This document shows positions 1-64,000 of a stretch of 64,000 nucleotides of DNA, one piece after another (position 1 is the first letter of the stretch; every line of letters starts with the position of its first letter). Position numbers and translations under genes: made by a program. Source of the stretch: Sphingopyxis sp. YF1 (GTDB lineage: Bacteria; Pseudomonadota; Alphaproteobacteria; Sphingomonadales; Sphingomonadaceae); contig NZ_CP033204.1 of the NCBI RefSeq assembly GCF_022701295.1, forward strand, positions 4,244,501-4,308,500, in the 5' to 3' direction. The notes under the pieces are model-generated. The model saw only the letters and a program-made list of their open reading frames with translations, searched no databases and had not been told where the DNA came from.

Positions 1-3000
1 GAGGCGCGCGAGGCGGCGGTGATGGCGAAGTCGCAGGGCTGCTACAGCTGTCACACCCAGACCGACGCGCCGTCGATGCACGTCACCCCGGCGGTGCAAC
101 TGGGTTGCACCGACTGCCACGGCGGCGACGCCGAGTCTCCCGCGGCGTTCGGCAAACCCGAGCTCGGTTACGACAACCCCTATAATCGCGCGGCGATGAA
201 GGTCGCGCATCCGCAGCCGACGCTGCCGAAAAGCTGGGGCGACAGTTCGGCGAACCCCAAGCGCAGCTACACGTTGCTGAACAAGGAAGCGCCTGAATAT
301 ATCCGCTTCGTCAACCCGAGCGACTATCGCGTCGCGCGCGAGGCGTGCGGGGCCTGCCATCTCGAAACGATCGAGGCGGCCGAACGTTCGCTGATGTCGA
401 CCGGCGCGATGCTGTGGGGCGGCGCGGCGTATAACAATGGCATCGTTCCGTATAAAAACTACATCTTCGGCGAAGCCTATACGCGCAGCGGCGATCCCGC
501 GTGCATCCTGTCGCCGACGACCTCGATGACGGCCGAGGAATATAAGAAGGCATGCGACCCGAAGGTCCCGTTCGACAAGATCTTGACCGATAAGGAACGC
601 GCGCGCGGCGCGCTCGCCAAGATGTACCCGCTGCCGCGCTGGAGCGTGATTCCGCCGGGTGATGTCTTCCGGGTGTTCGAGCGCGGCGGGCGCAACATCA
701 ACACGCAATTTCCCGAAATCGGCTTACCCAACCCGACGGGCAGCATCCAGCGGCTCGAGGAGCCCGGCCGCCCCGACCTCAAGCAGTCGAACCGCGGCCC
801 TGGCACCGGGTTGCGCGTGTCGATCCCCGTGCTCAACATCCACAAGACGCGCCTCAACGATCCGCTGATGTGGTTCATGGGCACCAACGACCAGCCGGGC
901 GACTATCGCCATTCGGGCTGCTCGGGGTGTCACGTCATCTATGCCAACGATCGCGAGCCGCGCCACAGCCTGACCTATTCGGCCTATGGCCGTGATGGCG
1001 AGACCGCGACGGTCGACCCGACGATCAGGGACCGTGCGTGGAAGCCCGAAGGGGACGATCATGGGAAAGGCAAGGACAAGAAGGGCGGCGGTCACGTCGA
1101 TACCGCGAACCATGCCCCCGATCCCGACAAGCATGGCGCACTGATCGACCCGGCCGACGCGAAGGCAGGACCGCAGGCGAAGCCGAAACGGCTCGAATCG
1201 GGGCATCCGATCAAGCATGTCTTCACGCGCTCGATCCCGACGTCGCAGTGCATGACCTGCCACATGCACCAGCCGAACATCTTCCTGAATTCCTACCTCG
1301 GCTACACGATGTGGGATTATGAATCGGACGCGCCGCAGATGTGGCCGGGACCGGACAACAGCGCGCCGCGCCCGCCGGGGATGAGCGACGCGGATTATCA
1401 GAAGAAATACAAGCAGCAGCATTACCCGACGGCGGCCGAAGTCCACAAGGTGCTCGAACGCAATCCCGAGGGTGCGTCGGCGCGCGGGCTGTGGGCCGAT
1501 GTCGAATTCCTGCGCGACGTCTATGACGTCAACGACAGCAACAAGGACACCCAGTTCGCCGATTATCACGGGCATGGCTGGAACTTCCGCGGCATCTTCA
1601 AGCGCGACCGCGAGGGTAATCTGCTGACCGCCGACGGCAATATGGCGACCTATGGTACCGATACCGCCAACATCGTCGATCCGAAGGATCCCGAAAAATG
1701 GCGCAAGAGCTGCAGCCATTACAGTGACCCCAAGCAGCGCGACCTGTGCCTGTCGAGCGCCGATCCCGGCAGGCCGGGGGTGGAGGGCAAGTTCGTGCCG
1801 CCGGGGATCAACCCCGGCAAGGCGGTCCACATGATGGACATCCACGCCGAAAAGGGCATGCAGTGCGCCGATTGCCATTTCGCGCAGGACAGTCATGGCA
1901 ACGGCTATATCCAGGGCGAGGTCGCGAACGCGGTCGAGATCGGCTGCAAGGATTGCCACGGCACCGTCGACGCGCTGCCCAATCTGCTGACCTCGAACGT
2001 CGCCGCGCGGCCGCAGGGCACCAACCTTGCGCTGCTCCGCAACCCCGACGGACGTCGCCGTTTCGAATTCCAGTATGGTGACGACGGCGAAGTCACCGGG
2101 CTGATCCAGCGCTCGATCGTCGACCCGAAGCTCGAATGGCAGGTCAGCCTGGTCAAACAGGCGGTGACCCCCGGACCGCATTTCAACGCCAAGGCGGCGC
2201 GCGCCAAGCTGATGGCGCGCAGCGGGGCCGAGGACGGCAAGTTCGAATGGGGTCCCGGCGTCGCGAAGGAGGATCGCGCGCACGGTGACGACAAGATGAC
2301 GTGCTTCACCTGCCATCTCAGCTGGACGACGAGTTGCGGCGGCTGCCATTTGCCGATCGAGGCGAACTGGAAGACGAGCATGCACCATTTCGAGGGTGAG
2401 GAAACGCGCAACTTCGCGACGTACAACCCGCAGGTCGCGCGCGACGAGATGTTCCAGCTCGGCCGTCACCAGCTGACCAAGCCCGGCGAACCCGGCCCCG
2501 ACGGCGAGGTGCGCGGGATCATCACCCCGGTCCGCTCGACGTCGGCGCTGGTGCTGTCGTCGACCAACATCAACCGCGAACGCATCTATGTGCAGCAACC
2601 GCCGGTCTCGGCGGCGGGCTATTCGAGCCAGGCGTTTGCGCCGCATTTCCCGCACACGGTGCGCCGTCAGGAAACCAAGCAGTGCAGCGACTGCCATTTG
2701 TCGGCGGCCGATGACAATAATGCCATCATGTCGCAGCTGCTGCTGCTCGGCACCAATTTCGTCAATTTCGTCGGCCTCAACGTCTGGTCGGGGATGGAGG
2801 ACGGTTTCCAGGCGACGCGCGTCACCGAGTGGGACGAGCCGCAGGCGGTGATCGGCAGCTATCTGCAGAAATATGCCTATCCCGATTACTGGAAGCTGCA
2901 CGTCGAGCAGAATGGCCGCGAGCTCAAGAACTGGGTGCGCGGCAAGACTTTCGACAAGAAGGGCTCGGGCGAAACCCACGCACTCGAGGAATTCGCCAAC

Positions 3001-4176
3001 ATCGTCCAGGGCACCAGCGGCCGGGTAAACTGCCTGCAGCAGCGCGGCGAATATATGTTCGTGGCGGAGGGCAGGGGGGGCTTTCGCGTCTATGACATCG
3101 CCTCGATCGGCAACAAGGGCTTCTCGGAGCGTATCGTCCGCGCGCCTTTCTCGGGACTCGGGCACAGCACGCATGTCAAGACGACCAACGCGACCTGCAT
3201 GGCGATCGCGACGACGCAGCCGATCAGCGTCAGCCGCAACGACAATATCGTCAAGAATTTCCCCGAGAACCACGAACAGGCGATGCACGCCATCTATCGC
3301 TACGCGGTAATCACCGACAGCGTCGAAGGCCTGGTCCTCGTCGACGTCGATACGCTCGCCGACGGTGAGTTCCGCAACAACAGGTTCAAGCGCGCGCTGA
3401 CGTGGAACGAAGGCAATGTGCTCGCCGGGGCGCGGCATATCACGCTCGCGGGCAGCTATGCCTATGTCACCACCGACGCCGGACTCGTCGTGCTCGACCT
3501 CACCGATCCGCTCGCGCCGAAGGTAACCGCTCAGCTTCCGCTCAGCGATGCGCGCGCGAGCGCGGTGCAGTTCCGCTATTTGTGGGTCACCGACGCCGAG
3601 GGGGTGAAGTTGTTCGACGTCACCAACCTCGCGCGGCCCGTCCCGGTGCCCGAGGGAACGGTGCGCCTTGCCAACGCCCGCAAGCTCTATCTCGCGCGAA
3701 CATACATGTATGTCGCCGCGAAGCAGGACGGGCTTGTGATTGTCGACGTGACGCGGCCGCGGGCGCCGATCGTCTGGCCGCGTCTCGCGATCGAGGGCGC
3801 ACCGAGCGACGCCGAGGATGTCATCGTTGCTTCGACCAACGCCTCGCTCTTCGCCTATGTCGCCGACGGCCGGCAGGGCATCAAGGTGCTCCAGCTGACC
3901 AGCCCGGACAATCCGGGGCTCTATGGCTTCTCGCCGCGGCCGACGCCGCAGATGATCGCCTGGGCCAGGACGCCCTCGCCGGCGCTCGCGCTGTCGAAGG
4001 GACTCGATCGCGACCGCGCGGTCGACGAGACTGGCGGACAGATGGCGGTGTTCGGCCGCCTCGGTTCGCGGCCCTTCACCCGGCCCGAGATGGAGCGGAT
4101 GTTCCTCAACCGCCAGGGGCTGGTCTACAAGGTCCGCGACGAAGTCGACCAGAGCGGCTGGCGCGCGAACAACTAA
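1..4176 (+). CDS. Multihaem c-type cytochrome with C-terminal LVIVD-type repeats (5' partial)
   Basis: Probable exported electron-transfer protein. The frame is open from the first base, so the true start and any signal peptide lie upstream; about 1,390 residues are visible. Ten CxxCH haem-attachment motifs are present (CYSCH, CTDCH, CGACH, CSGCH, CMTCH, CADCH, CKDCH, CFTCH, CGGCH, CSDCH), spread over the first two thirds with long spacers. The last 380 or so residues carry about six repeats of the type 'AYVTTDAGLVVLDLTDP', the LVIVD pattern expected to form a beta-propeller. Covalent haem attachment implies periplasmic or surface location (family knowledge). Donor and acceptor cannot be read from the sequence. 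No neighbouring cytochrome, porin or maturation gene is seen downstream; upstream context is outside the window. Confidence 0.85.
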   Translation, partial: EAREAAVMAKSQGCYSCHTQTDAPSMHVTPAVQLGCTDCHGGDAESPAAFGKPELGYDNPYNRAAMKVAHPQPTLPKSWGDSSANPKRSYTLLNKEAPEYIRFVNPSDYRVAREACGACHLETIEAAERSLMSTGAMLWGGAAYNNGIVPYKNYIFGEAYTRSGDPACILSPTTSMTAEEYKKACDPKVPFDKILTDKERARGALAKMYPLPRWSVIPPGDVFRVFERGGRNINTQFPEIGLPNPTGSIQRLEEPGRPDLKQSNRGPGTGLRVSIPVLNIHKTRLNDPLMWFMGTNDQPGDYRHSGCSGCHVIYANDREPRHSLTYSAYGRDGETATVDPTIRDRAWKPEGDDHGKGKDKKGGGHVDTANHAPDPDKHGALIDPADAKAGPQAKPKRLESGHPIKHVFTRSIPTSQCMTCHMHQPNIFLNSYLGYTMWDYESDAPQMWPGPDNSAPRPPGMSDADYQKKYKQQHYPTAAEVHKVLERNPEGASARGLWADVEFLRDVYDVNDSNKDTQFADYHGHGWNFRGIFKRDREGNLLTADGNMATYGTDTANIVDPKDPEKWRKSCSHYSDPKQRDLCLSSADPGRPGVEGKFVPPGINPGKAVHMMDIHAEKGMQCADCHFAQDSHGNGYIQGEVANAVEIGCKDCHGTVDALPNLLTSNVAARPQGTNLALLRNPDGRRRFEFQYGDDGEVTGLIQRSIVDPKLEWQVSLVKQAVTPGPHFNAKAARAKLMARSGAEDGKFEWGPGVAKEDRAHGDDKMTCFTCHLSWTTSCGGCHLPIEANWKTSMHHFEGEETRNFATYNPQVARDEMFQLGRHQLTKPGEPGPDGEVRGIITPVRSTSALVLSSTNINRERIYVQQPPVSAAGYSSQAFAPHFPHTVRRQETKQCSDCHLSAADDNNAIMSQLLLLGTNFVNFVGLNVWSGMEDGFQATRVTEWDEPQAVIGSYLQKYAYPDYWKLHVEQNGRELKNWVRGKTFDKKGSGETHALEEFANIVQGTSGRVNCLQQRGEYMFVAEGRGGFRVYDIASIGNKGFSERIVRAPFSGLGHSTHVKTTNATCMAIATTQPISVSRNDNIVKNFPENHEQAMHAIYRYAVITDSVEGLVLVDVDTLADGEFRNNRFKRALTWNEGNVLAGARHITLAGSYAYVTTDAGLVVLDLTDPLAPKVTAQLPLSDARASAVQFRYLWVTDAEGVKLFDVTNLARPVPVPEGTVRLANARKLYLARTYMYVAAKQDGLVIVDVTRPRAPIVWPRLAIEGAPSDAEDVIVASTNASLFAYVADGRQGIKVLQLTSPDNPGLYGFSPRPTPQMIAWARTPSPALALSKGLDRDRAVDETGGQMAVFGRLGSRPFTRPEMERMFLNRQGLVYKVRDEVDQSGWRANN

Positions 4177-4246
4177 CCGTGCTTCGGTCCAAACGTCGGG
4201 GGAATGTCCGCTATGGGGTGGAAAGTGGACGTTGTCTTTCAGTTTG

Positions 4247-4330
4247 TACCCCTGCGAAAGCCGGGGCCCAAGGCGTTAGAAAGTCAGCGCTGCGTAGTTC
4301 CGCTCTGGGCCCCGGCTTTCGCCGGGGTAC
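4247..4330. repeat. Inverted repeat, family E
   Basis: The outer arms 'gtacccctgcgaaagccggg' and 'cccggctttcgccggggtac' are near-perfect inverted copies around a roughly 40-nt centre. It could fold into a long hairpin in RNA from either strand. It lies just after the cytochrome stop codon and may help end that transcript. Only one copy was noticed in this window. Confidence 0.75.
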
Positions 4331-4361
4331 GGCAAGGATCGGTCGCTAGCGTATATCTATA

Positions 4362-4496
4362 TCCTCCCTGTCGCGCAGCGATGGGGAGGTGGCAGCGCGA
4401 AGCGCTGACGGAGGGGCGAAAGGCGCGACCTCGCGGCCCCTCCACCACCGCCTGCGGCGGCGGTCCCCCTCCCCATGGCTTCGCCACAGGGAGGAG
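4362..4496. repeat. Dispersed inverted repeat, family A, copy 1
   Basis: About 135 bp with outer arms 'tcctccctgtcgcgcagcga' and its near-complement ending 'ccacagggagga', and inner arms 'ctgacggagggg' and 'cccctccaccacc'. Three related copies lie at 28233, 43752 and 52823, one of them in the opposite orientation. It contains no plausible gene. Confidence 0.85.
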
Positions 4497-4586
4497 CGAC
4501 TGACCGCAACCGGTCGTTGGCGGTCATTCTATCCAGCGACAGCGGCTAGCGACAGAAATGGGGTGGGAAGCGGACCAACTTCTATC

Positions 4587-4667
4587 CCCGTTCGTGTCGA
4601 GCGAAGTCGAGACACCCCGAGGTACGCTTTCCCGATGGGTGTCTCGACTTCGCTCGACACGAACGGG
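4587..4667. repeat. Dispersed inverted repeat, family B, copy 1
   Basis: Arms 'cgttcgtgtcgagcgaagtc' and 'gacttcgctcgacacgaacg' are perfectly complementary, with a central region of about 25 bp. A second copy with slightly diverged arms lies at 28109-28193, again next to a family A element. Confidence 0.85.
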
Positions 4668-4811
4668 ATTACTGGACGGAATGTCCGCTTCCGGTCGCAA
4701 GCCGACAGGTCTCGGGTCCGCAAATCCGACAGCCTGCGGGCCCCGCCGCCGATGTTGGGCTTGGCTCGCGGGCTGGCCTGTGCGACTGCTGGCGGCGATG
4801 CGAGACGATCA

Positions 4812-5378
4812 ATGCGCCCGGCCGTAATTCCCCACCCCAGCCTTGGCGACAAGCTGCGCCGCGCGATCTGGAACGCCGCCTGGCTTCTGCTCTATCGACC
4901 CAGTCCGATCCCGCTGCATGGTTGGCGGCGCTTCCTGTTGCGGCGTTTCGGCGCCGAGGTCGGCGCGCGCGCGCGGCCCTATCCCAGCGCGCGCATCTGG
5001 GCGCCGTGGAATTTCGCGATGGGCGAGGGCAGTATGGTGGGGCCGCGTAGCGAAATCTACTGCGTCGCGCGCGTGACGCTCGGCCCCTGGTCGGTCGTCA
5101 GCCAGCGCGCCTATCTTTGCACCGCGAGCCACGACATCCACGCGCCGGGCTTTGCGCTCACCGCCGCCCCGATCGCGATCGGACGCAACGCCTGGGTCGC
5201 CGCCGACGCCTTTGTCGGCCCCGGCGTGACGCTCGCCGAGGGGGCCGTCGCAGCGGCGCGGGCGGTGGTGGTCAAGGACGTCGACCGCAACGTCATCGTC
5301 GGCGGCAACCCCGCGGGGCCGATCGGCGCCTGCGCGCTCGCCGATTTTGCCGACGGATCGATGCGGCCGGGAGGTTAG
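4812..5378 (+). CDS. WcaF-like hexapeptide-repeat acetyltransferase
   Basis: Predicted O-acetyltransferase acting on a sugar in exopolysaccharide synthesis, using acetyl-CoA. The 188-residue product has a positively charged N-terminus with a short hydrophobic stretch (about residues 18-30), then left-handed beta-helix repeats from about residue 48 to 170. The likely catalytic His is H107 in 'TASHDIH', as in WcaF/NodL-type transferases. The ATG is the first start after the repeat-rich gap, and the protein from there aligns in style with WcaF; its ribosome site is weak. The last 4 bp overlap the end of the convergent rel gene. With the glycosyltransferase beyond rel, it suggests a small surface-polysaccharide locus. 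Confidence 0.82.
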   Translation: MRPAVIPHPSLGDKLRRAIWNAAWLLLYRPSPIPLHGWRRFLLRRFGAEVGARARPYPSARIWAPWNFAMGEGSMVGPRSEIYCVARVTLGPWSVVSQRAYLCTASHDIHAPGFALTAAPIAIGRNAWVAADAFVGPGVTLAEGAVAAARAVVVKDVDRNVIVGGNPAGPIGACALADFADGSMRPGG

Positions 5379-7468
5379 AGCCGCTCGGCCTGAACCACCG
5401 AATCCGACGCGCGCAGCGCCGACAGGATGCGCATTACGTGCTGGACGTCGCGCACCTCGACGACGACATCATAGGTGTGGAAGCCGCCCTCGCGGTTCGA
5501 CAGGCGCAAATTGGTGATGTTCGCCATATTGGCGGCGAGAATGCCCGACATTTCGGCGAGCGTGCCCGGTTCGTTGAGGATGACGATGCACAGCCGGGCA
5601 TTGCCGCCCTCGCTGTCCTCCTGCCATCGGAGGTCGATCCAGTCGGCGTCGATGCCGTCGGCGAGGCTCGGACAGTCGATGACGTGCACCTCGATGCCTT
5701 CGCCTTCGCGGGCCAGCCCGACGATGCGATCGCCGGGGACGGGGTGGCAGCAATCCGCCAGCTTGTAGGCGACGCCGGGGGTCAGTCCGGCGATCGAGAC
5801 CGCGGCACCCTGTGCCAGCTTGCCCGGTTTGGTCTTCATTTCGGCGGTGATGCCGGGGACGAGCGCTTCGAGCACCGCATTGTCGGACAATCGGCGCTTG
5901 CCGATCGCGACGTAAAGCGCCGTGTCGTCCTCCAGCTTCAGCCGCGTTCGCGCGGCGGCGCGCGCCTTGTCGCCGATCTTGTTCGGCAGCCGTTCGACGA
6001 TTTCGTCGTACAACTTGCGCCCCAGCGCCGCGAGTTCGACCTTTTCCTTCGAGCGGACGTGGCGGCGGATCGCGGCGCGCGCCTTACCGGTGACCGCGAA
6101 ACCGAGCCAGGCGGGCTGCGGTGTTTGCTTGTCCGACGACAGGATTTCGACCGTGTCGCCGTTGGCGAGCTGGGTGCGCAGCGGCACGAGCCGCCCGTTG
6201 ACCTTGGCGCCGACGGTGCGGTCGCCGAGCTTGGTATGCACCGAATAGGCGAAGTCGACCGGGGTCGCACCCTTCGGCAGCTGGTGCAGGCTGCCCTTGG
6301 GGGTGAAGGCGAAGATACGATCCTGGTACATCGCGATGCGCGTGTTTTCGAGAAACTCCTCGGGATCGTGCGTCTGTTCGAGGATTTCGATGAGATCGCG
6401 AATCCACCCCGCCTGCCCGTCGGGGCCGCTGCCGCCCTGCTTGTACGCCCAGTGTGCGGCGAGTCCGAACTCGGACTGCTGGTGCATCGCGAGGCTGCGG
6501 ATCTGGATTTCGATGCGCATGTTCTGCTGGTGCATGATCGTCGTGTGGAGCGACTTGTATCCGTTGCGCTTCGGTGTCGAGATATAGTCCTTGAAGCGGC
6601 CGGGAACCATCTTCCACTTGCGGTGGATCAGCCCCAGCGCGGCATAGCAGTCGGCGTCGGTCGGCGTGATGATGCGGAACGCGATGATGTCGGTGACCTG
6701 TTCGAAACTGACGTGACGTTCCTGCATCTTGCGCCAGATCGAATAAGGGTGCTTTTCGCGCCCCGACACCTCGGCCTCGATCCCGTTCTTCGCCAGCAAT
6801 TCCTTGAAGTCGCGGCTGACAGCAGCGACCTTGTCCTTGCCGCCCGCGGTCAGCTTGGCGAGCCGCCCGGTGATTGTCGCATGCGCTTCGGGTTCGAGTT
6901 CGCGAAAGGCGAGCATCTGCATCTCGCGCATATATTCGTACATGCCGATCCGCTCGGCGAGCGGGGCATAGATGTCCATCGTCTCGCGCGCGATGCGCCG
7001 GCGCTTGTCGGGATTCTTGATGAAATGCAGCGTCCGCATATTGTGGAGCCGGTCGGCGAGCTTGACCAGCAGCACGCGGATGTCGTCGGACATGGCGAGC
7101 AGGAATTTGCGCAGATTTTCGGCGGCGCGCTCATTCTCGGTCTGCGCCTCGATCTTGCTCAGCTTGGTCACCCCGTCGACCAGCCGGCCGACGTCGGCGC
7201 CGAACAATCGTTCGATTTCCTCGGGGGTGGTCAGCGTATCCTCGAGCGTGTCGTGGAGGAGCGCGGTGACGATCGTCTCGCTGTCGAGGTGCAGGTCGGT
7301 CAATATGCCGGCGACCTCGACGGGGTGGCTGAAATAGGGATCACCCGATGCGCGCTTCTGGCTGCCGTGTTTCTGGACGGTGAAGACATAGGCGCGGTTG
7401 AGCAGCGCCTCGTCGACGTCGGGATCATAGGCGCGTACGCGCTCGACAAGTTCATATTGCCTCAGCAT
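5375..7468 (-). CDS. rsh: Bifunctional (p)ppGpp synthetase/hydrolase, RelA/SpoT family
   Basis: Makes and degrades the stringent-response alarmones ppGpp and pppGpp in the cytoplasm. The 697-residue product has the full long-RSH layout. An HD hydrolase domain comes first (H48 and the H72-D73...E76-D77 motif 'HDTLEDT' intact, so hydrolase activity is expected). A synthetase domain follows (about 215-345, with 'GREKHPYSIWRKM' and 'NGYKSLHTTI'), then TGS (about 390-455) and a C-terminal ACT domain (about 625-695). Alphaproteobacteria normally carry one such enzyme. The start at 'MLRQYELVERV' fits the family N-terminus; the upstream codons in frame do not look conserved. It is convergent with the acetyltransferase and divergent from the glycosyltransferase. 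Confidence 0.95.
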   Translation of the reverse strand: MLRQYELVERVRAYDPDVDEALLNRAYVFTVQKHGSQKRASGDPYFSHPVEVAGILTDLHLDSETIVTALLHDTLEDTLTTPEEIERLFGADVGRLVDGVTKLSKIEAQTENERAAENLRKFLLAMSDDIRVLLVKLADRLHNMRTLHFIKNPDKRRRIARETMDIYAPLAERIGMYEYMREMQMLAFRELEPEAHATITGRLAKLTAGGKDKVAAVSRDFKELLAKNGIEAEVSGREKHPYSIWRKMQERHVSFEQVTDIIAFRIITPTDADCYAALGLIHRKWKMVPGRFKDYISTPKRNGYKSLHTTIMHQQNMRIEIQIRSLAMHQQSEFGLAAHWAYKQGGSGPDGQAGWIRDLIEILEQTHDPEEFLENTRIAMYQDRIFAFTPKGSLHQLPKGATPVDFAYSVHTKLGDRTVGAKVNGRLVPLRTQLANGDTVEILSSDKQTPQPAWLGFAVTGKARAAIRRHVRSKEKVELAALGRKLYDEIVERLPNKIGDKARAAARTRLKLEDDTALYVAIGKRRLSDNAVLEALVPGITAEMKTKPGKLAQGAAVSIAGLTPGVAYKLADCCHPVPGDRIVGLAREGEGIEVHVIDCPSLADGIDADWIDLRWQEDSEGGNARLCIVILNEPGTLAEMSGILAANMANITNLRLSNREGGFHTYDVVVEVRDVQHVMRILSALRASDSVVQAERL

Positions 7469-7589
7469 GGATCCCCAATGTCGTCGCCGCCGCGGATATT
7501 GCAATGCAAATCGTGTGATCGCACCAGTCGGTCACAAACTATGGTAAAGCCGATTGGAAGCGTCGGCGGTGCCATCTAGAGCGAAGACG

Positions 7590-8876
7590 ATGGGGACCGA
7601 CACTTCTGATTCGCATTCGTCCGGTTCCGGGCTCGACCCGGCGCTGCCGCGTGACGCGTCCAGGCATCTGATGATCTTCAGCTATTGGTTCCCGCCCGCC
7701 AACGCGGTCGGATCGTCGCGGCCGCTTGCGATGGCGCGCCACTTTGCGGTGCGGGGGTGGCGCGTCACGGTCGTCGCTGGCGCGGCGCAGGCGGTCCCGC
7801 CCAGTTTTGAGGCCGACCTGACCGGCTTCGACGTTCATTATGTTCCCGACGGCTGGCTCACGCGCCGGTCGAGCTTCAAGGCCGAGCGCGGGGTCGCCGC
7901 TCAGCGGCTCACCACGACGCTGCGCCTGCTCGCCTGGCCCGACAATATCAGGCCGGTCGCGCGTGCGATGCGGCGACGCGGGCTCGCGCTCCTCGCCGGG
8001 CTGCCTCCGCCCGACGTCGTCCTGTCGACCGCGCTGCCCTTTTCGGTCCACGGCGCGGCGCGCGATGTCGCGCGCGCGGCGGGGGCGCTGTTCGTTGCCG
8101 ACAATCGCGACATCTGGGCGGGCAATCCGTACAAGTGGACGGCGCCCTTCTACACCTCGCTCGATCGCCGGCACGAAGCCGCCACGCTCTCCGCAGCCGA
8201 TCTCGTCGTGTCGGTGAGCGAAGGGATGAGCGCCCACTACCGGACCCTCTACCCCGATCTTTCGGACCGGGTCGCGACGGTCATGAACGGCGTCGATGCG
8301 CGGCCCGCGGCAGCCACCCCCTATCGGCGCAACCCGGCCGGACTGCGGCTCGCCTATACGGGCATCCTGTACGGCGAACGGCGCGATACGAGGCCGCTGC
8401 TGCGTGCTGCGCAGCGGCTGGGTTTGCCGGTGAGCATCGATTTCTACGGCTCGGAGCCCGAGATCGTGCTCCAGCTTGCGGCGGAGTTTCCGGGTCTCGC
8501 CATCGCCGATCGCGGCCGGGTGCCGCGCGATGCGGCGTTGCGCGCGCAGGCCGAGGCGGATGCGCTGATCCTCGTGGTCGGCACCGACCCTTGGGAGGAC
8601 ACGCTGCTCCCGGGCAAGCTGTTCGAATATGCGGGTTCGGGGCGGCCGATCGTCGCGCTGGCCAATAGCGAGTCCGATTCGGGCCGCGTCATCACGCGTT
8701 ACGGCCTCGGCATCGCCAGCATCGACGAAGAGGAAATCGCGAACTTTCTCGCACGGCTCGCCGCCGAGGGGTGCGAGAGCCGGGCGGCGGCGCCGCGCGA
8801 CCTGACGCGCGGGCACCAGCTCGGCTTGCTCGAGGCGCGACTGGTCGACATGCTGGCGTCGCGCACCATGGCGTGA
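7590..8876 (+). CDS. Group 4-like glycosyltransferase
   Basis: Predicted cytoplasmic GT-B glycosyltransferase transferring a sugar from a nucleotide donor to a surface glycan or lipid carrier. The 428-residue protein has an N-terminal acceptor domain starting 'MIFSYWFPPANAVGSSRP', typical of GT4 enzymes, and a C-terminal donor-binding half with 'LLPGKLFEYAGSGRPIVAL', the E-x7-E-like loop region of the family. The ATG was preferred over an in-frame TTG 36 bp upstream. The acetyltransferase across rel is a plausible pathway partner. Acceptor and sugar are unknown. Confidence 0.83.
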   Translation: MGTDTSDSHSSGSGLDPALPRDASRHLMIFSYWFPPANAVGSSRPLAMARHFAVRGWRVTVVAGAAQAVPPSFEADLTGFDVHYVPDGWLTRRSSFKAERGVAAQRLTTTLRLLAWPDNIRPVARAMRRRGLALLAGLPPPDVVLSTALPFSVHGAARDVARAAGALFVADNRDIWAGNPYKWTAPFYTSLDRRHEAATLSAADLVVSVSEGMSAHYRTLYPDLSDRVATVMNGVDARPAAATPYRRNPAGLRLAYTGILYGERRDTRPLLRAAQRLGLPVSIDFYGSEPEIVLQLAAEFPGLAIADRGRVPRDAALRAQAEADALILVVGTDPWEDTLLPGKLFEYAGSGRPIVALANSESDSGRVITRYGLGIASIDEEEIANFLARLAAEGCESRAAAPRDLTRGHQLGLLEARLVDMLASRTMA

Positions 8877-8923
8877 CGGCCGCGGCCTGCCGCGGAACGT
8901 CGCCCGACCGTCAGCGTGAAGGC

Positions 8924-8949
8924 CAGGCAGCGAAAGGCTGCGCTGCCTG
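8924..8949. terminator. Hairpin between convergent genes
   Basis: A 9-bp perfect stem ('caggcagcg' / 'cgctgcctg') with an 8-nt loop lies between the glycosyltransferase stop and the stop of the small secreted protein. There is no clear U-tract on either side, so it is a weak, possibly bidirectional terminator. Confidence 0.4.
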
Positions 8950-8954
8950 CGCGG

Positions 8955-9284
8955 TCAGCCGGCGCCGTTGCACCGCGCGAGTGCGTCGGCCTCGAGCGGC
9001 TTGCCGTCCGCGACGAAGGCCTTCACCTCGCCGGCATCCTTCGCGAGCGTCGAGCACATGATCGCGGGGCGGCTGGTGCCGCGCGCCGCGACGCAGCTCG
9101 TGCCCGTGCAGGTCCAGACGACCCCGCGCGAGACGAAGCGATCCTTGGCGGCGGGGCTGGCGAGCTCGGCGCGGTAATAGGCGCCGCCCGCCGCGCTGGC
9201 GGCGACCGGTGCGAGTGCGCCGAGCGCGACGCACGCCGCGCCGAACAGCGGCAGAATGCGTGCCGGTGAAGAAAGATCGAACAT
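8955..9284 (-). CDS. Small secreted protein, CC_3452-like
   Basis: A 109-residue protein of unknown role. Residues 1-31 form a signal peptide (hydrophobic core 'LPLFGAACVALGALAPVAA', cleavage near 'ASA-AGG'). The mature part keeps 'YRAELASPAAKDRFVSRGVVW' features seen in small alphaproteobacterial proteins annotated as the CC_3452 family, plus four cysteines ('WTCTGTSC', 'IMCSTL', 'ALARCNG') that could form two disulfides in the periplasm. It is divergent from the HxlR regulator; a palindrome in the shared 124-bp region could link their control. Confidence 0.7.
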   Translation of the reverse strand: MFDLSSPARILPLFGAACVALGALAPVAASAAGGAYYRAELASPAAKDRFVSRGVVWTCTGTSCVAARGTSRPAIMCSTLAKDAGEVKAFVADGKPLEADALARCNGAG

Positions 9285-9342
9285 GGGGAGGCCTCCTTTT
9301 TGCGCCGCCGCGAGGGCTGCAAAAAGGCGATCTAGTTAGATG

Positions 9343-9357
9343 GTTGCAAAATGCAAC
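9343..9357. promoter_or_regulatory. Palindromic operator candidate upstream of the HxlR gene
   Basis: A perfect 15-bp palindrome, 'gttgca-aaa-tgcaac', lies 52 bp before the HxlR start in the AT-richer region shared with the divergent small secreted protein. HxlR dimers bind short palindromes, so autoregulation is a reasonable inference. No binding is shown by sequence alone. Confidence 0.5.
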
Positions 9358-9408
9358 TCAGATCACATATTTTTTGTGCGGGGACTCATTTTACGTTAGG
9401 GCTGGGCC

Positions 9409-9930
9409 ATGGCAAAATTACGCGAACCGCTTAACCTTCTGTACGGGGACAATTGCGCGCTGCCGCTCGCGCTCGAGGCGATGGGCGAGCGCTGGTCGTT
9501 CATGATCCTGCGCGCCGCCTTCAACGGCGTGCATCATTTCGAGGAGTTTCAGCAGGAACTCGGCATCGCGCGGAACATCCTGTCGAACCGGCTGTCGCGG
9601 CTTGTCGACCATGGCATCATGGCGCGCGAAGTGATGGCCGAGGACCGGCGCAAGGTGCATTACGAGCTTACCGAAAAGGGGCTCGAACTGCTCCCGGCGA
9701 TGATCGCGCTGCGCCAGTGGGGCGAAAAATGGGGCGCCGGCGTGCCGTCGACCCCGGTGCTTGTCGACATTTGCGACGAACAGCCGATCGGCCCCGTGAC
9801 CATCACGGCGCACGATGGCCGCGCGCTCGGTTACAAGGAACTGGTGTGGAAGCATCGCTCCGAACTCCAGCCGCTGGGGCAGGCGCGGACGCGCGCCGAC
9901 GAACGGATGACGCCGGTTGCCGCCGAATGA
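9409..9930 (+). CDS. HxlR-family winged-helix transcriptional regulator
   Basis: Predicted cytoplasmic DNA-binding regulator of 173 residues. The HxlR domain spans about residues 10-105, with the diagnostic N-terminal Cys in 'DNCALPLALEAMGERWSFMILR', a recognition-helix region around 'ARNILSNRLSRLVDHGIM' and a wing 'VHYELTEKG'. HxlR proteins often sense aldehydes or redox state through that cysteine. The C-terminal 60 residues are less conserved. Its stop lies 43 bp before the most likely start of the sensor kinase, so the two may be co-transcribed, though a functional link is not evident. Confidence 0.9.
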   Translation: MAKLREPLNLLYGDNCALPLALEAMGERWSFMILRAAFNGVHHFEEFQQELGIARNILSNRLSRLVDHGIMAREVMAEDRRKVHYELTEKGLELLPAMIALRQWGEKWGAGVPSTPVLVDICDEQPIGPVTITAHDGRALGYKELVWKHRSELQPLGQARTRADERMTPVAAE

Positions 9931-9973
9931 GCCGCCGGGCGTGGCTTCGTCTCTCGCCCCATCCGCTTCGACG

Positions 9974-11140
9974 ATGCCGCTGACCGCCGCCCGGCCACGG
10001 ACGCAGTCCGGGCCGATGCCGCTGTTCGGCCTCTCGTCGCCCGAGCCCTTTTTCGACAACAAGGTCCGGGCTTTCTGGAACCTCCAGATCCTCGGCTGGC
10101 TCGGCTGGCTCGGTTTGCGCGGGGTGTCGGGCTTTGCCAATGGCCAGTCGCTGACCTTCCTCGTCCAGCCGATCGTTTCGGCGATCACCGGCTTTTCGCT
10201 GACGCTGATCCTCGCGGTCTGCTACCGGACGCTGATCAACCGGCGGCCGCTGGTGATGTGGGGCGTCAGCCTGGCGCTGGCGGGCATCGCGACCGCGCTC
10301 TGGGCGTTCATCGACGCATGGGTGGCGCAGATCCTCAACCCGGCGAGCGAGACGGGGTTCACCAGCCTGTTGCTCGGCGCGGTCTATATCGACGCCTCGT
10401 CGATCGCCGCCTGGTCGGCGCTCTATTTCGCGATCAACTATTTCCTCCAGCTCGAGGAACAGAATGACCGTGTGCTGCGGCTCGAGGCGCAGGCGGCTTC
10501 GGCGCAGCTCGCGATGCTGCGTTACCAGCTCAACCCGCATTTTCTGTTCAACACGCTCAACAGCATCTCGACCTTGGTGCTGCTCAAACAGTCCGAGCCC
10601 GCCAATGCGATGCTGTCGCGACTGTCGGCGTTCCTCCGCTACACGCTCGCCAACGAGCCGACCGCGCAGGTGACGCTGGCGCAGGAGATCGAGACGCTGA
10701 AGCTCTATCTCGACATCGAAAAGATGCGCTTCGAGGATCGGCTGCGCCCGCATTTCGCGATCGATCCGGCGGTGGCGCGCGCGCGGCTGCCGTCGTTGCT
10801 GCTTCAGCCGCTGATCGAAAATGCGATCAAATATGCGGTGACGCCGCAGGAAGACGGCGCCGATATCACGATTTCCGCACAGCTGGCCGGTCAAAATGTC
10901 CGGATCACCGTGTCCGACACCGGATCGGGATTGTCAGGGGAGCGCACGGACCCCACCACCGGCTTTGCAACGGAATCGACCGGCGTGGGTTTAGCCAATA
11001 TCAGGGACCGGCTGGCGCAGGCTTTCGGCGACCAGCACCGGTTCGACGCCCAGGCGGGCGCTGAGGGCGGGTTCACGGTGGTGATCGAGTTTCCGTTTCA
11101 GCCCGACGGGCATATGACGATTGGAACCGAACGCACATGA
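9974..11140 (+). CDS. LytS-type membrane sensor histidine kinase
   Basis: Predicted inner-membrane sensor kinase of 388 residues. About four hydrophobic helices occupy residues 36-157 with no large periplasmic loop, followed by a short coiled linker and the LytS-type kinase domain. The phospho-acceptor is H189 in 'QLNPHFLFNTLNS'. The ATPase part carries the N box 'QPLIENAIKYAV' and G box 'DTGSGLSGE'. The ATG was chosen from several in-frame starts; a TTG at 9917 and an ATG at 10016 are alternatives. Its stop overlaps the response-regulator start in ATGA, which ties the pair together. The stimulus is unknown. Confidence 0.88.
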   Translation: MPLTAARPRTQSGPMPLFGLSSPEPFFDNKVRAFWNLQILGWLGWLGLRGVSGFANGQSLTFLVQPIVSAITGFSLTLILAVCYRTLINRRPLVMWGVSLALAGIATALWAFIDAWVAQILNPASETGFTSLLLGAVYIDASSIAAWSALYFAINYFLQLEEQNDRVLRLEAQAASAQLAMLRYQLNPHFLFNTLNSISTLVLLKQSEPANAMLSRLSAFLRYTLANEPTAQVTLAQEIETLKLYLDIEKMRFEDRLRPHFAIDPAVARARLPSLLLQPLIENAIKYAVTPQEDGADITISAQLAGQNVRITVSDTGSGLSGERTDPTTGFATESTGVGLANIRDRLAQAFGDQHRFDAQAGAEGGFTVVIEFPFQPDGHMTIGTERT

Positions 11141-11943
11141 CGATCAGAACCATCCTGGTGGATGATGAAAAATTGGCGACCCAGGGCCTGCAACTCAGGC
11201 TCGAAGCGCACAGCGATGTCGAGGTCGTCGACACCGCACTCAACGGCCGCGAGGCCATTCGCAAGATCAAGACGCACAAGCCCGACCTTGTTTTCCTCGA
11301 CATCCAGATGCCGGGGTTCGACGGCTTTTCGGTGATCCAGGGGCTGATGGAGGTTGAACCCCCGCTGGTGGTGTTCGTCACCGCCTATTCGGACCATGCG
11401 ATCCGCGCCTTCGAGGCGCAGGCGGTCGATTATCTGGTCAAGCCGGTCGAGCCAGAGCGGCTCGCCGACGCGCTCGACCGCGTCCGCCAGCGCCTCGCCG
11501 AAAAGCGGGGCGCGGCCGAGGTCGAGCGCCTCAAGACAGTGCTCGCCGAAGTCGCCCCCGACGCCGCCGAGGAATTCGATGGTGAGACGATGCCCGACGC
11601 GCACGCCGCCGACCGCTATGAAAAGATGATCAACATCAAGGATCGCGGGCAGATTTTCCGCGTTGACGTCGACAGCATCGAACGCATCGACGCCGCCGGC
11701 GACTATATGTGCATCTATACCGCCGACAACAGCCTGATCCTGCGCGAGACGATGAAGGATCTGGAAAAGCGGCTCGATCCGCGCAACTTCCAGCGCGTTC
11801 ATCGCTCGACGATCGTCAACCTGTCGCAAGTGAAGCAGGTGAAACCGCACACCAACGGCGAATGCTTCCTCGTGCTGGGGTCGGGCGCGCAGGTGAAGGT
11901 CAGCCGCAGCTATCGCGACGTGGTGGCAAGGTTCGTGCACTAA
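11137..11943 (+). CDS. LytTR-type response regulator
   Basis: Partner of the preceding kinase. Residues 1-120 form the receiver domain, with acidic pair D9-D10, phospho-acceptor D55 in 'LVFLDIQMPG', T82 and K102. Residues about 165-265 form a LytTR DNA-binding domain ('IDAAGDYMCIYTADNS', 'FQRVHRSTIVN', 'VKVSRSYRDVV'). The product is 268 residues. LytTR regulators bind direct repeats upstream of target genes; the regulon cannot be deduced here. The start sits inside an ATGA overlap with the kinase stop. Confidence 0.93.
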   Translation: MTIRTILVDDEKLATQGLQLRLEAHSDVEVVDTALNGREAIRKIKTHKPDLVFLDIQMPGFDGFSVIQGLMEVEPPLVVFVTAYSDHAIRAFEAQAVDYLVKPVEPERLADALDRVRQRLAEKRGAAEVERLKTVLAEVAPDAAEEFDGETMPDAHAADRYEKMINIKDRGQIFRVDVDSIERIDAAGDYMCIYTADNSLILRETMKDLEKRLDPRNFQRVHRSTIVNLSQVKQVKPHTNGECFLVLGSGAQVKVSRSYRDVVARFVH

Positions 11944-12013
11944 CGAGTTTCGCACGAAGGCACAAAGACACGAAGAAGCCTCTCTGATCCGTTCGTGCCG
12001 CGCTTGTCGACGC

Positions 12014-12076
12014 GCCGTCCTTTCTTGCAACGCCGCAAGGAAGGAACGGCTCTTCGGCAAGCTCAGGGCGAACGGA
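12014..12076. repeat. Palindromic repeat, family C (short form)
   Basis: Arms 'gccgtcctttctt' and 'aaggaaggaacggc' flank a 10-nt loop and are followed by 'cggcaagctcagggcgaacgg'. The same two modules occur in a longer arrangement at 19113-19280. It lies between the convergent response regulator and ribA, in a 186-bp gap. Confidence 0.7.
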
Positions 12077-12129
12077 TTGCAGAGGTTTTTGCTATTTCGT
12101 GGCTTTGTGTGATCGCGAATGCATCGCGG

Positions 12130-13197
12130 TCAAAGCTGGTGTCCGGTCCGGTCGCGCTTCGTTGCGAGATATTGTTCGTTATACTGGTTCGTCGGCAGCG
12201 CCAGCGGGATGCGCTCGACGACCTCGACGCCCTCTTTCTCCAGCCGCGCGACCTTTTCAGGATTGTTCGTCATCAGCTGGATGCGCGGCACGTTCAGCAG
12301 GTCGAGCATCCGCGCGGCGATCGCGAAATCGCGCGCCTCGACGGGGAAGCCGAGCCGGAGGTTGGCGTCGACCGTGTCGTACCCCTGGTCCTGCAGCGCA
12401 TAGGCGCGCAGCTTGTTGACCAGCCCGATCCCGCGCCCTTCCTGACGGAGGTAGAGCAGCACCCCCCACGGCGCTCCGGCCATCGCGTGCAGCGCGGCGT
12501 GGAGCTGCGGTCCGCAGTCGCATTTCAAACTGCCGAGCACGTCGCCGGTCAGGCATTCGCTGTGCAGCCGCACGACCGGAGGGTTGGCATCGCGCTTTCC
12601 GATGACCAGCGCGACATGATCCGAGGCCTCCTCGGGGGTACGAAAGGCAATGATTTCGGCCGTTTCGCTCGCCGCGACGGGCAGCCGTGCGCGCGCCGCG
12701 ATGTGCAGCCGTGCCGGATCGAGCAGCGCCGCAACGTCGGCCGCCACGCACACGGTCTCGGCGTCGCCGGCCGCCGCGCGCACGAAGAATGCGGGGAGCA
12801 GTCCGGCGTGGCGTGCCATCGTCATCGCTGCCGCGGCGGCATTGTCGCCGCCGGTCGCAATCGTCCGGAACGGGCCTTTGAGCGGATTGGCGAGGTCGAG
12901 CGCGGGGTCGGCGATCGCCAGCGCTGCGGCCGTGCTTGCCGCGGCGTCGGCCAGCCGCACCGGGCCCGCCGTGGCCGCGGCGCGCTGGTTGGTGAGCTTG
13001 AGCGTCACCGCACGCTCGCCCGACAGCAGCACATCGCCGCTGCCGAAAGCGGCCAGCGCCGCGTCGCCCGCGCTTTCGATCGCGAGCAGATCGAGCGCGC
13101 CGTCGGTGCCCGCGACGCGCACCGGCCAGCCGCGGCGCAGTGCGTCGATCGCGCGCGCCGCCTGGCGTGCGCCGGCGCCGGTCGCTGCGTCGCTCAA
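12130..13197 (-). CDS. ribA: GTP cyclohydrolase II with N-terminal extension
   Basis: First enzyme of riboflavin synthesis: GTP to 2,5-diamino-6-ribosylamino-pyrimidinone 5'-phosphate, formate and pyrophosphate. In the 355-residue product the catalytic domain fills the C-terminal half. It has the Zn-binding cysteines in 'CLTGDVLGSLKCDCGPQL', the motif 'LRQEGRGIGLVNKLRAY' and 'LMTNNPEKV'. The first 150 or so residues are an Ala-rich domain resembling no active DHBP synthase that I recognise, as in other alphaproteobacterial RibA proteins. A TTG overlapping the xthA stop (TTGA) is the only good start, because upstream in frame is xthA antisense-style sequence. Translation is therefore probably coupled to xthA. 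Confidence 0.87.
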   Translation of the reverse strand: MSDAATGAGARQAARAIDALRRGWPVRVAGTDGALDLLAIESAGDAALAAFGSGDVLLSGERAVTLKLTNQRAAATAGPVRLADAAASTAAALAIADPALDLANPLKGPFRTIATGGDNAAAAAMTMARHAGLLPAFFVRAAAGDAETVCVAADVAALLDPARLHIAARARLPVAASETAEIIAFRTPEEASDHVALVIGKRDANPPVVRLHSECLTGDVLGSLKCDCGPQLHAALHAMAGAPWGVLLYLRQEGRGIGLVNKLRAYALQDQGYDTVDANLRLGFPVEARDFAIAARMLDLLNVPRIQLMTNNPEKVARLEKEGVEVVERIPLALPTNQYNEQYLATKRDRTGHQL

Positions 13198-13985
13198 AAG
13201 GCGAACTCGGTGATCAGCGGGATATGGTCCGACGGCCGTTCCCAGCTCCGCGCCGGCTGGACGACGCGGTGCGACACCGCGTTGGCGAGCAGGTCGGGGG
13301 TCACCCACATATGGTCGAGCCGGCGGCCGCGGTTCGACGCTTCCCAGTCTTTGGCGCGATAGCTCCACCAGGTGTAGAGCGGGGCCGGAGCGGCGATGAA
13401 GTGGCGGCCGAGATCGACCCAGTTGGACGCCGCCTGCAGCTTCGCCAGCGTTTCGACCTCGATCGGCGTGTGGCTGACCACGTCGAGCAGCGCCTTGTGG
13501 TTCCACACATCGCTTTCGAGCGGTGCGACGTTGAAATCGCCGGTCAGGATCGTCGGCTGGTCGAGCGCGCCCGACCATTCGGTCATCCGGGCATAGAAAT
13601 CGAGCTTCTGGCCGAACTTGGGGTTGATCTCGCGGTCGGCGACGTCGCCGCCGGCGGGGATATAGACATTGTCGAGCCGTACGCCGCCGGGCAGCGTTAC
13701 GCCGATATGGCGCGCCTCGCCGTTCGCCTGCCAGTCATATTTGCGCACTTCGTCGAGCGGCAGCCTGCTGACGATCGCGACGCCATGATGCATGCGCTGG
13801 CCGTGGGTGACGATATGTTCGTACCCCAGCTTGCGGAACATCTCGGGCGGGAACAGGCCGCATTCGACCTTGGTTTCCTGCAGGCACAACACGTCGGGAG
13901 CTTCCTCGCGCAGGAATTTTTCGACGATGCCGATGCGGGCGCGGACGCTGTTGATGTTCCAGGACGCGATGCTGATGCTTGTCAT
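13194..13985 (-). CDS. xthA: Exodeoxyribonuclease III (AP endonuclease)
   Basis: Base-excision-repair enzyme that cleaves abasic sites and removes 3'-blocked ends, cytoplasmic. The 263-residue product matches the family length. It has the EEP-fold motifs 'SWNINSVRAR' at the N-terminus, catalytic E37 in 'LQETK', 'GDFNVAP' in the middle and 'SDHIPLI' (active-site Asp-His) at the C-terminus. Its stop overlaps the TTG start of ribA. Pairing of a repair nuclease with riboflavin synthesis is probably only positional. Confidence 0.95.
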   Translation of the reverse strand: MTSISIASWNINSVRARIGIVEKFLREEAPDVLCLQETKVECGLFPPEMFRKLGYEHIVTHGQRMHHGVAIVSRLPLDEVRKYDWQANGEARHIGVTLPGGVRLDNVYIPAGGDVADREINPKFGQKLDFYARMTEWSGALDQPTILTGDFNVAPLESDVWNHKALLDVVSHTPIEVETLAKLQAASNWVDLGRHFIAAPAPLYTWWSYRAKDWEASNRGRRLDHMWVTPDLLANAVSHRVVQPARSWERPSDHIPLITEFAF

Positions 13986-14044
13986 GCGGTGGCTCTATCG
14001 GCGCGCGCGCACGCGCGCAACGCCCGCGGGCCCTTCCAAAATTA

Positions 14045-14077
14045 AACCCCCGTTCCAGGGGCGGTGGAACGGGGGTT
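14045..14077. terminator. 13-bp perfect hairpin upstream of xthA
   Basis: Perfect arms 'aacccccgttcca' and 'tggaacgggggtt' enclose a 7-nt loop. Read on the minus strand it is followed by 'taatttt', so it could act as a backup terminator for lolA readthrough into xthA. It could also be an RNA structure in the xthA leader, since it lies about 60 bp before that start. Confidence 0.5.
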
Positions 14078-14275
14078 CAAGGTCAGCGTTCGTCACGCTC
14101 TTGATGAAGGTGCCGGGCAGTCCGGTTGGGGCAACAGGGGGAAACCCAGAACCGGGGGCCGTGTTGGCGCCTTCGAGAACCCAAATAGACGCCTTTCCCT
14201 GTCGCCAAGCTGAACGAAAATGCCGGGCTTTTGGCGGCTTTTGCAGTTCGTCGATGCTGAACGACGGTTGGTCCG

Positions 14276-14314
14276 AAAAAAAGGCGCCGAATCCGCGGAG
14301 CGGGATCCGGCGCC
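14276..14314 (-). terminator. Intrinsic terminator of lolA
   Basis: On the minus strand a GC-rich stem (arms 'ggcgccg' / 'cggcgcc', extended by four more pairs after a mismatch) is followed directly by seven T residues. It starts 30 bp after the lolA stop. This is the clearest Rho-independent terminator in the window. Confidence 0.8.
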
Positions 14315-14343
14315 GGATATTGCGGCGGTTCGGGCGGGCGGCG

Positions 14344-15003
14344 TCAGCCGCCGCGCCCCCGCTGGCGCGGCCGCGGATCGGTCCATTTGAACGCCGATTC
14401 GGCGACCGCGACGTTGAATTTCTGGTTGCTCAGGTCGATGCGCGTCCGGTTGTTCTGCGAATCGAGCGCGACCCAGCCGCGCAGGCGGAGACCCGCTGGC
14501 GCGGCGCCGTCGCGGACGAACACCATGGTGATCGTGCCATATTCGGGGCGCTTGGGGTCCTTGACCTCGACGCTCACCACCTCGTCGCTGCCGGTCGGCA
14601 CGACCCTGGCATATTTGGTCAGATCGCGATCGGGATCGAGCAGCGCGCCGAGCGGGGAGTTCTTCACCGGCCAGCGCTGCACCTGCTTGACCTCGTAATC
14701 GATCATCGTCAGCGCGCTGCCGTCGCCGACGATCAGCAACGGCACGCCCTTCTGATATTGGAAACGGATCTTGCCGGGGCGCTTCAGAGTCAGCTGGCCC
14801 GACAGGCGCTGGCCGTTGCGGTCGGTCTGGACGAAGTCGGCGGTCATCGAGCTTGTTGCCTTGAGGTGCGATTGCACCGACGTCAGCGTATTCGCCGACT
14901 GGGCGATCGCCGGCGCGCCGGCCGCCAGCACCGCGGCGGCGGCTGGGACGAGCGCCAGCGCGGCGGCGCGCGTCAGCGTCAGGCGGGGGAAGGTCAGGGT
15001 CAT
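14344..15003 (-). CDS. lolA: LolA-like outer-membrane lipoprotein carrier
   Basis: Periplasmic chaperone expected to ferry lipoproteins from the LolCDE complex to the outer membrane. The 219-residue product has a signal peptide of about 35 residues ending 'APAIAQ-S', then the LolA fold ('MTADFVQTDRNGQRLSGQL', 'KRPGKIRFQY', 'LLIVGDGSALTMID'). A basic, Arg/Gly-rich tail ('PRPRQRGRGG') is unusual. The ATG at 'MTLTFPR' was preferred over an ATG seven codons upstream because of the signal-peptide shape. Transcription ends at the strong terminator downstream. It is transcribed in the same direction as ftsK, 121 bp after it. Confidence 0.85.
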   Translation of the reverse strand: MTLTFPRLTLTRAAALALVPAAAAVLAAGAPAIAQSANTLTSVQSHLKATSSMTADFVQTDRNGQRLSGQLTLKRPGKIRFQYQKGVPLLIVGDGSALTMIDYEVKQVQRWPVKNSPLGALLDPDRDLTKYARVVPTGSDEVVSVEVKDPKRPEYGTITMVFVRDGAAPAGLRLRGWVALDSQNNRTRIDLSNQKFNVAVAESAFKWTDPRPRQRGRGG

Positions 15004-15124
15004 AAGGCTCTCATTCTGTTCCATCGGTGGCCGAAGCCCTGCCAGCGGAGCGTTGAACCCGCCGTGAACCCGGCCGTTAGATGCTGTTCAAGTCGCGAGG
15101 CGGGCTTTGGTTCCGCTGCTCCGT

Positions 15125-17443
15125 TCAGCGCTGTTGCCCATATTGGTCGGTCAGCACGTCGCGGCGGCCGACATGATTGGGCGGGCTGACGAGGCCTTCT
15201 TCCTCCATGCGCTCGATCAGCCGCGCCGCGCTGTTGTAACCGATGCGGAGCTGGCGTTGCAGCCAGCTCGTCGACGCCTTCTGGCTCTCGACGACGATCT
15301 GGCACGCCTTGGCATAGATGCGGTCCTCGGCGCTGTCGCCGCCCGCGGGGGCGCCTTCCATCGCAAAGCCGCCGTCTTCGGGTTCCTCGGTCACGCTCTC
15401 GATATAGTCGGGCTGGCCCTGGCCGCGCCAATGATCGGCAACGAGGCGCACCTCGTCGTCCGAGACGAAGGGGCCATGGATGCGCGTGATCTGCTTGCCG
15501 CCGGGGACGTAGAGCATGTCGCCCTTGCCGAGCAGCTGCTCCGCCCCCGCCTCGCCCAGGATCGTGCGGCTGTCGATCTTCGACGTGACGTTGAAGCTGA
15601 TGCGCGTCGGCAGGTTCGCCTTGATGACGCCGGTGATGACGTCGACCGACGGGCGCTGCGTCGCGAGGATCAGGTGGATGCCCGCCGCGCGCGCCTTTTG
15701 CGCGAGCCGCTGGATCAGGAATTCGACCTCCTTGCCCGCGGTCATCATCAGGTCGGCGAGCTCGTCGACCACCACGACGATCTGCGGCAGCGGCTGATAG
15801 TCGAGCGTCTCCTCCTCATAGACCGGCTGGCCGGTATCGGGGTCGTAGCCCGTCTGGACGCGGCGTCCGAGCGACTTGCCCTTGGCGAGCGCGCCGCGGA
15901 CCTTGTCGTTGTAGCCGGCGAGGTTGCGCACCGACAGCGACGACATCATCCGGTAGCGGTCCTCCATCTGCTCGACCGCCCATTTGAGCGCGCGAATCGC
16001 CTTCTTGGGCTCGGTCACCACGGGGGCGAGCAGGTGCGGAATGCCGTCATAGACGCTGAGTTCCAGCATCTTGGGATCGATCATGATCATCTTCACCTGG
16101 TCGGGACCGAGGCGATAGAGCAGCGACAGGATCATCGCGTTGAGCCCGACCGACTTGCCCGAACCGGTGGTGCCCGCGATCAGGAGGTGCGGCATCGGCG
16201 CAAGGTCGGCGATGACCGGGTCGCCGCTGATATTCTTGCCGAGGATGATTGGGAGCGCGCCGGTCTGTTCCTGGAACAGCGCGCTGCCGATCATTTCGGA
16301 CAGGACGACCGATTCGCGGACCGCGTTGGGCAGTTCGATGCCGATCACGGTGCGCCCCGGGATCGGTGCGATGCGCGCCGACAGCGCCGACATGTTGCGC
16401 GCGATATCGTCGGCAAGGTTCGACACGCGGCTCGCCTTGGTGCCCGGCGCGGGTTCGAGTTCGTACATCGTCACGACGGGGCCGGGGCGCACCGCGGTGA
16501 TCACGCCCTTGACCTGGAAATCCTCGAGCACCGATTCGAGCAGGCGCGCGTTGCGTTCGAGCCCGGCCTTGTCGATCTGTCCGGTCGGCGCCGGCGGCGG
16601 CGGTGCGAGCAGGTCGATCGACGGCATCTGGTAATTGGTGAACAGCTCGGTCTGCGGCTTGGGGCGCGGCTTCGACGGCGCGGCCCGCTCGGCGGGATCG
16701 GCGATCTCGGGCGGTGCGCGGTCGCTCGGCTCGGCGCGGGCGCGCGGGCGGATGACGCGGCCCATCAGCGATGGCGCCTTCTCGTCCCTGGGCGCGGCGG
16801 GCGCCGGGGGCGGGGCAAGGACGCGCCCGCGCTCGGCGGCGGGAAGCCGGAGGCGCGTCCACCAGCCGGGCCCGAGCCGCAGCGCGCGCCACGCGAACCA
16901 CAGCCCGACGCCGATGAGCAGCAGGATCGCCGCGACGCGGATCAGCGCCGCGGCGGGCTCGCCGGCGCGGTCGAACAGCGGGTCGATCGCGCCACCGACG
17001 ACGAGCGCGATGATCCCGCCGAGCCCCGCGGGCAGCGCGGCATTGCTGTCGGAGGCCCAGAGCTGCGCGCCGAGCCCGACGAGCAGCACGCCGCCGAAGG
17101 CGAAGGCGAGCTGGCGCTTCCAATAGGGTTGGGGTTCGGTGGTCCAGAGCCGCCACGCGATCACGCCGAGCAGCGGCAGGAGCAGCGCGACCGGCACCCC
17201 GCCGACGAACAGCAACAGGTCGGCGAACCACGCGCCGGCGCCGCCCATCCAGTTGGCGGGCGCGCCGCCGGCGGCCGTGTGGATCGCAGCGTCGGTGCCG
17301 TCGTGGGTCAGCAGCGCGAGTGTGAGGAACAGCGTGAAGGCGCCGAGCGCCACCGCCGCGGCGATGACGAGCGACCGCGCGATGCTCGCCCGGAAAAGGG
17401 TTCGCCAATCGGCCTTCGCGGCGACGGGCTTGCGGCTGGCCAT
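15125..17443 (-). CDS. ftsK: DNA translocase FtsK
   Basis: Septum-anchored motor that pumps chromosome ends and activates XerCD at dif during division. The 772-residue protein has four predicted membrane helices in residues 20-185, a Pro/Ala-rich linker (about 200-290) that is short compared with E. coli, and the motor domain. Walker A is 'GTTGSGKS' (424-431) and Walker B 'MIMID' (452-456). The C-terminal winged-helix gamma domain ('STSWLQRQLRIGYNSAARLI', about 710-770) reads KOPS sequences. The start 'MASRKPV' directly precedes the membrane region. It is divergent from the UbiH-type gene. Confidence 0.96.
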   Translation of the reverse strand: MASRKPVAAKADWRTLFRASIARSLVIAAAVALGAFTLFLTLALLTHDGTDAAIHTAAGGAPANWMGGAGAWFADLLLFVGGVPVALLLPLLGVIAWRLWTTEPQPYWKRQLAFAFGGVLLVGLGAQLWASDSNAALPAGLGGIIALVVGGAIDPLFDRAGEPAAALIRVAAILLLIGVGLWFAWRALRLGPGWWTRLRLPAAERGRVLAPPPAPAAPRDEKAPSLMGRVIRPRARAEPSDRAPPEIADPAERAAPSKPRPKPQTELFTNYQMPSIDLLAPPPPAPTGQIDKAGLERNARLLESVLEDFQVKGVITAVRPGPVVTMYELEPAPGTKASRVSNLADDIARNMSALSARIAPIPGRTVIGIELPNAVRESVVLSEMIGSALFQEQTGALPIILGKNISGDPVIADLAPMPHLLIAGTTGSGKSVGLNAMILSLLYRLGPDQVKMIMIDPKMLELSVYDGIPHLLAPVVTEPKKAIRALKWAVEQMEDRYRMMSSLSVRNLAGYNDKVRGALAKGKSLGRRVQTGYDPDTGQPVYEEETLDYQPLPQIVVVVDELADLMMTAGKEVEFLIQRLAQKARAAGIHLILATQRPSVDVITGVIKANLPTRISFNVTSKIDSRTILGEAGAEQLLGKGDMLYVPGGKQITRIHGPFVSDDEVRLVADHWRGQGQPDYIESVTEEPEDGGFAMEGAPAGGDSAEDRIYAKACQIVVESQKASTSWLQRQLRIGYNSAARLIERMEEEGLVSPPNHVGRRDVLTDQYGQQR

Positions 17444-17862
17444 GCTGAAATCGATCCCCTCTGGATTAACCAAGGCGATATGCACGTGGGGGTGACTCGC
17501 CGTCAAGCAGACCTCGGCAGTCCATCGGAGCGCGCCACATCATTCCGAAGGTCACAAAGGTCACGCTACGTACCCATCTTCTGGCCCATCTTCTGGCCCC
17601 TCTTCTGCCCCCTCTTCCGGCTCTGCCTTGCCGTTCGCGGCGAGGCGCGCCGTCCAGGGCGTGGTGCGAAACAAGGGGCAAGCGCGATGCAACATGGGGC
17701 GACGCTATTCGACCGAAATAATATAGGACAGCGCTTTTTCGGGGGGCCGCTGGCTGAAGGTCTGGCGTCGATGGACATGGCCGTTTCGTCATGCCGGTCC
17801 CGTCCTCGGCGACGATCGGGAACGTCTTCCCTTCGACCGGGAAAATGGTCTAGGGCCGCGAT
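17444..17862. other. Divergent control region of ftsK and the UbiH-type gene
   Basis: No coding sequence is supported in these 419 bases. It contains a direct repeat 'ggtcacaaaggtcac' near 17550 and a run of four 12-bp tandem units (listed separately). The stretch near 17710-17740 ('ataatataggacagcgc') is relatively AT-rich and is a candidate promoter zone for the rightward gene. Confidence 0.5.
17574..17620. repeat. Short tandem repeat, about four 12-bp units
   Basis: Units 'catcttctggcc', 'catcttctggcc', 'cctcttctgcc' and 'ccctcttccgg' follow one another in the ftsK/UbiH intergenic region. The first two are identical and the last two decayed. Such a tract can vary in copy number by slippage; a regulatory role is unproven. 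Confidence 0.65.
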
Positions 17863-19092
17863 ATGAGCGATATCCAGCGCAGCGACGTCCTGATCTCCGG
17901 CGGCGGCCTTGTCGGGCAGACGCTTGCCCTTGCGCTCGCGCACCACGGCCTGTCCAGCATCATCGTCGACCCCGCCGACCCGGTCTCGACGATCGCCCCC
18001 GGTTTCGACGGGCGTGCCTCCGCCATCGCCAGCGCGGTCTGGCAGATGTTCGACGTGATCGGCATCGCGGGCCGGCTCGCGGGCCATGGCTGCCCGATTC
18101 GCGCGATCAAGGTCAGCGATGGCGGGCAGACGGGCGAACTTGATTTCGAAACCGCCGAAGACGCGCCGCCGCTCGGCACGATGGTCGAAAACCGCCAGCT
18201 TCGCATCGCGCTGCGCGACGCGCTGGCCGACGCGCCGCTGATCAACCTGATCGCGCCGGCCAAGGTCACCGACCGGCGGGTCGATGCGCATGGCGTCACG
18301 CTGACGCTCGCCGACGGCACGCGGCTCGCCGCGCCGCTGCTGATCGTCGCCGAGGGGCGTCGCTCGCCGACGCGCGACGCGGCAGGCTTCACGATCGCGG
18401 GCTGGTCGTACCATCATCATGCGATGATCGGCGCGGTCGCGCACGAAAGGCCGCACGGCCATGTCGCGCACGAGATTTTCTTCCCCGCGGGTCCCTTCGC
18501 GCTGCTCCCGCTCGTCGACGACGAACAGGGGCGGCATCGTTCGGCCTTCGTCTGGACGGTGAGCGAAAAGGAAGGTCCGGCCTTCGCCAAGCTCGGCGAC
18601 CGCGGGTTCGTCGCCGAACTCGAAAAGCGCGCGGGCGGGATTCTCGGCGCGATGGAGCTGGTCGCGCCGCGCATGACCTATCCGCTCGGTTTCCATCACA
18701 GCGCGAAGATCGTGACCGACCGCATCGTGCTGGTCGGCGATGCGGCGCACGGCATCCATCCGATCGCCGGACAGGGGCTCAACCTCGGGCTGCGCGATGT
18801 CGCGGCGCTGACCGAGGTGCTCGTCGACGGCGCGCGGTTCGGGCTCGACCTCGGCGATGCGGCGCTGCTCGCGCGCTACCAGCGCTGGCGCGGGCTCGAC
18901 AATCTGATGGTCAGCCTCGCGACCGACGGGCTCACCCGCCTCTTCGGCATCCCGGGCCGGACCGCGTCGGCGGTGCGCCGCGCCGGGCTCGGCGCGGTGC
19001 AGCGGCTGCCGATGCTCAAGCGCTTCTTCATGGACGAAGCGCGCGGCGAGGCCGGCGACCTGCCGCGGCTGCTCGCCGGCGCGGAAATCTAG
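17863..19092 (+). CDS. FAD-dependent ubiquinone-biosynthesis hydroxylase, UbiH/UbiF/COQ6 family
   Basis: Predicted flavoprotein monooxygenase hydroxylating the aromatic ring of a ubiquinone precursor. The 409-residue product has the N-terminal Rossmann motif 'ISGGGLVGQTLALALA', the DG-type region near 'APLLIVAEGRRSPTRDAAG' and the second FAD motif 'VLVGDAAHGIHPIAGQG'. Alphaproteobacteria use different members (UbiH, UbiF, UbiI, UbiL or UbiM) for C1, C5 and C6 hydroxylation, and the sequence does not tell which this is. It is a lone gene followed by a family C repeat. Confidence 0.9.
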   Translation: MSDIQRSDVLISGGGLVGQTLALALAHHGLSSIIVDPADPVSTIAPGFDGRASAIASAVWQMFDVIGIAGRLAGHGCPIRAIKVSDGGQTGELDFETAEDAPPLGTMVENRQLRIALRDALADAPLINLIAPAKVTDRRVDAHGVTLTLADGTRLAAPLLIVAEGRRSPTRDAAGFTIAGWSYHHHAMIGAVAHERPHGHVAHEIFFPAGPFALLPLVDDEQGRHRSAFVWTVSEKEGPAFAKLGDRGFVAELEKRAGGILGAMELVAPRMTYPLGFHHSAKIVTDRIVLVGDAAHGIHPIAGQGLNLGLRDVAALTEVLVDGARFGLDLGDAALLARYQRWRGLDNLMVSLATDGLTRLFGIPGRTASAVRRAGLGAVQRLPMLKRFFMDEARGEAGDLPRLLAGAEI

Positions 19093-19112
19093 AGCGGCGT
19101 GCGTTTAATATG

Positions 19113-19280
19113 AACCGTTCGCCCTGAGCCTGTCGAAGCCTGTCCTGAGCGCCTGCCTTTGCAGGCAGTCGAAGGGGGCCGTCCTTTCTTTCAACGGCGA
19201 AGGAAGAAGAACGGTGCTTCGACAAGGCTCTCCTGAGCGCCTGCAAGGCAGTCGAAGGGCTCAGCACAAACGGGCCTGAG
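19113..19280. repeat. Mosaic palindromic repeat, family C (long form)
   Basis: Contains 'ttcgccctgagcctgtcgaa', two copies of a 'ctgagcgcctgc...gcaggcagtcgaaggg' module and the 'gccgtcctttctt' palindrome shared with 12014-12076. The outer parts are inverted copies of one another. It lies between the convergent UbiH-type gene and the Lon-N gene. Confidence 0.75.
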
Positions 19281-19360
19281 GGATGATGCGAATTTAACGC
19301 TCGATGCTCTAGAGCCGAACCGCGACCTCCGCCGCGGCGCGGCTTCGGGTCATTGCCCGG

Positions 19361-20011
19361 TCACTGGAGCGTCGCGCGCCCATCGTCGCCGTCGAAGCGG
19401 CCGAAAAACTGCATCATCTGCACGACCAGTTCGGCGCGCGCGTCGATCGAGGCCGCCTCGAGCAGCGCCTGTTTCGCCGCCGCGTCGAAGGGGGCGACCT
19501 GCGCGATTCCGTTGACCAGCGTCGCATCGTCGAGCTGTCCGACCGCGTTCCAGTCGACGACATAACCCTGCCGTTCGGCAAAGCGCTTCGCTTCGCGTTC
19601 GAGGCTGGCGCGCTCGATTCCCGACAGCACCGCTGCATCCTCGCGCTCGGGGGCGATTTCGGCCTCGACCTGGCGAAAGGGCGTCGTGACGTCGAGTTCG
19701 CGGCGCACGCGAAAGCGCGCGGTTCCCTCCAGCACCAGATTGAAACGCCCGTCGTCGAGCGCTTCGATGTCGACGATCTTGCCGATGCAGCCGATGTCGT
19801 AAAGCGCCGGCGGTTCGCGATCCTCCTCGCCCGCCAGCACGCGCGGCTGGATCATCCCGATCTGCCGGTCGCGCGCGAGCACCTCCTGCACCATCGCCCG
19901 ATAGCGCGGCTCGAAGATATGCAGCGGCAGATGCAGCCCCGGGAACAGCACCGCGCCGGGCAGCGGAAAGATCGCGATCCGCTGGATGGTCAGGGGCGCG
20001 TCTTCGGTCAT
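19361..20011 (-). CDS. Lon N-terminal (LAN/PUA-like) domain protein
   Basis: A 216-residue stand-alone version of the substrate-recognition domain of Lon protease, without ATPase or protease parts. Visible hallmarks are 'IFPLPGAVLFPGLHLPLHIFEPRYRAM' features at residues 12-38, 'IGCIGKIVDIEALDDGRF' and a helical C-terminus. Such proteins are common in alphaproteobacteria and their role is unclear. The start forms TGATG with the upstream thioredoxin stop (one shared base), so the two are translationally coupled. That supports a joint role in protein quality control, which is an inference. Confidence 0.88.
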   Translation of the reverse strand: MTEDAPLTIQRIAIFPLPGAVLFPGLHLPLHIFEPRYRAMVQEVLARDRQIGMIQPRVLAGEEDREPPALYDIGCIGKIVDIEALDDGRFNLVLEGTARFRVRRELDVTTPFRQVEAEIAPEREDAAVLSGIERASLEREAKRFAERQGYVVDWNAVGQLDDATLVNGIAQVAPFDAAAKQALLEAASIDARAELVVQMMQFFGRFDGDDGRATLQ

Positions 20012-20922
20012 CAGCCGAACAGGATCAGCGACAGGCGGCGGCGCTGGGCCGCGACCCACGGATCCTCCAGCCCCACCGCCTCGAACAGCGACAGCAGCTT
20101 GGCGCGTGCGGCGCCGTCGTTCCACTCGCGGTCGGCCGCGACGATATGGAGCAGATTGTCCGCCGCGGCGTCGCGCTGGCCGGCACCGATCTGTGCCGCG
20201 GCAAGGTCGAGCCGCGCCTGATGATCGTCGGGATTCGCGGCGACCGCGGCTTCGAACCCCGCCAGTTCGCCCGCATCGGGGGCGTCGGCGGCGAGCGCGA
20301 GCGCGCTCTTCGCCTGCGCGATCGCGGCATCGTTCGCCATCTCGGGGGGCAGCGCGTCGAGCACCGCCTGCGCGCCTTCGGTGTCGCCGGCGAGCAGCAT
20401 CGCGCGAATCAGGCCGCCGTGCGCCGCGGCATTGTCGGGCGCGATCTCGACGATCTGGCCAAAGATGCCCGCCGCGCGCGGGCCGTCGCCTTCGGCGAGC
20501 ACCGATTCGCCCATTTCGAGCAGCGGTGCGATCTCGACCGCGCGCGCGCTGGCCTCGCTTTCGACGGGCAGTTGCGCGAGCAACTGGTCGAGCATCGCCT
20601 TGAGCTGGCTCTCGCTGCGCGCATTGGTCAGGTTCGCGACCGGCTGGCCCTGGAAGATGGCATAGACGGTCGGGATCGACTGGACCTGGAACTGGCCCGC
20701 GATGAAGCGATTCGCATCGACGTCGATCTTCGCGAGCACGACGCCCTTGTCGGCATAATCGGCCGCGACCTTTTCGAGCACGGGGGCGAGCTGCTTGCAC
20801 GGCCCGCACCATTCGGCCCAGAAATCGAGGATGACGATCTTGGTCATCGACGGTTCGACGACATCGCGACGGAAGGCTTCGACGGCTTCCTTTTCCTGCG
20901 GGTTCAGACCCAGAGTGGCCAC
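20011..20922 (-). CDS. cnoX: Thioredoxin-TPR co-chaperone, CnoX/YbbN-like
   Basis: A 303-residue cytoplasmic protein with an N-terminal thioredoxin domain (about 10-115) and TPR-like helical repeats behind it (about 130-300). The active-site motif C39-G-P-C42 is intact, unlike E. coli CnoX which lost a cysteine, so reductase activity is possible as in Caulobacter CnoX. The family acts as a redox-linked holdase that delivers substrates to GroEL. It heads a two-gene operon with the Lon-N protein. The tRNA-Gly gene lies 193 bp away on the other strand. Confidence 0.88.
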   Translation of the reverse strand: MATLGLNPQEKEAVEAFRRDVVEPSMTKIVILDFWAEWCGPCKQLAPVLEKVAADYADKGVVLAKIDVDANRFIAGQFQVQSIPTVYAIFQGQPVANLTNARSESQLKAMLDQLLAQLPVESEASARAVEIAPLLEMGESVLAEGDGPRAAGIFGQIVEIAPDNAAAHGGLIRAMLLAGDTEGAQAVLDALPPEMANDAAIAQAKSALALAADAPDAGELAGFEAAVAANPDDHQARLDLAAAQIGAGQRDAAADNLLHIVAADREWNDGAARAKLLSLFEAVGLEDPWVAAQRRRLSLILFG

Positions 20923-21115
20923 GGGTTGGTTGCTCCTGTTGAGGTGGGCGCTTCCGGCGCGGGCCGGAAAGCTCTTTTTGTCGCCTGCTTATGTGGGAAT
21001 TCCGGCCGATATGCCAACCCTTCGAGAAAATGCACAAACAGGGCTTGCCGACTCCGAAAGCCGGTGCTAATCGCCCGCCTCACCCGCTGGGAACCACCCG
21101 TTTCCAGCCGCCAGA

Positions 21116-21190
21116 GCGGGCGTAGCTCAGGGGTAGAGCACAACCTTGCCAAGGTTGGGGTCGAGGGTTCGAATCCCTTCGCCCGCTCCA
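21116..21190 (+). tRNA. tRNA-Gly (anticodon GCC)
   Basis: Complete cloverleaf: acceptor arms 'gcgggcg' / 'cgcccgc', D arm 'gctc'...'gagc', anticodon stem 'caacc' / 'ggttg' with loop 'ttgccaa' (anticodon GCC), T arm 'gaggg-ttcgaat-ccctt', and an encoded CCA end. It stands at the border between the core genes to its left and the catabolic operon to its right. Confidence 0.97.
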
Positions 21191-21444
21191 GTTTTCGAAA
21201 ATCGACGAAAGGCCGCGACCAATCCTCGTCGCGATCGAATCGTGCGGGCGTCGGCCCTTCAAACCCGTACGACATCCCCGTCGTTGGCCGACCATCTGTT
21301 GCAATTCGCCGTTCCTGCGGTGCGGTGGCTGGAATGGAGGCAGGAGGCGGACGGGGCAGCCCGGCCGCCGCTCCCATTTTTGCTGATGTCGCGGTGCTGA
21401 TGGGCACGATAGTCTCCTCTTCAAAATGACATGAGGAGGATGCG

Positions 21445-22209
21445 ATGGATCTGGGTCTGGCCGGCAAGAAGGTCATCATGAACGGCGGCGCGCACGGGCT
21501 GGGGCTGGCGTCGCTCAAGATTTTCGCGGCCGAAGGCGCCGATGTGGCGTTTTTTTCGCGCGATGCCGAAAAGGTCGCGGCGGCGGTCGCGGCGATCGAC
21601 GCCGCCGGGCCGGGCAAGGTGCTGGGCGAACAGTTCGACATGACGGGCAATCCCGACGGTTATCGCGAATGGCTGGAAAAGGCGCGCGATGCGCTCGGCG
21701 GCTGCGACATCTTCATCCACACCGCGAGCTCGTCGGGGCAGGGCGCGACGGGCGACTGGCAGCGCGGACTCGACATGGATATCATGGGCGCGGTGCACGG
21801 GGTCGAGGTGCTGACCGAGGCGCTGGCGGCGTCGGGGTCGGGATCGATCATCTTCATGTCGTCGACCGCGGCGGTCGAGACCTTCATCGTTCCGCAGGCG
21901 TTCAACGCACTCAAGGCGGCGCTGATCACCTATGGTTCGCAGCTGAGCCAGGCGCTCGCGGCGCAGAATATCCGCGTCAATATCGTCTCGCCCGGCGCGA
22001 TCTATTATCCCGGCGGCAATTGGGAGACGATCAGGTCGGCGGTGCCGCCGCTCTATGAAGCCACGCTCGCGCAGATGCCGATGGGGCGCTTCGGCGAGCC
22101 CGAGGAGGTCGCGAAGGGTATCGTGTTCATGGCCTCGCCCGCCTGTCCGTACATGACCGGCGCGCATCTCGTCATCGATGGCGGTTTCACCAAGCGCGTC
22201 CAGTTCTAG
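21445..22209 (+). CDS. SDR-family protein lacking the catalytic tyrosine
   Basis: A 254-residue Rossmann-fold protein of the classical short-chain dehydrogenase type, probably NAD(P)-binding. The cofactor loop is 'NGGAHGLGLA' and the Ser position is filled (S139/S140 in 'FMSSTAAV'). The usual YxxxK reads 'FNALK', so the catalytic Tyr is Phe at 153 while K157 is kept. 'TASSSG' replaces the usual NNAG. It may be inactive, structural, or use another acid. It has the best ribosome site of the operon ('gaggagga', 4 nt before ATG). First gene of an eight-gene catabolic operon; 10 bp precede the next gene. Confidence 0.85.
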   Translation: MDLGLAGKKVIMNGGAHGLGLASLKIFAAEGADVAFFSRDAEKVAAAVAAIDAAGPGKVLGEQFDMTGNPDGYREWLEKARDALGGCDIFIHTASSSGQGATGDWQRGLDMDIMGAVHGVEVLTEALAASGSGSIIFMSSTAAVETFIVPQAFNALKAALITYGSQLSQALAAQNIRVNIVSPGAIYYPGGNWETIRSAVPPLYEATLAQMPMGRFGEPEEVAKGIVFMASPACPYMTGAHLVIDGGFTKRVQF

Positions 22210-22219
22210 GCCGCGCGCG

Positions 22220-22867
22220 ATGAAGCTCTACCAGTCGCTCGGCCCCAATCCGCGCGTGGTGCTGATGTATCTCGCCGAGACCGGAATCGCGGTCGATCAC
22301 CGGTTCGTCGACATCATGACGGCCGAGAACCGCCAGCCCGGTTTCCGTGCCAAAAGTCCGCTCGGGCACACCCCGTTGCTCGAGCTCGACGACGGTCGCT
22401 GCATCGCCGAAAGCCTCGCGATCTGCGAATATCTGGGCGAGGTGCTGGGCGGACATGCGCTGCTCGGCGCGACGGCGGAGGAGCGGGCCAGAACGCGGAT
22501 GCTGGTGCGGATCGTCGACCAGCTCGTCGTCGTGCCGATGACCGCGGGCTTCCGCGGTGCCGAGGGACTGCCGATGTTCGAGAGCCGGGTGCTCTGCCTG
22601 CCCGATGCGGCCGCCGACCTGAAGCGGCTGGCGGCCGACGGACTGGTGCAAATCGACCGGATCGTCGGGGCGGGGCCGTGGCTTGCCGGCGATCGGTTCA
22701 GCCTCGCCGACGTTCTGCTTTATTGCTTCGTCGAGTTCGGCGCGATGGTCGGGCAGCCGCCGGATCCCGCGCTCGCCAACCTTGTCGCCTGGCAGGGCCG
22801 CGTCGCGGCGCGCCCCAGCGCCGCTGCCAGCGCCAACCCCCAATATGGCATCGGAGAGCCTGCATGA
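22220..22867 (+). CDS. Glutathione S-transferase-like protein
   Basis: A 215-residue cytosolic protein with an N-terminal thioredoxin-fold GST domain (about 1-80: 'MKLYQSLGPNPRVVLMYLAE', 'SPLGHTPLLELDDG', 'IAESLAICEYL') and a C-terminal all-helical domain (about 90-205, 'LAGDRFSLADVLLYCF'). The conserved Pro and the Glu-Ser pair that bind glutathione's gamma-glutamyl group are present. In sphingomonad catabolic operons GSTs often perform isomerisation, thioether cleavage or detoxification; the substrate is unknown. The stop overlaps the next start in ATGA. Confidence 0.85.
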   Translation: MKLYQSLGPNPRVVLMYLAETGIAVDHRFVDIMTAENRQPGFRAKSPLGHTPLLELDDGRCIAESLAICEYLGEVLGGHALLGATAEERARTRMLVRIVDQLVVVPMTAGFRGAEGLPMFESRVLCLPDAAADLKRLAADGLVQIDRIVGAGPWLAGDRFSLADVLLYCFVEFGAMVGQPPDPALANLVAWQGRVAARPSAAASANPQYGIGEPA

Positions 22868-23844
22868 CCGAGACGACGATCGACCGCGACAAGCTGCGCG
22901 ATATCTATACCCGCACGATGCGCGTCGCGCGCGCCGACGAGAAATTCCGTTCGCTGCTGATGACCGGCAAACTCGCGGTCATCTATTATACGGTGCGCGG
23001 GCAGGAACTGGTCTCGGCGGCGGCGATGGCGGCGCTCGAACCCAGCGACTATCTGGTCACCACCTATCGCGGCCAGCACGACCAGATCGCCAAGGGCGTG
23101 CCGCTGAATCCGTTGTTTGCCGAGATTGCGGGCAAGGTCGACGGCACCTGTCGCGGCAAGGGCGGGTCGATGCACATCACCCATCCGGATTCGGGGGTGA
23201 TGGTGACGACGGGCGTCGTCGGATCGGGATTGCCGATCGCCAACGGCCTCGCGCTGGCATCGCAGAACCGCGGCGACGGCAAGGTGACGATCGTCTGTTT
23301 CGGCGACGGCGCGACCAATATCGGCGCCTTTCACGAGGCGATGAATATGGCGCAGCTGTGGAAGCTGCCCGTGATCTTCCTCTGCCAGAACAACCGTTAT
23401 GGCGAGCACACGGCGTTCGCCGACCATACCAAGGTCGATTCGATCGTCACCCGCGCCCGGGCCTACGGGATGGCGGGCGTGAAGGTCGACGGCAACGACG
23501 CGATCGCCATGTACAACACCACCAAGGCGGCCGTGGACCGCGCCCGCGCGGGCGAGGGGCCGACGCTGATCGAGGCGATGTGCTACCGCATGATGGGGCA
23601 TTTCTTCGGATCGGACTTCTCCTATATGCCGAAGGAGCATCTCGCCGAGATGGCGGCGGAAGACCCGCTGCCGCGGCTGCGCCAGCTGATGCTCGATCAC
23701 CAGTTCACCGAGGCCGAACTCGACGCGATCGTCGCCGACCTCGATGCGCAGATGGAGGCGGCTGCCGAGTTCGCCGCGAAGAGCCCGCTGCCGGGACCCG
23801 AGGAAATCCGCAAGGATGTCTTCGAAGAGGAGATTGCGGCATGA
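22864..23844 (+). CDS. 2-oxoacid/acetoin-type dehydrogenase E1, alpha subunit
   Basis: Thiamine-diphosphate-dependent E1 alpha subunit, 326 residues, AcoA/PdhA family. The ThDP-Mg motif runs from G147-D-G149 in 'CFGDGATNIGAF' to N176-N177. The 'RGKGGSMHI' and 'GVVGSGLPIANG' signatures are present. It should form an alpha2beta2 E1 with the next gene product, decarboxylating a 2-oxo acid (or cleaving an acetoin-like hydroxyketone) and passing the acyl or aldehyde unit to a lipoyl group. Both boundaries are ATGA overlaps. The substrate cannot be assigned; the operon setting argues for a catabolic intermediate rather than pyruvate. Confidence 0.92.
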   Translation: MTETTIDRDKLRDIYTRTMRVARADEKFRSLLMTGKLAVIYYTVRGQELVSAAAMAALEPSDYLVTTYRGQHDQIAKGVPLNPLFAEIAGKVDGTCRGKGGSMHITHPDSGVMVTTGVVGSGLPIANGLALASQNRGDGKVTIVCFGDGATNIGAFHEAMNMAQLWKLPVIFLCQNNRYGEHTAFADHTKVDSIVTRARAYGMAGVKVDGNDAIAMYNTTKAAVDRARAGEGPTLIEAMCYRMMGHFFGSDFSYMPKEHLAEMAAEDPLPRLRQLMLDHQFTEAELDAIVADLDAQMEAAAEFAAKSPLPGPEEIRKDVFEEEIAA

Positions 23845-24833
23845 GCGCGCAGATCACGATGACGCAGGCGATCAACCGCGCGATCGACGAGGCGATGGCC
23901 GGGGACGAGGGCGTGATCCTGCTCGGCGAGGATGTCGCCGCGAAACAGGGTGGCGGGGTGTTCAAGATATCGTCGGGATTGACCGAGAAATATGGCGAGC
24001 ACCGCATCCGCGCGACCCCGATTTCGGAACAGGCGATCGTCGGCGCATGCGTCGGCGCGGCGCTCGCGGGGTTCCGCCCGATCGCCGAGATCATGCTGAT
24101 GAACTTCGTGACGGTCGCGATGGACCAGATCGTCAACCACGCCGCGAAGCTGCGCTTCATGTCGGGTGGACAGACGCATGTGCCGCTGGTCCTGCGCACC
24201 ACGACCGGGGTCGGGGTCGGTTTCGGCGGGCAGCACAGCGACATGCTCGAGGCGTGGTTCGCGCATGTCCCGGGGCTGAAGATCGTTACCCCGTCGAACG
24301 CCGCCGACGCGCAGGGGCTGATGCGCGCCGCGATCGCGTGCAACGACCCGGTGATCTTCATCGAGAATATCCTTTGCTACGGGCTCAAATCCGACGATCC
24401 GGGGCCGGGTCATGTCGTACCGCTGGGCAAGGCGGCGGTCGCGCGCGAGGGCAGCGATTGCACGATCGTCACCTATGGCCGCACCGTGCTCGACGCGCTC
24501 GAAGTCGCAGGCAAGCTCGCGGATGAAGGGGTTTCGGTAGAGGTCATCGATCTCAGGACCATCGCCCCTTATGACGAGGCGACCGTCACCGCGTCGGTCG
24601 AAAAGACCGGGCGCGCGGTCGTGCTCCACGAGGCCGTGAAGCAGTACGGCACCGGCGCCGAGATCGCCTCGCGCCTCAACGAAAAACTCTTCGGCAAGCT
24701 CAAGGCGCCGGTCACGCGTATCGGCGGGGCCTTTTCCGCGGTGCCGATGGCGAACGCGCTCGAACAGGCGTGGATCCCAAACAAGGACGCGATCGCCGAC
24801 GCGGTGCGGACCGCGATGAACTGGAAGGGCTGA
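23841..24833 (+). CDS. 2-oxoacid/acetoin-type dehydrogenase E1, beta subunit
   Basis: Partner of the preceding E1 alpha, 330 residues. The N-terminal pyrimidine-binding domain (about 1-180) shows 'LLGEDVA' with the catalytic-type Glu, 'RATPISEQAIVGACVGAA' and 'GVGFGGQHSDMLEAWFAHVPG'. The C-terminal transketolase-C domain (about 195-325) shows 'EVIDLRTIAPYDEATV' and 'HEAVKQYGTG'. These are the AcoB/PdhB features. The start overlaps the alpha stop (ATGA), consistent with equimolar synthesis. The next gene supplies a lipoyl carrier, but no E2 or E3 follows. Confidence 0.92.
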   Translation: MSAQITMTQAINRAIDEAMAGDEGVILLGEDVAAKQGGGVFKISSGLTEKYGEHRIRATPISEQAIVGACVGAALAGFRPIAEIMLMNFVTVAMDQIVNHAAKLRFMSGGQTHVPLVLRTTTGVGVGFGGQHSDMLEAWFAHVPGLKIVTPSNAADAQGLMRAAIACNDPVIFIENILCYGLKSDDPGPGHVVPLGKAAVAREGSDCTIVTYGRTVLDALEVAGKLADEGVSVEVIDLRTIAPYDEATVTASVEKTGRAVVLHEAVKQYGTGAEIASRLNEKLFGKLKAPVTRIGGAFSAVPMANALEQAWIPNKDAIADAVRTAMNWKG

Positions 24834-24837
24834 GGCG

Positions 24838-25068
24838 ATGGCCGAGGAATTGCGCATCCCCAAGATCGGCATGTCGGCGACCGAAATGACGCTCAACGAA
24901 TGGATGTTCGGCGACGGCGAGCGCGTCGAGGTCGGCGACATCATCTACACCGTCGAGACCGACAAGACGACGGTCGAGATCGAGGCGCAGGTCGCGGGCA
25001 CGATCCGCCCGACGGGGGTCGAGGGCGAGGTCTATCCGGTCGGCGCGCTCGTCGGCACGATCGAATGA
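24838..25068 (+). CDS. Stand-alone lipoyl (biotinyl/lipoyl) domain protein
   Basis: Only 76 residues long, consisting of a single lipoyl domain from end to end. The attachment site is K43 in 'VETDKTTVEIEA', with the usual glycine in 'GDGERVEVGD'. There is no peripheral-subunit-binding domain and no acyltransferase core, so it cannot be an E2 by itself. It may be a diffusible acyl carrier for the adjacent E1, comparable in principle to GcvH. It starts 4 bp after the E1 beta stop and ends in an ATGA overlap with the NTF2-like gene. Lipoylation rather than biotinylation is inferred from 'ETDKTT' and the E1 neighbours. Confidence 0.9.
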   Translation: MAEELRIPKIGMSATEMTLNEWMFGDGERVEVGDIIYTVETDKTTVEIEAQVAGTIRPTGVEGEVYPVGALVGTIE

Positions 25069-25457
25069 CGCCGCTCGAAGCCAGCAAGGCGATGTATGCC
25101 GAGGTTTCCAAGGGCAACTGGGCTGCGGTCGCCGACTATATGGCGGACAATTTCGTCATCCATGAACCCGCATCGCTGCCCTATGGCGGCGAATGGCGCG
25201 GGCGCGATGCGCTCCAGCGGCTGTACGCGCATGTGATGGGCTATTGGGAAGATCCCGTCGTCAAATGGCAGGAACTGGTCGGCGGCGAAACATACGCCGT
25301 CGCGTTGCTCCACTTCACGGTGACCGCAAAATCGAGCGGCAAGCGTTTCGAGACGCATATCGCCGAGGTCACCGAGTTCGACGACGCGGGCAAGATGGCG
25401 TCGATGCGCATCCATTATTTCGACACCGCGCATATGGTCGAGCAATTGAAGGCATAG
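25065..25457 (+). CDS. NTF2-like/SnoaL-type protein
   Basis: A 130-residue protein of the cone-shaped NTF2-like superfamily, which includes SnoaL cyclases, ketosteroid isomerases and small dehydratases. N-terminal helices 'MYAEVSKGNWAAVADYMADNFVIHE' features are followed by 'WRGRDALQRLYAHVM' and C-terminal strands 'THIAEVTEFDDAGKMASMRIHYFD'. Polar residues in the pocket (H, D, E) could act as base and acid, but no experimentally defined motif is matched. It sits directly before a ketosteroid-dehydrogenase-like gene, which suggests an isomerase or hydratase role on the same substrate (inference). Confidence 0.8.
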   Translation: MTPLEASKAMYAEVSKGNWAAVADYMADNFVIHEPASLPYGGEWRGRDALQRLYAHVMGYWEDPVVKWQELVGGETYAVALLHFTVTAKSSGKRFETHIAEVTEFDDAGKMASMRIHYFDTAHMVEQLKA

Positions 25458-25459
25458 AG

Positions 25460-27109
25460 ATGAGCAAGGCGCCGCACGTCATCGTCCTCGGCACCGGCGG
25501 CGCGGGGCTCACTGCCGCCATTTCGGCGCACGAAGCCGGCGCGCGCGTCTCGCTGTTCGAAAAGGGCGATCAGGTCGGCGGGACGACCGCCTGGTCGGGC
25601 GGGATGATCTGGATCCCGAACAACCATCACGAAGCGGCCCTCGGCATCGAGGACAGCCGCGCCAAGGCGCTGACCTATCTGATGTCGATGTCGCACGGGC
25701 TGATGCAGCAGCCTCTGGTCGAAGCGTTCCTCGACCACGGACCCGAGATGGTCGCGTTCCTCGAAGCGAACACCCCGGTGCAGTTCCGGCCGATCCCCGA
25801 ATTCCCCGATTATCATGCCGAATTTCCGGGCGGGATGCCGAACGGCGGCCGCTCGCTCGACTGCCCGCTCTATTCGTTCCACGAGCTTGGCGAGTGGGCG
25901 GACAAGGTGACCAAATCGCCCTATTATCCCTCGCCGCATTTCTCGATCTACGACACGCCGCTGGGGCAGGCGAAGCCGCAGCCGCTGGCACCCGAGGAGT
26001 TGCAGCGAAGGATCGACGGTGATTTGCGCGGGAGCGGTCAGGCGCTGGTGGGGCGGCTGCTGCGCGCGTGCCTCGATCGCGGGATCGAACCCAAGACCGG
26101 GCACCGCGCGGTGCGGTTGCTGATGGACGGGGGCCGCGTGGCGGGCGTGATGTTCGAGACCGCCGATGGCGAGGTCGAGGTTGCGGCCGATGCGGTGGTA
26201 CTTGCGACGGGCGGGTTCGAATGGGACGCCGATCTGCTCCGCGCCTTCATCCGCGGGCCGCTGACGCACCCGCTCAGCCCGAAGACGAACACCGGCGACG
26301 GGCTCAAGATGGCGATGCGCGTCGGGGCGATGCTGGGCAACATGCGCGAGGCGTGGTGGATGCCCGTCGCCGAGGTGCCGGAAAGCGACTGCTCAATGGG
26401 CAAGACGCTCGTCGCGGGACAGCGCAGCCTGCCGCATTCGATCATGGTCAACCGCGCGGGGCAGCGCTTCACCAACGAGGCGGCGAATTACAACGCGATC
26501 GGCGCGGCGTTCCACGATCAGGACGTCAGCGCGTTCGACTATAAGAATCTGCCGTGCTGGCTGATCTTCGACCAGCGCTATATCGACCGCTTCGGTTTCG
26601 GCATGATCAGCGGCGAGCGCGGCGTCGCGCCACCGCAATGGGCGGCGCGCGCCGAAAGCCTGCCCGAACTGGCGGCGCGGCTCGGGATCGATGCCGATGC
26701 ACTGGAGGCGACGGTTGCGCGCTTCAACGGCCATTGCGCGACCGGACGCGATCCCGATTTCGGGCGCGGCGATGCGGCGCACGACCAATGGTGGGGCGAT
26801 CCCGACGGGCGCGGTTCGACCGCGGCGACATTGGGGCCGATCGGGCAGGGGCCCTTCTTCGCGATCGAGATCAAGAGCGGCGCGCTCGGCACCAAGGGCG
26901 GGCCGCAGACCGACGCCAACGCACAGGTGCTGAACGTCGACGGCGGGACGATCGCGGGGCTGTACGCCGCGGGCAATGTCATGGCCTCGGCGATGGGCAT
27001 GACCTACGGCGGGCCGGGCGGGACGATTGCGCCGGGGATGGTGTTCGGCTTCCTCGCGGGCCGCCACGCCGCGCGCGTATCGGCGAAGCAACCGGAGGGT
27101 GCGGTATGA
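25460..27109 (+). CDS. FAD-dependent oxidoreductase, 3-ketosteroid dehydrogenase/fumarate reductase type
   Basis: A 549-residue flavoprotein. The N-terminal dinucleotide motif 'VLGTGGAGLTAAISAHEAGA' is followed by 'VGGTTAWSGGMIWIPNN', and the C-terminal motif is 'GLYAAGNVMASAMGMTYGG'. Layout and length are those of 3-oxosteroid 1-dehydrogenases and related FAD_binding_2 enzymes. The 'Y-G-G-P-G' near the C-terminus resembles the Tyr/Gly pair that polarises the C3 ketone in KstD. No signal peptide is present, so it is cytoplasmic. Expected chemistry is 1,2-desaturation of a cyclic ketone; a steroid substrate is possible but unproven. ATGA coupling to the next gene. Confidence 0.83.
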   Translation: MSKAPHVIVLGTGGAGLTAAISAHEAGARVSLFEKGDQVGGTTAWSGGMIWIPNNHHEAALGIEDSRAKALTYLMSMSHGLMQQPLVEAFLDHGPEMVAFLEANTPVQFRPIPEFPDYHAEFPGGMPNGGRSLDCPLYSFHELGEWADKVTKSPYYPSPHFSIYDTPLGQAKPQPLAPEELQRRIDGDLRGSGQALVGRLLRACLDRGIEPKTGHRAVRLLMDGGRVAGVMFETADGEVEVAADAVVLATGGFEWDADLLRAFIRGPLTHPLSPKTNTGDGLKMAMRVGAMLGNMREAWWMPVAEVPESDCSMGKTLVAGQRSLPHSIMVNRAGQRFTNEAANYNAIGAAFHDQDVSAFDYKNLPCWLIFDQRYIDRFGFGMISGERGVAPPQWAARAESLPELAARLGIDADALEATVARFNGHCATGRDPDFGRGDAAHDQWWGDPDGRGSTAATLGPIGQGPFFAIEIKSGALGTKGGPQTDANAQVLNVDGGTIAGLYAAGNVMASAMGMTYGGPGGTIAPGMVFGFLAGRHAARVSAKQPEGAV

Positions 27110-28026
27110 AGAAAGTCCTCGTTCTCGGCGCGCCGGCCGATCAGGGTATTCCGCTGGTCACGGCACTGAAGGCGCGGGGACTCGAACCGACCGCCGGGGT
27201 ACGGCGGCCGGGCGCCATGGCGGCCACGCTGCATCCCGACGTCCCCGAGGTCGCGGCCGATCTGTACGACGTCGCCAGTCTGATCGCGGCGTTCAGCGGG
27301 CAGGATGCGCTGGCGATGCATTTGCCGTTCGAATTCGACCGCGCGCGCGCCGCGACGATGGGACGCAATATCGCCGAAGCGGCACGGCTCGCGGGGCTGA
27401 AGAAGATCGTTTTCAATACGAGCTGCTTCGTCGCCGACCGCGACTTGGACTTGTCGGCGCACGACGGGCGTCGCGATATCGAGCGCGCGATCCACGACAG
27501 CGGCGTACCCTATGCGATCATCGAGCCGATGGTGTTCATGGACAATATCACCCGCATCTGGTCGCGGCCGGCGATCGTGAACAGCGGGGTGTTCGCCTAT
27601 CCGGCCGCCGAGACGCTGAAGATCAGCTGGGTCTGCCTCGAGGATGTCGCGGCCTATATGGTCTCGGCACTGCTCCACGAGGACCTGATCGCCGACCGCA
27701 TCGCGGTGGGCGGCCCCGAGGCGCTGGTGGGCGCCGAGGTCGCCGAGCGATTGAGCGTCGCAACGGGCAAACCGGTGCGCTTCCAGAGCCTGTCGCCCGA
27801 CGAATTCGCGGCGCGGATGAGCGAACTCGTCACGGGCTCGCGCGACGTGCAACCGGCGAGCATCTATGACGGGATGGCGAAATTCTACCGCTGGTACAAC
27901 GACCAGCCGGTCTCGCCGGTCGCGCTCGATGCGGTGCCGGCGGCGCGGCTGCTCGGGGTGACGCCGACGTCGTTTGCCGAATGGGCGGCGCGGCAGGATT
28001 GGTCGCCGGTGAAGGTTCCGGCCTGA
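27106..28026 (+). CDS. NmrA-like NAD(P)-binding protein
   Basis: A 306-residue atypical (extended) SDR of the NmrA/HSCARG group, beginning 'MKKVLVLGAPADQG' as nucleotide-binding loop. There is no classical SYK catalytic triad, and 'YAIIEPMVFMDNI' and 'FAYPAAETLKISWVCLEDVA' are typical of the group. Members act as redox sensors, isoflavone-type reductases or quinone reductases. It is the last gene of the operon, ATGA-coupled to the flavoprotein. A repeat-filled gap follows. The function within the pathway is unknown. Confidence 0.8.
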   Translation: MKKVLVLGAPADQGIPLVTALKARGLEPTAGVRRPGAMAATLHPDVPEVAADLYDVASLIAAFSGQDALAMHLPFEFDRARAATMGRNIAEAARLAGLKKIVFNTSCFVADRDLDLSAHDGRRDIERAIHDSGVPYAIIEPMVFMDNITRIWSRPAIVNSGVFAYPAAETLKISWVCLEDVAAYMVSALLHEDLIADRIAVGGPEALVGAEVAERLSVATGKPVRFQSLSPDEFAARMSELVTGSRDVQPASIYDGMAKFYRWYNDQPVSPVALDAVPAARLLGVTPTSFAEWAARQDWSPVKVPA

Positions 28027-28108
28027 TCGCCATGACGTCGGCTTTTGAGCGATTATGCCTTTTGCAACCCCACAGAATGACCATTTTCGAACGATTTCGG
28101 ACCTTCCA

Positions 28109-28193
28109 TCCCGTTTGCATCGAGCGAAGTCGAGATGCCCCTCGGCTTGGCGCCATCTCGATGGGTGTCTCGACTTCGCTCGACACGAACGGG
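28109..28193. repeat. Dispersed inverted repeat, family B, copy 2
   Basis: Arms 'tcgagcgaagtcgagatgcc' and 'ggtgtctcgacttcgctcga' pair except at a few positions, with the outer arms 'cccgtttgca' and 'acacgaacggg'. The centre differs from copy 1 at 4587-4667 while the arms are conserved. Confidence 0.85.
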
Positions 28194-28232
28194 AAGAGAA
28201 GCGTCTAGAATCGACCGGTTGCGGACGTTCAA

Positions 28233-28379
28233 TCCTCCCTGTGGCGAAGCCATGGGGAGGGGGACCGCGCCCGCAGGGCGTGGTGGAGGGGCTGAAAGGT
28301 CGCGCGACGCCTGACGGCGTCGGCCCCTCCGTCAGCGCTTCGCGCTGCCACCTCCCCATCGCTGCGCGACAGGGAGGAG
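28233..28379. repeat. Dispersed inverted repeat, family A, copy 2
   Basis: Outer arms 'tcctccctgtggcgaagcca' and 'tgcgcgacagggagga', inner arms around 'gtggaggggc' and 'gcccctccgtcagcgc'. Relative to copies 1 and 3 the element is in opposite orientation: the 'gtggcagcgcgaagcgctga' type arm is on the right. Confidence 0.85.
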
Positions 28380-28449
28380 CGACCAGTCCGCTTCCCACCC
28401 CAATACCGGCATTCGTTCCATGCGTTTGCAAAAGAGACAATCACCCGTT

Positions 28450-29874
28450 TCAGGGCAATTGCCCGCCCATATATTTCCCCAGCGTGCGGTGGAAATGGCG
28501 GATGCGGCTTTCCTGATAATGGCCGAGCTCGATCACGCCGTTGGGGGAGGATTTCATCCCTTCCTGCACATAGGGGAGATTCTCCATGTCCTGGTCGAAA
28601 ACCCCCGCGAGCGCGGCGCCGATCAGATGGCTGGCGCTGGCGAAGGGCTGATCGTCGGGGATCAGGTGCATCGGTGCCGACTTCGGCGCTTGCTCGCCCT
28701 TGGGCGTGCGCATCAGGATGCGGACTTCCATCAGGCAATGATCGGCGTCGCCCCACGGCCGCCAGCGATAGACGATGTTCGGCGTGAGACCGCCCCACGG
28801 CGCCCAGTTGGGAAAGACATTATAGGTGAAATTGTCGAGCATCTCGCTGTCGGTCGCGTCCGAATAATCATGCCCGTTCATCGCCGAAAAGGCGGCGCGG
28901 TTCGCCTCGGCGAGCACCTTGCGCGCGAGCATCGGGTCGTCGGCATCGAAACCCTTGAGGTCGTCGGCCGAGGCGGTGCTGCGCCGCGCACGGCTGTCGC
29001 CGCCGCCGATGAACTCCTCGAGCGACTTCAGGACATAGAATTGATCCTTGCCCTTGATGTGCGGCGACATCGCACCCGCCGGCGTGATCGCGCGGTTGAG
29101 GAAATCGCCGTACAAGTCGTAGCGCGTGTTCGCGTCGGCGGTGAAACCCAGGATCTGCGGGTGGGTGACGATGCTGTGCCACGCCTCCATGAAGGCCTCG
29201 GCCACCGCTTTCCAGTTGGCGGGGATGACGCGGCCGACCCATGCTCCGGTATGGCATTCATCGAGGCGCCAGTTGTCGAAATGCTCGACGCCGGGACCGA
29301 CCCAGTCGCGAAAGCCCGGCAGGTCGTGGTTTTCGGTGACGAGAAGGAAGCCCTGCCAGCTTTCGACCTTGAGCTCGGGCAGGCGCATGTCCTTGTCTTC
29401 GAGATGCCTGAAGTCCCACGCGCACGGCGCTTCCTTGAAACGGCCGTCGTGATGCCAGGAAAAGCCGTGGAAGGGGCAGCGCAGGTTCACCGCGGGCCCG
29501 CTCTCGGTCCTGAGCTTGCGGCCGCGGTGGAGGCAGACGTTATAGAAGGCCTTGACCGACAGATCCTTCTGACGAACGAGCAAGATGCTCTTTTCGTTGA
29601 TGTCATAGACCACGGTGTCGCCCGGGTTCGGCATATCCTCTTCGCGCGCCGCGAACTGCCAGATGTTCGGCCACATCTTTTCGCGTTCGAGCCGGGCCCA
29701 ATCCTCGCTGACATAACGCTCGATCGCGATCGGTTCGTCGCCGAGTTCCTGATTGGATTCGGCGAACAGATAATCGGGGACGCGCCGCGTATCGGCGTTG
29801 AGCATGTCGGTGTAGCTCGTGCCGGGGCAGCGGTCGTCGCGGTGCTGGTCCTGGGGAGGCGAGAGGTCGTTCAT
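28450..29874 (-). CDS. Rieske non-haem iron oxygenase, alpha subunit (first)
   Basis: Predicted terminal oxygenase component that activates O2 to hydroxylate or demethylate a ring compound. The 474-residue protein has the Rieske 2Fe-2S ligands C114-x-H116 ('CLHRGRK') and C133-x2-H136 ('CPFHGFSW'). Its mononuclear iron motif has a His-x4-His in 'EAWHSIVTHP'. The start 'MNDLSPP' lies 17 bp after the stop of the upstream Rieske gene, so the two share a transcript. No small beta subunit, ferredoxin or reductase is encoded nearby; electrons must come from a partner elsewhere. Substrate unknown. Confidence 0.9.
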   Translation of the reverse strand: MNDLSPPQDQHRDDRCPGTSYTDMLNADTRRVPDYLFAESNQELGDEPIAIERYVSEDWARLEREKMWPNIWQFAAREEDMPNPGDTVVYDINEKSILLVRQKDLSVKAFYNVCLHRGRKLRTESGPAVNLRCPFHGFSWHHDGRFKEAPCAWDFRHLEDKDMRLPELKVESWQGFLLVTENHDLPGFRDWVGPGVEHFDNWRLDECHTGAWVGRVIPANWKAVAEAFMEAWHSIVTHPQILGFTADANTRYDLYGDFLNRAITPAGAMSPHIKGKDQFYVLKSLEEFIGGGDSRARRSTASADDLKGFDADDPMLARKVLAEANRAAFSAMNGHDYSDATDSEMLDNFTYNVFPNWAPWGGLTPNIVYRWRPWGDADHCLMEVRILMRTPKGEQAPKSAPMHLIPDDQPFASASHLIGAALAGVFDQDMENLPYVQEGMKSSPNGVIELGHYQESRIRHFHRTLGKYMGGQLP

Positions 29875-29891
29875 CTGATACTCCGAATGGG

Positions 29892-31121
29892 TCAGGCGAT
29901 CTGGTCGAGCGGCATCTTGCACGCCGCGGCGATCGAGCGGTGGACGCCGTGCAGCGCCGGCTCGTTCGCGCCGAGGACGACGTGAAAGTCGGCAGGCGCG
30001 GTCATCAGGTTCGCATAGCCGTTGCTGGCGACGCGATAATCCTCGGTCTGGACGACGGTGGCGGTCGCGTCATAGGCCATCTCGCACATCGCGCGATGCT
30101 GGTCATTTTCGACGCCGAAGGGAGCATAGACCGCGAACTGGCAGAACATCCTGCCCGCGCCGTCGGGAAAGAGCCGGAAGACCTGCGTAAAATAGACGCC
30201 GGGCGTCACCGCGCCAAAGAAGATGACGGTGTTGGGGAAAAGGAAATGGACCCCGCCATAGTCGGTCTCGGGCCATTCGCTCTCGTCCTTGCCGACCAGA
30301 TTGCCGATCGACAGGTCGGGAAAGCTGACGCGGTGATGGCGCCCGATCGGTTCATAGACGTTGCGGTCGCTGTAATGCGTACCGCCGATCGTCGAGGCGT
30401 GGAGCATCTTGAAATGATAGCCCTCGCCGTAGGTGTCGAGCGCGAATTTCCAGTTCGATTCGGCGGTGAGGATGCCCTTTTTCACCGGCTCGGCGCGGTG
30501 GAGTTCGAGCTGCGCGAGTACGGGGCCGAAATCGCCGAGATGCGCCGCGGCGTCGATCGGCGCGCCCTCGGGATTGGCACGCACGAAGATCAGCCCGAGA
30601 TGCTCGGCGCACGGCAGTTCGATCAGGTTCCGCGCGCCGATCTCGCAGTTCGCGAAGCCTTCCTTGCCCGGCTGCCCGACGAGTTGGCCCGCGGGATCGA
30701 AGGTCCAGGCGTGGAAGGGGCAGACGAGCCGCGGACGTGCGCCGCTCCACGGTTCCTTTTCCTCGACCAGCTTGGCGCCGCGGTGCGTGCACATGTTGAG
30801 GAAGGCGCGCGCGACGCCGTCCTTGCCGCGCGTGACGAGGATCGACGGGCCGACCGAGTCGAAGACGAGTGTGTCGCCGGTCTGGGGGATGTCGCCCGAC
30901 AATCCCGCGACGATCGGTTCGTTCCGGAAGATATGCTCCATCTCGGCCGCGTTGCGGGCTTCGCTCATATAGATGGATTTGTGCAGCGGCAGCGGCGCCT
31001 CCGCCCGGTCGGTCCGGTTTTCGGACACGATCGCGACCAGTTTGCGCAGCCCGGTGCGCGCGTTGCGCTTGCGGACGGCGAACCAGTCCTGCGGCGCGAT
31101 CTTCGGATCGGACTCGGCCAT
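29892..31121 (-). CDS. Rieske non-haem iron oxygenase, alpha subunit (second)
   Basis: A 409-residue terminal oxygenase subunit with Rieske ligands C111-x-H113 ('CTHRGAKL') and C134-x2-H137 ('CPFHAWTF'), and the iron-site His-x4-His in 'EGYHFKMLH'. It differs strongly from its neighbour in length and sequence, so the pair are not a recent duplication and probably attack different intermediates. It is first in a two-gene operon; the start is preceded by 'gaggga'. The 100-bp region shared with the divergent VOC gene contains a 24-bp palindrome. No redox partners are adjacent. Confidence 0.9.
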   Translation of the reverse strand: MAESDPKIAPQDWFAVRKRNARTGLRKLVAIVSENRTDRAEAPLPLHKSIYMSEARNAAEMEHIFRNEPIVAGLSGDIPQTGDTLVFDSVGPSILVTRGKDGVARAFLNMCTHRGAKLVEEKEPWSGARPRLVCPFHAWTFDPAGQLVGQPGKEGFANCEIGARNLIELPCAEHLGLIFVRANPEGAPIDAAAHLGDFGPVLAQLELHRAEPVKKGILTAESNWKFALDTYGEGYHFKMLHASTIGGTHYSDRNVYEPIGRHHRVSFPDLSIGNLVGKDESEWPETDYGGVHFLFPNTVIFFGAVTPGVYFTQVFRLFPDGAGRMFCQFAVYAPFGVENDQHRAMCEMAYDATATVVQTEDYRVASNGYANLMTAPADFHVVLGANEPALHGVHRSIAAACKMPLDQIA

Positions 31122-31172
31122 GGCATTCCCTCACATTTTGCCCAGTATGACTCCGGGCCTGATTGGACTTAT

Positions 31173-31196
31173 CGCACAAAGGCAGGCGCTTGTGCG
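31173..31196. promoter_or_regulatory. Palindromic operator candidate between Rieske and VOC genes
   Basis: Perfect 7-bp arms 'cgcacaa' and 'ttgtgcg' are separated by 10 bp, in the only non-coding space between the divergent promoters. The right arm continues as 'gcgctag'; a similar 'gcgctagg' stands before the GMC gene. It fits a dimeric regulator site, possibly for the LuxR-type protein nearby, but that assignment is a guess. Confidence 0.5.
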
Positions 31197-31222
31197 CTAG
31201 TGCTTTTGAGGGGGAGAGACCG

Positions 31223-31759
31223 ATGGCCGGACCCGCGACGCTCGCATCGCTCGGCGATATCATGCAGCTGGCCTATGTGCCGTCGGACTTCGATGCCGCG
31301 GTGAAGCACTGGACCGGGGTGATGGGCGCGGGCCCCTTCTTCCTGCTGCCGAACGTGTCGCTCCCCGGCGGCCGCTATCGCGGCGAGGCGAGCGACCCCG
31401 TCTTCACCATGGCGCTCGGCTATTGGGGCGACCTGCAGATCGAGCTGATCCGGCCGGAGAATGACGCGCGGTCGATCTATCGCGGCGAATATGCGGTGGG
31501 CGAGGGGCTGCACCATGTGTGCGTGCTGGTCGACTCGATCGCCGAGGCGCGGGCGCGCTGCGCCGAGGTCGGCGCGGAGATCATCTTTGAAGCCCCGGTC
31601 GGCGACAAGGGCGGAGTGATCTATGCCGATCCCGGCACGGGACCGGGAACGCTGGTCGAGCTGCTCGAACCGCAGCCGGGCACGCGCGAACTGTTCGCGA
31701 TGATGCGCGATGCGGCGAAGGACTGGGATGGGAGCGCGCCGCTGCGGTCGCTGGGGTAG
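31223..31759 (+). CDS. VOC (glyoxalase/dioxygenase) family protein
   Basis: A 178-residue protein with two beta-alpha-beta-beta-beta modules. Potential metal ligands are Q15 ('MQLAYV'), E74 ('IELIRP'), H97 ('LHHVCV') and E146 ('LVELLEP'), a set reminiscent of epimerase or lyase members rather than of two-domain extradiol dioxygenases, which are longer. The ATG follows 'gggggagaga'. It is a single gene, divergent from the Rieske operon and convergent with the LuxR operon, so it probably serves the same pathway. Reaction unknown. Confidence 0.78.
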   Translation: MAGPATLASLGDIMQLAYVPSDFDAAVKHWTGVMGAGPFFLLPNVSLPGGRYRGEASDPVFTMALGYWGDLQIELIRPENDARSIYRGEYAVGEGLHHVCVLVDSIAEARARCAEVGAEIIFEAPVGDKGGVIYADPGTGPGTLVELLEPQPGTRELFAMMRDAAKDWDGSAPLRSLG

Positions 31760-31782
31760 GGACGCGGCTTATTGGTAAAACT

Positions 31783-31882
31783 TCGTCATTGCGAGCGGAG
31801 CGCAGCAATCTCCAGCTATCGACCCAGCTCTGGGCCGATGGCTGAAGATTGCCGCGTCGCCTTCGGCTCCTCGCAATGACGG
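31783..31882. repeat. Inverted repeat, family D
   Basis: Outer arms 'cgtcattgcgagcggagcgc' and 'cttcggctcctcgcaatgac' with inner 'gcaatct' / 'agattgc' arms make a 100-bp imperfect palindrome. It fills the space between the convergent VOC and LuxR stops (24 bp and 4 bp away), a position suited to a two-way terminator. Only one copy was noticed here. Confidence 0.8.
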
Positions 31883-31885
31883 TAT

Positions 31886-32752
31886 TCAGCTGTTCGCCCC
31901 CAGATAGCCGAGCTGTCCCGCCTTGAAGATCGTTTGCGCGCGGTTGACCGAGTTCAGCTTCTCGCCCGCGCGGTGGACGTGATAGCGCACCGTCGCGTGG
32001 CTCAGCGAGATGATCATCCCGATCTCGCGGTCGGTCTTGCCGATCGCGGCCCAGCGCAGGCATTCGACCTCGCGCTTCGACAATTCACAGTCCGACGGGA
32101 TCCGTCTTTTGGTCCGCATCGCCGAGGCATAACCGGCGATGAAGCGCCGCGTTGCAAGCGCCAGCGTGTCGCCGACGTCCGCAAACAGGTCGGATAGGTC
32201 GTCGATTTCGGGATCGTTCGGATGAAAGCTGTTCGCCGAAATCTGCCCGAACGGCAGGTGCACCGGAACGACGATCGCCGCCTTGTAGCGCGGGTTCGCG
32301 GCGAAGTAGCGCGCCGGGTCGATTTCATCGAGATAGGGATTGGGCTGCGCGGTGCGAAACCCGTTGCTGTTACACCAGAAGGGCTCGCTTTCGTAGCGGC
32401 ACGAGCGCGGCAGCGGCGAATGGAGCGCCAGCCGGTGATCTTCCCACCAACGTTCGCCGTCGCCGAGCCAGCCGAACAGGTCGGCGGCAAGGACGGCGCC
32501 ATCGGCGTCGACCATCGGCTCCTTCGAGGCGATGTCGTCGCACAGCGCGGCGCGCAGCCCATAGGCCGCCGCATAGTCGCGCAGCAGCACCGCGGCATCG
32601 TGGATATCCTCCACGCAGCGGATCGTGACCGCATCGACGAGCGTCCTTGCATCCATCGGGGGCGCGAACCCGTCGACCGGCAGTTTTTCTGCCTGTTCTC
32701 CCATGGCGGGGACTATTTCATAGTGGCTGGCAAGTCGCAATGCAGGAGTCAT
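31886..32752 (-). CDS. LuxR-type transcriptional regulator (solo)
   Basis: A 288-residue regulator with a C-terminal LuxR/GerE helix-turn-helix (about 225-285: 'LSKREVECLRWAAIGKTDRE', 'SHATVRYHVHRAGEKL'). The N-terminal ligand-sensing domain resembles autoinducer-binding domains ('ERWWEDHRLALHSPLPRSC'). The Asp-Pro pair typical of acyl-homoserine-lactone receptors is not obvious and no luxI is present, so a pathway metabolite may be the ligand. Its ATG overlaps the acyl-CoA dehydrogenase stop (ATGA), making it the last gene of the long catabolic operon. This choice of start relies on the overlap. Confidence 0.85.
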   Translation of the reverse strand: MTPALRLASHYEIVPAMGEQAEKLPVDGFAPPMDARTLVDAVTIRCVEDIHDAAVLLRDYAAAYGLRAALCDDIASKEPMVDADGAVLAADLFGWLGDGERWWEDHRLALHSPLPRSCRYESEPFWCNSNGFRTAQPNPYLDEIDPARYFAANPRYKAAIVVPVHLPFGQISANSFHPNDPEIDDLSDLFADVGDTLALATRRFIAGYASAMRTKRRIPSDCELSKREVECLRWAAIGKTDREIGMIISLSHATVRYHVHRAGEKLNSVNRAQTIFKAGQLGYLGANS

Positions 32753-33957
32753 AAGCGGAGCACCGTCTTTGCTATGATGTTCTTCTGAACCTCGCTCGAA
32801 CCGCCGAATACGGTCCAGGCACGACTGTTGAGATAGCGGGCGGCGGCAACCTGCGCGTCCTCGTCGCCGATCGGCGCGGGCGCTTCATTGCCGTAGAGCG
32901 GGCGGACGGTGGGCAGTTGCAGCCCGTCATAACCGTGGAGGTCCATCGCCAACCCGTCGATCCGCTGATGGATTTCGGACGAGAGCAATTTGACGAGCGA
33001 GGTCTGCGGCCCGGCGGGGCGGCCCTTGGCGATGTCGGCGAGGATACGCAGTTCGGTGGTTTCGAGCGCCTCGGCCTCGAGGCGCAGCTTTGCAATCCGC
33101 GTCGCGACCTGGACGTCGCCGCCGAGTGATCCGTTGTGCCCGCTCGGCGCGATGCCCGCGAGCTGTTCGAGATGATCGATCGCGCGGATCAGGCGCGGAG
33201 CGTGGAAGGAGCCGCCGCGCTCATTCTCGAGCAGGAATTTGGCGATCGTCCAGCCTTGCCCTTCCTCGCCGATGCGGTTGTCCACCGAAGTGCGCGCGCC
33301 GTCGAGGAAGACCTGGTTGACCTCGTGATCGCCCGCCATGGTGATGATCGGGCTGACCGTGACGCCGGGCTGGTCCATGGGAACGAGCAGGAAGCTGATC
33401 CCCGCCTGTTTCTTGACCTCGCTGTCGGTGCGGACAAGGCAGAAGATCCAGTTGGCGTGGTGCGCGTGGGTGGTCCAGATCTTCGAGCCGTCGACGACAT
33501 AGTCGTCGCCGTCGCGCCGCGCGCGGGTGCGCAGCGACGCGAGGTCGGAGCCGCTCTGCGGTTCGGAATAGCCCTGGCACCAATAATCGGTCCCGGCGCG
33601 AATTGCGGGAAGGAAGCGATCCTTCTGCTCCTGCGTTCCGAAGGCGCAGATCACCGGACCGACGAGGCGCAGGCCGAGCACCGACAGCGCGGGCGCCCCC
33701 GCGATCGCGCATTCCTTTTCGAAGATATAGCGCTGCATCGGCGACCAGCCGGTGCCGCCGCAATCCTCGGGCCAGTGATAGGCGACCCAGCCCTTGTCGT
33801 TGAGGATGCGGTGCCAGACGAGGCCGATATCGGGTTCGACGAAGACCCCGGGGGTGCGCCGGGCGCCGTCGCGGACTTCGGGCGGCAGCGAGGTGCGAAG
33901 GAAGTCGCGGACCTCCTCGCGAAATTCGAGTTCTTCGGGGGTAAGATCGAGATCCAT
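32749..33957 (-). CDS. Acyl-CoA dehydrogenase, larger partner
   Basis: A 402-residue FAD enzyme expected to insert an alpha,beta double bond into an acyl-CoA, passing electrons to ETF. The N-terminal helical domain begins 'MDLDLTPEELEFREEVRDFL'; the middle beta domain has 'CQGYSEPQSGSDLASL'; the C-terminal domain ends 'WTVFGGSSEVQKNIIAKTVL'. It lies 7 bp after the thiolase-fold gene. With the shorter homologue two genes upstream it may form an alpha2beta2 heterotetramer, the arrangement known for steroid side-chain enzymes such as FadE28-FadE29. ATGA overlap with the LuxR gene. Confidence 0.92.
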   Translation of the reverse strand: MDLDLTPEELEFREEVRDFLRTSLPPEVRDGARRTPGVFVEPDIGLVWHRILNDKGWVAYHWPEDCGGTGWSPMQRYIFEKECAIAGAPALSVLGLRLVGPVICAFGTQEQKDRFLPAIRAGTDYWCQGYSEPQSGSDLASLRTRARRDGDDYVVDGSKIWTTHAHHANWIFCLVRTDSEVKKQAGISFLLVPMDQPGVTVSPIITMAGDHEVNQVFLDGARTSVDNRIGEEGQGWTIAKFLLENERGGSFHAPRLIRAIDHLEQLAGIAPSGHNGSLGGDVQVATRIAKLRLEAEALETTELRILADIAKGRPAGPQTSLVKLLSSEIHQRIDGLAMDLHGYDGLQLPTVRPLYGNEAPAPIGDEDAQVAAARYLNSRAWTVFGGSSEVQKNIIAKTVLRL

Positions 33958-33964
33958 GTTTCCG

Positions 33965-35113
33965 CTAGCGTTCGAGGATCGCCACCGCCGACAGGCCGGG
34001 CGCGCCATAGACATGAGAATAGCCGACCCGCGGGCGGTTCGGCACCTGCCGTTCGCCGCCGCGGCCGCGGAGCTGCACGGTGTTTTCGTAAACCTGCCGG
34101 AGGCCGGAGGCGCCGATCGGTTCGCCGCACGCAAGGCAGCCGCCATCGGTGTTGATCGGCATCCTGCCGCCGATCTCGCTCCATCCTTCGGCGAGCCATT
34201 GTTCCTGCTCCCCGTCGGCGCAGAAGCCGTTTTCGGCCATGTGCATGATTTCGGCGCCGCTTTCGGTGTCCTGCAATTGCGCGACCGAGACGTCCTCGGG
34301 GCCGATGCCCGCCATTTCGAAGGCGGCCTTGCTGGCGATCTGGGTCGGCTTGCCGCCGCCATTGACGCTGATCGACGGCGCGAACACCTCGAACGATCCC
34401 TCGGGGCGGGTGCGGAAGGCGACGCTGGCGATGCGCACCGCGTCGGCGCCGAGTTCGCGGACCTTTTTGCCGCTCGCGAGGATCAGCGCGACCGCGCCCT
34501 CGGCGGGTGAGCAGAACATATATTTGGTCAGCGGATCGTTGACCATCGGCGCGTTCAGGATCGTGTCGAGATCGACCGGCGAACGCCGCCAGGCGTGGTC
34601 GCACAGCGTGCCGTTGCGAAACGCCTTTTCGGCGACGAGACCCAGAGTCCGCCGGCTGATCCCGTGGAGCGCCATGTAGCGCTGGATCTTGAGCGCGAAG
34701 AATTGCGTCGTCAGCATCATGCCCGTCTCGCCGTACCATTCGGGAAGGCCGTAATCGGACGGTTTGGCGTTGAAGGCGCCGCGCGGATGCTTGTCGAAGC
34801 CGACGGCGAGCGCGATGTCGCAAGCCCCGGCCGCGATCGCGTTGCGCGCCGCGGTCAGCGCGCTGCCGCCGGTCGCACAGCCGTTGGCGACGTTGATGAA
34901 GGGCACGCTCGTCAGCCCGAGCTCGTTGACCATGATGTCGGCGGAGCCGGCGGCAGCCGATCCACCATAGGCGAATTCGACGTCGCTCCATGCGACGCCC
35001 GCGTCGGCCAGCGCTTCGCGCACGGCATAGACGCCCTGATCGCGGCCCGAACGGCTGTCGGTACGGCCGAAGGGATGGATGCCCGCGCCGATGATATAGA
35101 CGTCGTCACTCAT
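33965..35113 (-). CDS. Thiolase-fold enzyme, lipid-transfer/Ltp2-like with altered active site
   Basis: A 382-residue protein of the thiolase superfamily, SCP-x/Ltp branch. A nucleophile-position Cys is present (C79 in 'NGCATGGSAL'). The usual GHPxGxTG motif reads 'GEPIGASG', so the catalytic His is Glu at 331. The C-terminal CxG-type loop reads 'VYGAPG', with Tyr 369 instead of Cys. Such changes are expected for retro-aldolases of the Ltp2/Sal type rather than true thiolases (inference). It is ATGA-coupled to a DUF35 protein, the known partner of those aldolases. Likely role: splitting off a two- or three-carbon unit from a polycyclic side chain. Confidence 0.85.
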   Translation of the reverse strand: MSDDVYIIGAGIHPFGRTDSRSGRDQGVYAVREALADAGVAWSDVEFAYGGSAAAGSADIMVNELGLTSVPFINVANGCATGGSALTAARNAIAAGACDIALAVGFDKHPRGAFNAKPSDYGLPEWYGETGMMLTTQFFALKIQRYMALHGISRRTLGLVAEKAFRNGTLCDHAWRRSPVDLDTILNAPMVNDPLTKYMFCSPAEGAVALILASGKKVRELGADAVRIASVAFRTRPEGSFEVFAPSISVNGGGKPTQIASKAAFEMAGIGPEDVSVAQLQDTESGAEIMHMAENGFCADGEQEQWLAEGWSEIGGRMPINTDGGCLACGEPIGASGLRQVYENTVQLRGRGGERQVPNRPRVGYSHVYGAPGLSAVAILER

Positions 35114-35502
35114 GGCTGGCGCTCCGGACGAAAGGCATAGGTCGATCGGTGGTCGTCGAAGGCGACGACGACAAATTCCATCGGCATTCCGATCACAAGG
35201 TCGGCGGCGGTCGCATCGGCGATCCGCGTCTCGACGATCACCTCGCCGGGCAGCTCGACATAGCCGATCAGGAAGGGCTGGAAGGGCTGCGGGCCGCTGT
35301 ACGGTTCCTTGGGTTCGAAGCCCTGCGTCGTCCACGACCAGAGCGTGCCGCGACGCGACAATGCGACGGGTTCGACCAGCGCGGCGGCGTCGCCTTCGGG
35401 AACGGGAAAGACGATCTCGCCGTCGGCGCGCCGTCCCCCGATCAGCCGCGGTTCGGGATCGTCGGTCCACAGGCCGGGTGCGATGGGGGCGAGGGTGCTC
35501 AT
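35110..35502 (-). CDS. DUF35 OB-fold protein lacking the zinc ribbon cysteines
   Basis: A 130-residue partner-type subunit. The C-terminal OB-fold region is recognisable ('GTLWSWTTQGF', 'PFLIGYVELPGEVIVETRI'). The N-terminal part keeps the rubredoxin-like outline ('LIGGRRADGEIVFPVPEGDA'), but the four cysteines that bind zinc in other DUF35 proteins are absent; the chain has no cysteine at all. DUF35 proteins bind and activate thiolase-fold aldolases. Overlaps by 4 bp with both neighbours place it between the shorter acyl-CoA dehydrogenase and the thiolase-fold gene. Confidence 0.82.
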   Translation of the reverse strand: MSTLAPIAPGLWTDDPEPRLIGGRRADGEIVFPVPEGDAAALVEPVALSRRGTLWSWTTQGFEPKEPYSGPQPFQPFLIGYVELPGEVIVETRIADATAADLVIGMPMEFVVVAFDDHRSTYAFRPERQP

Positions 35503-36560
35503 GCCGCCCTCGCATAGCTGCGCAGGCAATGGTCCTGATCGCCGAAAAGCTTGTCGAGCAGCATGACGCGCTTCAGCGCATGGCCGATCGCGAGCTCGTC
35601 GGTCTGGCCCATGCCGCCGTGCATCTGTACCGCCTCCAGCCCGATGCGTGCCGCGGCTTCGCCGACGAAGGCCTTGGCGCCCGCAGCAATCCGGGGCCAG
35701 TTCGCATCGTCGGTTGTCGGGTCGAGCATTGCGGTGCGCAGCACCATCGACCGCGCCTGTTCGAGCGCGGCGTAACATTCGACGAGCCGGTGCTGGAGCG
35801 CCTGGAAACTGCCGATCGCGGCGCCGAACTGCTGGCGTTCGCCGACATAGGCGAGGGTGTCGTCGAACATCGTCTGTGCGAGTCCGACCATTTCTGCGGC
35901 GGCGAGCGTGCGGACGTCGCCGATGACGCGCCGGAATTTGGCGTCTGGCAGGTCGAAGATTTCGGCGAGCGTGCGGAGCAGGTCCACGGTGGAGGCATTC
36001 GAGCCGTCGATGACGGGATAGTCCTGCCGCACGATGCCGGCAGCGCTTTTCTCGACCTTGGCGAGTTTGTCGCCAGCGGCGGTGACGAGCACTATGTCGG
36101 CAAGCGGAGCGCCGAGGACGAAGGTCTTGGCGCCCGCGACCTGATTGGCCTCGGTCTTGGTACCGATGGCTTCGGTTTCGTAGCGGCGTCCGGGTTCGGC
36201 GAAGGCGACCGCTGCGAACTGCGTCCCGGTGGCCAGTTCGCCGACCAGGGCGCCATCGCCCGCCGCTGCGGCGAGCCGGATCGGCAGCACGCCATTTTCG
36301 AGCCACGGGTCGATCGCGAGTCCCTTGCCGAGCGCTTCGGCGACGAGTGCAAGGTCGACCATCGTGCCGCCCATGCCGCCCATCGTTTCCGGCGCGGCGA
36401 GCGCGAGCAGGCCGAGATCGGCGACGTCCCGCCAGCGCGCGCGCGAATAACCGCCCTCGGTCCGCCGCATTGCATGCCGCGCGGCAATGTCGACCGGACC
36501 CAGAAAGCGCCCGATCGTGTCGCGCGTCAGCTGCTGGCCTTCGTCGAGGTCGAAATTCAT
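35499..36560 (-). CDS. Acyl-CoA dehydrogenase, shorter partner
   Basis: A 353-residue member of the acyl-CoA dehydrogenase family, shorter and more diverged than the 402-residue homologue of the same operon. It starts 'MNFDLDEGQQLTRDTIGRFL', has 'RQQFGAAIGSFQALQHRLVE' and ends 'MHGGMGQTDELAIGHALKR'. The flavin-contacting segment of the middle domain is degenerate. In heterotetrameric steroid dehydrogenases one subunit has lost part of the active site in this way; a similar arrangement is inferred here. It overlaps the P450 stop and the DUF35 start by 4 bp each. Confidence 0.88.
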   Translation of the reverse strand: MNFDLDEGQQLTRDTIGRFLGPVDIAARHAMRRTEGGYSRARWRDVADLGLLALAAPETMGGMGGTMVDLALVAEALGKGLAIDPWLENGVLPIRLAAAAGDGALVGELATGTQFAAVAFAEPGRRYETEAIGTKTEANQVAGAKTFVLGAPLADIVLVTAAGDKLAKVEKSAAGIVRQDYPVIDGSNASTVDLLRTLAEIFDLPDAKFRRVIGDVRTLAAAEMVGLAQTMFDDTLAYVGERQQFGAAIGSFQALQHRLVECYAALEQARSMVLRTAMLDPTTDDANWPRIAAGAKAFVGEAAARIGLEAVQMHGGMGQTDELAIGHALKRVMLLDKLFGDQDHCLRSYARAA

Positions 36561-37801
36561 GCCCGCCGCCCGAAGCTGATGGGCAGCGTGGTGAGCCCGC
36601 GCAGCAGCATGTTCGGCGGCCAGCTCGGCACATGTCCCTCGGCGACGCGGAAATCGGTCAGGCGCTTCAGCAGTTCCGTATAGGCGACCGCCATTTCCTT
36701 GCGGCTCAGCATGTTGCCGACACACATATGGATGCCCTTGCCAAAGGCGAGGTGGCTGCGCGCATTGGCGCGCTCGATGTCGAACCGGTCGGGATCGGGA
36801 TATTTGGTCGGATCGCGGTTTGCCGCGGCATAGCGCAGCTGCACCATGGCACCCCTGGGAATTTTGACCCCGCCGAGTTCGGCGTCCTTCAGCACCATGC
36901 GCCACATGCCCGCGGTCGGGCTTTCGATGCGCAGAACCTCTTCGACGAGGTTGATGATCGCGCGCTCATTGCCCTCGTCGGCGGCGGCGACGGCCTTGGC
37001 CATCTGGTCGGGGTTTTCGATCAGCTGGAGCAGCCCGCCGGCGAGCGCCGAAGTCGTCGTTTCGTTCCCCGCGACCATCAGTTGCTGCATGATCGACAGG
37101 ATCTCGGCATCCTCGAGCGGGCGTTCGCCGTCGACTTCGGCATGGACGAGGTCGGAGAGCAGGTCGTCGGTGCGGTTCGCGCGGCGTTCGTCGATCTTGG
37201 CCTTCATATAATGCTGGAACTCGACGACCTCGCGCGCGCATTCGAGTTCGCGTTCCTTGGGGATCATGCGCCCGAGCCGGTCGACGAAGGCGTCGGACCA
37301 GCGCTTCACGCGATCGAGGTCGTTCTCCATGCCGATCTGGCTCGCGATCATCGCGACGGGCAGCGGGATGCCGAAATCGCGGACGAAGTCGGCCTCGCCT
37401 TTTGCGGCCATTTTTTCGATCAGGTCGATCACGACCCCCCGCATCTCCTCCTCGATCGCGGCGACGCGCTTCATCGAGAAGGCGAGGTTGACGAGCTTGC
37501 GAAAGCGCGTGTGGACCGGCGGGTCGGCGGTGAGCAAAGTGTCGACCTGCGGCCACCCCCCGGACAGGATCGCGGCGACGTCGCCGTCCTCGGCCATCGC
37601 GCCCGACAATGTGCCCTGGAAATTGTTCGAGAAAGTCTCGACCTCACCGGTCGCCTGCGCACAAAGGTCATAGGAGAGGACGAGGAACATTCCCTCGGAC
37701 AGTTGGACGACGGGGCTTTTCGCCATCCAGGCGCGATAATAGTCGAACGGGTCGGCGATGACCTGCGGGTCGAAAAAACTGCCTGCGGCGATAGTGTTCA
37801 C
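36557..37801 (-). CDS. Cytochrome P450
   Basis: A soluble bacterial P450 of 414 residues, expected to hydroxylate a hydrophobic substrate with electrons from a ferredoxin. The haem-binding motif is F353-x2-G-x-H-x-C360-x-G ('FGKGIHMCVG'). The oxygen-activating I-helix has 'AGNETTT' (244-250), and the E-x-x-R motif and 'ADPPVHTRFRKLVN' are intact. The start is GTG after 'gggaagaggcgc'. No ferredoxin or ferredoxin reductase is encoded in the window. A 75-bp gap upstream could hold an internal promoter. The four genes downstream are all coupled to it by overlaps or very short gaps. Confidence 0.95.
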   Translation of the reverse strand: MNTIAAGSFFDPQVIADPFDYYRAWMAKSPVVQLSEGMFLVLSYDLCAQATGEVETFSNNFQGTLSGAMAEDGDVAAILSGGWPQVDTLLTADPPVHTRFRKLVNLAFSMKRVAAIEEEMRGVVIDLIEKMAAKGEADFVRDFGIPLPVAMIASQIGMENDLDRVKRWSDAFVDRLGRMIPKERELECAREVVEFQHYMKAKIDERRANRTDDLLSDLVHAEVDGERPLEDAEILSIMQQLMVAGNETTTSALAGGLLQLIENPDQMAKAVAAADEGNERAIINLVEEVLRIESPTAGMWRMVLKDAELGGVKIPRGAMVQLRYAAANRDPTKYPDPDRFDIERANARSHLAFGKGIHMCVGNMLSRKEMAVAYTELLKRLTDFRVAEGHVPSWPPNMLLRGLTTLPISFGRRA

Positions 37802-37876
37802 GCGCCTCTTCCCTCGATCTTCTCTTTATACGCGCAACTATATGCAGCGGCTCCCGGCACGCGATGCACACTTTCG

Positions 37877-38665
37877 TTAGGCGCGTGGCGGGGCCGCGGC
37901 GACATGGTCGAGCGCGTTGGCGATCAGACGGCGGATGTTCGGGTCGGCGTAGGTCGCCGGGCCGTCGCCCGGCTGGAGATAGACGAGGCGTCCGGCGCCG
38001 ACGGGTTTTTCCCACGCGATCAGGTCGCTTTCGGGGCGATGCGCCCAACCGTCATTGCTGAACATCCGTCCCGCGACAGCCTGCGCCGCCGAATAGAAAT
38101 TGTCGCGGACGAAGGCGTGATCAGCGCGGAGGAGAGGGGTCACGGCGCCCCATATCGGTGCCAGATAGAGTTCGTCACAGAGTGGAAAGCGCGAAGGCAG
38201 ACCAGCCGTCACCGGATGTGTGGGGTCGAGTATGACGGCATCGTAGCGGACGTCGTGACGATAGCCCGAGTCGAGATGGGTCTCACCGTTCGCGACGCCT
38301 GGCGCATAGAGGAAGCGCCCGCCGAGCATGTCGGCCCATTCGGGCCATTCGGCCCAGCCGGCGATCGCATGGTGCATCGCGACCGCGCCGCCGCCGCGCG
38401 CGAAAAAGTCGGTGATCGCGCGGCGATAGGTGAAGGACGGAGGGCGTGTTGCGGCCCGCCCGTCACCGAAGCTGTAGCCGGGCATGTCGTAGAAGAGGAT
38501 CGCGTCGGCACCGGTCGCGGCGCCTGCGGCGACCGCCGTTTCGGCTTCGGGATGGATCAAGTGGGTGATCGTCCAGCCATCGAGACTTTCAAGCAGTTCG
38601 GTAAAGGGGGCGGCCTCGAAGGGATGGCCGCCTGACAGGACGAGAAGGCTGCGCGACCCGGTCAT
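37877..38665 (-). CDS. ThuA-domain protein (first)
   Basis: A 262-residue protein filled by a ThuA-like domain, a class I glutamine-amidotransferase-like fold. Hallmarks are 'LLVLSGGHPFEAAPF', 'ADAILFYDMPGYSF' and 'FFARGGGAVAMHHAIAGW', where the His-His after 'GGAVAM' is typical. The Cys-His-Glu triad of true amidotransferases is not evident. ThuA proteins occur in sugar catabolism and have been linked to keto-sugar processing; the role in a P450/acyl-CoA operon is unknown. ATGA overlap with the upstream reductase. A second, distantly similar ThuA protein lies at 52998. Confidence 0.82.
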   Translation of the reverse strand: MTGSRSLLVLSGGHPFEAAPFTELLESLDGWTITHLIHPEAETAVAAGAATGADAILFYDMPGYSFGDGRAATRPPSFTYRRAITDFFARGGGAVAMHHAIAGWAEWPEWADMLGGRFLYAPGVANGETHLDSGYRHDVRYDAVILDPTHPVTAGLPSRFPLCDELYLAPIWGAVTPLLRADHAFVRDNFYSAAQAVAGRMFSNDGWAHRPESDLIAWEKPVGAGRLVYLQPGDGPATYADPNIRRLIANALDHVAAAPPRA

Positions 38666-39678
38666 GCGATCTTCAGTATCATTTTGCCCTGATTGCTTCC
38701 GGCAAACAGGCGCATGAAGGCGTCGAAGCTGTTTTCGAGGCCTTCGTCGATATGTTCGTCAGCGACGAGTTCGCCCTGTTGCAGCCAGCCCGCCATTTCG
38801 GCTCCTCCCTCTGAAAAACGCGCAATATAGTCGGCGACGAGCAGACCCCGGATCGAGGCGCGATGCACGATCAATTGCCAGATGTTGCGCGCGCCGATCT
38901 TTTCGACGCTGTTATACTCGCTGATCAGCCCGCACAGTCCGACTCGCGCGCCGTGTCGCAGATTGTTGAGGCCCGCGTCGAGGATGTCGCCACCGACATT
39001 TTCGAAGATGATATCGACCCCGTCGGGGGCTTCGGCGCGGATCGCGTCGGTCAGCGCCGCAAGGTCCTTGCCGCGATAGTCGATCGCGGCGTCGAAGCCG
39101 TAGCGATCGATCAGCCTGGCGCACTTCTCGGGTCCGCCCGCGATGCCGATGACCTTGCTCGCGCCCTTGATCTTGGCAATCTGCCCGACGAGCGAGCCGA
39201 CCGCGCCCGCCGCGCCGGTGACGAGCACGATATCGCCGGGTTTGGGTTCGCAGACGTCGATATAGCCGAAATAGGCGGTCATCCCGACCGCGCCCAGAAC
39301 TGACAGATAGTTGGTGACCGATGGCACGAGGCTCGCATCGATCACCTGGGTAAAGCCGCCCGCGACGCCGACCGAATAATCCTCGATCGCGTTGAGGCCG
39401 AGCACCCATTGGCCGGGTGCGAAACCCTCGGCCCGGCTCGCTTCGACGACGCCCACCGTCGTCGCGCGCACCGGCGTGCCGAGCGGGATCGGCGGCATAT
39501 AGCTCGGCGCATCGTCCATCCAGCCGCGGATCGCGGGGTCGAGCGAGGCATAATGGTTGCGGATCAGGAATTCGCCGTCTGCGAGTTCGGGCGTTGCTTC
39601 GGTCACGAGCGAGAAATCTTCCCGTACGGGTTCGCCATCGGGCCGGCGGACGAGCAGGAAGCGGCGGTTGTCGGGCAT
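38662..39678 (-). CDS. NADP-dependent MDR oxidoreductase (first)
   Basis: A 338-residue zinc-free medium-chain reductase of the leukotriene B4 dehydrogenase / 2-alkenal reductase type, expected to reduce an activated carbon-carbon double bond with NADPH. The N-terminal GroES-like domain ('NHYASLDPAIRGWMDD') is followed by the Rossmann domain with 'VTGAAGAVGSLVGQIAKIKG' and 'DIIFENVGGDILDAG', both family signatures. It lies 9 bp after the molybdoenzyme and overlaps the ThuA gene by 4 bp. A paralogue at 41930 starts the divergent operon. Confidence 0.9.
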   Translation of the reverse strand: MPDNRRFLLVRRPDGEPVREDFSLVTEATPELADGEFLIRNHYASLDPAIRGWMDDAPSYMPPIPLGTPVRATTVGVVEASRAEGFAPGQWVLGLNAIEDYSVGVAGGFTQVIDASLVPSVTNYLSVLGAVGMTAYFGYIDVCEPKPGDIVLVTGAAGAVGSLVGQIAKIKGASKVIGIAGGPEKCARLIDRYGFDAAIDYRGKDLAALTDAIRAEAPDGVDIIFENVGGDILDAGLNNLRHGARVGLCGLISEYNSVEKIGARNIWQLIVHRASIRGLLVADYIARFSEGGAEMAGWLQQGELVADEHIDEGLENSFDAFMRLFAGSNQGKMILKIA

Positions 39679-39687
39679 GAAAACTCC

Positions 39688-41811
39688 TCAGGCGGGAACG
39701 ATGGAGACCGGGATCGCGCTTTGCAGCGACTGGCCGGTGATGGTGTCGTAGCGGGCGCTTTCGCTGACGAGGCGGTTGGTCGAGACGCCATGCTCATGGA
39801 CGCCGTCGGGACCGATGTCGGGGCCGCCGAAGGCATGCGCCATCGACACGACGCCGGGGCGCATATTCTCCGCCGCGCGCGCGACCGCGACGACCTCGCC
39901 TGCCGCCGAACGGATGCGCACGGTGTCGCCGTCGCTGCATGGGATGCGCGCGAGATCGTCGGGATGCAGGAACGCCGGGTTAGTCGTGCGCCTGGCGCGC
40001 AGCGCGGGCAGATTCTGTCCGGTCGAATTGAAGCGGTGGCGGCTGCGGCGCGACACCATGCGCCAGGGGAAGTCGGGCGTCGGCTGGTCGGCATCGGCAT
40101 AGGCGATGAGCTGGTCGGGCATCCTGCCCGCCGTCAGGTCGAAACGGCCGGGCGCATCGGGATCGCCCGCCTCGACCACCGGGTGGAGGTCGGCATAGAT
40201 CACCGCCTTGCCGTCGACCGTATCGCGGCGCACCTTGCTTGGCAGGGCCGCGCAGCCCGCGACCATCAGGTCGAGGAAGGCCTCCTTGGTGGGGCGTTCA
40301 TCCATCGGGCAGGCGCCGCCCGCGAGCGGCAGGCCGGTGCCGAGACGGTGCGCAAGTTCCCAGAGCATCTCCCACTCCTCGAGCAGCCCTGCGGGCGCGT
40401 CGATCATCGCCTCGGTATAGCGGGCATAGGGGATTTCGTACCACCATTCGCTGAGGTTGCTGATGTCCTCGCGTTCGAGGCACATCTTCGGCGCGAGGAT
40501 GTAATCGGCGCGCTTTGCGGTCGCCGACGCGGCGTTGACGTCGATCGAGACGAGCAACTCGAGACCGTCGATCGCGCGCGTCATCTTGTCCTGGTCGGGG
40601 AAGGCGACCACCGGATTGCCGCCGATCACGATCAGCGCGCGCACCTGCCCCTCGCCGGGCGTCAGCATCTCGTCGGCGAGGACGTTGCACGGCATCTCCA
40701 TGCCGAGATGCGTCAGCCCGCGGAAACGCGAGGCGGGGAAACCCTCGCCATAAAGCGCCATCGGCGGCGCGACCTGCGCCCGGCGCGGTGTGACGGGGGT
40801 GAAGACGCGCGGGATCGAGCTCAACTCTCCCTCGCGGCAAAAGCGCCCGCAGAGGATGTTGAGCGCCGAGACGAGATATTGGGTGAGCGTGCCGTTGCCC
40901 GCCATCTCGGGCCCGGTGCCCGTCGAGACGACGCCTTTCGTGCCGTTCGCGAACATGCGCGCTGCGGCGACGAGCTGGCTTTCCTCGACCCCCGCGCGCG
41001 CGGCGGCGACGTCGGGGGTGAAGGGCGCGACCGCGCGCTGCAGTTCGTCGAGGCCATCGACATAGCGCTGGACAAAGGCCTTGTCGGTGAGGCCTTCGGC
41101 GAGGATGACGTGGATGATCCCCGCAAGCAGCGCGGGATCCTCGCCCGGCCGCACGGGCAGGTGGATATGCGCGAGCGCCGCGACGTCGCTCTGCCGCGGG
41201 TCGGCGACGATCAGCTTCAGGCCGCCTTCGAGCGCATCGCGCAGGCGGCGCGAGGGCGAGAAGGGCGGCAGCCCGCCCGGCGGACCGTAGTGCGAGACGA
41301 TCGGGTTGTTGCCGATGAAGAAGGCGACGTCGGCATCGGCGAAGCTGTGCATTCCGCCCATCCAGCTGCCGTAGCGCATCGTCGTATAGACTTTCGCGGG
41401 CTGGTCGAGCGTGACCGAGGTGTAGATGTTGCGCGTGCCGAGCCCCTGCGCGAAGGCCATCGCGCTGCCGACCCCGGCGCTGTTCTGGAAGGCGTAGGTG
41501 CCACCATAGACGGCGACGGCGTGCGGTCCATGCTCGGCAACGATCGCGCCGAGCGTTGCCGCGATCTCGTCGAGCGCAGCGTCCGTCGCAATGTCCTCGA
41601 ACGTGCCATCGACGCGCTTCTGCGACACCGTCAGCCGCTGCGGGCCGTGATGCGCCTCGGCGAGCTGGCGACCCTTGATGCAGGTATAGCCGCCGAACAC
41701 CGGGTCGTTGGGGTCGCCCTGCACCTTGGTGACGCGGCCGTCGTCGACCGTGACCAGCATCGCGCAATTGGCATGGCAGAAGCGGCAGAAACTGCGGCGG
41801 ACTTCGGGCAT
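39688..41811 (-). CDS. Molybdopterin (bis-MGD) oxidoreductase with N-terminal 4Fe-4S site
   Basis: A 707-residue enzyme of the DMSO-reductase superfamily. Four cysteines for a 4Fe-4S cluster stand at C9, C12, C16 and C44 ('CRFCHANC', 'YTCIKG'). The molybdopterin domains follow ('GTGPEMAGNGTLTQYLV', 'ALIVIGGNPVVAFPDQ') and a C-terminal dinucleotide-binding domain begins near residue 590. There is no Tat signal, so it should be cytoplasmic, and no partner subunit is encoded beside it. Reaction unknown: hydroxylation, reduction or hydration are all known in the superfamily. It heads the nine-gene operon. Confidence 0.9.
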   Translation of the reverse strand: MPEVRRSFCRFCHANCAMLVTVDDGRVTKVQGDPNDPVFGGYTCIKGRQLAEAHHGPQRLTVSQKRVDGTFEDIATDAALDEIAATLGAIVAEHGPHAVAVYGGTYAFQNSAGVGSAMAFAQGLGTRNIYTSVTLDQPAKVYTTMRYGSWMGGMHSFADADVAFFIGNNPIVSHYGPPGGLPPFSPSRRLRDALEGGLKLIVADPRQSDVAALAHIHLPVRPGEDPALLAGIIHVILAEGLTDKAFVQRYVDGLDELQRAVAPFTPDVAAARAGVEESQLVAAARMFANGTKGVVSTGTGPEMAGNGTLTQYLVSALNILCGRFCREGELSSIPRVFTPVTPRRAQVAPPMALYGEGFPASRFRGLTHLGMEMPCNVLADEMLTPGEGQVRALIVIGGNPVVAFPDQDKMTRAIDGLELLVSIDVNAASATAKRADYILAPKMCLEREDISNLSEWWYEIPYARYTEAMIDAPAGLLEEWEMLWELAHRLGTGLPLAGGACPMDERPTKEAFLDLMVAGCAALPSKVRRDTVDGKAVIYADLHPVVEAGDPDAPGRFDLTAGRMPDQLIAYADADQPTPDFPWRMVSRRSRHRFNSTGQNLPALRARRTTNPAFLHPDDLARIPCSDGDTVRIRSAAGEVVAVARAAENMRPGVVSMAHAFGGPDIGPDGVHEHGVSTNRLVSESARYDTITGQSLQSAIPVSIVPA

Positions 41812-41929
41812 CGTCTCTCTCCCTTGATGACACCCTAGGCCGCGGGCGCTCCCGATCGACTGGCACTTTTGGCGGTGGCTGGCGGCGGGGGGCAGGCGCA
41901 GTTTCGCGGCATCAACAGGGAGAGTATCG

Positions 41930-42928
41930 ATGCCGACATCGCGCCAATGGCTGCTGAACGGACATCCGCGCGGGCGCGGGATCGAGGACGGTGACTTCCG
42001 GCTCGTCGAGACCGAAATCGTCGCGCCGGGCGATGGCGAGTTACTGCTTCGGACGCTCTATCTCGGCTTCGATCCGGCGCAGAAGGGCTGGATGGAGAAT
42101 ATCGCCGACTATGTCGCGCCGATGGCGATCGGCGACGTGATGCGCGGCAGCGCGATCAGCGAAGTCGTCGAGAGCGAGCACCCGGGCTTTGCCGCCGGTG
42201 ACCTCGTCATGGGATCGACCGGCTGGACCGAATGGCATGTGTCGAACGGCGAGGGGCTGGTGAAGATCGACACGCAATTGCCGCCGACTGCGATGCTGTC
42301 GGTGCTGGGAACCACGGGCGTCACCGCTTATTGCGGCCTGTTCAAGGTCGGGCGACCGGTCGCGGGTGATACGGTGCTCGTGTCGGGGGCGGCGGGGGCG
42401 ACGGGATCGGTCGTCGGACAGCTTGCCAGGATTGCCGGATGCAGGGCGGTCGGGATCGCCGGGGGCGAGGACAAGTGCCGCTGGCTCGTCGAGGAGGCGG
42501 GTTACGACGCCGCGATCGACTACAAGGCGGGCGAGGTGCGGCGGCAGATCCGCGAACATTGCCCCGGCGGCGTCAATGTCGTCTTCGATAATGTCGGCGG
42601 CGCGATCCTCAACGACATGCTCGGCGAGATCGCGACCGGCGCGCGCGTCGCGGTGTGCGGCGGGATCAGCCGCTACGAGATGGGGACGCTGCCCGCCGGA
42701 CCGCAGAATTATTTCAACCTGATCTTCCGCCGCGGCTCGATGGCGGGCTTCATCGTGCTCGACTGGGCGAGCGAGTTTCCGGAGATCCGCAAGCGGCTCG
42801 AGGGCTTCGTTCTCGACGGGCGCCTGACCTATCGCGAGGATGTGCAGCACGGGTTCGAGAATGCGCCCGATACGCTGAAGCGCCTGTTCAGCGGGCAGAA
42901 CCGCGGCAAACAACTCTTGAAGCTCTGA
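41930..42928 (+). CDS. NADP-dependent MDR oxidoreductase (second)
   Basis: A 332-residue zinc-free medium-chain reductase, paralogous to the one at 38662. It has 'LYLGFDPAQKGWMENIADYV' in the substrate domain, 'VSGAAGATGSVVGQLARIAG' for cofactor binding and 'NVVFDNVGGAILNDMLGEIA'. It is expected to reduce an enone or enoyl-type bond with NADPH. It starts after 'cagggagag', 118 bp from the divergent molybdoenzyme, and is followed after 11 bp by an SDR. Confidence 0.9.
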   Translation: MPTSRQWLLNGHPRGRGIEDGDFRLVETEIVAPGDGELLLRTLYLGFDPAQKGWMENIADYVAPMAIGDVMRGSAISEVVESEHPGFAAGDLVMGSTGWTEWHVSNGEGLVKIDTQLPPTAMLSVLGTTGVTAYCGLFKVGRPVAGDTVLVSGAAGATGSVVGQLARIAGCRAVGIAGGEDKCRWLVEEAGYDAAIDYKAGEVRRQIREHCPGGVNVVFDNVGGAILNDMLGEIATGARVAVCGGISRYEMGTLPAGPQNYFNLIFRRGSMAGFIVLDWASEFPEIRKRLEGFVLDGRLTYREDVQHGFENAPDTLKRLFSGQNRGKQLLKL

Positions 42929-42939
42929 AGGAGATCGAC

Positions 42940-43749
42940 ATGGGCAGGCTGACCGGCAAGCGCGCCGTCATCATCGGCGCGGCATCGACGGGAAATATGG
43001 CGCAGACGACCGCGCGCCTCTTTGCACGCGAGGGCGCGACCGTGATGGTCGCGGGGCGCAAGGCCGAACCGCTCGAAGCGCTGGCGGGAGAGATCGGTGG
43101 TCATGCCGCGCTCTGCGATATCACTGACCGGGCGTCGGTTTTTGCGCTCGCCGATGCGGCGAAGGCGAAGATGGGTGGGGTCGATATCGCGATGAACGCG
43201 AGCGGTTGGGGATTGCTCAAGCCTTTGCTCGACGTCACCGAGGAAGAACTGGCCGCAATCGTCGCGCTCCAGTTCACCGGCGTGCATCATTTCCTCCAGG
43301 CGTTCGTCGGCGCGATGCTGGCGAACGAGCCGAGCGGCGGATCGATCATCCAGATATCGTCGGCGACGACGCGCTCGCCGATCAGCAATCACGCCGCTTA
43401 CATCGGAACCAAGACGGGGTCGGAGGCGCTGATCCGCTGCGTTGCCAATGATTTCGGCGCGGCAGGCATCCGTGCGAATATCGTCTCGCCGGCGTTCACC
43501 GAATCGCCGATGACCGAGGGCGCCTTCGCGACGCCGGGATTGGTCGACGCCTTCCTGCCGCGCTATCCGCTGGGTCGGCTCAACACGGCGCAGGATGTCG
43601 CGAATGCATGTTTGTGGCTTGCGAGCGACGAGGCGTTCGTGACCGGTGAGAATCTGCAGCCGAATGGCGGGCTGGCGCTGCGGGGGAATCCGCAGGAAGG
43701 TGACATTGCGGCAGCGGTGGGCGCGGCGATGGCGAAGCTGCAAGCCTGA
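42940..43749 (+). CDS. SDR-family oxidoreductase
   Basis: A 269-residue classical short-chain dehydrogenase/reductase. The cofactor loop is 'GAASTGNMAQTTARLF', the catalytic Ser is in 'IQISSATTR' and the Tyr-Lys pair is in 'AAYIGTKTG'. 'NASG' takes the place of NNAG. It probably oxidises an alcohol or reduces a ketone on the pathway intermediate. The ribosome site 'aaggaga' overlaps the stop of the MDR gene, so the two form an operon. A family A repeat starts 3 bp after its stop. Confidence 0.9.
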   Translation: MGRLTGKRAVIIGAASTGNMAQTTARLFAREGATVMVAGRKAEPLEALAGEIGGHAALCDITDRASVFALADAAKAKMGGVDIAMNASGWGLLKPLLDVTEEELAAIVALQFTGVHHFLQAFVGAMLANEPSGGSIIQISSATTRSPISNHAAYIGTKTGSEALIRCVANDFGAAGIRANIVSPAFTESPMTEGAFATPGLVDAFLPRYPLGRLNTAQDVANACLWLASDEAFVTGENLQPNGGLALRGNPQEGDIAAAVGAAMAKLQA

Positions 43750-43751
43750 AA

Positions 43752-43885
43752 TCCTCCCTGTCGCGAAGCGATGGGGAGGTGGCAGCGCGAAGCGCTGACG
43801 GAGGGGCAATACGCAACGATGCTAGCCCCTCCACCACTCGCTTTGCGAGCGGTCCCCCTCCCCATGGCTTCGCGACAGGGAGGAT
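43752..43885. repeat. Dispersed inverted repeat, family A, copy 3
   Basis: Outer arms 'tcctccctgtcgcgaagcga' and 'gcttcgcgacagggagga' with the inner 'ctgacggaggggc' / 'agcccctccacc' arms. It exactly fills the space between two convergent stop codons, 2 bp from each. That strongly suggests service as a bidirectional terminator or a boundary element. Confidence 0.88.
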
Positions 43886-43887
43886 TC

Positions 43888-45450
43888 TCAGCCGATCTGC
43901 CGCTCGCGGCCTTCCCAATAGGGCGCGCGCAGTTCGCGGCGAAGGATCTTGCCCGAAGGGTTGCGGGGCAGCGCGGGGATGAAGTCGACCGACTTCGGGC
44001 ATTTATACCCAGCGATCCGCTCGCGGGCCCAGGTGATGATCTCGTCTGCGTGGGCGCTCTGGCCCTCGCGCAGCACGACGCAGGCCTTCACCGCCTCGCC
44101 CCATTTCGCGTCGGGGACGCCGACCACCGCGACATCGGCGACGGCGGGGTGGCCATAGATCGCATTCTCGACCTCGGCCGGATAGACATTCTCGCCGCCC
44201 GAGATGATCATGTCCTTCACCCGGTCGTGGAGGTAGAAATAGCCGTCCTCGTCGGTGTAGCCGGCGTCGCCGGTGCGCAGCCAGCCGCCCGCGTCGATCG
44301 TCTCTGCGGTCGCTTCGGGTCGTCCCCAATATTCGCGCATATTCGCCTGCGCGCGGATCGCGATCTCGCCGATTTCGCGCGGCGGCAGGACATGGCCGTC
44401 GCCGTCGATCACCCGCATCTCGACCCCGCGCAGTGGCTTGCCGACCGAACGCATGCGTTCGTTGCCGGCGGGGTCATGATCCTCGGGCGGCAGCGCGGCG
44501 ATCGTGCCCGAGGTCTCGGTCATGCCGTACATCTGGACGAAGCCGCACTGGAAGATGTCGATGCACTGGCGCAGCAGGTCGAGCGGGATCGGCGAGGCGC
44601 CATAGGCGATGTGACGGAGCCGCGAGAAATCGACCTCGCGCGCCCGCGGCTGATTGACGATGATCTGCATCGCCGCGGGCACCATGAAGATTTTCGAGAT
44701 GCCATAGGCCTCGATCAGGTCGAGCACCCCGCCGGGATCGAACTCGCGCGTGATGACGCCGGTCGCGCCGTTGGTCATGACGGTGATGCCGTATCCGGTG
44801 CCGCCGATATGGAAGCAGGGCATGGCGACGAGGCCGACGTCATCCTCGTCCCAGCGTTCCCAGTCGGCCTGCAGCGCCGGGTCGCGGTCGAGCTTCGAGC
44901 GCAGCACCGATCCGTTGGTGAGCACCGCGCCCTTGGGCTTGCCGGTGGTGCCCGAGGTGTACATCTGGATCACCGCGTCGCTCTCGCCGCGCGGGATGCC
45001 GGGATCGGTGGCGGGAAAGTCGTCGCGCCAGGCCCGGTAATCGCCCTCGACCGCGATGACATGCTCGACGCCTGGAAACGCATGGCGGTTCGCCGCGACC
45101 AGGTCGGTGAACTCGGGCCCGACGCACAATATGCGCGCGCCGCAATTGTCGATGATCCACGCGATCTCGGGCACCGCGAGCCGCCAGTTGACCGGCGTCA
45201 TGACGCCGCCGGCCTTGGCGACCGCCACCATCAGCTCGAAATAGAGATCGCTGTTCTTGCCGAGATAGGCGACGCGGTCGTCGGGTTCCAGCCCGATCGC
45301 GATCAGTGCGTTGGCGGCGCGGCTGCTGTTCGCATCGAAGTCGGCGTTGCGCGTCGTCCGGCCCTCGAAATGAAAGAGGATCTTGTCGGGGCGCTCGTGC
45401 GCGTTCCGCCGCGCGACATCGGCGACGCGTTCAAATGCTGCGACCTTCAC
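43888..45450 (-). CDS. AMP-forming acyl-CoA synthetase (FadD-like)
   Basis: A 520-residue adenylating ligase that should convert a carboxylic acid to its CoA thioester with ATP. The P-loop-like motif 'YTSGTTGKPKG' is at 164-174, 'YGMTETSG' is A5, 'WLRTGDAGY' is A7 and the catalytic Lys is K501 in 'NPSGKILRREL'. The start is GTG after 'gggagagaag'; no better codon fits. It follows the carotenoid-oxygenase-type gene by 13 bp, so a cleavage-then-activation sequence is plausible. The acid substrate is unknown. Confidence 0.93.
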   Translation of the reverse strand: MKVAAFERVADVARRNAHERPDKILFHFEGRTTRNADFDANSSRAANALIAIGLEPDDRVAYLGKNSDLYFELMVAVAKAGGVMTPVNWRLAVPEIAWIIDNCGARILCVGPEFTDLVAANRHAFPGVEHVIAVEGDYRAWRDDFPATDPGIPRGESDAVIQMYTSGTTGKPKGAVLTNGSVLRSKLDRDPALQADWERWDEDDVGLVAMPCFHIGGTGYGITVMTNGATGVITREFDPGGVLDLIEAYGISKIFMVPAAMQIIVNQPRAREVDFSRLRHIAYGASPIPLDLLRQCIDIFQCGFVQMYGMTETSGTIAALPPEDHDPAGNERMRSVGKPLRGVEMRVIDGDGHVLPPREIGEIAIRAQANMREYWGRPEATAETIDAGGWLRTGDAGYTDEDGYFYLHDRVKDMIISGGENVYPAEVENAIYGHPAVADVAVVGVPDAKWGEAVKACVVLREGQSAHADEIITWARERIAGYKCPKSVDFIPALPRNPSGKILRRELRAPYWEGRERQIG

Positions 45451-45463
45451 GGGTCTTCTCTCC

Positions 45464-46921
45464 CTATGCTGCGCCGAGCGCCTGCCGATAGAGCATGGAG
45501 TCGGCGGCGTAGAAATTGCAATGGAAACCCGACGGTACACGGAACGGGACATGCACAAGCGCGACCGGACCCGCCGCGATGTCGAGCGCGTCGAAGATCG
45601 CGAGTTCGCTCGTCGCAGCGCCGGCGCGGTGGATGAGGGTCATCGCATAGCCGTCGCCTTCGCCAGCAGCGCCCATCTTCGGCGCGAAGATCAGTTCGCC
45701 GCACGCCGCTCCGTTGCCGAAATGATAGAAATCCTCCTTGCCGCTCACCGTGTCGAAGCGCAGCACGCCATCCATCCCCTCGGCACGGCCGTCGCGACTG
45801 TTCAGGTTGATATTCGCAAAGCTGTGGCGCGAGGCGCGGGTCATGAAGCGGTCGTCGGGACGCGGGAACTGGATGTCGCGGTCGTTGAGCGTTTCTTCGG
45901 TGATCCATGTCCCGTTGCCATTGGTGCCGGGGTCGATCGTCCAGCGCCGCAGGCTCTGCTGCGTGTCGCCATGCGTCTTTTTCACCCCCGTCTCGTCGGG
46001 GAAGAGCGCGGTGCCGTTGGCGGCGGCGACGTCGGCGACGATCTTGCCGTCCTGTTCCCACACATTGAGTTCGTGGAACATGTGACGGGGTTCATAATCG
46101 AACCAGCGAAGGTCGCTCGCCGATCCTTCGCGCGGCATCACCCCGAATTTGGTCGGGCGGCCGTTGACCCAGGCGGTCATCGGTCCGCCCTTCATGAACC
46201 GGCCGAGGTCGGCGTCGATCGGGATCACCGGGAAGACGACCCAATTCTCGGTCAGGAAGAAAGTATGCATCAGCGCGTTGTGCGGCATGTCGATGATCTC
46301 GGCCTTGCGCACGCTGCCGTCGGCGGCGATCACGTCGTAACGCAATTGCGGCGCCCCCATCGGGCCGTTGATCGCCATGCCGATGTTGATAAGTTCGCCG
46401 CTATAATGGTCGATCTTGGGGTGGGCGGAAAAGGTCGTGGTGATCGTCCCGCCATAATGTTCCTCGCCCAGCGTCTCCAGCGTGCGCGGGTCGAGTTCGA
46501 CCGCAGGCGCCCCCTCCATCAGCGCGAGCAATTTGCCGCCATGGACGATGATATTGGTATTGGCGGTGTTGTAGCGCTTTCCCTGCACCGACGGATCGGC
46601 GGTCATCGGGTTGCCGAACATGCCGAACAGGCGCTTGCCCGCCGCCTTCTCCAGCTCGAACTTCTCGGTCCGCACCCAGCGGTTGAGCATCGACGCGCGG
46701 CCGCCCTCGATGTGAAAGGCATAGACCATGCCGTCGCCGTCGAACCAGTGATACTCACCTTCGCGCGTCGGATAGAGCGGCTCGGGCCCGTTGCGATAGA
46801 AGACGCCGACGAGATCGGCCGGGATTTCGCCCTCGACGATCAGGTCGGGCGCCGTCGCCTCGAACCGCACCGGCTGGTGATGGCCCGACAGATAGGGGTG
46901 GTCGAAAAAGGCCTGCGTCAT
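45464..46921 (-). CDS. Carotenoid/lignostilbene cleavage oxygenase family enzyme
   Basis: A 485-residue non-haem iron dioxygenase that splits an alkene bond to two carbonyls. The four iron-binding histidines of the seven-bladed propeller are visible: H167 ('FSAHPKI'), H219 ('LMHTFFLTENW'), H283 ('MFHELNVWEQ') and H467 ('SGFHCNFYA'). Sphingomonads carry such enzymes both for carotenoids and for lignin-derived or plant stilbenes; the sequence does not decide. It is followed by an acyl-CoA synthetase after 13 bp and lies 110 bp behind a TonB receptor gene transcribed the same way, fitting uptake, cleavage and activation. Confidence 0.9.
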   Translation of the reverse strand: MTQAFFDHPYLSGHHQPVRFEATAPDLIVEGEIPADLVGVFYRNGPEPLYPTREGEYHWFDGDGMVYAFHIEGGRASMLNRWVRTEKFELEKAAGKRLFGMFGNPMTADPSVQGKRYNTANTNIIVHGGKLLALMEGAPAVELDPRTLETLGEEHYGGTITTTFSAHPKIDHYSGELINIGMAINGPMGAPQLRYDVIAADGSVRKAEIIDMPHNALMHTFFLTENWVVFPVIPIDADLGRFMKGGPMTAWVNGRPTKFGVMPREGSASDLRWFDYEPRHMFHELNVWEQDGKIVADVAAANGTALFPDETGVKKTHGDTQQSLRRWTIDPGTNGNGTWITEETLNDRDIQFPRPDDRFMTRASRHSFANINLNSRDGRAEGMDGVLRFDTVSGKEDFYHFGNGAACGELIFAPKMGAAGEGDGYAMTLIHRAGAATSELAIFDALDIAAGPVALVHVPFRVPSGFHCNFYAADSMLYRQALGAA

Positions 46922-46960
46922 CTGGGTTCCCCCGACATACTGGTGTGATCCATCAAACAA

Positions 46961-46983
46961 GGGGCGGTGCAATGCGCCGCCCC
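46961..46983 (-). terminator. Terminator candidate after the TonB receptor
   Basis: A 7-bp GC stem ('ggggcgg' / 'ccgcccc') with a 9-nt loop lies 49 bp after the receptor stop. On the minus strand it is followed by 'ttgtttgatgg', a partly T-rich tail. Weak to moderate Rho-independent terminator; some readthrough into the oxygenase gene is likely. Confidence 0.45.
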
Positions 46984-47031
46984 CCGTCCCCCTTTTCGTC
47001 TCGCCGTGCCCGTGGCGGGCACGGCCGTTCG

Positions 47032-49422
47032 TCAGAATTTGAAGCCGAGTTCCACGCCATAGGTGCGCGGCTGGATCGCCGCGCCAAAGGTGAAGAGACC
47101 CGCCACCGGCAGGGTCGACGACAGGCCCTTGTGGTTGGTGAGGTTGCGGCCGAACAGCGCGAGGCTGACTTCGCGTCCTTCGCCGAGGAAATGCGTGTAG
47201 CCGATCTGCGCCGACAGATTTTCCCGGTTTTCGGTGAAGCAGCGATTGTCGTTGGTCACCGCGCCGGGGACGACCGGACGGTTCGGTGCGATGCAGGTCA
47301 CATATTTGCTCTGGTAGCGCAGCAGGGTCGAGGCATCGATCCGGCCCGAGCTGATTTCCTTGCTGTAGTTCAGCCCCGCCGACCATTGATATTTGGGGGC
47401 GCGGCGCAGCGTCAGCGTCGACACGTCGTCGGGGATGCCGTCGGCGGCGCTGCCGGTGGTCAGCCCGACGATGTCGTTGAAGAAACTCTTGTACTTGGCG
47501 TCGGTGTAGCTGAACGACGCGTTGAAGCTGAACGCGTCGGACATCTGCGCGATGATCTCGGCCTCGAAGCCCTTGATGTCGGCGGACGAGGCGTTTTTCA
47601 CCACGGTTTCCTGCGGGCTCGACGAACCCGGCGGCGACGGTTGCACCACCTCTTCCTGCTTGTTGTTATATTTGGTGTAATAGAAGGCGAGGTTGGTGCG
47701 CAGCGTGCGGTCGAGCCAGTCGGCCTTGAGCCCCACCTCATAGGCGTCGACCGTCTCGGGCTGGTACGGCCCGAGCGAGGTCGGCGACGCCGCGCGGCCG
47801 TTGAAGCCGCCCGAGCGGAAACCGCGCGAGAAGGAGGCATAGGCCAGCTTGCCCGGTTCGATCGTATATTCGGCATTGGCGCGCCAGGTGAATTTTCCGA
47901 AGCTGTCGCTGCCCGAGCAATTGTTGGCAGGGGCGTAGACGGGAATGACCACGCCGGGTGCCGGGCTGGTCGTGCCGGTCACCGCGACGCAGCTCGTGCC
48001 GTCGAAGGTCGGCTGGGTCAGGCGGACGAGCGCTCCGATGCGGCCGTAATTGTTGAAGATCGACTTTTTGTCGTCGGTGTAGCGCGCGCCCACCGAGATC
48101 TTGAACTGGTCCGACAGGCTGATCTGCGCGTCGGCGAAACCGGCATAGGATTTGGCGTGATGGTCGACATATTGGCGGAGCACCGCGGTCGAGCCCTGGC
48201 CGAGGACGACGCCGAAATTGGTCGATTGGTCGAGCGTGTAACTGCTGTTGAAATAATAGCCGCCGACCAGCAGGTTCACCATGTCGAAGTCGGCGAGCAG
48301 GCGGACCTCCTGGCTGAACTGCTTGTAGCGCTGGTCGCGCTTCGTCTCGAAGAAATTGACCGAGCTGGCGTCGAAGTCCTGCGTCACCGATTCCTTGTTC
48401 TTGATGTAACCGGTGACCGACGAGAGCGTGAGATTGTCGCTGAGTTCGATGTCGATGTTGCCGGTGATGCTGTCCGCATCGTTGCGCACCGGGGTCTCGA
48501 TGCTGCTGTAGGTGGTGTAGAGGCCGCGGTGCGGCTGGGTCGAACGGTTGCACTCGGCGGCCGGAGAGAAGCCCGGCGCGCCGGGAGCGGCGCAGACGAC
48601 GTCGCGGCCGGTTTCGGACAGCGGCGCAACGATCGTCTCCCCGCGTTCGCGGCTGTGCTGATAGGTGATCTGCGCACTGATCGTGTCGCTGGGGGTGATC
48701 AGCGCGGTGACGCCGCCAGTCAGCGTCTCATAGGCACCCTCGCGCTTGTTCTTGGTGACGTTGAAATAATAGCCGTCGGTTTTGTCGTAATAGCCGAAGG
48801 CCTTCAATGCGATGAAGTCGCCGAGCTTGCCGGTGTTGACGACGAGGCGGCCGCGCTTGGTATCGAAATTGCTGTAGGCGAACTGACCGCGCACGCCGAA
48901 ATCGTCGGTCGGCTTGGTGCGCGTCACGTTGATCACGCCGCCGATGGTGTTGCGGCCGAACAAAGTGCCCTGCGGTCCGCGCAGCACTTCGAGCCGTTCG
49001 AGGTCGAAGCTGTCGAGCAGCTGGCCGGTGTTGGTGCCGATGAAGACACCGTCGACGACGACGCCGACCGCGGGGTCGAAGCTCTTTTCGATATCCTCGA
49101 AGCTGATCCCGCGGATCGAGATCGCCGCGGCGCTGGGGCCGGCGCCGACTGAGTCGACGACGAGGCTGGGAACGCGGCCGGCGATGTCGCGGATGTCGTC
49201 GATCGTTGCCGATTCGAGCGCGGTCTGGTCGAGTGCGGTGACCGCGATCGGGATCGACTGGACGCTCTCCTGGCGCTTCTGCGCGGTGACCACGATCTCG
49301 CGGAGCGCGCTGCCGCTGTCGTCCGCGGCGGCCTCCTGCGCGAGCGCCGGCGTGGCGATGGCAAGCGCGGCGAGCGACACGGTCGCGTAGACGGCGGGCA
49401 GCATTCGGGCATGCGTGGTCAT
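47032..49422 (-). CDS. TonB-dependent outer-membrane receptor (first)
   Basis: A 796-residue receptor for energised import across the outer membrane. It has a signal peptide of about 30 residues ending 'ATPALAQ', a TonB-box-like 'REIVVTAQ', a plug domain (about 55-165: 'SIRGISFEDIEKSFDPAVGV', 'RGPQGTLFGRNTIGG') and a 22-strand barrel ending in aromatic 'GVELGFKF'. Its layout matches the sphingomonad receptors associated with aromatic, steroid or siderophore uptake. The ATG after 'gagggaggattgacg' is preferred over a TTG two codons earlier. Probably imports the substrate of the surrounding catabolic genes. Confidence 0.94.
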   Translation of the reverse strand: MTTHARMLPAVYATVSLAALAIATPALAQEAAADDSGSALREIVVTAQKRQESVQSIPIAVTALDQTALESATIDDIRDIAGRVPSLVVDSVGAGPSAAAISIRGISFEDIEKSFDPAVGVVVDGVFIGTNTGQLLDSFDLERLEVLRGPQGTLFGRNTIGGVINVTRTKPTDDFGVRGQFAYSNFDTKRGRLVVNTGKLGDFIALKAFGYYDKTDGYYFNVTKNKREGAYETLTGGVTALITPSDTISAQITYQHSRERGETIVAPLSETGRDVVCAAPGAPGFSPAAECNRSTQPHRGLYTTYSSIETPVRNDADSITGNIDIELSDNLTLSSVTGYIKNKESVTQDFDASSVNFFETKRDQRYKQFSQEVRLLADFDMVNLLVGGYYFNSSYTLDQSTNFGVVLGQGSTAVLRQYVDHHAKSYAGFADAQISLSDQFKISVGARYTDDKKSIFNNYGRIGALVRLTQPTFDGTSCVAVTGTTSPAPGVVIPVYAPANNCSGSDSFGKFTWRANAEYTIEPGKLAYASFSRGFRSGGFNGRAASPTSLGPYQPETVDAYEVGLKADWLDRTLRTNLAFYYTKYNNKQEEVVQPSPPGSSSPQETVVKNASSADIKGFEAEIIAQMSDAFSFNASFSYTDAKYKSFFNDIVGLTTGSAADGIPDDVSTLTLRRAPKYQWSAGLNYSKEISSGRIDASTLLRYQSKYVTCIAPNRPVVPGAVTNDNRCFTENRENLSAQIGYTHFLGEGREVSLALFGRNLTNHKGLSSTLPVAGLFTFGAAIQPRTYGVELGFKF

Positions 49423-49562
49423 CGTCAATCCTCCCTCTCGCGCCGGCGCATAGGCTCGCCGGTCACGTTGGAGCGGAAGGTCCGCTTAATGTCCCGATTC
49501 AACAATCATCAAAAATATCAGGCATGCCGTAACGGCCGGAAACGCCCTGAAATTGGGCGATT

Positions 49563-50279
49563 CTATTGCCGCTGGGTGGCGCCGCCGTCGACGAACAGTC
49601 CGTGGCCGGACATGAACCGCGCGTCGTCGGACGCAAGAAAGGCGGCAACGTCGGCGACGTCTTCGGGCTGGCCGAGGCGCCCCAGCGCGGCCTTGTCGAT
49701 CCAGCGCTGCCTGAATTCGGGCAGCGCCGAAAAGGCGGGGGCGGTCATCGGCGTGTCGATCGCGCCGGGCTGGATGCAGTTGACCGTGATGCCATGCGCG
49801 CCGACTTCCGCCGCGACCGATTTGGTCATGCCGAGCACCGCATGTTTCGACGCGCTGTACGCCGCCATGCCGGCCTCGCCAAAGCTCGACATCACCGAAC
49901 CGATCAGGATGATCCGGCCGTGCGGCGAGCGTTTGAGCAAGGGCAGGGCATCGCGCATCAGGCGGAAGATGGCGGTGACGTTGATCGCCATCATCTGGTC
50001 GAAAAAATCGTCGCTGTGGCCGTCCAGCGGCTGCATGCCCGTGATCCCTGCGCAGGCGACGACGATATCGAGCGCGCCGAAGCGTGCTTCGGCCTCGGCG
50101 ACCAGCCGGGCATTGGTGCCCGGTTCGGTGACGTCGGCGACGATGTCGACCGCGCCCGTCCGGTCGGTGGTCAGCACGCGTGCGCCGTCGGCGGCGAGAC
50201 GCCGGGCGGTTGCGCGCCCGATCCCCGATCCGGCGCCGGTTACCAGCGCAGCGCGGCCGTCGAGCCGCCCGGCGGTCAC
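49563..50279 (-). CDS. SDR-family oxidoreductase
   Basis: A 238-residue classical SDR. Cofactor loop 'TGAGSGIGRATARRL', Ser in 'ILIGSVMSS', Tyr-Lys in 'AAYSASKHAV', and C-terminal 'GHGLFVDGG'. The GTG start overlaps the stop of the upstream SDR in GTGA, so the two are co-translated. The N-terminus is short, directly before the first beta strand, which supports this start. Probably an alcohol or ketone oxidoreductase in the same pathway as its partner. Confidence 0.9.
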   Translation of the reverse strand: MTAGRLDGRAALVTGAGSGIGRATARRLAADGARVLTTDRTGAVDIVADVTEPGTNARLVAEAEARFGALDIVVACAGITGMQPLDGHSDDFFDQMMAINVTAIFRLMRDALPLLKRSPHGRIILIGSVMSSFGEAGMAAYSASKHAVLGMTKSVAAEVGAHGITVNCIQPGAIDTPMTAPAFSALPEFRQRWIDKAALGRLGQPEDVADVAAFLASDDARFMSGHGLFVDGGATQRQ

Positions 50280-51022
50280 AGCGAGCTGCCGCCGTCGACG
50301 CGAAATTCGGCGCCGGTCGCAAAGCCCGATTCGTCCGACGCGAGGTACAGGACGATCGCAGAAATTTCCTCGGGCTTGCCGAGCCGTCCGACGGGGTGCG
50401 TCGCGACCCAGCTGTCGTAGAGCGCCTGCGGATCGTCGACCTGCGCCATGACCTTGTCGAGGATCGGGGTGTGGATCGCGCCCGGATGCACCGAATTGCA
50501 CCGGATGCCGTACCCCTTGCGCGCATAGTGGAGCGCGACCGATTTGGTCAGGTGCGTCACCGCGGCCTTCGCGGCGTTATAGGCGGCGAGATCGCCCTGC
50601 GCACGCACGCCGCACATCGACGACATGTTGATCACCGACCCGCCATGATCCTTCATCTTGGGGATCACATGCTTGCAGCCGAGGAAGACGCCGTCGACAT
50701 CGACCGAAAATTCGTGGCGAAAGGCTTCGAGCGTCAGATCTTCGATCGAGCCGTGGGTGGTGATGCCGGCGTTGTTGACGAGGATGTCGACGCGCTCGCA
50801 GCTGGCGAGCGCGTCGAGCCACTCGGCTTCCTGCGATACGTCGAGTTTCACGAAGCGCTGGCCGAGTTCGGCGGCGAGCGCTTCGCCCGCGGCGACGTCG
50901 ATGTCGGCGATGATAACGCGCGCGCCCTCGGCGACGAAACGGCGGACGATGTCGAGGCCGAGCCCCGATGCGCCGCCGGTGACGAACGCGATCTTGCCCG
51001 CGATGCGGCCTTGCCCTGCCAT
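50276..51022 (-). CDS. SDR-family oxidoreductase
   Basis: A 248-residue classical SDR: cofactor loop 'TGGASGLGLDIVRRF', 'NNAG', Ser in 'NMSSMCGVR', Tyr-Lys in 'AAYNAAKAAV' and the conserved 'HPGAIHTPI'. This pattern resembles 3-alpha- and 3-beta-/20-beta-hydroxysteroid dehydrogenases, among many others, so substrate calling is unsafe. A strong ribosome site 'gagggagg' precedes the ATG. It heads a two-SDR operon, divergent from the GMC oxidoreductase. Confidence 0.9.
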   Translation of the reverse strand: MAGQGRIAGKIAFVTGGASGLGLDIVRRFVAEGARVIIADIDVAAGEALAAELGQRFVKLDVSQEAEWLDALASCERVDILVNNAGITTHGSIEDLTLEAFRHEFSVDVDGVFLGCKHVIPKMKDHGGSVINMSSMCGVRAQGDLAAYNAAKAAVTHLTKSVALHYARKGYGIRCNSVHPGAIHTPILDKVMAQVDDPQALYDSWVATHPVGRLGKPEEISAIVLYLASDESGFATGAEFRVDGGSSL

Positions 51023-51074
51023 CCTGTCCTCCCTCTTTTGCCTCTCGACTATCATGCGGCCGCGGCGCCGCGAG

Positions 51075-51092
51075 CCTATTTATTGCGCTAGG
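51075..51092. promoter_or_regulatory. Shared promoter-region motif, copy 1
   Basis: 'cctatttattgcgctagg' has CCTA/TAGG half sites 10 bp apart and lies 48 bp before the GMC start. A related element with the same spacing (11 of 18 bases equal) lies 51 bp before the SDR at 53885. Both are preceded by 'atcatgcgg' and followed by a near-identical ribosome site. Operator or core promoter; not distinguishable here. Confidence 0.4.
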
Positions 51093-51139
51093 TGCGGGGG
51101 CGGGGAGCCGCTGTCAGGTCATGGGCGAGGAGAGGCGCC

Positions 51140-52777
51140 ATGGCGGAAAGCTGGGACTATATCGTCGTGGGAGCAGGTTCGGCCGGATGCGTCGTCGCCG
51201 AACAGCTGAGCGCCGATCCGCAAATTCGCGTGCTGCTGCTCGAAGCGGGCGGCCGCAACGACGGTCGCTGGGTCGCGATACCCAAGGGTGTCGCAAAGCT
51301 CGTCACCAATCCCGATCATATCTGGGCCTATGGTGTGTCGCAGCCGCGCGGCGACGGCGGCGCGCCGGGAGAGGCGTGGATTCGCGGCAAGGGTCTCGGC
51401 GGATCGTCGGCGATCAACGGCATGATCTGGAGCCGCGGCGAGCCCGCCGACTATGACGAATGGGAAAAGCTCGGCTGCACCGGCTGGAACGGTGCCGCGA
51501 TGACCGAAGCCTTCCGCCGTCTCGAGGATCACGGCCTCGGCGCGAGCGCGATGCGCGGGGCGGGCGGGCCGGTCGGCATCGCGCCCAAGATCCACAGCTA
51601 TCCGCTAGCCGAGACGATGGTACGGGCCGGGGTCGAAATGGGGCTGCAGCCGGTCGACGACCTCAATGCCTCTACTTCCGACCGCGTCGGTTTCTATGCG
51701 CATAATATCCGCCGCGGACGGCGCGAGAGCGCGGCGACGACCTTCCTTGCGCGGGCAAGGAGGCGGCCGAACCTGCACGTCGTCACCCATGCGATGGCCG
51801 AGCGGCTGGTCGTCGAGGGCGGGCGGGTGACGGGGGTCGAGGCAAAGGTCGCGGGCCGGCCGCAGCGTTTCGATTGCGTGGGCGAGGTGATCGTGGCCGG
51901 CGGCACGCTCGAGAGCCCGTTGCTGCTCCAGCGTTCGGGGATCGGCCCTGCCGACGTGCTGCGCGCCGCCGGGGTCGAACCCGTCGTCGACGCCCCCGAC
52001 GTCGGCGGGCGGATGCGCGAACATCTCGGCTTTTCGATGCCGCACCGCCTGTCGCGCGATATCGGCAGCAACCGCAGCTTCTTCGGCGTCGGCCTGGCGC
52101 GCGCGATGGTGCAATATCTGCTCACGCGCGGCGGGATCATGGCGACGGGGCCGTTCGAGGTCGGCGCCTTCCTCAACCTGACCAGCCGCGACCGTCGCCC
52201 CGACCTGCAGCTCTATCTGGGCGGCTACACCTTCGCGCTCGGCGACGACAAGCATCCGGTGCCGCTCAGCAGCATCGACCGCAAGCCGGGCATGACCATC
52301 TACGGCCAGCTGCTCCGCCTGACGAGCGAGGGGAGCATCCACATCGGCGGCCCCGCCAGCGACGCCCCCGCGGATATCAGGCCCAACTGGCTCTCGACCC
52401 GCGAGGATGAGCGCAGCGCGATCGCCGCGGTGCATGCGATGCGTCGCTATATGGCGCAGCCAGCGCTGGCCGGGCTGATCGAGAGCGAACTGCTGCCCGG
52501 CGCGGCGGTGCAGAGCGACACCGAAATCCTCGCCGCCTTCCGCCGCCTCGCCACCTGCGGGCTGCACGGCGTCGGCACGTGCCGGATGGGCAGCGACAAT
52601 CGCGCGGTCACCGACGCGCGGCTGCGCGTCAACGGCGTCGGGGGGCTGCGCGTCGTCGATTGCTCGGTGATGCCCTCGCCGGTGACGGGCAACACCAACG
52701 CCCCGGCTATGGCGCTGGCACTCCGCGCCGCGGCGCTGATCCGTGAGGACCGGCGGAGGTTGTGTGCGGTGGCATGA
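51140..52777 (+). CDS. GMC-family FAD oxidoreductase
   Basis: A 545-residue glucose-methanol-choline oxidoreductase. The FAD motif 'VVGAGSAGCVVAEQL' is at 9-23, followed by 'GKGLGGSSAINGMIWSRGEP'. The C-terminal active-site segment contains 'GLHGVGTCRMG' (catalytic His) and 'GNTNAPAMALA'. It resembles alcohol dehydrogenases and choline-dehydrogenase-like enzymes that take electrons to a quinone or O2. No signal peptide. The ribosome site 'gaggagagg' is shared almost letter for letter with the SDR at 53885. Likely oxidises a primary or secondary alcohol on the pathway. Confidence 0.92.
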   Translation: MAESWDYIVVGAGSAGCVVAEQLSADPQIRVLLLEAGGRNDGRWVAIPKGVAKLVTNPDHIWAYGVSQPRGDGGAPGEAWIRGKGLGGSSAINGMIWSRGEPADYDEWEKLGCTGWNGAAMTEAFRRLEDHGLGASAMRGAGGPVGIAPKIHSYPLAETMVRAGVEMGLQPVDDLNASTSDRVGFYAHNIRRGRRESAATTFLARARRRPNLHVVTHAMAERLVVEGGRVTGVEAKVAGRPQRFDCVGEVIVAGGTLESPLLLQRSGIGPADVLRAAGVEPVVDAPDVGGRMREHLGFSMPHRLSRDIGSNRSFFGVGLARAMVQYLLTRGGIMATGPFEVGAFLNLTSRDRRPDLQLYLGGYTFALGDDKHPVPLSSIDRKPGMTIYGQLLRLTSEGSIHIGGPASDAPADIRPNWLSTREDERSAIAAVHAMRRYMAQPALAGLIESELLPGAAVQSDTEILAAFRRLATCGLHGVGTCRMGSDNRAVTDARLRVNGVGGLRVVDCSVMPSPVTGNTNAPAMALALRAAALIREDRRRLCAVA

Positions 52778-52822
52778 AACATTGGGCAACGTCGGCTTTG
52801 GGGTGGGAAGCTGCCACTAGCG

Positions 52823-52960
52823 ATCCTCCCCGTGGCCGCAGGCCATGGGGAGGGGGACCGCCGCCGCAGGCGGTGGTGGAGGGGCCCGCAACGTTGCGCT
52901 CTAGCCCCTCCGTCAGCGCTGCGCGCTGCCACCTCCCCATGGCTTCGCCACAGGGAGGAT
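52823..52960. repeat. Dispersed inverted repeat, family A, copy 4
   Basis: Outer arms 'tcctccccgtggccgcaggc' and 'ggcttcgccacagggagga', with inner 'ggtggaggggc' and 'agcccctccgtcagcgctg'. It is flanked by 'ggggtgggaagctgc' on the left and 'gcaatcggttgaccg' on the right, the same flanking modules as copies 1 and 2. It lies between the convergent GMC and ThuA genes. Confidence 0.85.
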
Positions 52961-52997
52961 TTTATGACTGCAATCGGTTGACCGCGGTCCTCTCCGT

Positions 52998-53759
52998 TCA
53001 GGCGCGCTCGCGCTCCTTGAGCCACCCGACCCCGCGGCGCAGCAGGTCGTAAAAGACCGGCAGGTCCCACGCGCAGCGGTCGACCGTCGGCCACCAGTCC
53101 ATCATCGGCTGGAGGTCGTAATGCCCGCGGCAATGGCCGAGCGTCAGGTACAGCACCGCGCCCGCGCCATGCTGCTTGATGTAGAAGACGGGATAGGTGC
53201 CGGGCGCATCCGCGGCTTCGACGAACCCCGTACCCGGCCCGGTGCATTCGGTATCGAGCAGGACGTGCAGATGCCCATGCGTTTCGAGATGATAGAGCTC
53301 GTCGTTGGTCTCGAAGGGTTCGATACCGCGCGTGAGCGCATGATCGGGGTCGACGACGCGCACGGTGTAGGGTTCGATCGCGGGATGGCTGATGAACTGC
53401 GATCCCAGGAGGTCCATCATCAGCGGCGCCCAGCGCGGGGCATCCCAGACGCCGGTGTCGAGCAGGCGAAGGATCGAATTGGTGCCGTGGAGCGCGTACC
53501 AGCGCCCGCCCTTCGCCAGCCAGCGCTTCAGCGCTTCCTGCGCGGGCAAGGACGGGGTGACGTCGCAGGTGTAGGTGATGAGGATATCGGCCGCTTCGAT
53601 CGCGTCGATATTGTCGTAATTCTCGAACACCCGCGTGCGGACGCGCGGATCTTCGGCGAGCAGCTTGAGCAGCTCGAGCCGCGCGAAATCCATGTCGTGC
53701 CAGACGCCGCCGCAGATCAGCACGCAATCGATGCGGGGCGGATGTTCGCTGTCGCTCAT
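52998..53759 (-). CDS. ThuA-domain protein (second)
   Basis: A 253-residue ThuA-like protein with 'CVLICGGVWHDMDFARLELL', 'ADILITYTCDVTPSL' and 'WLAKGGRWYALHGTNSIL', the Leu-His-Gly after the second strand being typical. Its C-terminal part has 'VFYIKQHGAGAVLYLTLGHC', as in ThuA proteins that form a compact Rossmann-like layer. Similarity to the first ThuA protein is limited to these motifs, so the two are old paralogues. It is divergent from an SDR with a 125-bp shared promoter region. Its biochemical role is unknown. Confidence 0.82.
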   Translation of the reverse strand: MSDSEHPPRIDCVLICGGVWHDMDFARLELLKLLAEDPRVRTRVFENYDNIDAIEAADILITYTCDVTPSLPAQEALKRWLAKGGRWYALHGTNSILRLLDTGVWDAPRWAPLMMDLLGSQFISHPAIEPYTVRVVDPDHALTRGIEPFETNDELYHLETHGHLHVLLDTECTGPGTGFVEAADAPGTYPVFYIKQHGAGAVLYLTLGHCRGHYDLQPMMDWWPTVDRCAWDLPVFYDLLRRGVGWLKERERA

Positions 53760-53816
53760 CGCCGGTCCTCTCCTCCTGTTATGGCGCCATCATGCGGACG
53801 GGATCGGCGGGCGTCA

Positions 53817-53834
53817 CCTTATTCTATTGATAGG
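53817..53834. promoter_or_regulatory. Shared promoter-region motif, copy 2
   Basis: 'ccttattctattgatagg' matches the element before the GMC gene in spacing and end sequence. It contains the small palindrome 'ctattgatag'. It lies in the divergent region of the second ThuA gene and the SDR. Confidence 0.4.
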
Positions 53835-53851
53835 TTCGCGGCGTCCGCGAA
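53835..53851. promoter_or_regulatory. 17-bp palindrome, operator candidate
   Basis: Perfect arms 'ttcgcgg' and 'ccgcgaa' with a 3-bp centre, 33 bp before the SDR start and directly behind the shared promoter-region motif. The position suits a repressor site. Confidence 0.5.
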
Positions 53852-53884
53852 ACTGGCAGAAGGACAGGCGAGAGGAGAGGCGCG

Positions 53885-54667
53885 ATGCAGCAGAGGCTGG
53901 GCGGCAAGGTCGCTTTGGTCACCGGCGGGACGAGCGGGATCGGCGCGGCGACCGTCGCGCGGTTGGCGAACGAGGGCGCCAAGGTCGTCTTTACCGGCTC
54001 GAACGCCAATGCGGCGGCGAAGGTCGCGGCCCAAACCGGGGCGACGTTCCGCAGCCACCGCGTCGAGGATGCGGCCGCCTGGCCCGCGCTGATGGCCGAA
54101 ATCGAGGCCGAATATGGCCGGTTCGACATCGCCTTCGCCAACGCGGGGACCGAGGCGGGCGATGCGAGCGTCGAGGATATCGGCATCGACGCGTGGCACC
54201 ATATCGTCGAGGTGAACCAGACCGGGGTGATGCTGACCGTTCAGCACGCGATCCGCGCGATGGCGAAGAATCCGGAAGGGGCGGCGGGCTCGATCATCGT
54301 CAATTCGTCGATGAACGCGCACCGCGCGATGGGCAATTATGCCGCTTACTCGGTGACCAAGGCGGCCGTCGTGGCGCTGGTCAAGTCGGCGGCGATCCAT
54401 TGCGCGGGCAAGGGCTACAAGATCCGCGTCAACGCCATTCTGCCGGGCGTCGTCGAAACCGAGATGATCCGCGGCGTTATCGACCGCTCGCCCGATCCCG
54501 CTGCGGCGCGCGCGGCGTTCGAGGGCATGGCGCCGATGAAGCGCATGGCGCAGCTGGACGAAATCGGCGCGCTCGTCGCCTTCCTCGCGTCGGACGATGC
54601 GGGTTTCATTTCGGGTGCCGACTATGTCATCGACGGCGCGACCACCGCCGGTATGATGGGGGTCTGA
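53885..54667 (+). CDS. SDR-family oxidoreductase
   Basis: A 260-residue classical SDR. Cofactor loop 'TGGTSGIGAATVARL', 'FANAG', Ser in 'IVNSSMNAH', Tyr-Lys in 'AAYSVTKAAV', and C-terminal 'GADYVIDGATTAGMM'. A strong 'gaggagagg' ribosome site precedes the ATG. It is followed after 25 bp by an Old Yellow Enzyme, so a dehydrogenase/ene-reductase pair acting on one ring system is likely. Substrate unknown. Confidence 0.9.
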   Translation: MQQRLGGKVALVTGGTSGIGAATVARLANEGAKVVFTGSNANAAAKVAAQTGATFRSHRVEDAAAWPALMAEIEAEYGRFDIAFANAGTEAGDASVEDIGIDAWHHIVEVNQTGVMLTVQHAIRAMAKNPEGAAGSIIVNSSMNAHRAMGNYAAYSVTKAAVVALVKSAAIHCAGKGYKIRVNAILPGVVETEMIRGVIDRSPDPAAARAAFEGMAPMKRMAQLDEIGALVAFLASDDAGFISGADYVIDGATTAGMMGV

Positions 54668-54692
54668 CCGACCGCAAACACGGGAGAACTGC

Positions 54693-55820
54693 TTGTCCCA
54701 GCCCGCCTTGTTCGCACCGTTGACCGTCGGCGGCCTCGACCTTGCCAATCGCATCGTCATTGCGCCGATGTGTCAATATTCGGCGGTGGACGGCTGCATG
54801 ACCGACTGGCACCTGATCCATCTCGGCCATCTGGCGCTGTCGGGCGCGGCGCTGCTGACGATCGAGGCGACCGCGGTTCTGCCCGAGGGACGGATCAGCC
54901 ATGCCGATGTCGGCCTGTGGGACGACGCGACCGAAGCGGCGATGGCGCGCACGCTGGAGAGCGTGCGCCGCTGGTCGGACATGCCGGTCGCGATCCAGCT
55001 CGGGCACGCCGGCCGTAAGGCCTCGACCGAGGTGCCGTGGAAGGGCGGCGCGCAATTGCTCCCCGGCGACCCGAGCGGATGGAAGACCGAAGCGCCGACG
55101 TCGCTGCCTTTCGCGGCGGGGCAGGACAGCCCGGCGGCGCTCGACAGTGCCGGGCTCGCCCGCGTGCGCGAGGCTTTCGCCGCATCGGCGGTACGCGCCG
55201 CGCGGCTCGGTCTCGACGCGGTCCAGCTCCACGCGGCGCATGGCTATCTGCTGCATCAGTTCCTGTCGCCGCTCTCGAACCGGCGCACCGACGCTTATGG
55301 CGGGAGTCTGGAAAACCGGATGCGCTTCCCCCTCGAAGTCTTCGACGCGGTACGACAGGTCTTTCCGCCCGATCGCCCGGTCACCGTCCGCGTATCGGGG
55401 ACCGACTGGGTCGAGGGCGGATGGACGATGAGGGAGACGGTGGAATTCGCCCGCGCTCTGGAAACCATGGGCTGTGCGGCGATCCATGTGTCGAGCGGCG
55501 GTCTCGATCCGCGACAGGATATTCCCGTCGGGCCGGGCTATCAGCTTCCGCTCGCCCGCGCGGTCAAACAGGGCGTCTCCATGCCTGTCGTCGCGGTCGG
55601 CCTGATCACCGGTTATGATCAGGCCGAGGCGATCGTCGCGGCGGGCGATGCCGATCTGGTGGCGCTGGCGCGCGCGATGCTGTTCGACCCGCGTTGGCCG
55701 TGGCACGCCGCTGCGCATCTGGGCGCGAGCGTGACGGCGCCGTCGCAATATCTGCGGTCCCAGCCGCAAGGGGTTCCCGATCTTCTCAGGCCCGGCCGAG
55801 TGCGCGGGAATGGCGCCTGA
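54693..55820 (+). CDS. Old Yellow Enzyme-type NADH:flavin oxidoreductase, YqjM-like
   Basis: A 375-residue FMN-binding TIM barrel that reduces activated C=C bonds with NAD(P)H. Class II (YqjM/thermophilic-like) residues are present: C27 in 'APMCQYS', which tunes the flavin, H105 in 'IQLGHAGRK', and the substrate-binding His-His of 'HAAHGYLLHQF'. The start is TTG, 5 bp after 'gggaga'; the product from there has the family's usual N-terminus. It may saturate an enone or dienone formed upstream. It forms an operon with the preceding SDR and is convergent with the M20 gene. Confidence 0.92.
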   Translation: MSQPALFAPLTVGGLDLANRIVIAPMCQYSAVDGCMTDWHLIHLGHLALSGAALLTIEATAVLPEGRISHADVGLWDDATEAAMARTLESVRRWSDMPVAIQLGHAGRKASTEVPWKGGAQLLPGDPSGWKTEAPTSLPFAAGQDSPAALDSAGLARVREAFAASAVRAARLGLDAVQLHAAHGYLLHQFLSPLSNRRTDAYGGSLENRMRFPLEVFDAVRQVFPPDRPVTVRVSGTDWVEGGWTMRETVEFARALETMGCAAIHVSSGGLDPRQDIPVGPGYQLPLARAVKQGVSMPVVAVGLITGYDQAEAIVAAGDADLVALARAMLFDPRWPWHAAAHLGASVTAPSQYLRSQPQGVPDLLRPGRVRGNGA

Positions 55821-55888
55821 TGCCGTGAGCGGCCGGCGGACGCTGACCCGCGAAAGCCGAATTCAGGGCGCTCCACTTCGACCTGGCA

Positions 55889-57481
55889 TTATTTCGCCGG
55901 TTCGCTGCCCAGCGTGGGCCATTTGACCCCCAGCTGCTCCAGATAGGTCCCGTAGCGTTCGGGGTCGTAATAGCGCTTCGCCAGGTCGGGCTTGTACCGT
56001 GCCATGATGTCGGTGTTGAGCCAGACGGCGGGGGCGTCGTCTTTTGCCAGCACGGGGATATATTGCTGGTCCTTCGTCTGTACGTCGCGGAAATAGGCCT
56101 TGGCATCGGCCAGCAGCTTCGGCTTGGTCAGCAGGTCGACCACCGTCATCGCCATCACCTTGGCGCCCGCCTGCACCCCCTTGTGCGCGATCGGGGTCGC
56201 CATCGCGATCGCGTTCGCCCAATTGTGCCCGGGCAGGCCGGGGATGTTCGCGGGATAGCGGATGGTGATCGTCGGCACGGTCCAGCTGACATCGCCGATA
56301 TCGTCCGACCCGCCCGACTTGGGTTCCTTGGGCGGCGGGGCAGGGGCGTCGACGACGGTTTCCAGCCCGTCCTTCACCGTCGCGCCAATGTTCGCCTGCA
56401 CGGCGCGGGCAAAGGCCTGGTCGTCGGCATCCCATTTCGGCATGCCGACGAGCTTGATATTGGCCTGCGCGGCTTCGGCCATCGGGCGATTGAAATGCTG
56501 GATCGCCGCCGAACCCAGGATGCGCCGGCTGACGCTGGTGTCGGTCATCTTGGCGGCGCCATCGGCCACATTGTCGGCAACGGTCAGCATCTTCGCGATC
56601 GCGTCGAAGCTTTGTTCGCGCAGATAGAACCAGATTTTCGCTTCGGACGGCACGACGTTGGGCTGGTCGCCGCCGTCGCTGACGACATAGTGCGAGCGCT
56701 GCTCGGGACGCAGATGCTCGCGGCGCATGTCCCATCCGTTCGCCATCGCGATCACGCCGTCGAGCGCCGACTTGCCGCGCCAGGGCGCCCCCGCCGAATG
56801 CGCGCTCTCGCCTTTGAACATATATTCGACGCTGATCATGCCCGTTCCGTTGGGCTGGCCCCAGCTGGTCGAAAGCTGGCTGCTGACATGGCTGAAGATC
56901 GCGGCGTCGACCGACTTGAAGACGCCCTCGCGCACGAAATAGGCCTTGCCGCCCAGCTGTTCTTCGGCGACGCCGGGCCAGATCAGCAGCGTCCCCGGCG
57001 TGTTGGTGCGGACCATCCAGTCCTTCACCGCCAGCGCCGCGACGATATTCATCGCCTGACCGCTGTTATGTCCCTCGCCGTGCCCGGGGGCGCCGTCGAC
57101 CATCGGCTGGCGCCAGGGGATGCCGGGCGTCTGGCTCGCTTTCGGAATGCCGTCGATATCGCTCCCCAGCGCGATCACGGGTCCGCCCGAGCCGTGCGTC
57201 CATCGTGCGGTCCACCCCGTCGGCAGGCCCGCGATGTTGCGCTCGATGGCAAAGCCCTCCTTCTCGAGGAGCGCGGTCAGATAGCGCTCGGTCTCGCTTT
57301 CGTGGAAACCGAGCTCGGCGAAGCTGAACAGCTTGTCGTTGATGACCTGCGACAGCTTCGCGCGCGCTTCCACCCCGCGCACCACTTCCGCCTTGGTGTT
57401 GCCGGGCGCTGCCTGTGCGGAACCCGGAACGGTCAGCGCCAGCACGGCGGCCGCCACCATGGCGGAAGTGGATCGGATCAT
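55889..57481 (-). CDS. Exported M20-family amidohydrolase, AbgB-like
   Basis: A 530-residue metallohydrolase with a signal peptide of about 24 residues ('ALTVPGSAQA-APG'), hence periplasmic. Catalytic elements are 'ALGSDIDGI' (Asp position), 'PGHGEGHNSG' (134-141, replacing the CGHN of AbgB with EGHN) and the Glu-Glu dyad E173-E174. An inserted dimerisation domain lies around 225-345. M20D members split N-acyl amino acids, p-aminobenzoyl-glutamate or other amides. It starts 65 bp after a TonB receptor stop with an 'aggaga' site, so both probably handle the same amide-bearing compound. Confidence 0.88.
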   Translation of the reverse strand: MIRSTSAMVAAAVLALTVPGSAQAAPGNTKAEVVRGVEARAKLSQVINDKLFSFAELGFHESETERYLTALLEKEGFAIERNIAGLPTGWTARWTHGSGGPVIALGSDIDGIPKASQTPGIPWRQPMVDGAPGHGEGHNSGQAMNIVAALAVKDWMVRTNTPGTLLIWPGVAEEQLGGKAYFVREGVFKSVDAAIFSHVSSQLSTSWGQPNGTGMISVEYMFKGESAHSAGAPWRGKSALDGVIAMANGWDMRREHLRPEQRSHYVVSDGGDQPNVVPSEAKIWFYLREQSFDAIAKMLTVADNVADGAAKMTDTSVSRRILGSAAIQHFNRPMAEAAQANIKLVGMPKWDADDQAFARAVQANIGATVKDGLETVVDAPAPPPKEPKSGGSDDIGDVSWTVPTITIRYPANIPGLPGHNWANAIAMATPIAHKGVQAGAKVMAMTVVDLLTKPKLLADAKAYFRDVQTKDQQYIPVLAKDDAPAVWLNTDIMARYKPDLAKRYYDPERYGTYLEQLGVKWPTLGSEPAK

Positions 57482-57546
57482 GCCCCTGCTCTCCTTTTTT
57501 GGCCGGGCGATCGGGGCCCGGCGCGTCGTTGTCCGAACGGTCCGTA

Positions 57547-60429
57547 TCAGAATTTCAGCTTCGCCGTAGTGAAGAAGTAGCGTCCGACGATCCCGTACAC
57601 CGTGTCGTTGCGGTAAATCGTCGGCATATAGGTCGGCATGACGTTGAAGAGGTTCTTCACGCCGAAACCGATCTGGTGATTGCCGACGTCGAGCTGCAGC
57701 GACAAGTCGTTGTACACCTTGGCCGGGATGTGATTGTCCGGATAGGCTTCGTCCGAGTCCGTGTTGAGATCGAAGGTCGCGGCGCTGATGAAGCGGGTAT
57801 CGAGCGCGATGCTGACATTGTCGATCTTGTACGCGGTCAGCAGCGTCGCCCGGAAACGGGGGTCCTGCCAGCCGCCGTCGGCGATGACGTTGCCGGTATC
57901 GATACCCGGCGTGGTTTCGGTCACCTTGTCGATCAGGTAGCTGCCCTTGAACGACAGGGTGAGCTGGCCGTCGCCGATCCGCCGCCGGTAGTTCGCACCG
58001 ATATCGATGCCGCGGGCATACAGCCGCGCCGCGTTCAGCTGGTTCGATTCGACCGACAGCGGGTTGTGCGCCACCGGATCGCGGACGACGCGTGCGCAAT
58101 AGGGATTGTCGATCGTCGGTGCGTCGACGCACAGCCGCAGCAGGGTCGCGTAGCCGAACTGGGTGATGACATTCTTGATGTCGATGTCCCAATAATCGAC
58201 GGTCAGGTCGAAGCCCGGCAGGAACCTGGGTTGCAGCACGACGCCCAGCGTCAGGCTATTCGAGGTTTCGGGCTGCAGGTTCGGGTTGCCGCCGGTGATC
58301 ACGACCGGCCCGATCTTGGCATCGGGCAGTGGGGTGGTGATGCCCAGCGCGGCGCAGTTCGCCGCCCGTCGCTCGCTGGCGTAATAGGACACCACTTCGC
58401 ACGGATCGTCGATCGAGCCGGTCAGCGTCCTGACCTGCGCTTCGTAAAGCTCTCCGAAATTGGGGGTGCGCACGCTGCGCGAGCGAACCCCGCGGAAGCT
58501 GACGCCGCGGACCGGCGACCAGGTGGCGCCCAGTTTCCAGGTGTCGGTGCCGCCGACGGTGCTGTAGTCCGAATAGCGATAGGCGCCCTCGACCTCGAGC
58601 CGGTCGGCGAAGGGCAGGTCGCGCAGGATCGGCACGACGACTTCGCCATAGACCTCGGTCACGTCGAACGAGACGTCGAGTTCGGGATGTTCGGATGCCC
58701 CGCCGCCATAGACGAGCTCCCCGGCCAGCGCGAGCGGGTCGTCGGTCGTCTTGAGCGACTCCTTGCGATGTTCGACGCCCAGCGCGACCGAAAGGTCGCC
58801 ATAGGGAAGCGCGAACAGGCCGCCGCTGACATTTGCGCCATAGACCTGCTGGCTGTTGACGCGTTTTTCCTGCCGGTCGGCCATCGCCCATTTGATCTGG
58901 GCTTCGGTGGCGGGTTCGGTGCTGAAGATGTTGAACGGAACGCATCCCGCCGCGCGCGCCGCCGGGTCGCGGCAGACGGGCAGGCCGGTCACCGGGTCGG
59001 CGATCGCGTCGCGCGCCGCGATCCAGTGCGACTTCCACGGATTGTTGGTCGAGGTGGCGTCATCGGTGACGCGGCCATATTGCCAGAACGCCTGCCACTT
59101 GAGGCTGTCGCTGAACTTGCCGCTCAGCGACGAGCCGATCGTGAAGCTCTCGCGGTCGTGGATTTCCTCGCGCTCGGGGAAATTGCCATAGGTGCGATCG
59201 ATGTACAGCGACGTCAGCCCGTTATCGAGCATGACCTGCCGAAGCGCGTCGGGCAGGAAGGGGTTGTCCAGCCGCGCACTCGCGCCGCGCGACCCGGCCA
59301 CCGGGCCTGAGAAATAGGTCGTCCGGCTGTCGTCGCGCCAATAATTGTAGCTGCCCCGGTATTTCTGGCGGGCATAGGAAAAATAGCCGTCGACCGTGAG
59401 GTGGTCGGTCAGGTCATAGTCGGCCCGGCCCATCAGTGCCAACGACTTCAGCCCGCCGCGGAACTGGTCGCGGTCGCTCAGGTTGCGGCCGTCACCCCCG
59501 TCGCACACGGCATATTGCGGCGATTCGAAGCTGGTCTGGCAACGCGATTCGCGGATATTCCCGTTGCCTTCGACCATGTAGCGCTTGTTGTTCAGCCAAT
59601 AGGTCGGGACATAGTCGTAATAGAGCTGGCGCGTGTTGTAGATCACGACGCGGTCGGGAATGCCGTCGTTGATCCCCGTGTTGGCGGGATTGGCGCGGTA
59701 GGTCACCCAATCGCGCCAGTCGAAGCGGTCGGTGTAGATCAGCGGGTCCGCCTGCGAATAGGTCGCCCCGATCGCAAAGCCGCCGCGGTTGCCGGCAAAT
59801 TTCCCACCCGTCGCGACCGACACCAGAAACTCGTTGGCATCGCCCTGCTGCGAAATGCCGTTGGTCGCGGAGATATGCAGCCCGTCGATGCTGCGTTTGG
59901 TGATGACGTTGACGGCGCCCGTGACCGCATCGGCGCCGTAGATCGCGGCGGCGCCGCCGGTCACCACCTCGATGCGGTCGACCATGCCCACCGGGATCAT
60001 GCCGATGTCGACCGCGGAGGAGCGTGCCGAGCTCGACACGCGGCGCTGTCCGTCGATCAGCGTCAGGCTGCGGTTGGTCCCGAGGTTGCGCAGGTTGACC
60101 GCCGATATGCCGGCGTCCCAGCCCCTGACGTCGCTCGACAGATTCTGGCTGGTGCCGAGCGCGGGTTCGCGGGCGAGCGCGTCGATGGCGCTGATCCGGC
60201 CAAGGCCGAGCGCCTGGTCCATGCTGGTCACGCTGACCGGCATCGCCGATTCGAGCTCGGGCCGGGCGATGCGCGATCCCGTGACGACAATCGCTTCCTC
60301 GGCTTCGCCCTGCGCCTGGCCGTTGTCGGCGGGCGCGAGCGGCGCTTGCTGGGCATGAGCCGATGCGGCGGCAGCCACCAGCATCGAAGCGGTCGATGCC
60401 GCGAAAAACAGCCTGGCCTTCATCCTCAT
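57547..60429 (-). CDS. TonB-dependent outer-membrane receptor (second)
   Basis: A large receptor of 960 residues. Signal peptide about 27 residues ending 'ASAHAQ'; TonB-box-like 'EEAIVVTGSRI'; plug with 'AVNLRNLGTNRSLTLIDGQR' and 'IEVVTGGAAAIYGADAVTGA', the pattern of the sphingomonad/Caulobacter receptors for peptides, sugars or large organics; then a barrel ending 'YFFTTAKLKF'. The ATG five bases after 'gggagg' is favoured over three others in frame. The upstream 397-bp region carries two perfect palindromes, which suggests specific regulation. The exported amidohydrolase follows in the same operon. Confidence 0.93.
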   Translation of the reverse strand: MRMKARLFFAASTASMLVAAAASAHAQQAPLAPADNGQAQGEAEEAIVVTGSRIARPELESAMPVSVTSMDQALGLGRISAIDALAREPALGTSQNLSSDVRGWDAGISAVNLRNLGTNRSLTLIDGQRRVSSSARSSAVDIGMIPVGMVDRIEVVTGGAAAIYGADAVTGAVNVITKRSIDGLHISATNGISQQGDANEFLVSVATGGKFAGNRGGFAIGATYSQADPLIYTDRFDWRDWVTYRANPANTGINDGIPDRVVIYNTRQLYYDYVPTYWLNNKRYMVEGNGNIRESRCQTSFESPQYAVCDGGDGRNLSDRDQFRGGLKSLALMGRADYDLTDHLTVDGYFSYARQKYRGSYNYWRDDSRTTYFSGPVAGSRGASARLDNPFLPDALRQVMLDNGLTSLYIDRTYGNFPEREEIHDRESFTIGSSLSGKFSDSLKWQAFWQYGRVTDDATSTNNPWKSHWIAARDAIADPVTGLPVCRDPAARAAGCVPFNIFSTEPATEAQIKWAMADRQEKRVNSQQVYGANVSGGLFALPYGDLSVALGVEHRKESLKTTDDPLALAGELVYGGGASEHPELDVSFDVTEVYGEVVVPILRDLPFADRLEVEGAYRYSDYSTVGGTDTWKLGATWSPVRGVSFRGVRSRSVRTPNFGELYEAQVRTLTGSIDDPCEVVSYYASERRAANCAALGITTPLPDAKIGPVVITGGNPNLQPETSNSLTLGVVLQPRFLPGFDLTVDYWDIDIKNVITQFGYATLLRLCVDAPTIDNPYCARVVRDPVAHNPLSVESNQLNAARLYARGIDIGANYRRRIGDGQLTLSFKGSYLIDKVTETTPGIDTGNVIADGGWQDPRFRATLLTAYKIDNVSIALDTRFISAATFDLNTDSDEAYPDNHIPAKVYNDLSLQLDVGNHQIGFGVKNLFNVMPTYMPTIYRNDTVYGIVGRYFFTTAKLKF

Positions 60430-60509
60430 TCCATCCTCCCACATATTTATGTTCAACAATTTTCGCGACCCCGCGCGATCGCGCGTGGGCGGCCCCTGCA
60501 ATCGGAGAC

Positions 60510-60524
60510 GGCGATATTCAATAT
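60510..60524. promoter_or_regulatory. 15-bp perfect palindrome, operator candidate
   Basis: 'cgatatt-c-aatatcg' lies about 80 bp before the receptor start in the AT-rich leader. The symmetric form with a single central base suits a LacI- or GntR-type dimer. No such regulator is encoded in the window. Confidence 0.5.
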
Positions 60525-60567
60525 CGTTAATGTTTCTTGGCATAAACTTCTCCGGTCGTCAATTTTC

Positions 60568-60590
60568 GATATAAATCACTGTTTTATATC
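60568..60590. promoter_or_regulatory. 23-bp inverted repeat, operator candidate
   Basis: Perfect arms 'gatataaa' and 'tttatatc' with a 7-bp centre, about 140 bp before the receptor start. The low GC content also makes it a candidate promoter or upstream activator element. Confidence 0.45.
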
Positions 60591-60826
60591 ATATAAAATT
60601 CAAGGCATGATCCGAAATCAATCGGATTATGGTTTCTGATCGCGAATCTACAATAACGATAATGATCAAGTTTCAGCCTGCGGCCTAGAGGAGATTCGGG
60701 TCGCTTTTGTGACGAAGTCAGCGCGCCGGGATTCGCCTTGGGCGGGCCGCCGCAGACCTGATTGTTCGGCGAAGCGGGGGGGGGCGTGCGGGTCCGAAGC
60801 GCCGACCGGCTAGGCAGCGACCGGCA

Positions 60827-61738
60827 TCATGTCGCTCCCTTTTTCGCGGCGTGCCGGGCCAGCTCGATTGCGCCGACCAGCGCGGGCGGCGGGTCGGTCA
60901 GTTGCGGCGCGACGAGGAAGGCGTGCGGGTCGGCGGCCGCCGCCCCCGTCGCATACCCCGCCATCATCCGGGCGAAATCGGCGCGGACGCGGTCGAGCAG
61001 AAAGGGAGGACTCATCACGCCGCCGCCGAGGATGACACGCTCGACCCGCAGCATATAGGCCAGGTTTGTGCACAGCGCGGCGATATAGTGGCTTGCGACG
61101 CTCCAGCCCGGGTGACCGGCGTCCAGCGTTTCGGCGGGGTGTTGCCACCGCGCCAGCATCGCCGGACCGGCGGCGAGTCCTTCGAGGCAATCGCCATGGA
61201 AGGGGCAGTTGCCCGCGAAGGCATCCCCCGGCGCCCGCGATACGCGCATATGTCCCATCTCGGCATGCGGGAATATGCGACGCACCGCGCCGTCGAGCAT
61301 GACGCCGACGCCGATGCCCGTACCGATCGTGACATAAGCGAAATTCGCGACGTTCCGGGCTGCGCCATGCAGGCCTTCGCCCAGCGCCGCGGCGTTCACG
61401 TCGGTGTCGATCGCCACCGGCGCGCCGGTGGCGTCTTTCACGGCGCCGAGGATGTCCGCGTCCGACCAGCCCGCTTTCGGGGTCCCGCCGATCCGCCCAT
61501 ATGCCGCGGCCGCAGGGTCCAGTTCGACGGGGCCGAATGCGGCCAGTCCCGCGCCCGCCGGCGTGCCGTGGCGGTCGACCGCGCGCGCAAAGAACCGCCT
61601 CATGTCGCTAAATGTCTCCGCCGGCGTGCGGGTCGGGAAATGCGCCTGTTCCAATATGCGCCCGTCCGCTGCGCTGAGAGCGCAGATGAATTTGGTGCCG
61701 CCGGCCTCGATCGCGGCGAATGGTGCGGAACTGGACAT
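60827..61738 (-). CDS. ROK-family fructokinase
   Basis: A 303-residue sugar kinase, likely ATP + fructose to fructose 6-phosphate. The phosphate-1 motif 'AAIEAGGTKFICAL' is at the N-terminus, the catalytic Asp is D113 in 'DTDVNAAALGE', and the ROK zinc site is H163 with C178, H181 and C184 ('CPFHGDCLEG'). That Cys-His-Cys pattern is characteristic of the bacterial ROK fructokinases. Ribosome site 'gggaga' and ATG are clear. It lies 118 bp downstream of mannitol 2-dehydrogenase, whose product is fructose, so pathway order and gene order agree. Confidence 0.9.
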   Translation of the reverse strand: MSSSAPFAAIEAGGTKFICALSAADGRILEQAHFPTRTPAETFSDMRRFFARAVDRHGTPAGAGLAAFGPVELDPAAAAYGRIGGTPKAGWSDADILGAVKDATGAPVAIDTDVNAAALGEGLHGAARNVANFAYVTIGTGIGVGVMLDGAVRRIFPHAEMGHMRVSRAPGDAFAGNCPFHGDCLEGLAAGPAMLARWQHPAETLDAGHPGWSVASHYIAALCTNLAYMLRVERVILGGGVMSPPFLLDRVRADFARMMAGYATGAAAADPHAFLVAPQLTDPPPALVGAIELARHAAKKGAT

Positions 61739-61856
61739 GAAATCTCCCAAACCTCTTTCCGGGGAACCGGCTGCTTCGGTCGCGATACGGCGGCGAGGGG
61801 CGCGGCCCCTCTTCCCCCTGTTGCGACGATCCGCGCGGACCGTCCCCATCCGCTCT

Positions 61857-63341
61857 TCAGCTTTCGATGTAGCGCGCCAGCGCTGCGTCGATTCCCTCAC
61901 TCCAGATCAGCGACAGCGCTTCCGCGAAGGCTGCTGCAAATTCATGATGCCCCGCCAGATCCCCATAGATCGATCGCATGCCGATCCATAGCGCGGGATC
62001 GCCCTGCGCGGCGCGCGCGGCGGCCGTCAGTTCGTCCCAGGCGGGGTCGTTCGGCGCGATCGGCGCACCCCGCGCGTCGGTGCCATGGCAATAACGGCAC
62101 CACAGGGCGCTCGCGAGGACTAGCCCTCGGGGCACCGCGCCGCGCGCCAGATTGTCGCGGATCGACGGAATGATGAATTTGGGCTGGCGGTTCGAGCCGT
62201 CGAAGCACAGGCGGCGCGTGGTGTCGGCGATCTCGGGGTTGGCGAAGCGTCCGGCGACCTGCCGCTTGTAGGCCGCAAGGTCTTGGCCCGGTACCGGCGG
62301 GACGACGGGCAGGATCTCGTCGTTCGTCACCTTGTCGAGGAAGGCTGCGACAAGGCCATTGCCCATCGCTTCATGCACCTGGTCGATCCCGAGCAGTGCC
62401 GCCGGATAGGCGAGGATGGCATGCCCGCCGTTGAGGATGCGGATTTTCATCGTTTCGAAGGCGTGCACCTCATCGGTGAAGGTCACGCCGACTTTGTCGA
62501 GCGCGGGGCGCCCCGCGGCAAATCGGTCCTCCAGCACCCACTGGCGAAAGGGCTCGCAGGTCACCGGCACCGGGTCGTCGGCAAGGCTGAAGCGCGCTGC
62601 CATCGCGCGTTCGTGCGGACCGGTGGCGGGGGCAATCCGGTCGACCATGCCGTTCGGAAAGGTCGCATGGGCGGCGATCCAGTCGGCGAGCCCGGGGTCG
62701 GACAGGCGCGCGAGGCCGATGGTCGCGGCCCGTGCGGCGTCGCCGTTGCCGGGCAGGTTGTCGCACGACAATATGGTGAAGGGGGCGACGCCAGCGGCGC
62801 GGCGTCGTCCCAGCGCTGCGACGATTGCGCCGAACGCGGTGGTGGGGCGATCGGGTGCGGCGGCGTCCGCGATCATGGCGGGGTCGCCGGGATCGAAGCG
62901 GCCGGTCGCGGGATCGATGAAATAGCCGCCTTCGGTCACCGTCAGCGAGACGATGCGGATTTCCGGCCGGCTCATCGCCGCGATCAGCGGGGCGTTCGAT
63001 GGCGTGACGGCGATGAAGTCGGTCATCGCACCGACGCGCCGGGCGCGCTTGCCGTCGGGGTCGAGCTCGATCACCGTCGACAGGCAATCCTGCGCTTTCA
63101 GCGCGTCGCGCATCGCGGCGTCGGCCGGGCGCACGCCCGCCCCGAGGATCGCCCAGTCGTGATCCTCTCCGCGCGCGAACAGGTCGTCCAGATACACCGC
63201 CATATGCGCGCGGTGAAAATTTCCGAGGCCGATATGGACGATCCCGGGCGTCAGACCTCGACGATCGTAGCGGGGCTGGGAAACGTTCAACTCATGCCAT
63301 CCAGTTGCCGCCGTCGACGCCAAAGGTCTGGGCGACGACAT
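61857..63341 (-). CDS. mtlK: Mannitol 2-dehydrogenase family polyol dehydrogenase
   Basis: Oxidises D-mannitol (possibly also D-arabinitol) to the ketose with NAD. The 494-residue protein has the N-terminal Rossmann part ('GIVHIGLGNFHRAHMAVY') and the catalytic K299-x4-N304-x2-H307 in 'MKIRILNGGH', spaced as in Pseudomonas fluorescens mannitol 2-dehydrogenase. A fructuronate reductase is less likely because the neighbours act on polyols and fructose. The ATG overlaps the upstream SDR by 50 bp; a TTG at 63290, just after that gene's stop, is an equally possible start giving 477 residues. Confidence 0.88.
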   Translation of the reverse strand: MSSPRPLASTAATGWHELNVSQPRYDRRGLTPGIVHIGLGNFHRAHMAVYLDDLFARGEDHDWAILGAGVRPADAAMRDALKAQDCLSTVIELDPDGKRARRVGAMTDFIAVTPSNAPLIAAMSRPEIRIVSLTVTEGGYFIDPATGRFDPGDPAMIADAAAPDRPTTAFGAIVAALGRRRAAGVAPFTILSCDNLPGNGDAARAATIGLARLSDPGLADWIAAHATFPNGMVDRIAPATGPHERAMAARFSLADDPVPVTCEPFRQWVLEDRFAAGRPALDKVGVTFTDEVHAFETMKIRILNGGHAILAYPAALLGIDQVHEAMGNGLVAAFLDKVTNDEILPVVPPVPGQDLAAYKRQVAGRFANPEIADTTRRLCFDGSNRQPKFIIPSIRDNLARGAVPRGLVLASALWCRYCHGTDARGAPIAPNDPAWDELTAAARAAQGDPALWIGMRSIYGDLAGHHEFAAAFAEALSLIWSEGIDAALARYIES

Positions 63342-64000
63342 AGTCCGCCTCGGCGGTGGCGAGAAAGATCGCCATGCCCGTCAGGTCGGCGGCCCGGGCC
63401 GTGCGGCCGATCGGCACCGATGTGCCGACCAGATGCTTCTTCTCGCCGGCGGGGCGGCCTTCCAGCCTGGCGAAATGGGCATCGACGCCGTCCCAATGCT
63501 CGCCGTCGACGACGCCGGGGGCGATCGCGTTCACGTTGATGCCATGGCGGATCAGGTCCAGCCCGGCGGACTGGGTCATGCTGATCACCGCCGCCTTGGT
63601 CGCACAATAGACCGCGACCAGCGGCTCGCCGCGGCGTCCGGCCTGACTGGCCATGTTGATGATCTTGCCGCCTGCGCCGCGCGCAATCATGTGCCGCGCC
63701 GCCGCCTGCAGACAAAAGAGGCTGCCTGCGACATTCACCGCAAAGGCGCGGTCGTAATCCGCGCGGGCGATGTCGGCGATCGGCGCGGCGGTGAACAGCG
63801 CGGCATTGTTGATCAAAATGTCGATCTTGCCCAGCTTCGCGATCGCTTCGGCAAAGCCGTCGTCGATCGAGCCCTGCCGGGTGACGTCCATCTCGACCGC
63901 CATCGCGTGCGGGCCGAGCGCTGCGGCCGCCGCGCGGACCCCTGCGCCGTCGATGTCCGCGAGCGCCACCGCGGCGCCCTCGGCGATGTAGGCGCGCGCG
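63292..64000 (-). CDS. Sorbitol (polyol) dehydrogenase, SDR type, SmoS/PolS-like (5' partial)
   Basis: C-terminal 236 residues of an SDR; the frame stays open to the window edge and reads 'ARAYIAEGAAVALADIDGAG', so only the first 20 or so residues are missing. Diagnostic segments are 'NNAALFTAAPIADIARADYD', 'NMASQAGRRGEPLVAVYCAT' (Ser, Tyr-Lys triad), 'GVVDGEHWDGVDAHFA' and the C-terminal 'GVDGGNWMA', all matching the Rhodobacter/Sinorhizobium sorbitol dehydrogenases as I recall them. It oxidises sorbitol to fructose (or galactitol-type polyols). It precedes mannitol 2-dehydrogenase, as in the Rhodobacter polyol operon. Confidence 0.88.
   Translation of the reverse strand, partial: ARAYIAEGAAVALADIDGAGVRAAAAALGPHAMAVEMDVTRQGSIDDGFAEAIAKLGKIDILINNAALFTAAPIADIARADYDRAFAVNVAGSLFCLQAAARHMIARGAGGKIINMASQAGRRGEPLVAVYCATKAAVISMTQSAGLDLIRHGINVNAIAPGVVDGEHWDGVDAHFARLEGRPAGEKKHLVGTSVPIGRTARAADLTGMAIFLATAEADYVVAQTFGVDGGNWMA

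Follow-up and report, generated by a model that had tools for sequence, protein, structure and literature searches.

The described systems that most resemble the locus studied here in gene content are the igr steroid cluster of Actinobacteria (cyp125, fadE28/29, chsH2, chsH1 and ltp2) and its counterpart ORF40-44 of Comamonas, which have in common with it a P450, two acyl-CoA dehydrogenases (ACADs), a DUF35 protein and a thiolase-fold protein. The igr cluster also has a MaoC protein, the ChsH2 fusion, a rubredoxin-like zinc ribbon (zf-ChsH2) on its DUF35 protein and, in Ltp2, which is without the thiolase cysteine, a YDHF motif (as given in an excerpt of PMC12329534); none of these features occurs in our operon. 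True Ltp2 proteins of Comamonas and four Actinobacteria are 61-64% identical (PMC12502768, Table 2). The bile-acid aldolase Sal-Shy likewise joins an SCP2-thiolase fold to a DUF35 partner; Shy is a MaoC-DUF35 fusion, and Sal has a YDCY motif (Tyr302/Cys304) and, in the same excerpt, no counterpart of the thiolase cysteine (PMC12329534). The bile-acid side-chain cluster of the sphingomonad Sphingobium Chol11 (SclA, Scd4AB and Bsa), which was compared by its gene list, is also without Shy, Sal and Sad (PMC8399759, Table 1).

SCP2-type thiolases with DUF35 proteins share the nucleophilic cysteine, and BbsAB benzoylsuccinyl-CoA thiolase (7pxp) and the archaeal acetoacetyl-CoA thiolase (6esq) also share the overall fold, with the thiolase-fold enzyme of our locus. 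Both of these thiolases have a DUF35 partner. The ipfE gene for ibuprofen degradation in Rhizorhabdus wittichii likewise encodes a DUF35 protein. The ipfDE thiolase, a sphingomonad enzyme that we likened to ours by description, is thought to free propionyl-CoA from the activated acid (PMC9195938, in excerpt). Searches of the openly licensed PMC literature listed no paper that describes the present operon in its title or the start of its abstract.

Organization and conservation of the operon

In the 64,000-nt window of Sphingopyxis sp. YF1 analysed here, nine genes lie on the minus strand between positions 31886 and 41811. An earlier note had described them as a one-directional operon with mostly 4-bp overlaps and had named their families, which was confirmed by Pfam and by the junctions: from the molybdoenzyme gene MOX to the regulator gene LuxR the gaps are 9, -4, 75, -4, -4, -4, 7 and -4 bp, that is, 4-bp overlaps at five of eight junctions and a single large gap, between ThuA and P450. 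Downstream of MOX come an NADPH-dependent alkenal/curcumin-reductase-like MDR (MDR1, 38662-39678; NCBIfam CurA, 1.4e-94, below cut-off) and a ThuA-domain protein (ThuA1, 37877-38665; PF06283, 4.4e-20). The operon ends with a LuxR-type regulator (31886-32752; PF00196, 3.5e-13), for which a simple codon score places the start at 32704 rather than at 32752 as in the listed ORF. As the note had stated, none of the nine proteins contains a MaoC domain, and neither a hydratase nor a 3-hydroxyacyl-CoA dehydrogenase was found among them by Pfam.

Conservation was assessed in 70 distinct related loci, each 19 kb or longer. ACADL, THL, DUF35, ACADS, P450, MDR1 and MOX were all present in 54 of them, with identical order and strand in every one of the 54, which argues that the operon is not a chance arrangement. 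Since many relatives carry additional SDR and ThuA genes, both in the interval from ACADL to THL and close to P450/MOX, the operon in the window can be regarded as a trimmed version; its second ThuA gene and further SDR genes are found at 49-55 kb. Coupling of the ACADs to THL is not obligatory, as some Novosphingobium loci (L076, L080 and L082) have THL-DUF35 without ACADs within the 21 kb fetched. The earlier description of a conserved catabolic operon with paired long and short ACADs and an adjacent DUF35/thiolase-fold pair is supported.

Upstream of MOX, the divergent promoter region shared with MDR2 (41930-42928, plus strand; assigned by Pfam and present in 46 of the 70 long loci) contains a 17-nt candidate operator, CGACTGRCACTTTTGNC (41857-41873, plus strand), which is conserved exactly in 43 of the 52 distinct loci that have the divergent MOX/MDR2 pair. 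The element occurs once in the window; when three mismatches were allowed, at least one site was also found in 38 of 100 shuffles, so its weight lies in conservation and not in the single match. Genome-wide, its 15-nt core gave one exact and three one-mismatch matches versus one for the reversed control, too few to define a regulon. Between 31700 and 42100, a sigma-70 scan returned no promoter-like site and predicted terminators were at chance level (7 versus 6.4).

A thiolase-fold enzyme with an altered active site

The thiolase-fold enzyme THL (33965-35113, minus strand) was characterized by its motifs, a tree, a structure model and fold comparison. Cys79 is kept in 101 of 101 sequences, and in all of them both catalytic histidines of thiolases are replaced, HDxF having become QDTE (Gln281) and GHP having become GEP (Glu331); the aldolase motif YDxF is not found. 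In contrast, 7pxp and 6esq keep both histidines (HDxF, and GHP or GHA), and Ltp2 and Sal have their tyrosine motifs and no such cysteine. The family forms a clade with a support of 100/100 that spans alpha- and gammaproteobacteria and reaches Actinobacteria. Ltp2 and Sal also appear in the fold comparison, only lower down, and the fold alignment of THL with Ltp2 (6ok1) gives an identity of 23%. The structure model is of medium quality (pLDDT 72, pTM 0.81) and weak at 324-333, the region of Glu331. Judged by its predicted catalytic residues, THL is neither a normal thiolase nor an aldolase of the Sal/Ltp2 type. A thiolase-fold protein encoded beside a DUF35 gene is readily taken for a steroid aldolase or a thiolase, and at these residues the THL clade breaks both rules. 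Of the 26 plasmid records that match THL at 1e-40, none is from Rhizorhabdus.

Its partner, DUF35 (35110-35502, minus strand), is a lone OB domain of 130 aa (PF01796 only) without a zinc ribbon. CxxC zinc cysteines were found in none of 95 orthologs, whereas two DUF35 paralogs in the same genome do carry PF12172.

The ACAD pair and the P450

The best solved relative of the long ACAD, ACADL (32749-33957, minus strand), is 4x28_A, which we take to be ChsE4, one half of a steroid alpha2beta2 ACAD. Glu246 of ACADL is conserved in 84 of 84 sequences and aligns with the Glu of 4x28_A. In the short ACAD, ACADS (35499-36560, minus strand; PimD/IpdE2-like, below cut-off), the C-terminal stretch that would hold the MCAD-type catalytic Glu is missing in all 22 sampled sequences. 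Glu223 of ACADS is invariant (85/85) and was placed on ACADL Glu246 by MAFFT; we read the two residues as probably out of register, and ACADS as the probable non-catalytic partner of ACADL. The best NCBIfam models were PimC for ACADL (1.4e-107) and PimD for ACADS (8.5e-53), both far below cut-off. The P450 (36557-37801, minus strand) has a predicted heme ligand at Cys360 and the motif AGNET at 244; its best PDB match was 6gmf, followed by CYP142A3, and a CYP125 ancestor matched at 2.7e-53.

The molybdoenzyme

MOX (39688-41811, minus strand), a molybdopterin oxidoreductase of 707 aa by Pfam, shares its domain families and [4Fe-4S] cysteines with formate dehydrogenases, periplasmic nitrate reductases and acetylene hydratase. 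When MOX was aligned with parts of NapA, FdhF and acetylene hydratase, one [4Fe-4S] cluster (C9, C12, C16 and C44) could be assigned, and Asp136 fell on the position of the metal ligand, at which Cys-His is seen in FdhF and Cys in the other two; Asp136-Gln137 was found in 74 of 75 sequences, with a gap in the remaining one. MOX was classed as a soluble bis-pyranopterin Mo/W oxidoreductase. Judged by its residues it is not a formate dehydrogenase, Cys/Sec-His being replaced by Asp136-Gln137. The structure model is poor (pLDDT 55, pTM 0.50).

MOX orthologs, defined by an identity of at least 57% (a 44% homolog in the THL-negative genome G174 was excluded as not orthologous), are present in 31 of 298 family genomes, and THL is present in all 31. 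The two genes are far apart on one contig in six of these genomes, and the cases on different contigs are draft assemblies, in which a contig break may part linked genes. Fisher values for the co-occurrence are inflated by shared descent, the 31 genomes representing 18 genera. MOX likely belongs to the THL pathway, and the earlier proposal that the added molybdoenzyme is part of the pathway of the operon has become very likely in view of the 31 genomes. Their strict co-occurrence links the two genes in a way that can be tested directly. On plasmids, relatives of MOX are found in clusters of differing kinds (four of seven records examined). At plasmid locus L164, a MOX relative is found about 5.4 kb from another OB-fold/thiolase pair.

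Neighbouring genes

An RPE65 homolog of the carotenoid-oxygenase family (45464-46921, minus strand; Pfam, NCBIfam) follows the pattern of MOX, all 20 genomes that have it being THL-positive. Next to it lies ACS (43888-45450, minus strand; Pfam), a candidate activating acyl-CoA ligase, which was rejected as a pathway marker since it occurs in 136 of 298 genomes at 1e-120 and is not specific to THL. On the other side of the operon, a VOC/glyoxalase-like protein (31223-31759, plus strand) is a neighbour in 44 of the 70 long loci, and two Rieske oxygenases identified by profile matches (28450-29874 and 29892-31121, minus strand) in 41 (Rieske1) and 18 (Rieske2). A plus-strand group at 21445-28026 (SDR0, GST, E1-alpha, E1-beta, a 76-aa lipoyl protein, SnoaL, a KstD-like flavoprotein and NmrA) is partly conserved with the THL cluster; E1-beta was found in 12 of the 70 loci, and on pNL2 THL-ACADL is likewise paired with E1-alpha/E1-beta/E2/VOC. 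TonB receptors adjoin the operon region.

Proposed pathway and alternative readings

We give about an even chance to the reading that this operon of Sphingomonadaceae is catabolic, is controlled by LuxR and acts on a CoA-activated carboxylic acid that is non-phenolic and alicyclic or isoprenoid-like, and that it is not a steroid side-chain operon; an apocarotenoid-type compound is our leading guess for the substrate. The P450, the Rieske oxygenases, the MDR/SDR enzymes and the linked RPE65 would functionalize or cut the hydrocarbon part, and the acid would be activated by a CoA ligase such as ACS. A heteromer of ACADL and ACADS, with Glu246 of ACADL as the base and ACADS inert, could then form the alpha,beta-unsaturated acyl-CoA. 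THL and DUF35 would cut a C-C bond, Cys79 attacking a beta-carbonyl so that an acyl-enzyme forms, and Glu331 and Gln281 standing in for the two thiolase histidines; this would be a retro-Claisen or hydrolytic cut and not the Tyr-driven retro-aldol of Sal/Ltp2. MOX may supply a needed redox or hydration step of the same pathway. If this reading is true, new C-C-cleavage chemistry is to be expected of THL. More tentatively, and with some doubt on our part, THL may found a new class of DUF35-activated thiolase-superfamily enzymes with a Cys-Glu-Gln centre, neither thiolase nor aldolase, working in sphingomonads in an undescribed aerobic pathway of isoprenoid/apocarotenoid degradation, in which a soluble molybdoenzyme with an Asp ligand and a non-phenolic homolog of carotenoid oxygenases would also take part.

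The earlier note had affiliated the operon with the igr and Scd-Shy-Sal systems, which is not supported: there is no MaoC, DUF35 has no zinc ribbon, and THL has the cysteine but not YDxF. Of the side-chain shortening that it proposed, shortening of some acyl-CoA is still conceivable, whereas a steroid substrate appears unlikely here. If the operon served steroid or bile-acid side chains in the manner of sphingomonads such as Sphingobium Chol11 and fed a steroid nucleus pathway, this would account for the kinship of ACADL to 4x28_A and for the P450 matches to CYP142A3 and the CYP125 ancestor; Chol11 does without Shy, Sal and Sad as well, a MAG labelled Novosphingobium sp. Chol11 carries a THL cluster (L138), and the flavoprotein FAD2 resembles KstD, below cut-off. 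The 4-hydroxy-2-oxovalerate aldolase HsaF/TesF (TIGR03217), a marker of the 9,10-seco steroid pathway that exceeds its cut-off in 78 of the 298 family genomes, is also enriched in those with THL (26 of 63 versus 52 of 235; odds ratio 2.5, p 0.003). However, this enrichment comes from the lower-scoring THL genomes (22/41) and not from the 22 best-scoring ones (4/22), a split made after the scores were seen and in which G219 (75% identity, lower score) was put in the lower group. HsaF is absent from 18 of the 22 best-scoring genomes, including this one, where the best match reached 48.5 bits against a cut-off of 286; no match exceeded the cut-off of the one KstD model used, NF005882, and the name KshA does not occur among the 27 solved sequences that match Rieske2 at 1e-10. 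On these three grounds the steroid reading, which we hold to be quite improbable, was rejected as the main explanation. An igr-like operon of Caenibius tardaugens, which may or may not be kin to ours, is not required for bile salts (PMC12882949, section 12).

Degradation of a phenolic plant dimer (stilbenoid or lignan), in which RPE65 would act as a lignostilbene dioxygenase, has in our estimate only a slim chance. Lignostilbene dioxygenase is indeed the best NCBIfam model of RPE65 (1.9e-117, below cut-off; apocarotenoid next, 2.6e-90), Rieske, GMC and SDR enzymes are close by, and sphingomonads are known for such pathways, but the excerpts of the beta-5 and pinoresinol papers that describe them do not contain the words thiolase, molybd or acyl-CoA (PMC11323797, PMC12607616). 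Moreover, LSD4 binds the stilbene 4-hydroxyl through Tyr101 and Lys134 (PMC8191317, in excerpt), and at the likely equivalent positions, obtained by counting with a +1 offset anchored on Phe60 and Asn121, RPE65 and three relatives have Phe102/Met135, so that RPE65 seems to be without the residues that bind phenolic stilbenes. An ordinary beta-oxidation operon for branched-chain fatty acids or dicarboxylates, with PimC/PimD-like ACADs and a normal thiolase, is unlikely. It would fit the PimC and PimD models, distant as they are, and the DUF35-THL-ACAD-kinase modules of Rhodococcus and N. resinovorum, which resemble acyl-CoA metabolism; against it stand the loss of both thiolase histidines in THL and the lack of a hydratase and a hydroxyacyl-CoA dehydrogenase among the nine proteins, and plain fatty acids would not call for P450, Rieske, MOX and RPE65. 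Very improbable, finally, is a biosynthetic or modifying operon with acyl transfer as in PhlABC: the oxidative gene content with adjoining TonB receptors and the patchy presence of THL, in 63 of 298 genomes, fit catabolism better.

The operon resembles a known one for steroid degradation, but a different degradation pathway, conserved in aquatic sphingomonads, is the better reading. Its distribution may reflect a substrate that is abundant in aquatic habitats and for which degradation genes have yet to be assigned: the cluster occurs in Erythrobacter, Porphyrobacter, Blastomonas and Sphingopyxis and, in a reduced form, in SAR92.

Conservation of the operon

The window lies in a complete chromosome of 4.37 Mb, and its nearest named relatives, judged by the thiolase-fold enzyme THL (33965–35113, − strand), are Sphingopyxis (93–96% identical; the record of the own genome was possibly excluded). 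All nine genes of the operon (31886–41811, − strand), which comprises the molybdopterin oxidoreductase MOX (39688–41811), MDR1, ThuA1, P450, the short acyl-CoA dehydrogenase ACADS, DUF35, THL, the long acyl-CoA dehydrogenase ACADL, and LuxR, proved to be as the earlier note had described them. The junction gaps are 9, −4, 75, −4, −4, −4, 7, and −4 bp, and 118 bp separate the operon from the divergently read MDR2 (41930–42928, + strand).

THL matched 66 of the 298 family genomes at E ≤ 1e-60 (63 at 66–100% identity, three at 35–39%). We fetched 100 loci, selected on THL and including numerous close relatives; 96 are distinct by THL DNA, and 70 reach a length of 19 kb or more. Among these 70, DUF35 was found in 68, ACADL and ACADS in 64 each, MOX in 58, P450 and MDR1 in 57 each, LuxR in 50, and MDR2 in 46. 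The full set of seven core genes is present in 54 of the 70, with identical order and strand in every one, and in many related loci additional SDR and ThuA genes are interspersed among them.

More distant arrangements of the THL cluster keep fewer parts. SAR92/Porticoccaceae loci have ACADL-THL-DUF35-ACADS plus a CoA ligase and LuxR; three Novosphingobium loci (L076, L080, L082) have THL-DUF35 near MOX, with the ACADs absent from the fetched stretch; and plasmid pNL2 of N. aromaticivorans carries OB-fold, thiolase, ACAD, E1-alpha, E1-beta, and E2 genes with ThuA, Rieske, and LuxR, and one ACAD on the opposite strand. Rhodococcus and N. resinovorum share the arrangement DUF35-THL-ACAD-phosphotransferase. 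In L146, L147, and L150, a phosphotransferase gene follows THL-ACADL; kinase–ACAD pairs are a feature of 4-hydroxyacid metabolism, and by analogy this hints at a gamma-hydroxyacyl-CoA step in these relatives. A MAG labelled Novosphingobium sp. Chol11 (L138), a label that may not denote the bile-acid model strain Chol11, combines THL and DUF35 with the two ACADs and a separate P450, differently arranged.

The steroid reading

The earlier note had compared the operon with the steroid side-chain genes (igr, Scd/Shy/Sal) and inferred a variant side-chain-shortening operon lacking a MaoC hydratase. The lack was borne out, since Pfam found no MaoC domain in the nine proteins, but a steroid reading was rejected as the main explanation on this and the marker results. 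HsaF, over cut-off in 78 of 298 family genomes, stayed below it in the own genome; it is absent from 18 of the 22 best-scoring THL genomes (own included) and present in 26 of 63 across all THL-positive genomes. One KstD model gave no match over cut-off in the own genome, and no sequence named KshA was among the 27 solved matches of Rieske2, a neighbouring Rieske oxygenase. In Caenibius tardaugens, deleting an igr-like operon, which may or may not be kin of the present one, left bile-salt growth unchanged (PMC12882949).

Active sites of THL and the acyl-CoA dehydrogenases

Cys79 of THL aligns with the nucleophilic Cys of solved thiolases, and the protein reads QDTE at HDxF and GEP at GHP. These residues, like the gene order and co-occurrence, are observed; the substrate, the reaction of THL, the role of MOX, and the enzyme complexes are inferred. 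All 101 THL sequences (window plus 100 loci, identity at least 65%) carry C79, Q281, D282, T283, E284, and E331, and 100 of them carry C329. A maximum-likelihood tree of 26 rows, whose root is unsure because of long outgroup branches, gave a THL clade of 15 members with support 100/100. Five of these are actinobacterial, from Rhodococcus (three), Streptomyces (one), and Mycobacterium branderi, and all five have Asn at position 329. Position 284 is Asp in both M. branderi and Rhodococcus USK13, and position 326 is Leu in M. branderi. As these positions vary, the marks of the clade are Cys79, Gln281-Asp-Thr, and Glu331. The structure model, of medium overall confidence (pTM 0.81) and weak around residues 324–333, had thiolases as best fold matches. 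In Rhodococcus qingshengii (L147, 13627–14004), the DUF35 partner has a CxxC...CxxC zinc ribbon, whereas none of 95 orthologs examined has one.

The same genome encodes three further thiolase-fold proteins, at 1.94–1.96 Mb, which are of YDGF/YDHF type without the Cys, and two of them adjoin DUF35 proteins with a zinc ribbon; the genome thus has both kinds. Besides the three YDGF/YDHF proteins and three DUF35 matches, this second region (loci L037 and L038, 1.93–1.97 Mb) contains amidohydrolases, a P450, CoA-transferases, an APH kinase, and a hydrolase–flavin reductase fusion.

ACADL Glu246, found in 84 of 84 sequences, aligns with the Glu of 4x28_A that we take to be the base of ChsE4. Gly385 stands at the other known base position in 83 of 84 (one gap), and ACADS terminates ahead of that position in all 22 sampled sequences. 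MAFFT placed the invariant ACADS Glu223 on Glu246; by count from a helix anchor, which we assume to locate the catalytic position, it is seven residues off. ACADS is likely, short of proof, an inert partner of ACADL in a presumed complex.

MOX and the carotenoid-oxygenase homolog

The four [4Fe-4S] cysteines of MOX are kept in 69 or 70 of 75 sequences, the remainder being gaps. Its metal position has neither Cys nor Sec: in the alignment, Asp136 takes the place of the Cys that NapA, FdhF, and acetylene hydratase have there, presumably as metal ligand, and in a separate pairwise alignment the FdhF match has a gap opposite Asp136. The Asp is kept in all four plasmid MOX homologs examined (of seven records; 38–43% identity), which point to a wider, uncharacterised family. 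These homologs (L161–L164) lie near P450, SDR, 2-hydroxyacyl-CoA dehydratase, or TonB receptor genes.

MOX orthologs (at least 57% identity) occurred in 31 of 298 genomes, all 31 THL-positive, with a p value inflated by shared descent; a 32nd match (G174, 44%), THL-negative, was excluded from this count. Six of the 31 (G030, G038, G089, G153, G243, G278) have MOX at a distance of 24 kb to 1.9 Mb from THL on the same contig, and in five (G113, G203, G250, G271, G284) the two genes are on separate draft contigs, possibly with a contig break between them. Given these distances, linkage drag does not account for the whole co-occurrence, and MOX is a likely partner in the same pathway.

The RPE65 homolog (45464–46921, − strand) matched 20 of 298 genomes at E ≤ 1e-130 (13 at 63% or above, seven at 46–49%), of which 20 were THL-positive and 17 MOX-positive. 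In the lignostilbene dioxygenase LSD4, the 4-hydroxyl is bound by Tyr-101 and Lys-134 (PMC8191317). The homolog has Phe102 and Met135 there, as do three relatives (offset by counting), and its Phe60 and Asn121 match LSD4 Phe-59 and Asn-120. The replacement of Tyr and Lys suggests a non-phenolic olefin as substrate.

Regulation and neighbouring genes

A candidate operator, CGACTGRCACTTTTGNC, lies at 41857–41873 in the MOX/MDR2 intergenic region. Of the 52 distinct loci that have the divergent MOX/MDR2 pair, 43 carry an exact copy, in a spacer of otherwise low conservation, and the element is a candidate site for the LuxR protein of the operon.

A free-standing 76-aa lipoyl-domain protein (24838–25068) follows E1-alpha/E1-beta in the window, whereas in pNL2 a full-length dihydrolipoamide acetyltransferase follows the E1 genes; by this comparison, the E1 complex of the window may use a detached lipoyl carrier. 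Close to the enzyme genes, two TonB-dependent receptors are encoded (47032–49404 and 57547–60384), which could be importers of the putative pathway substrate.
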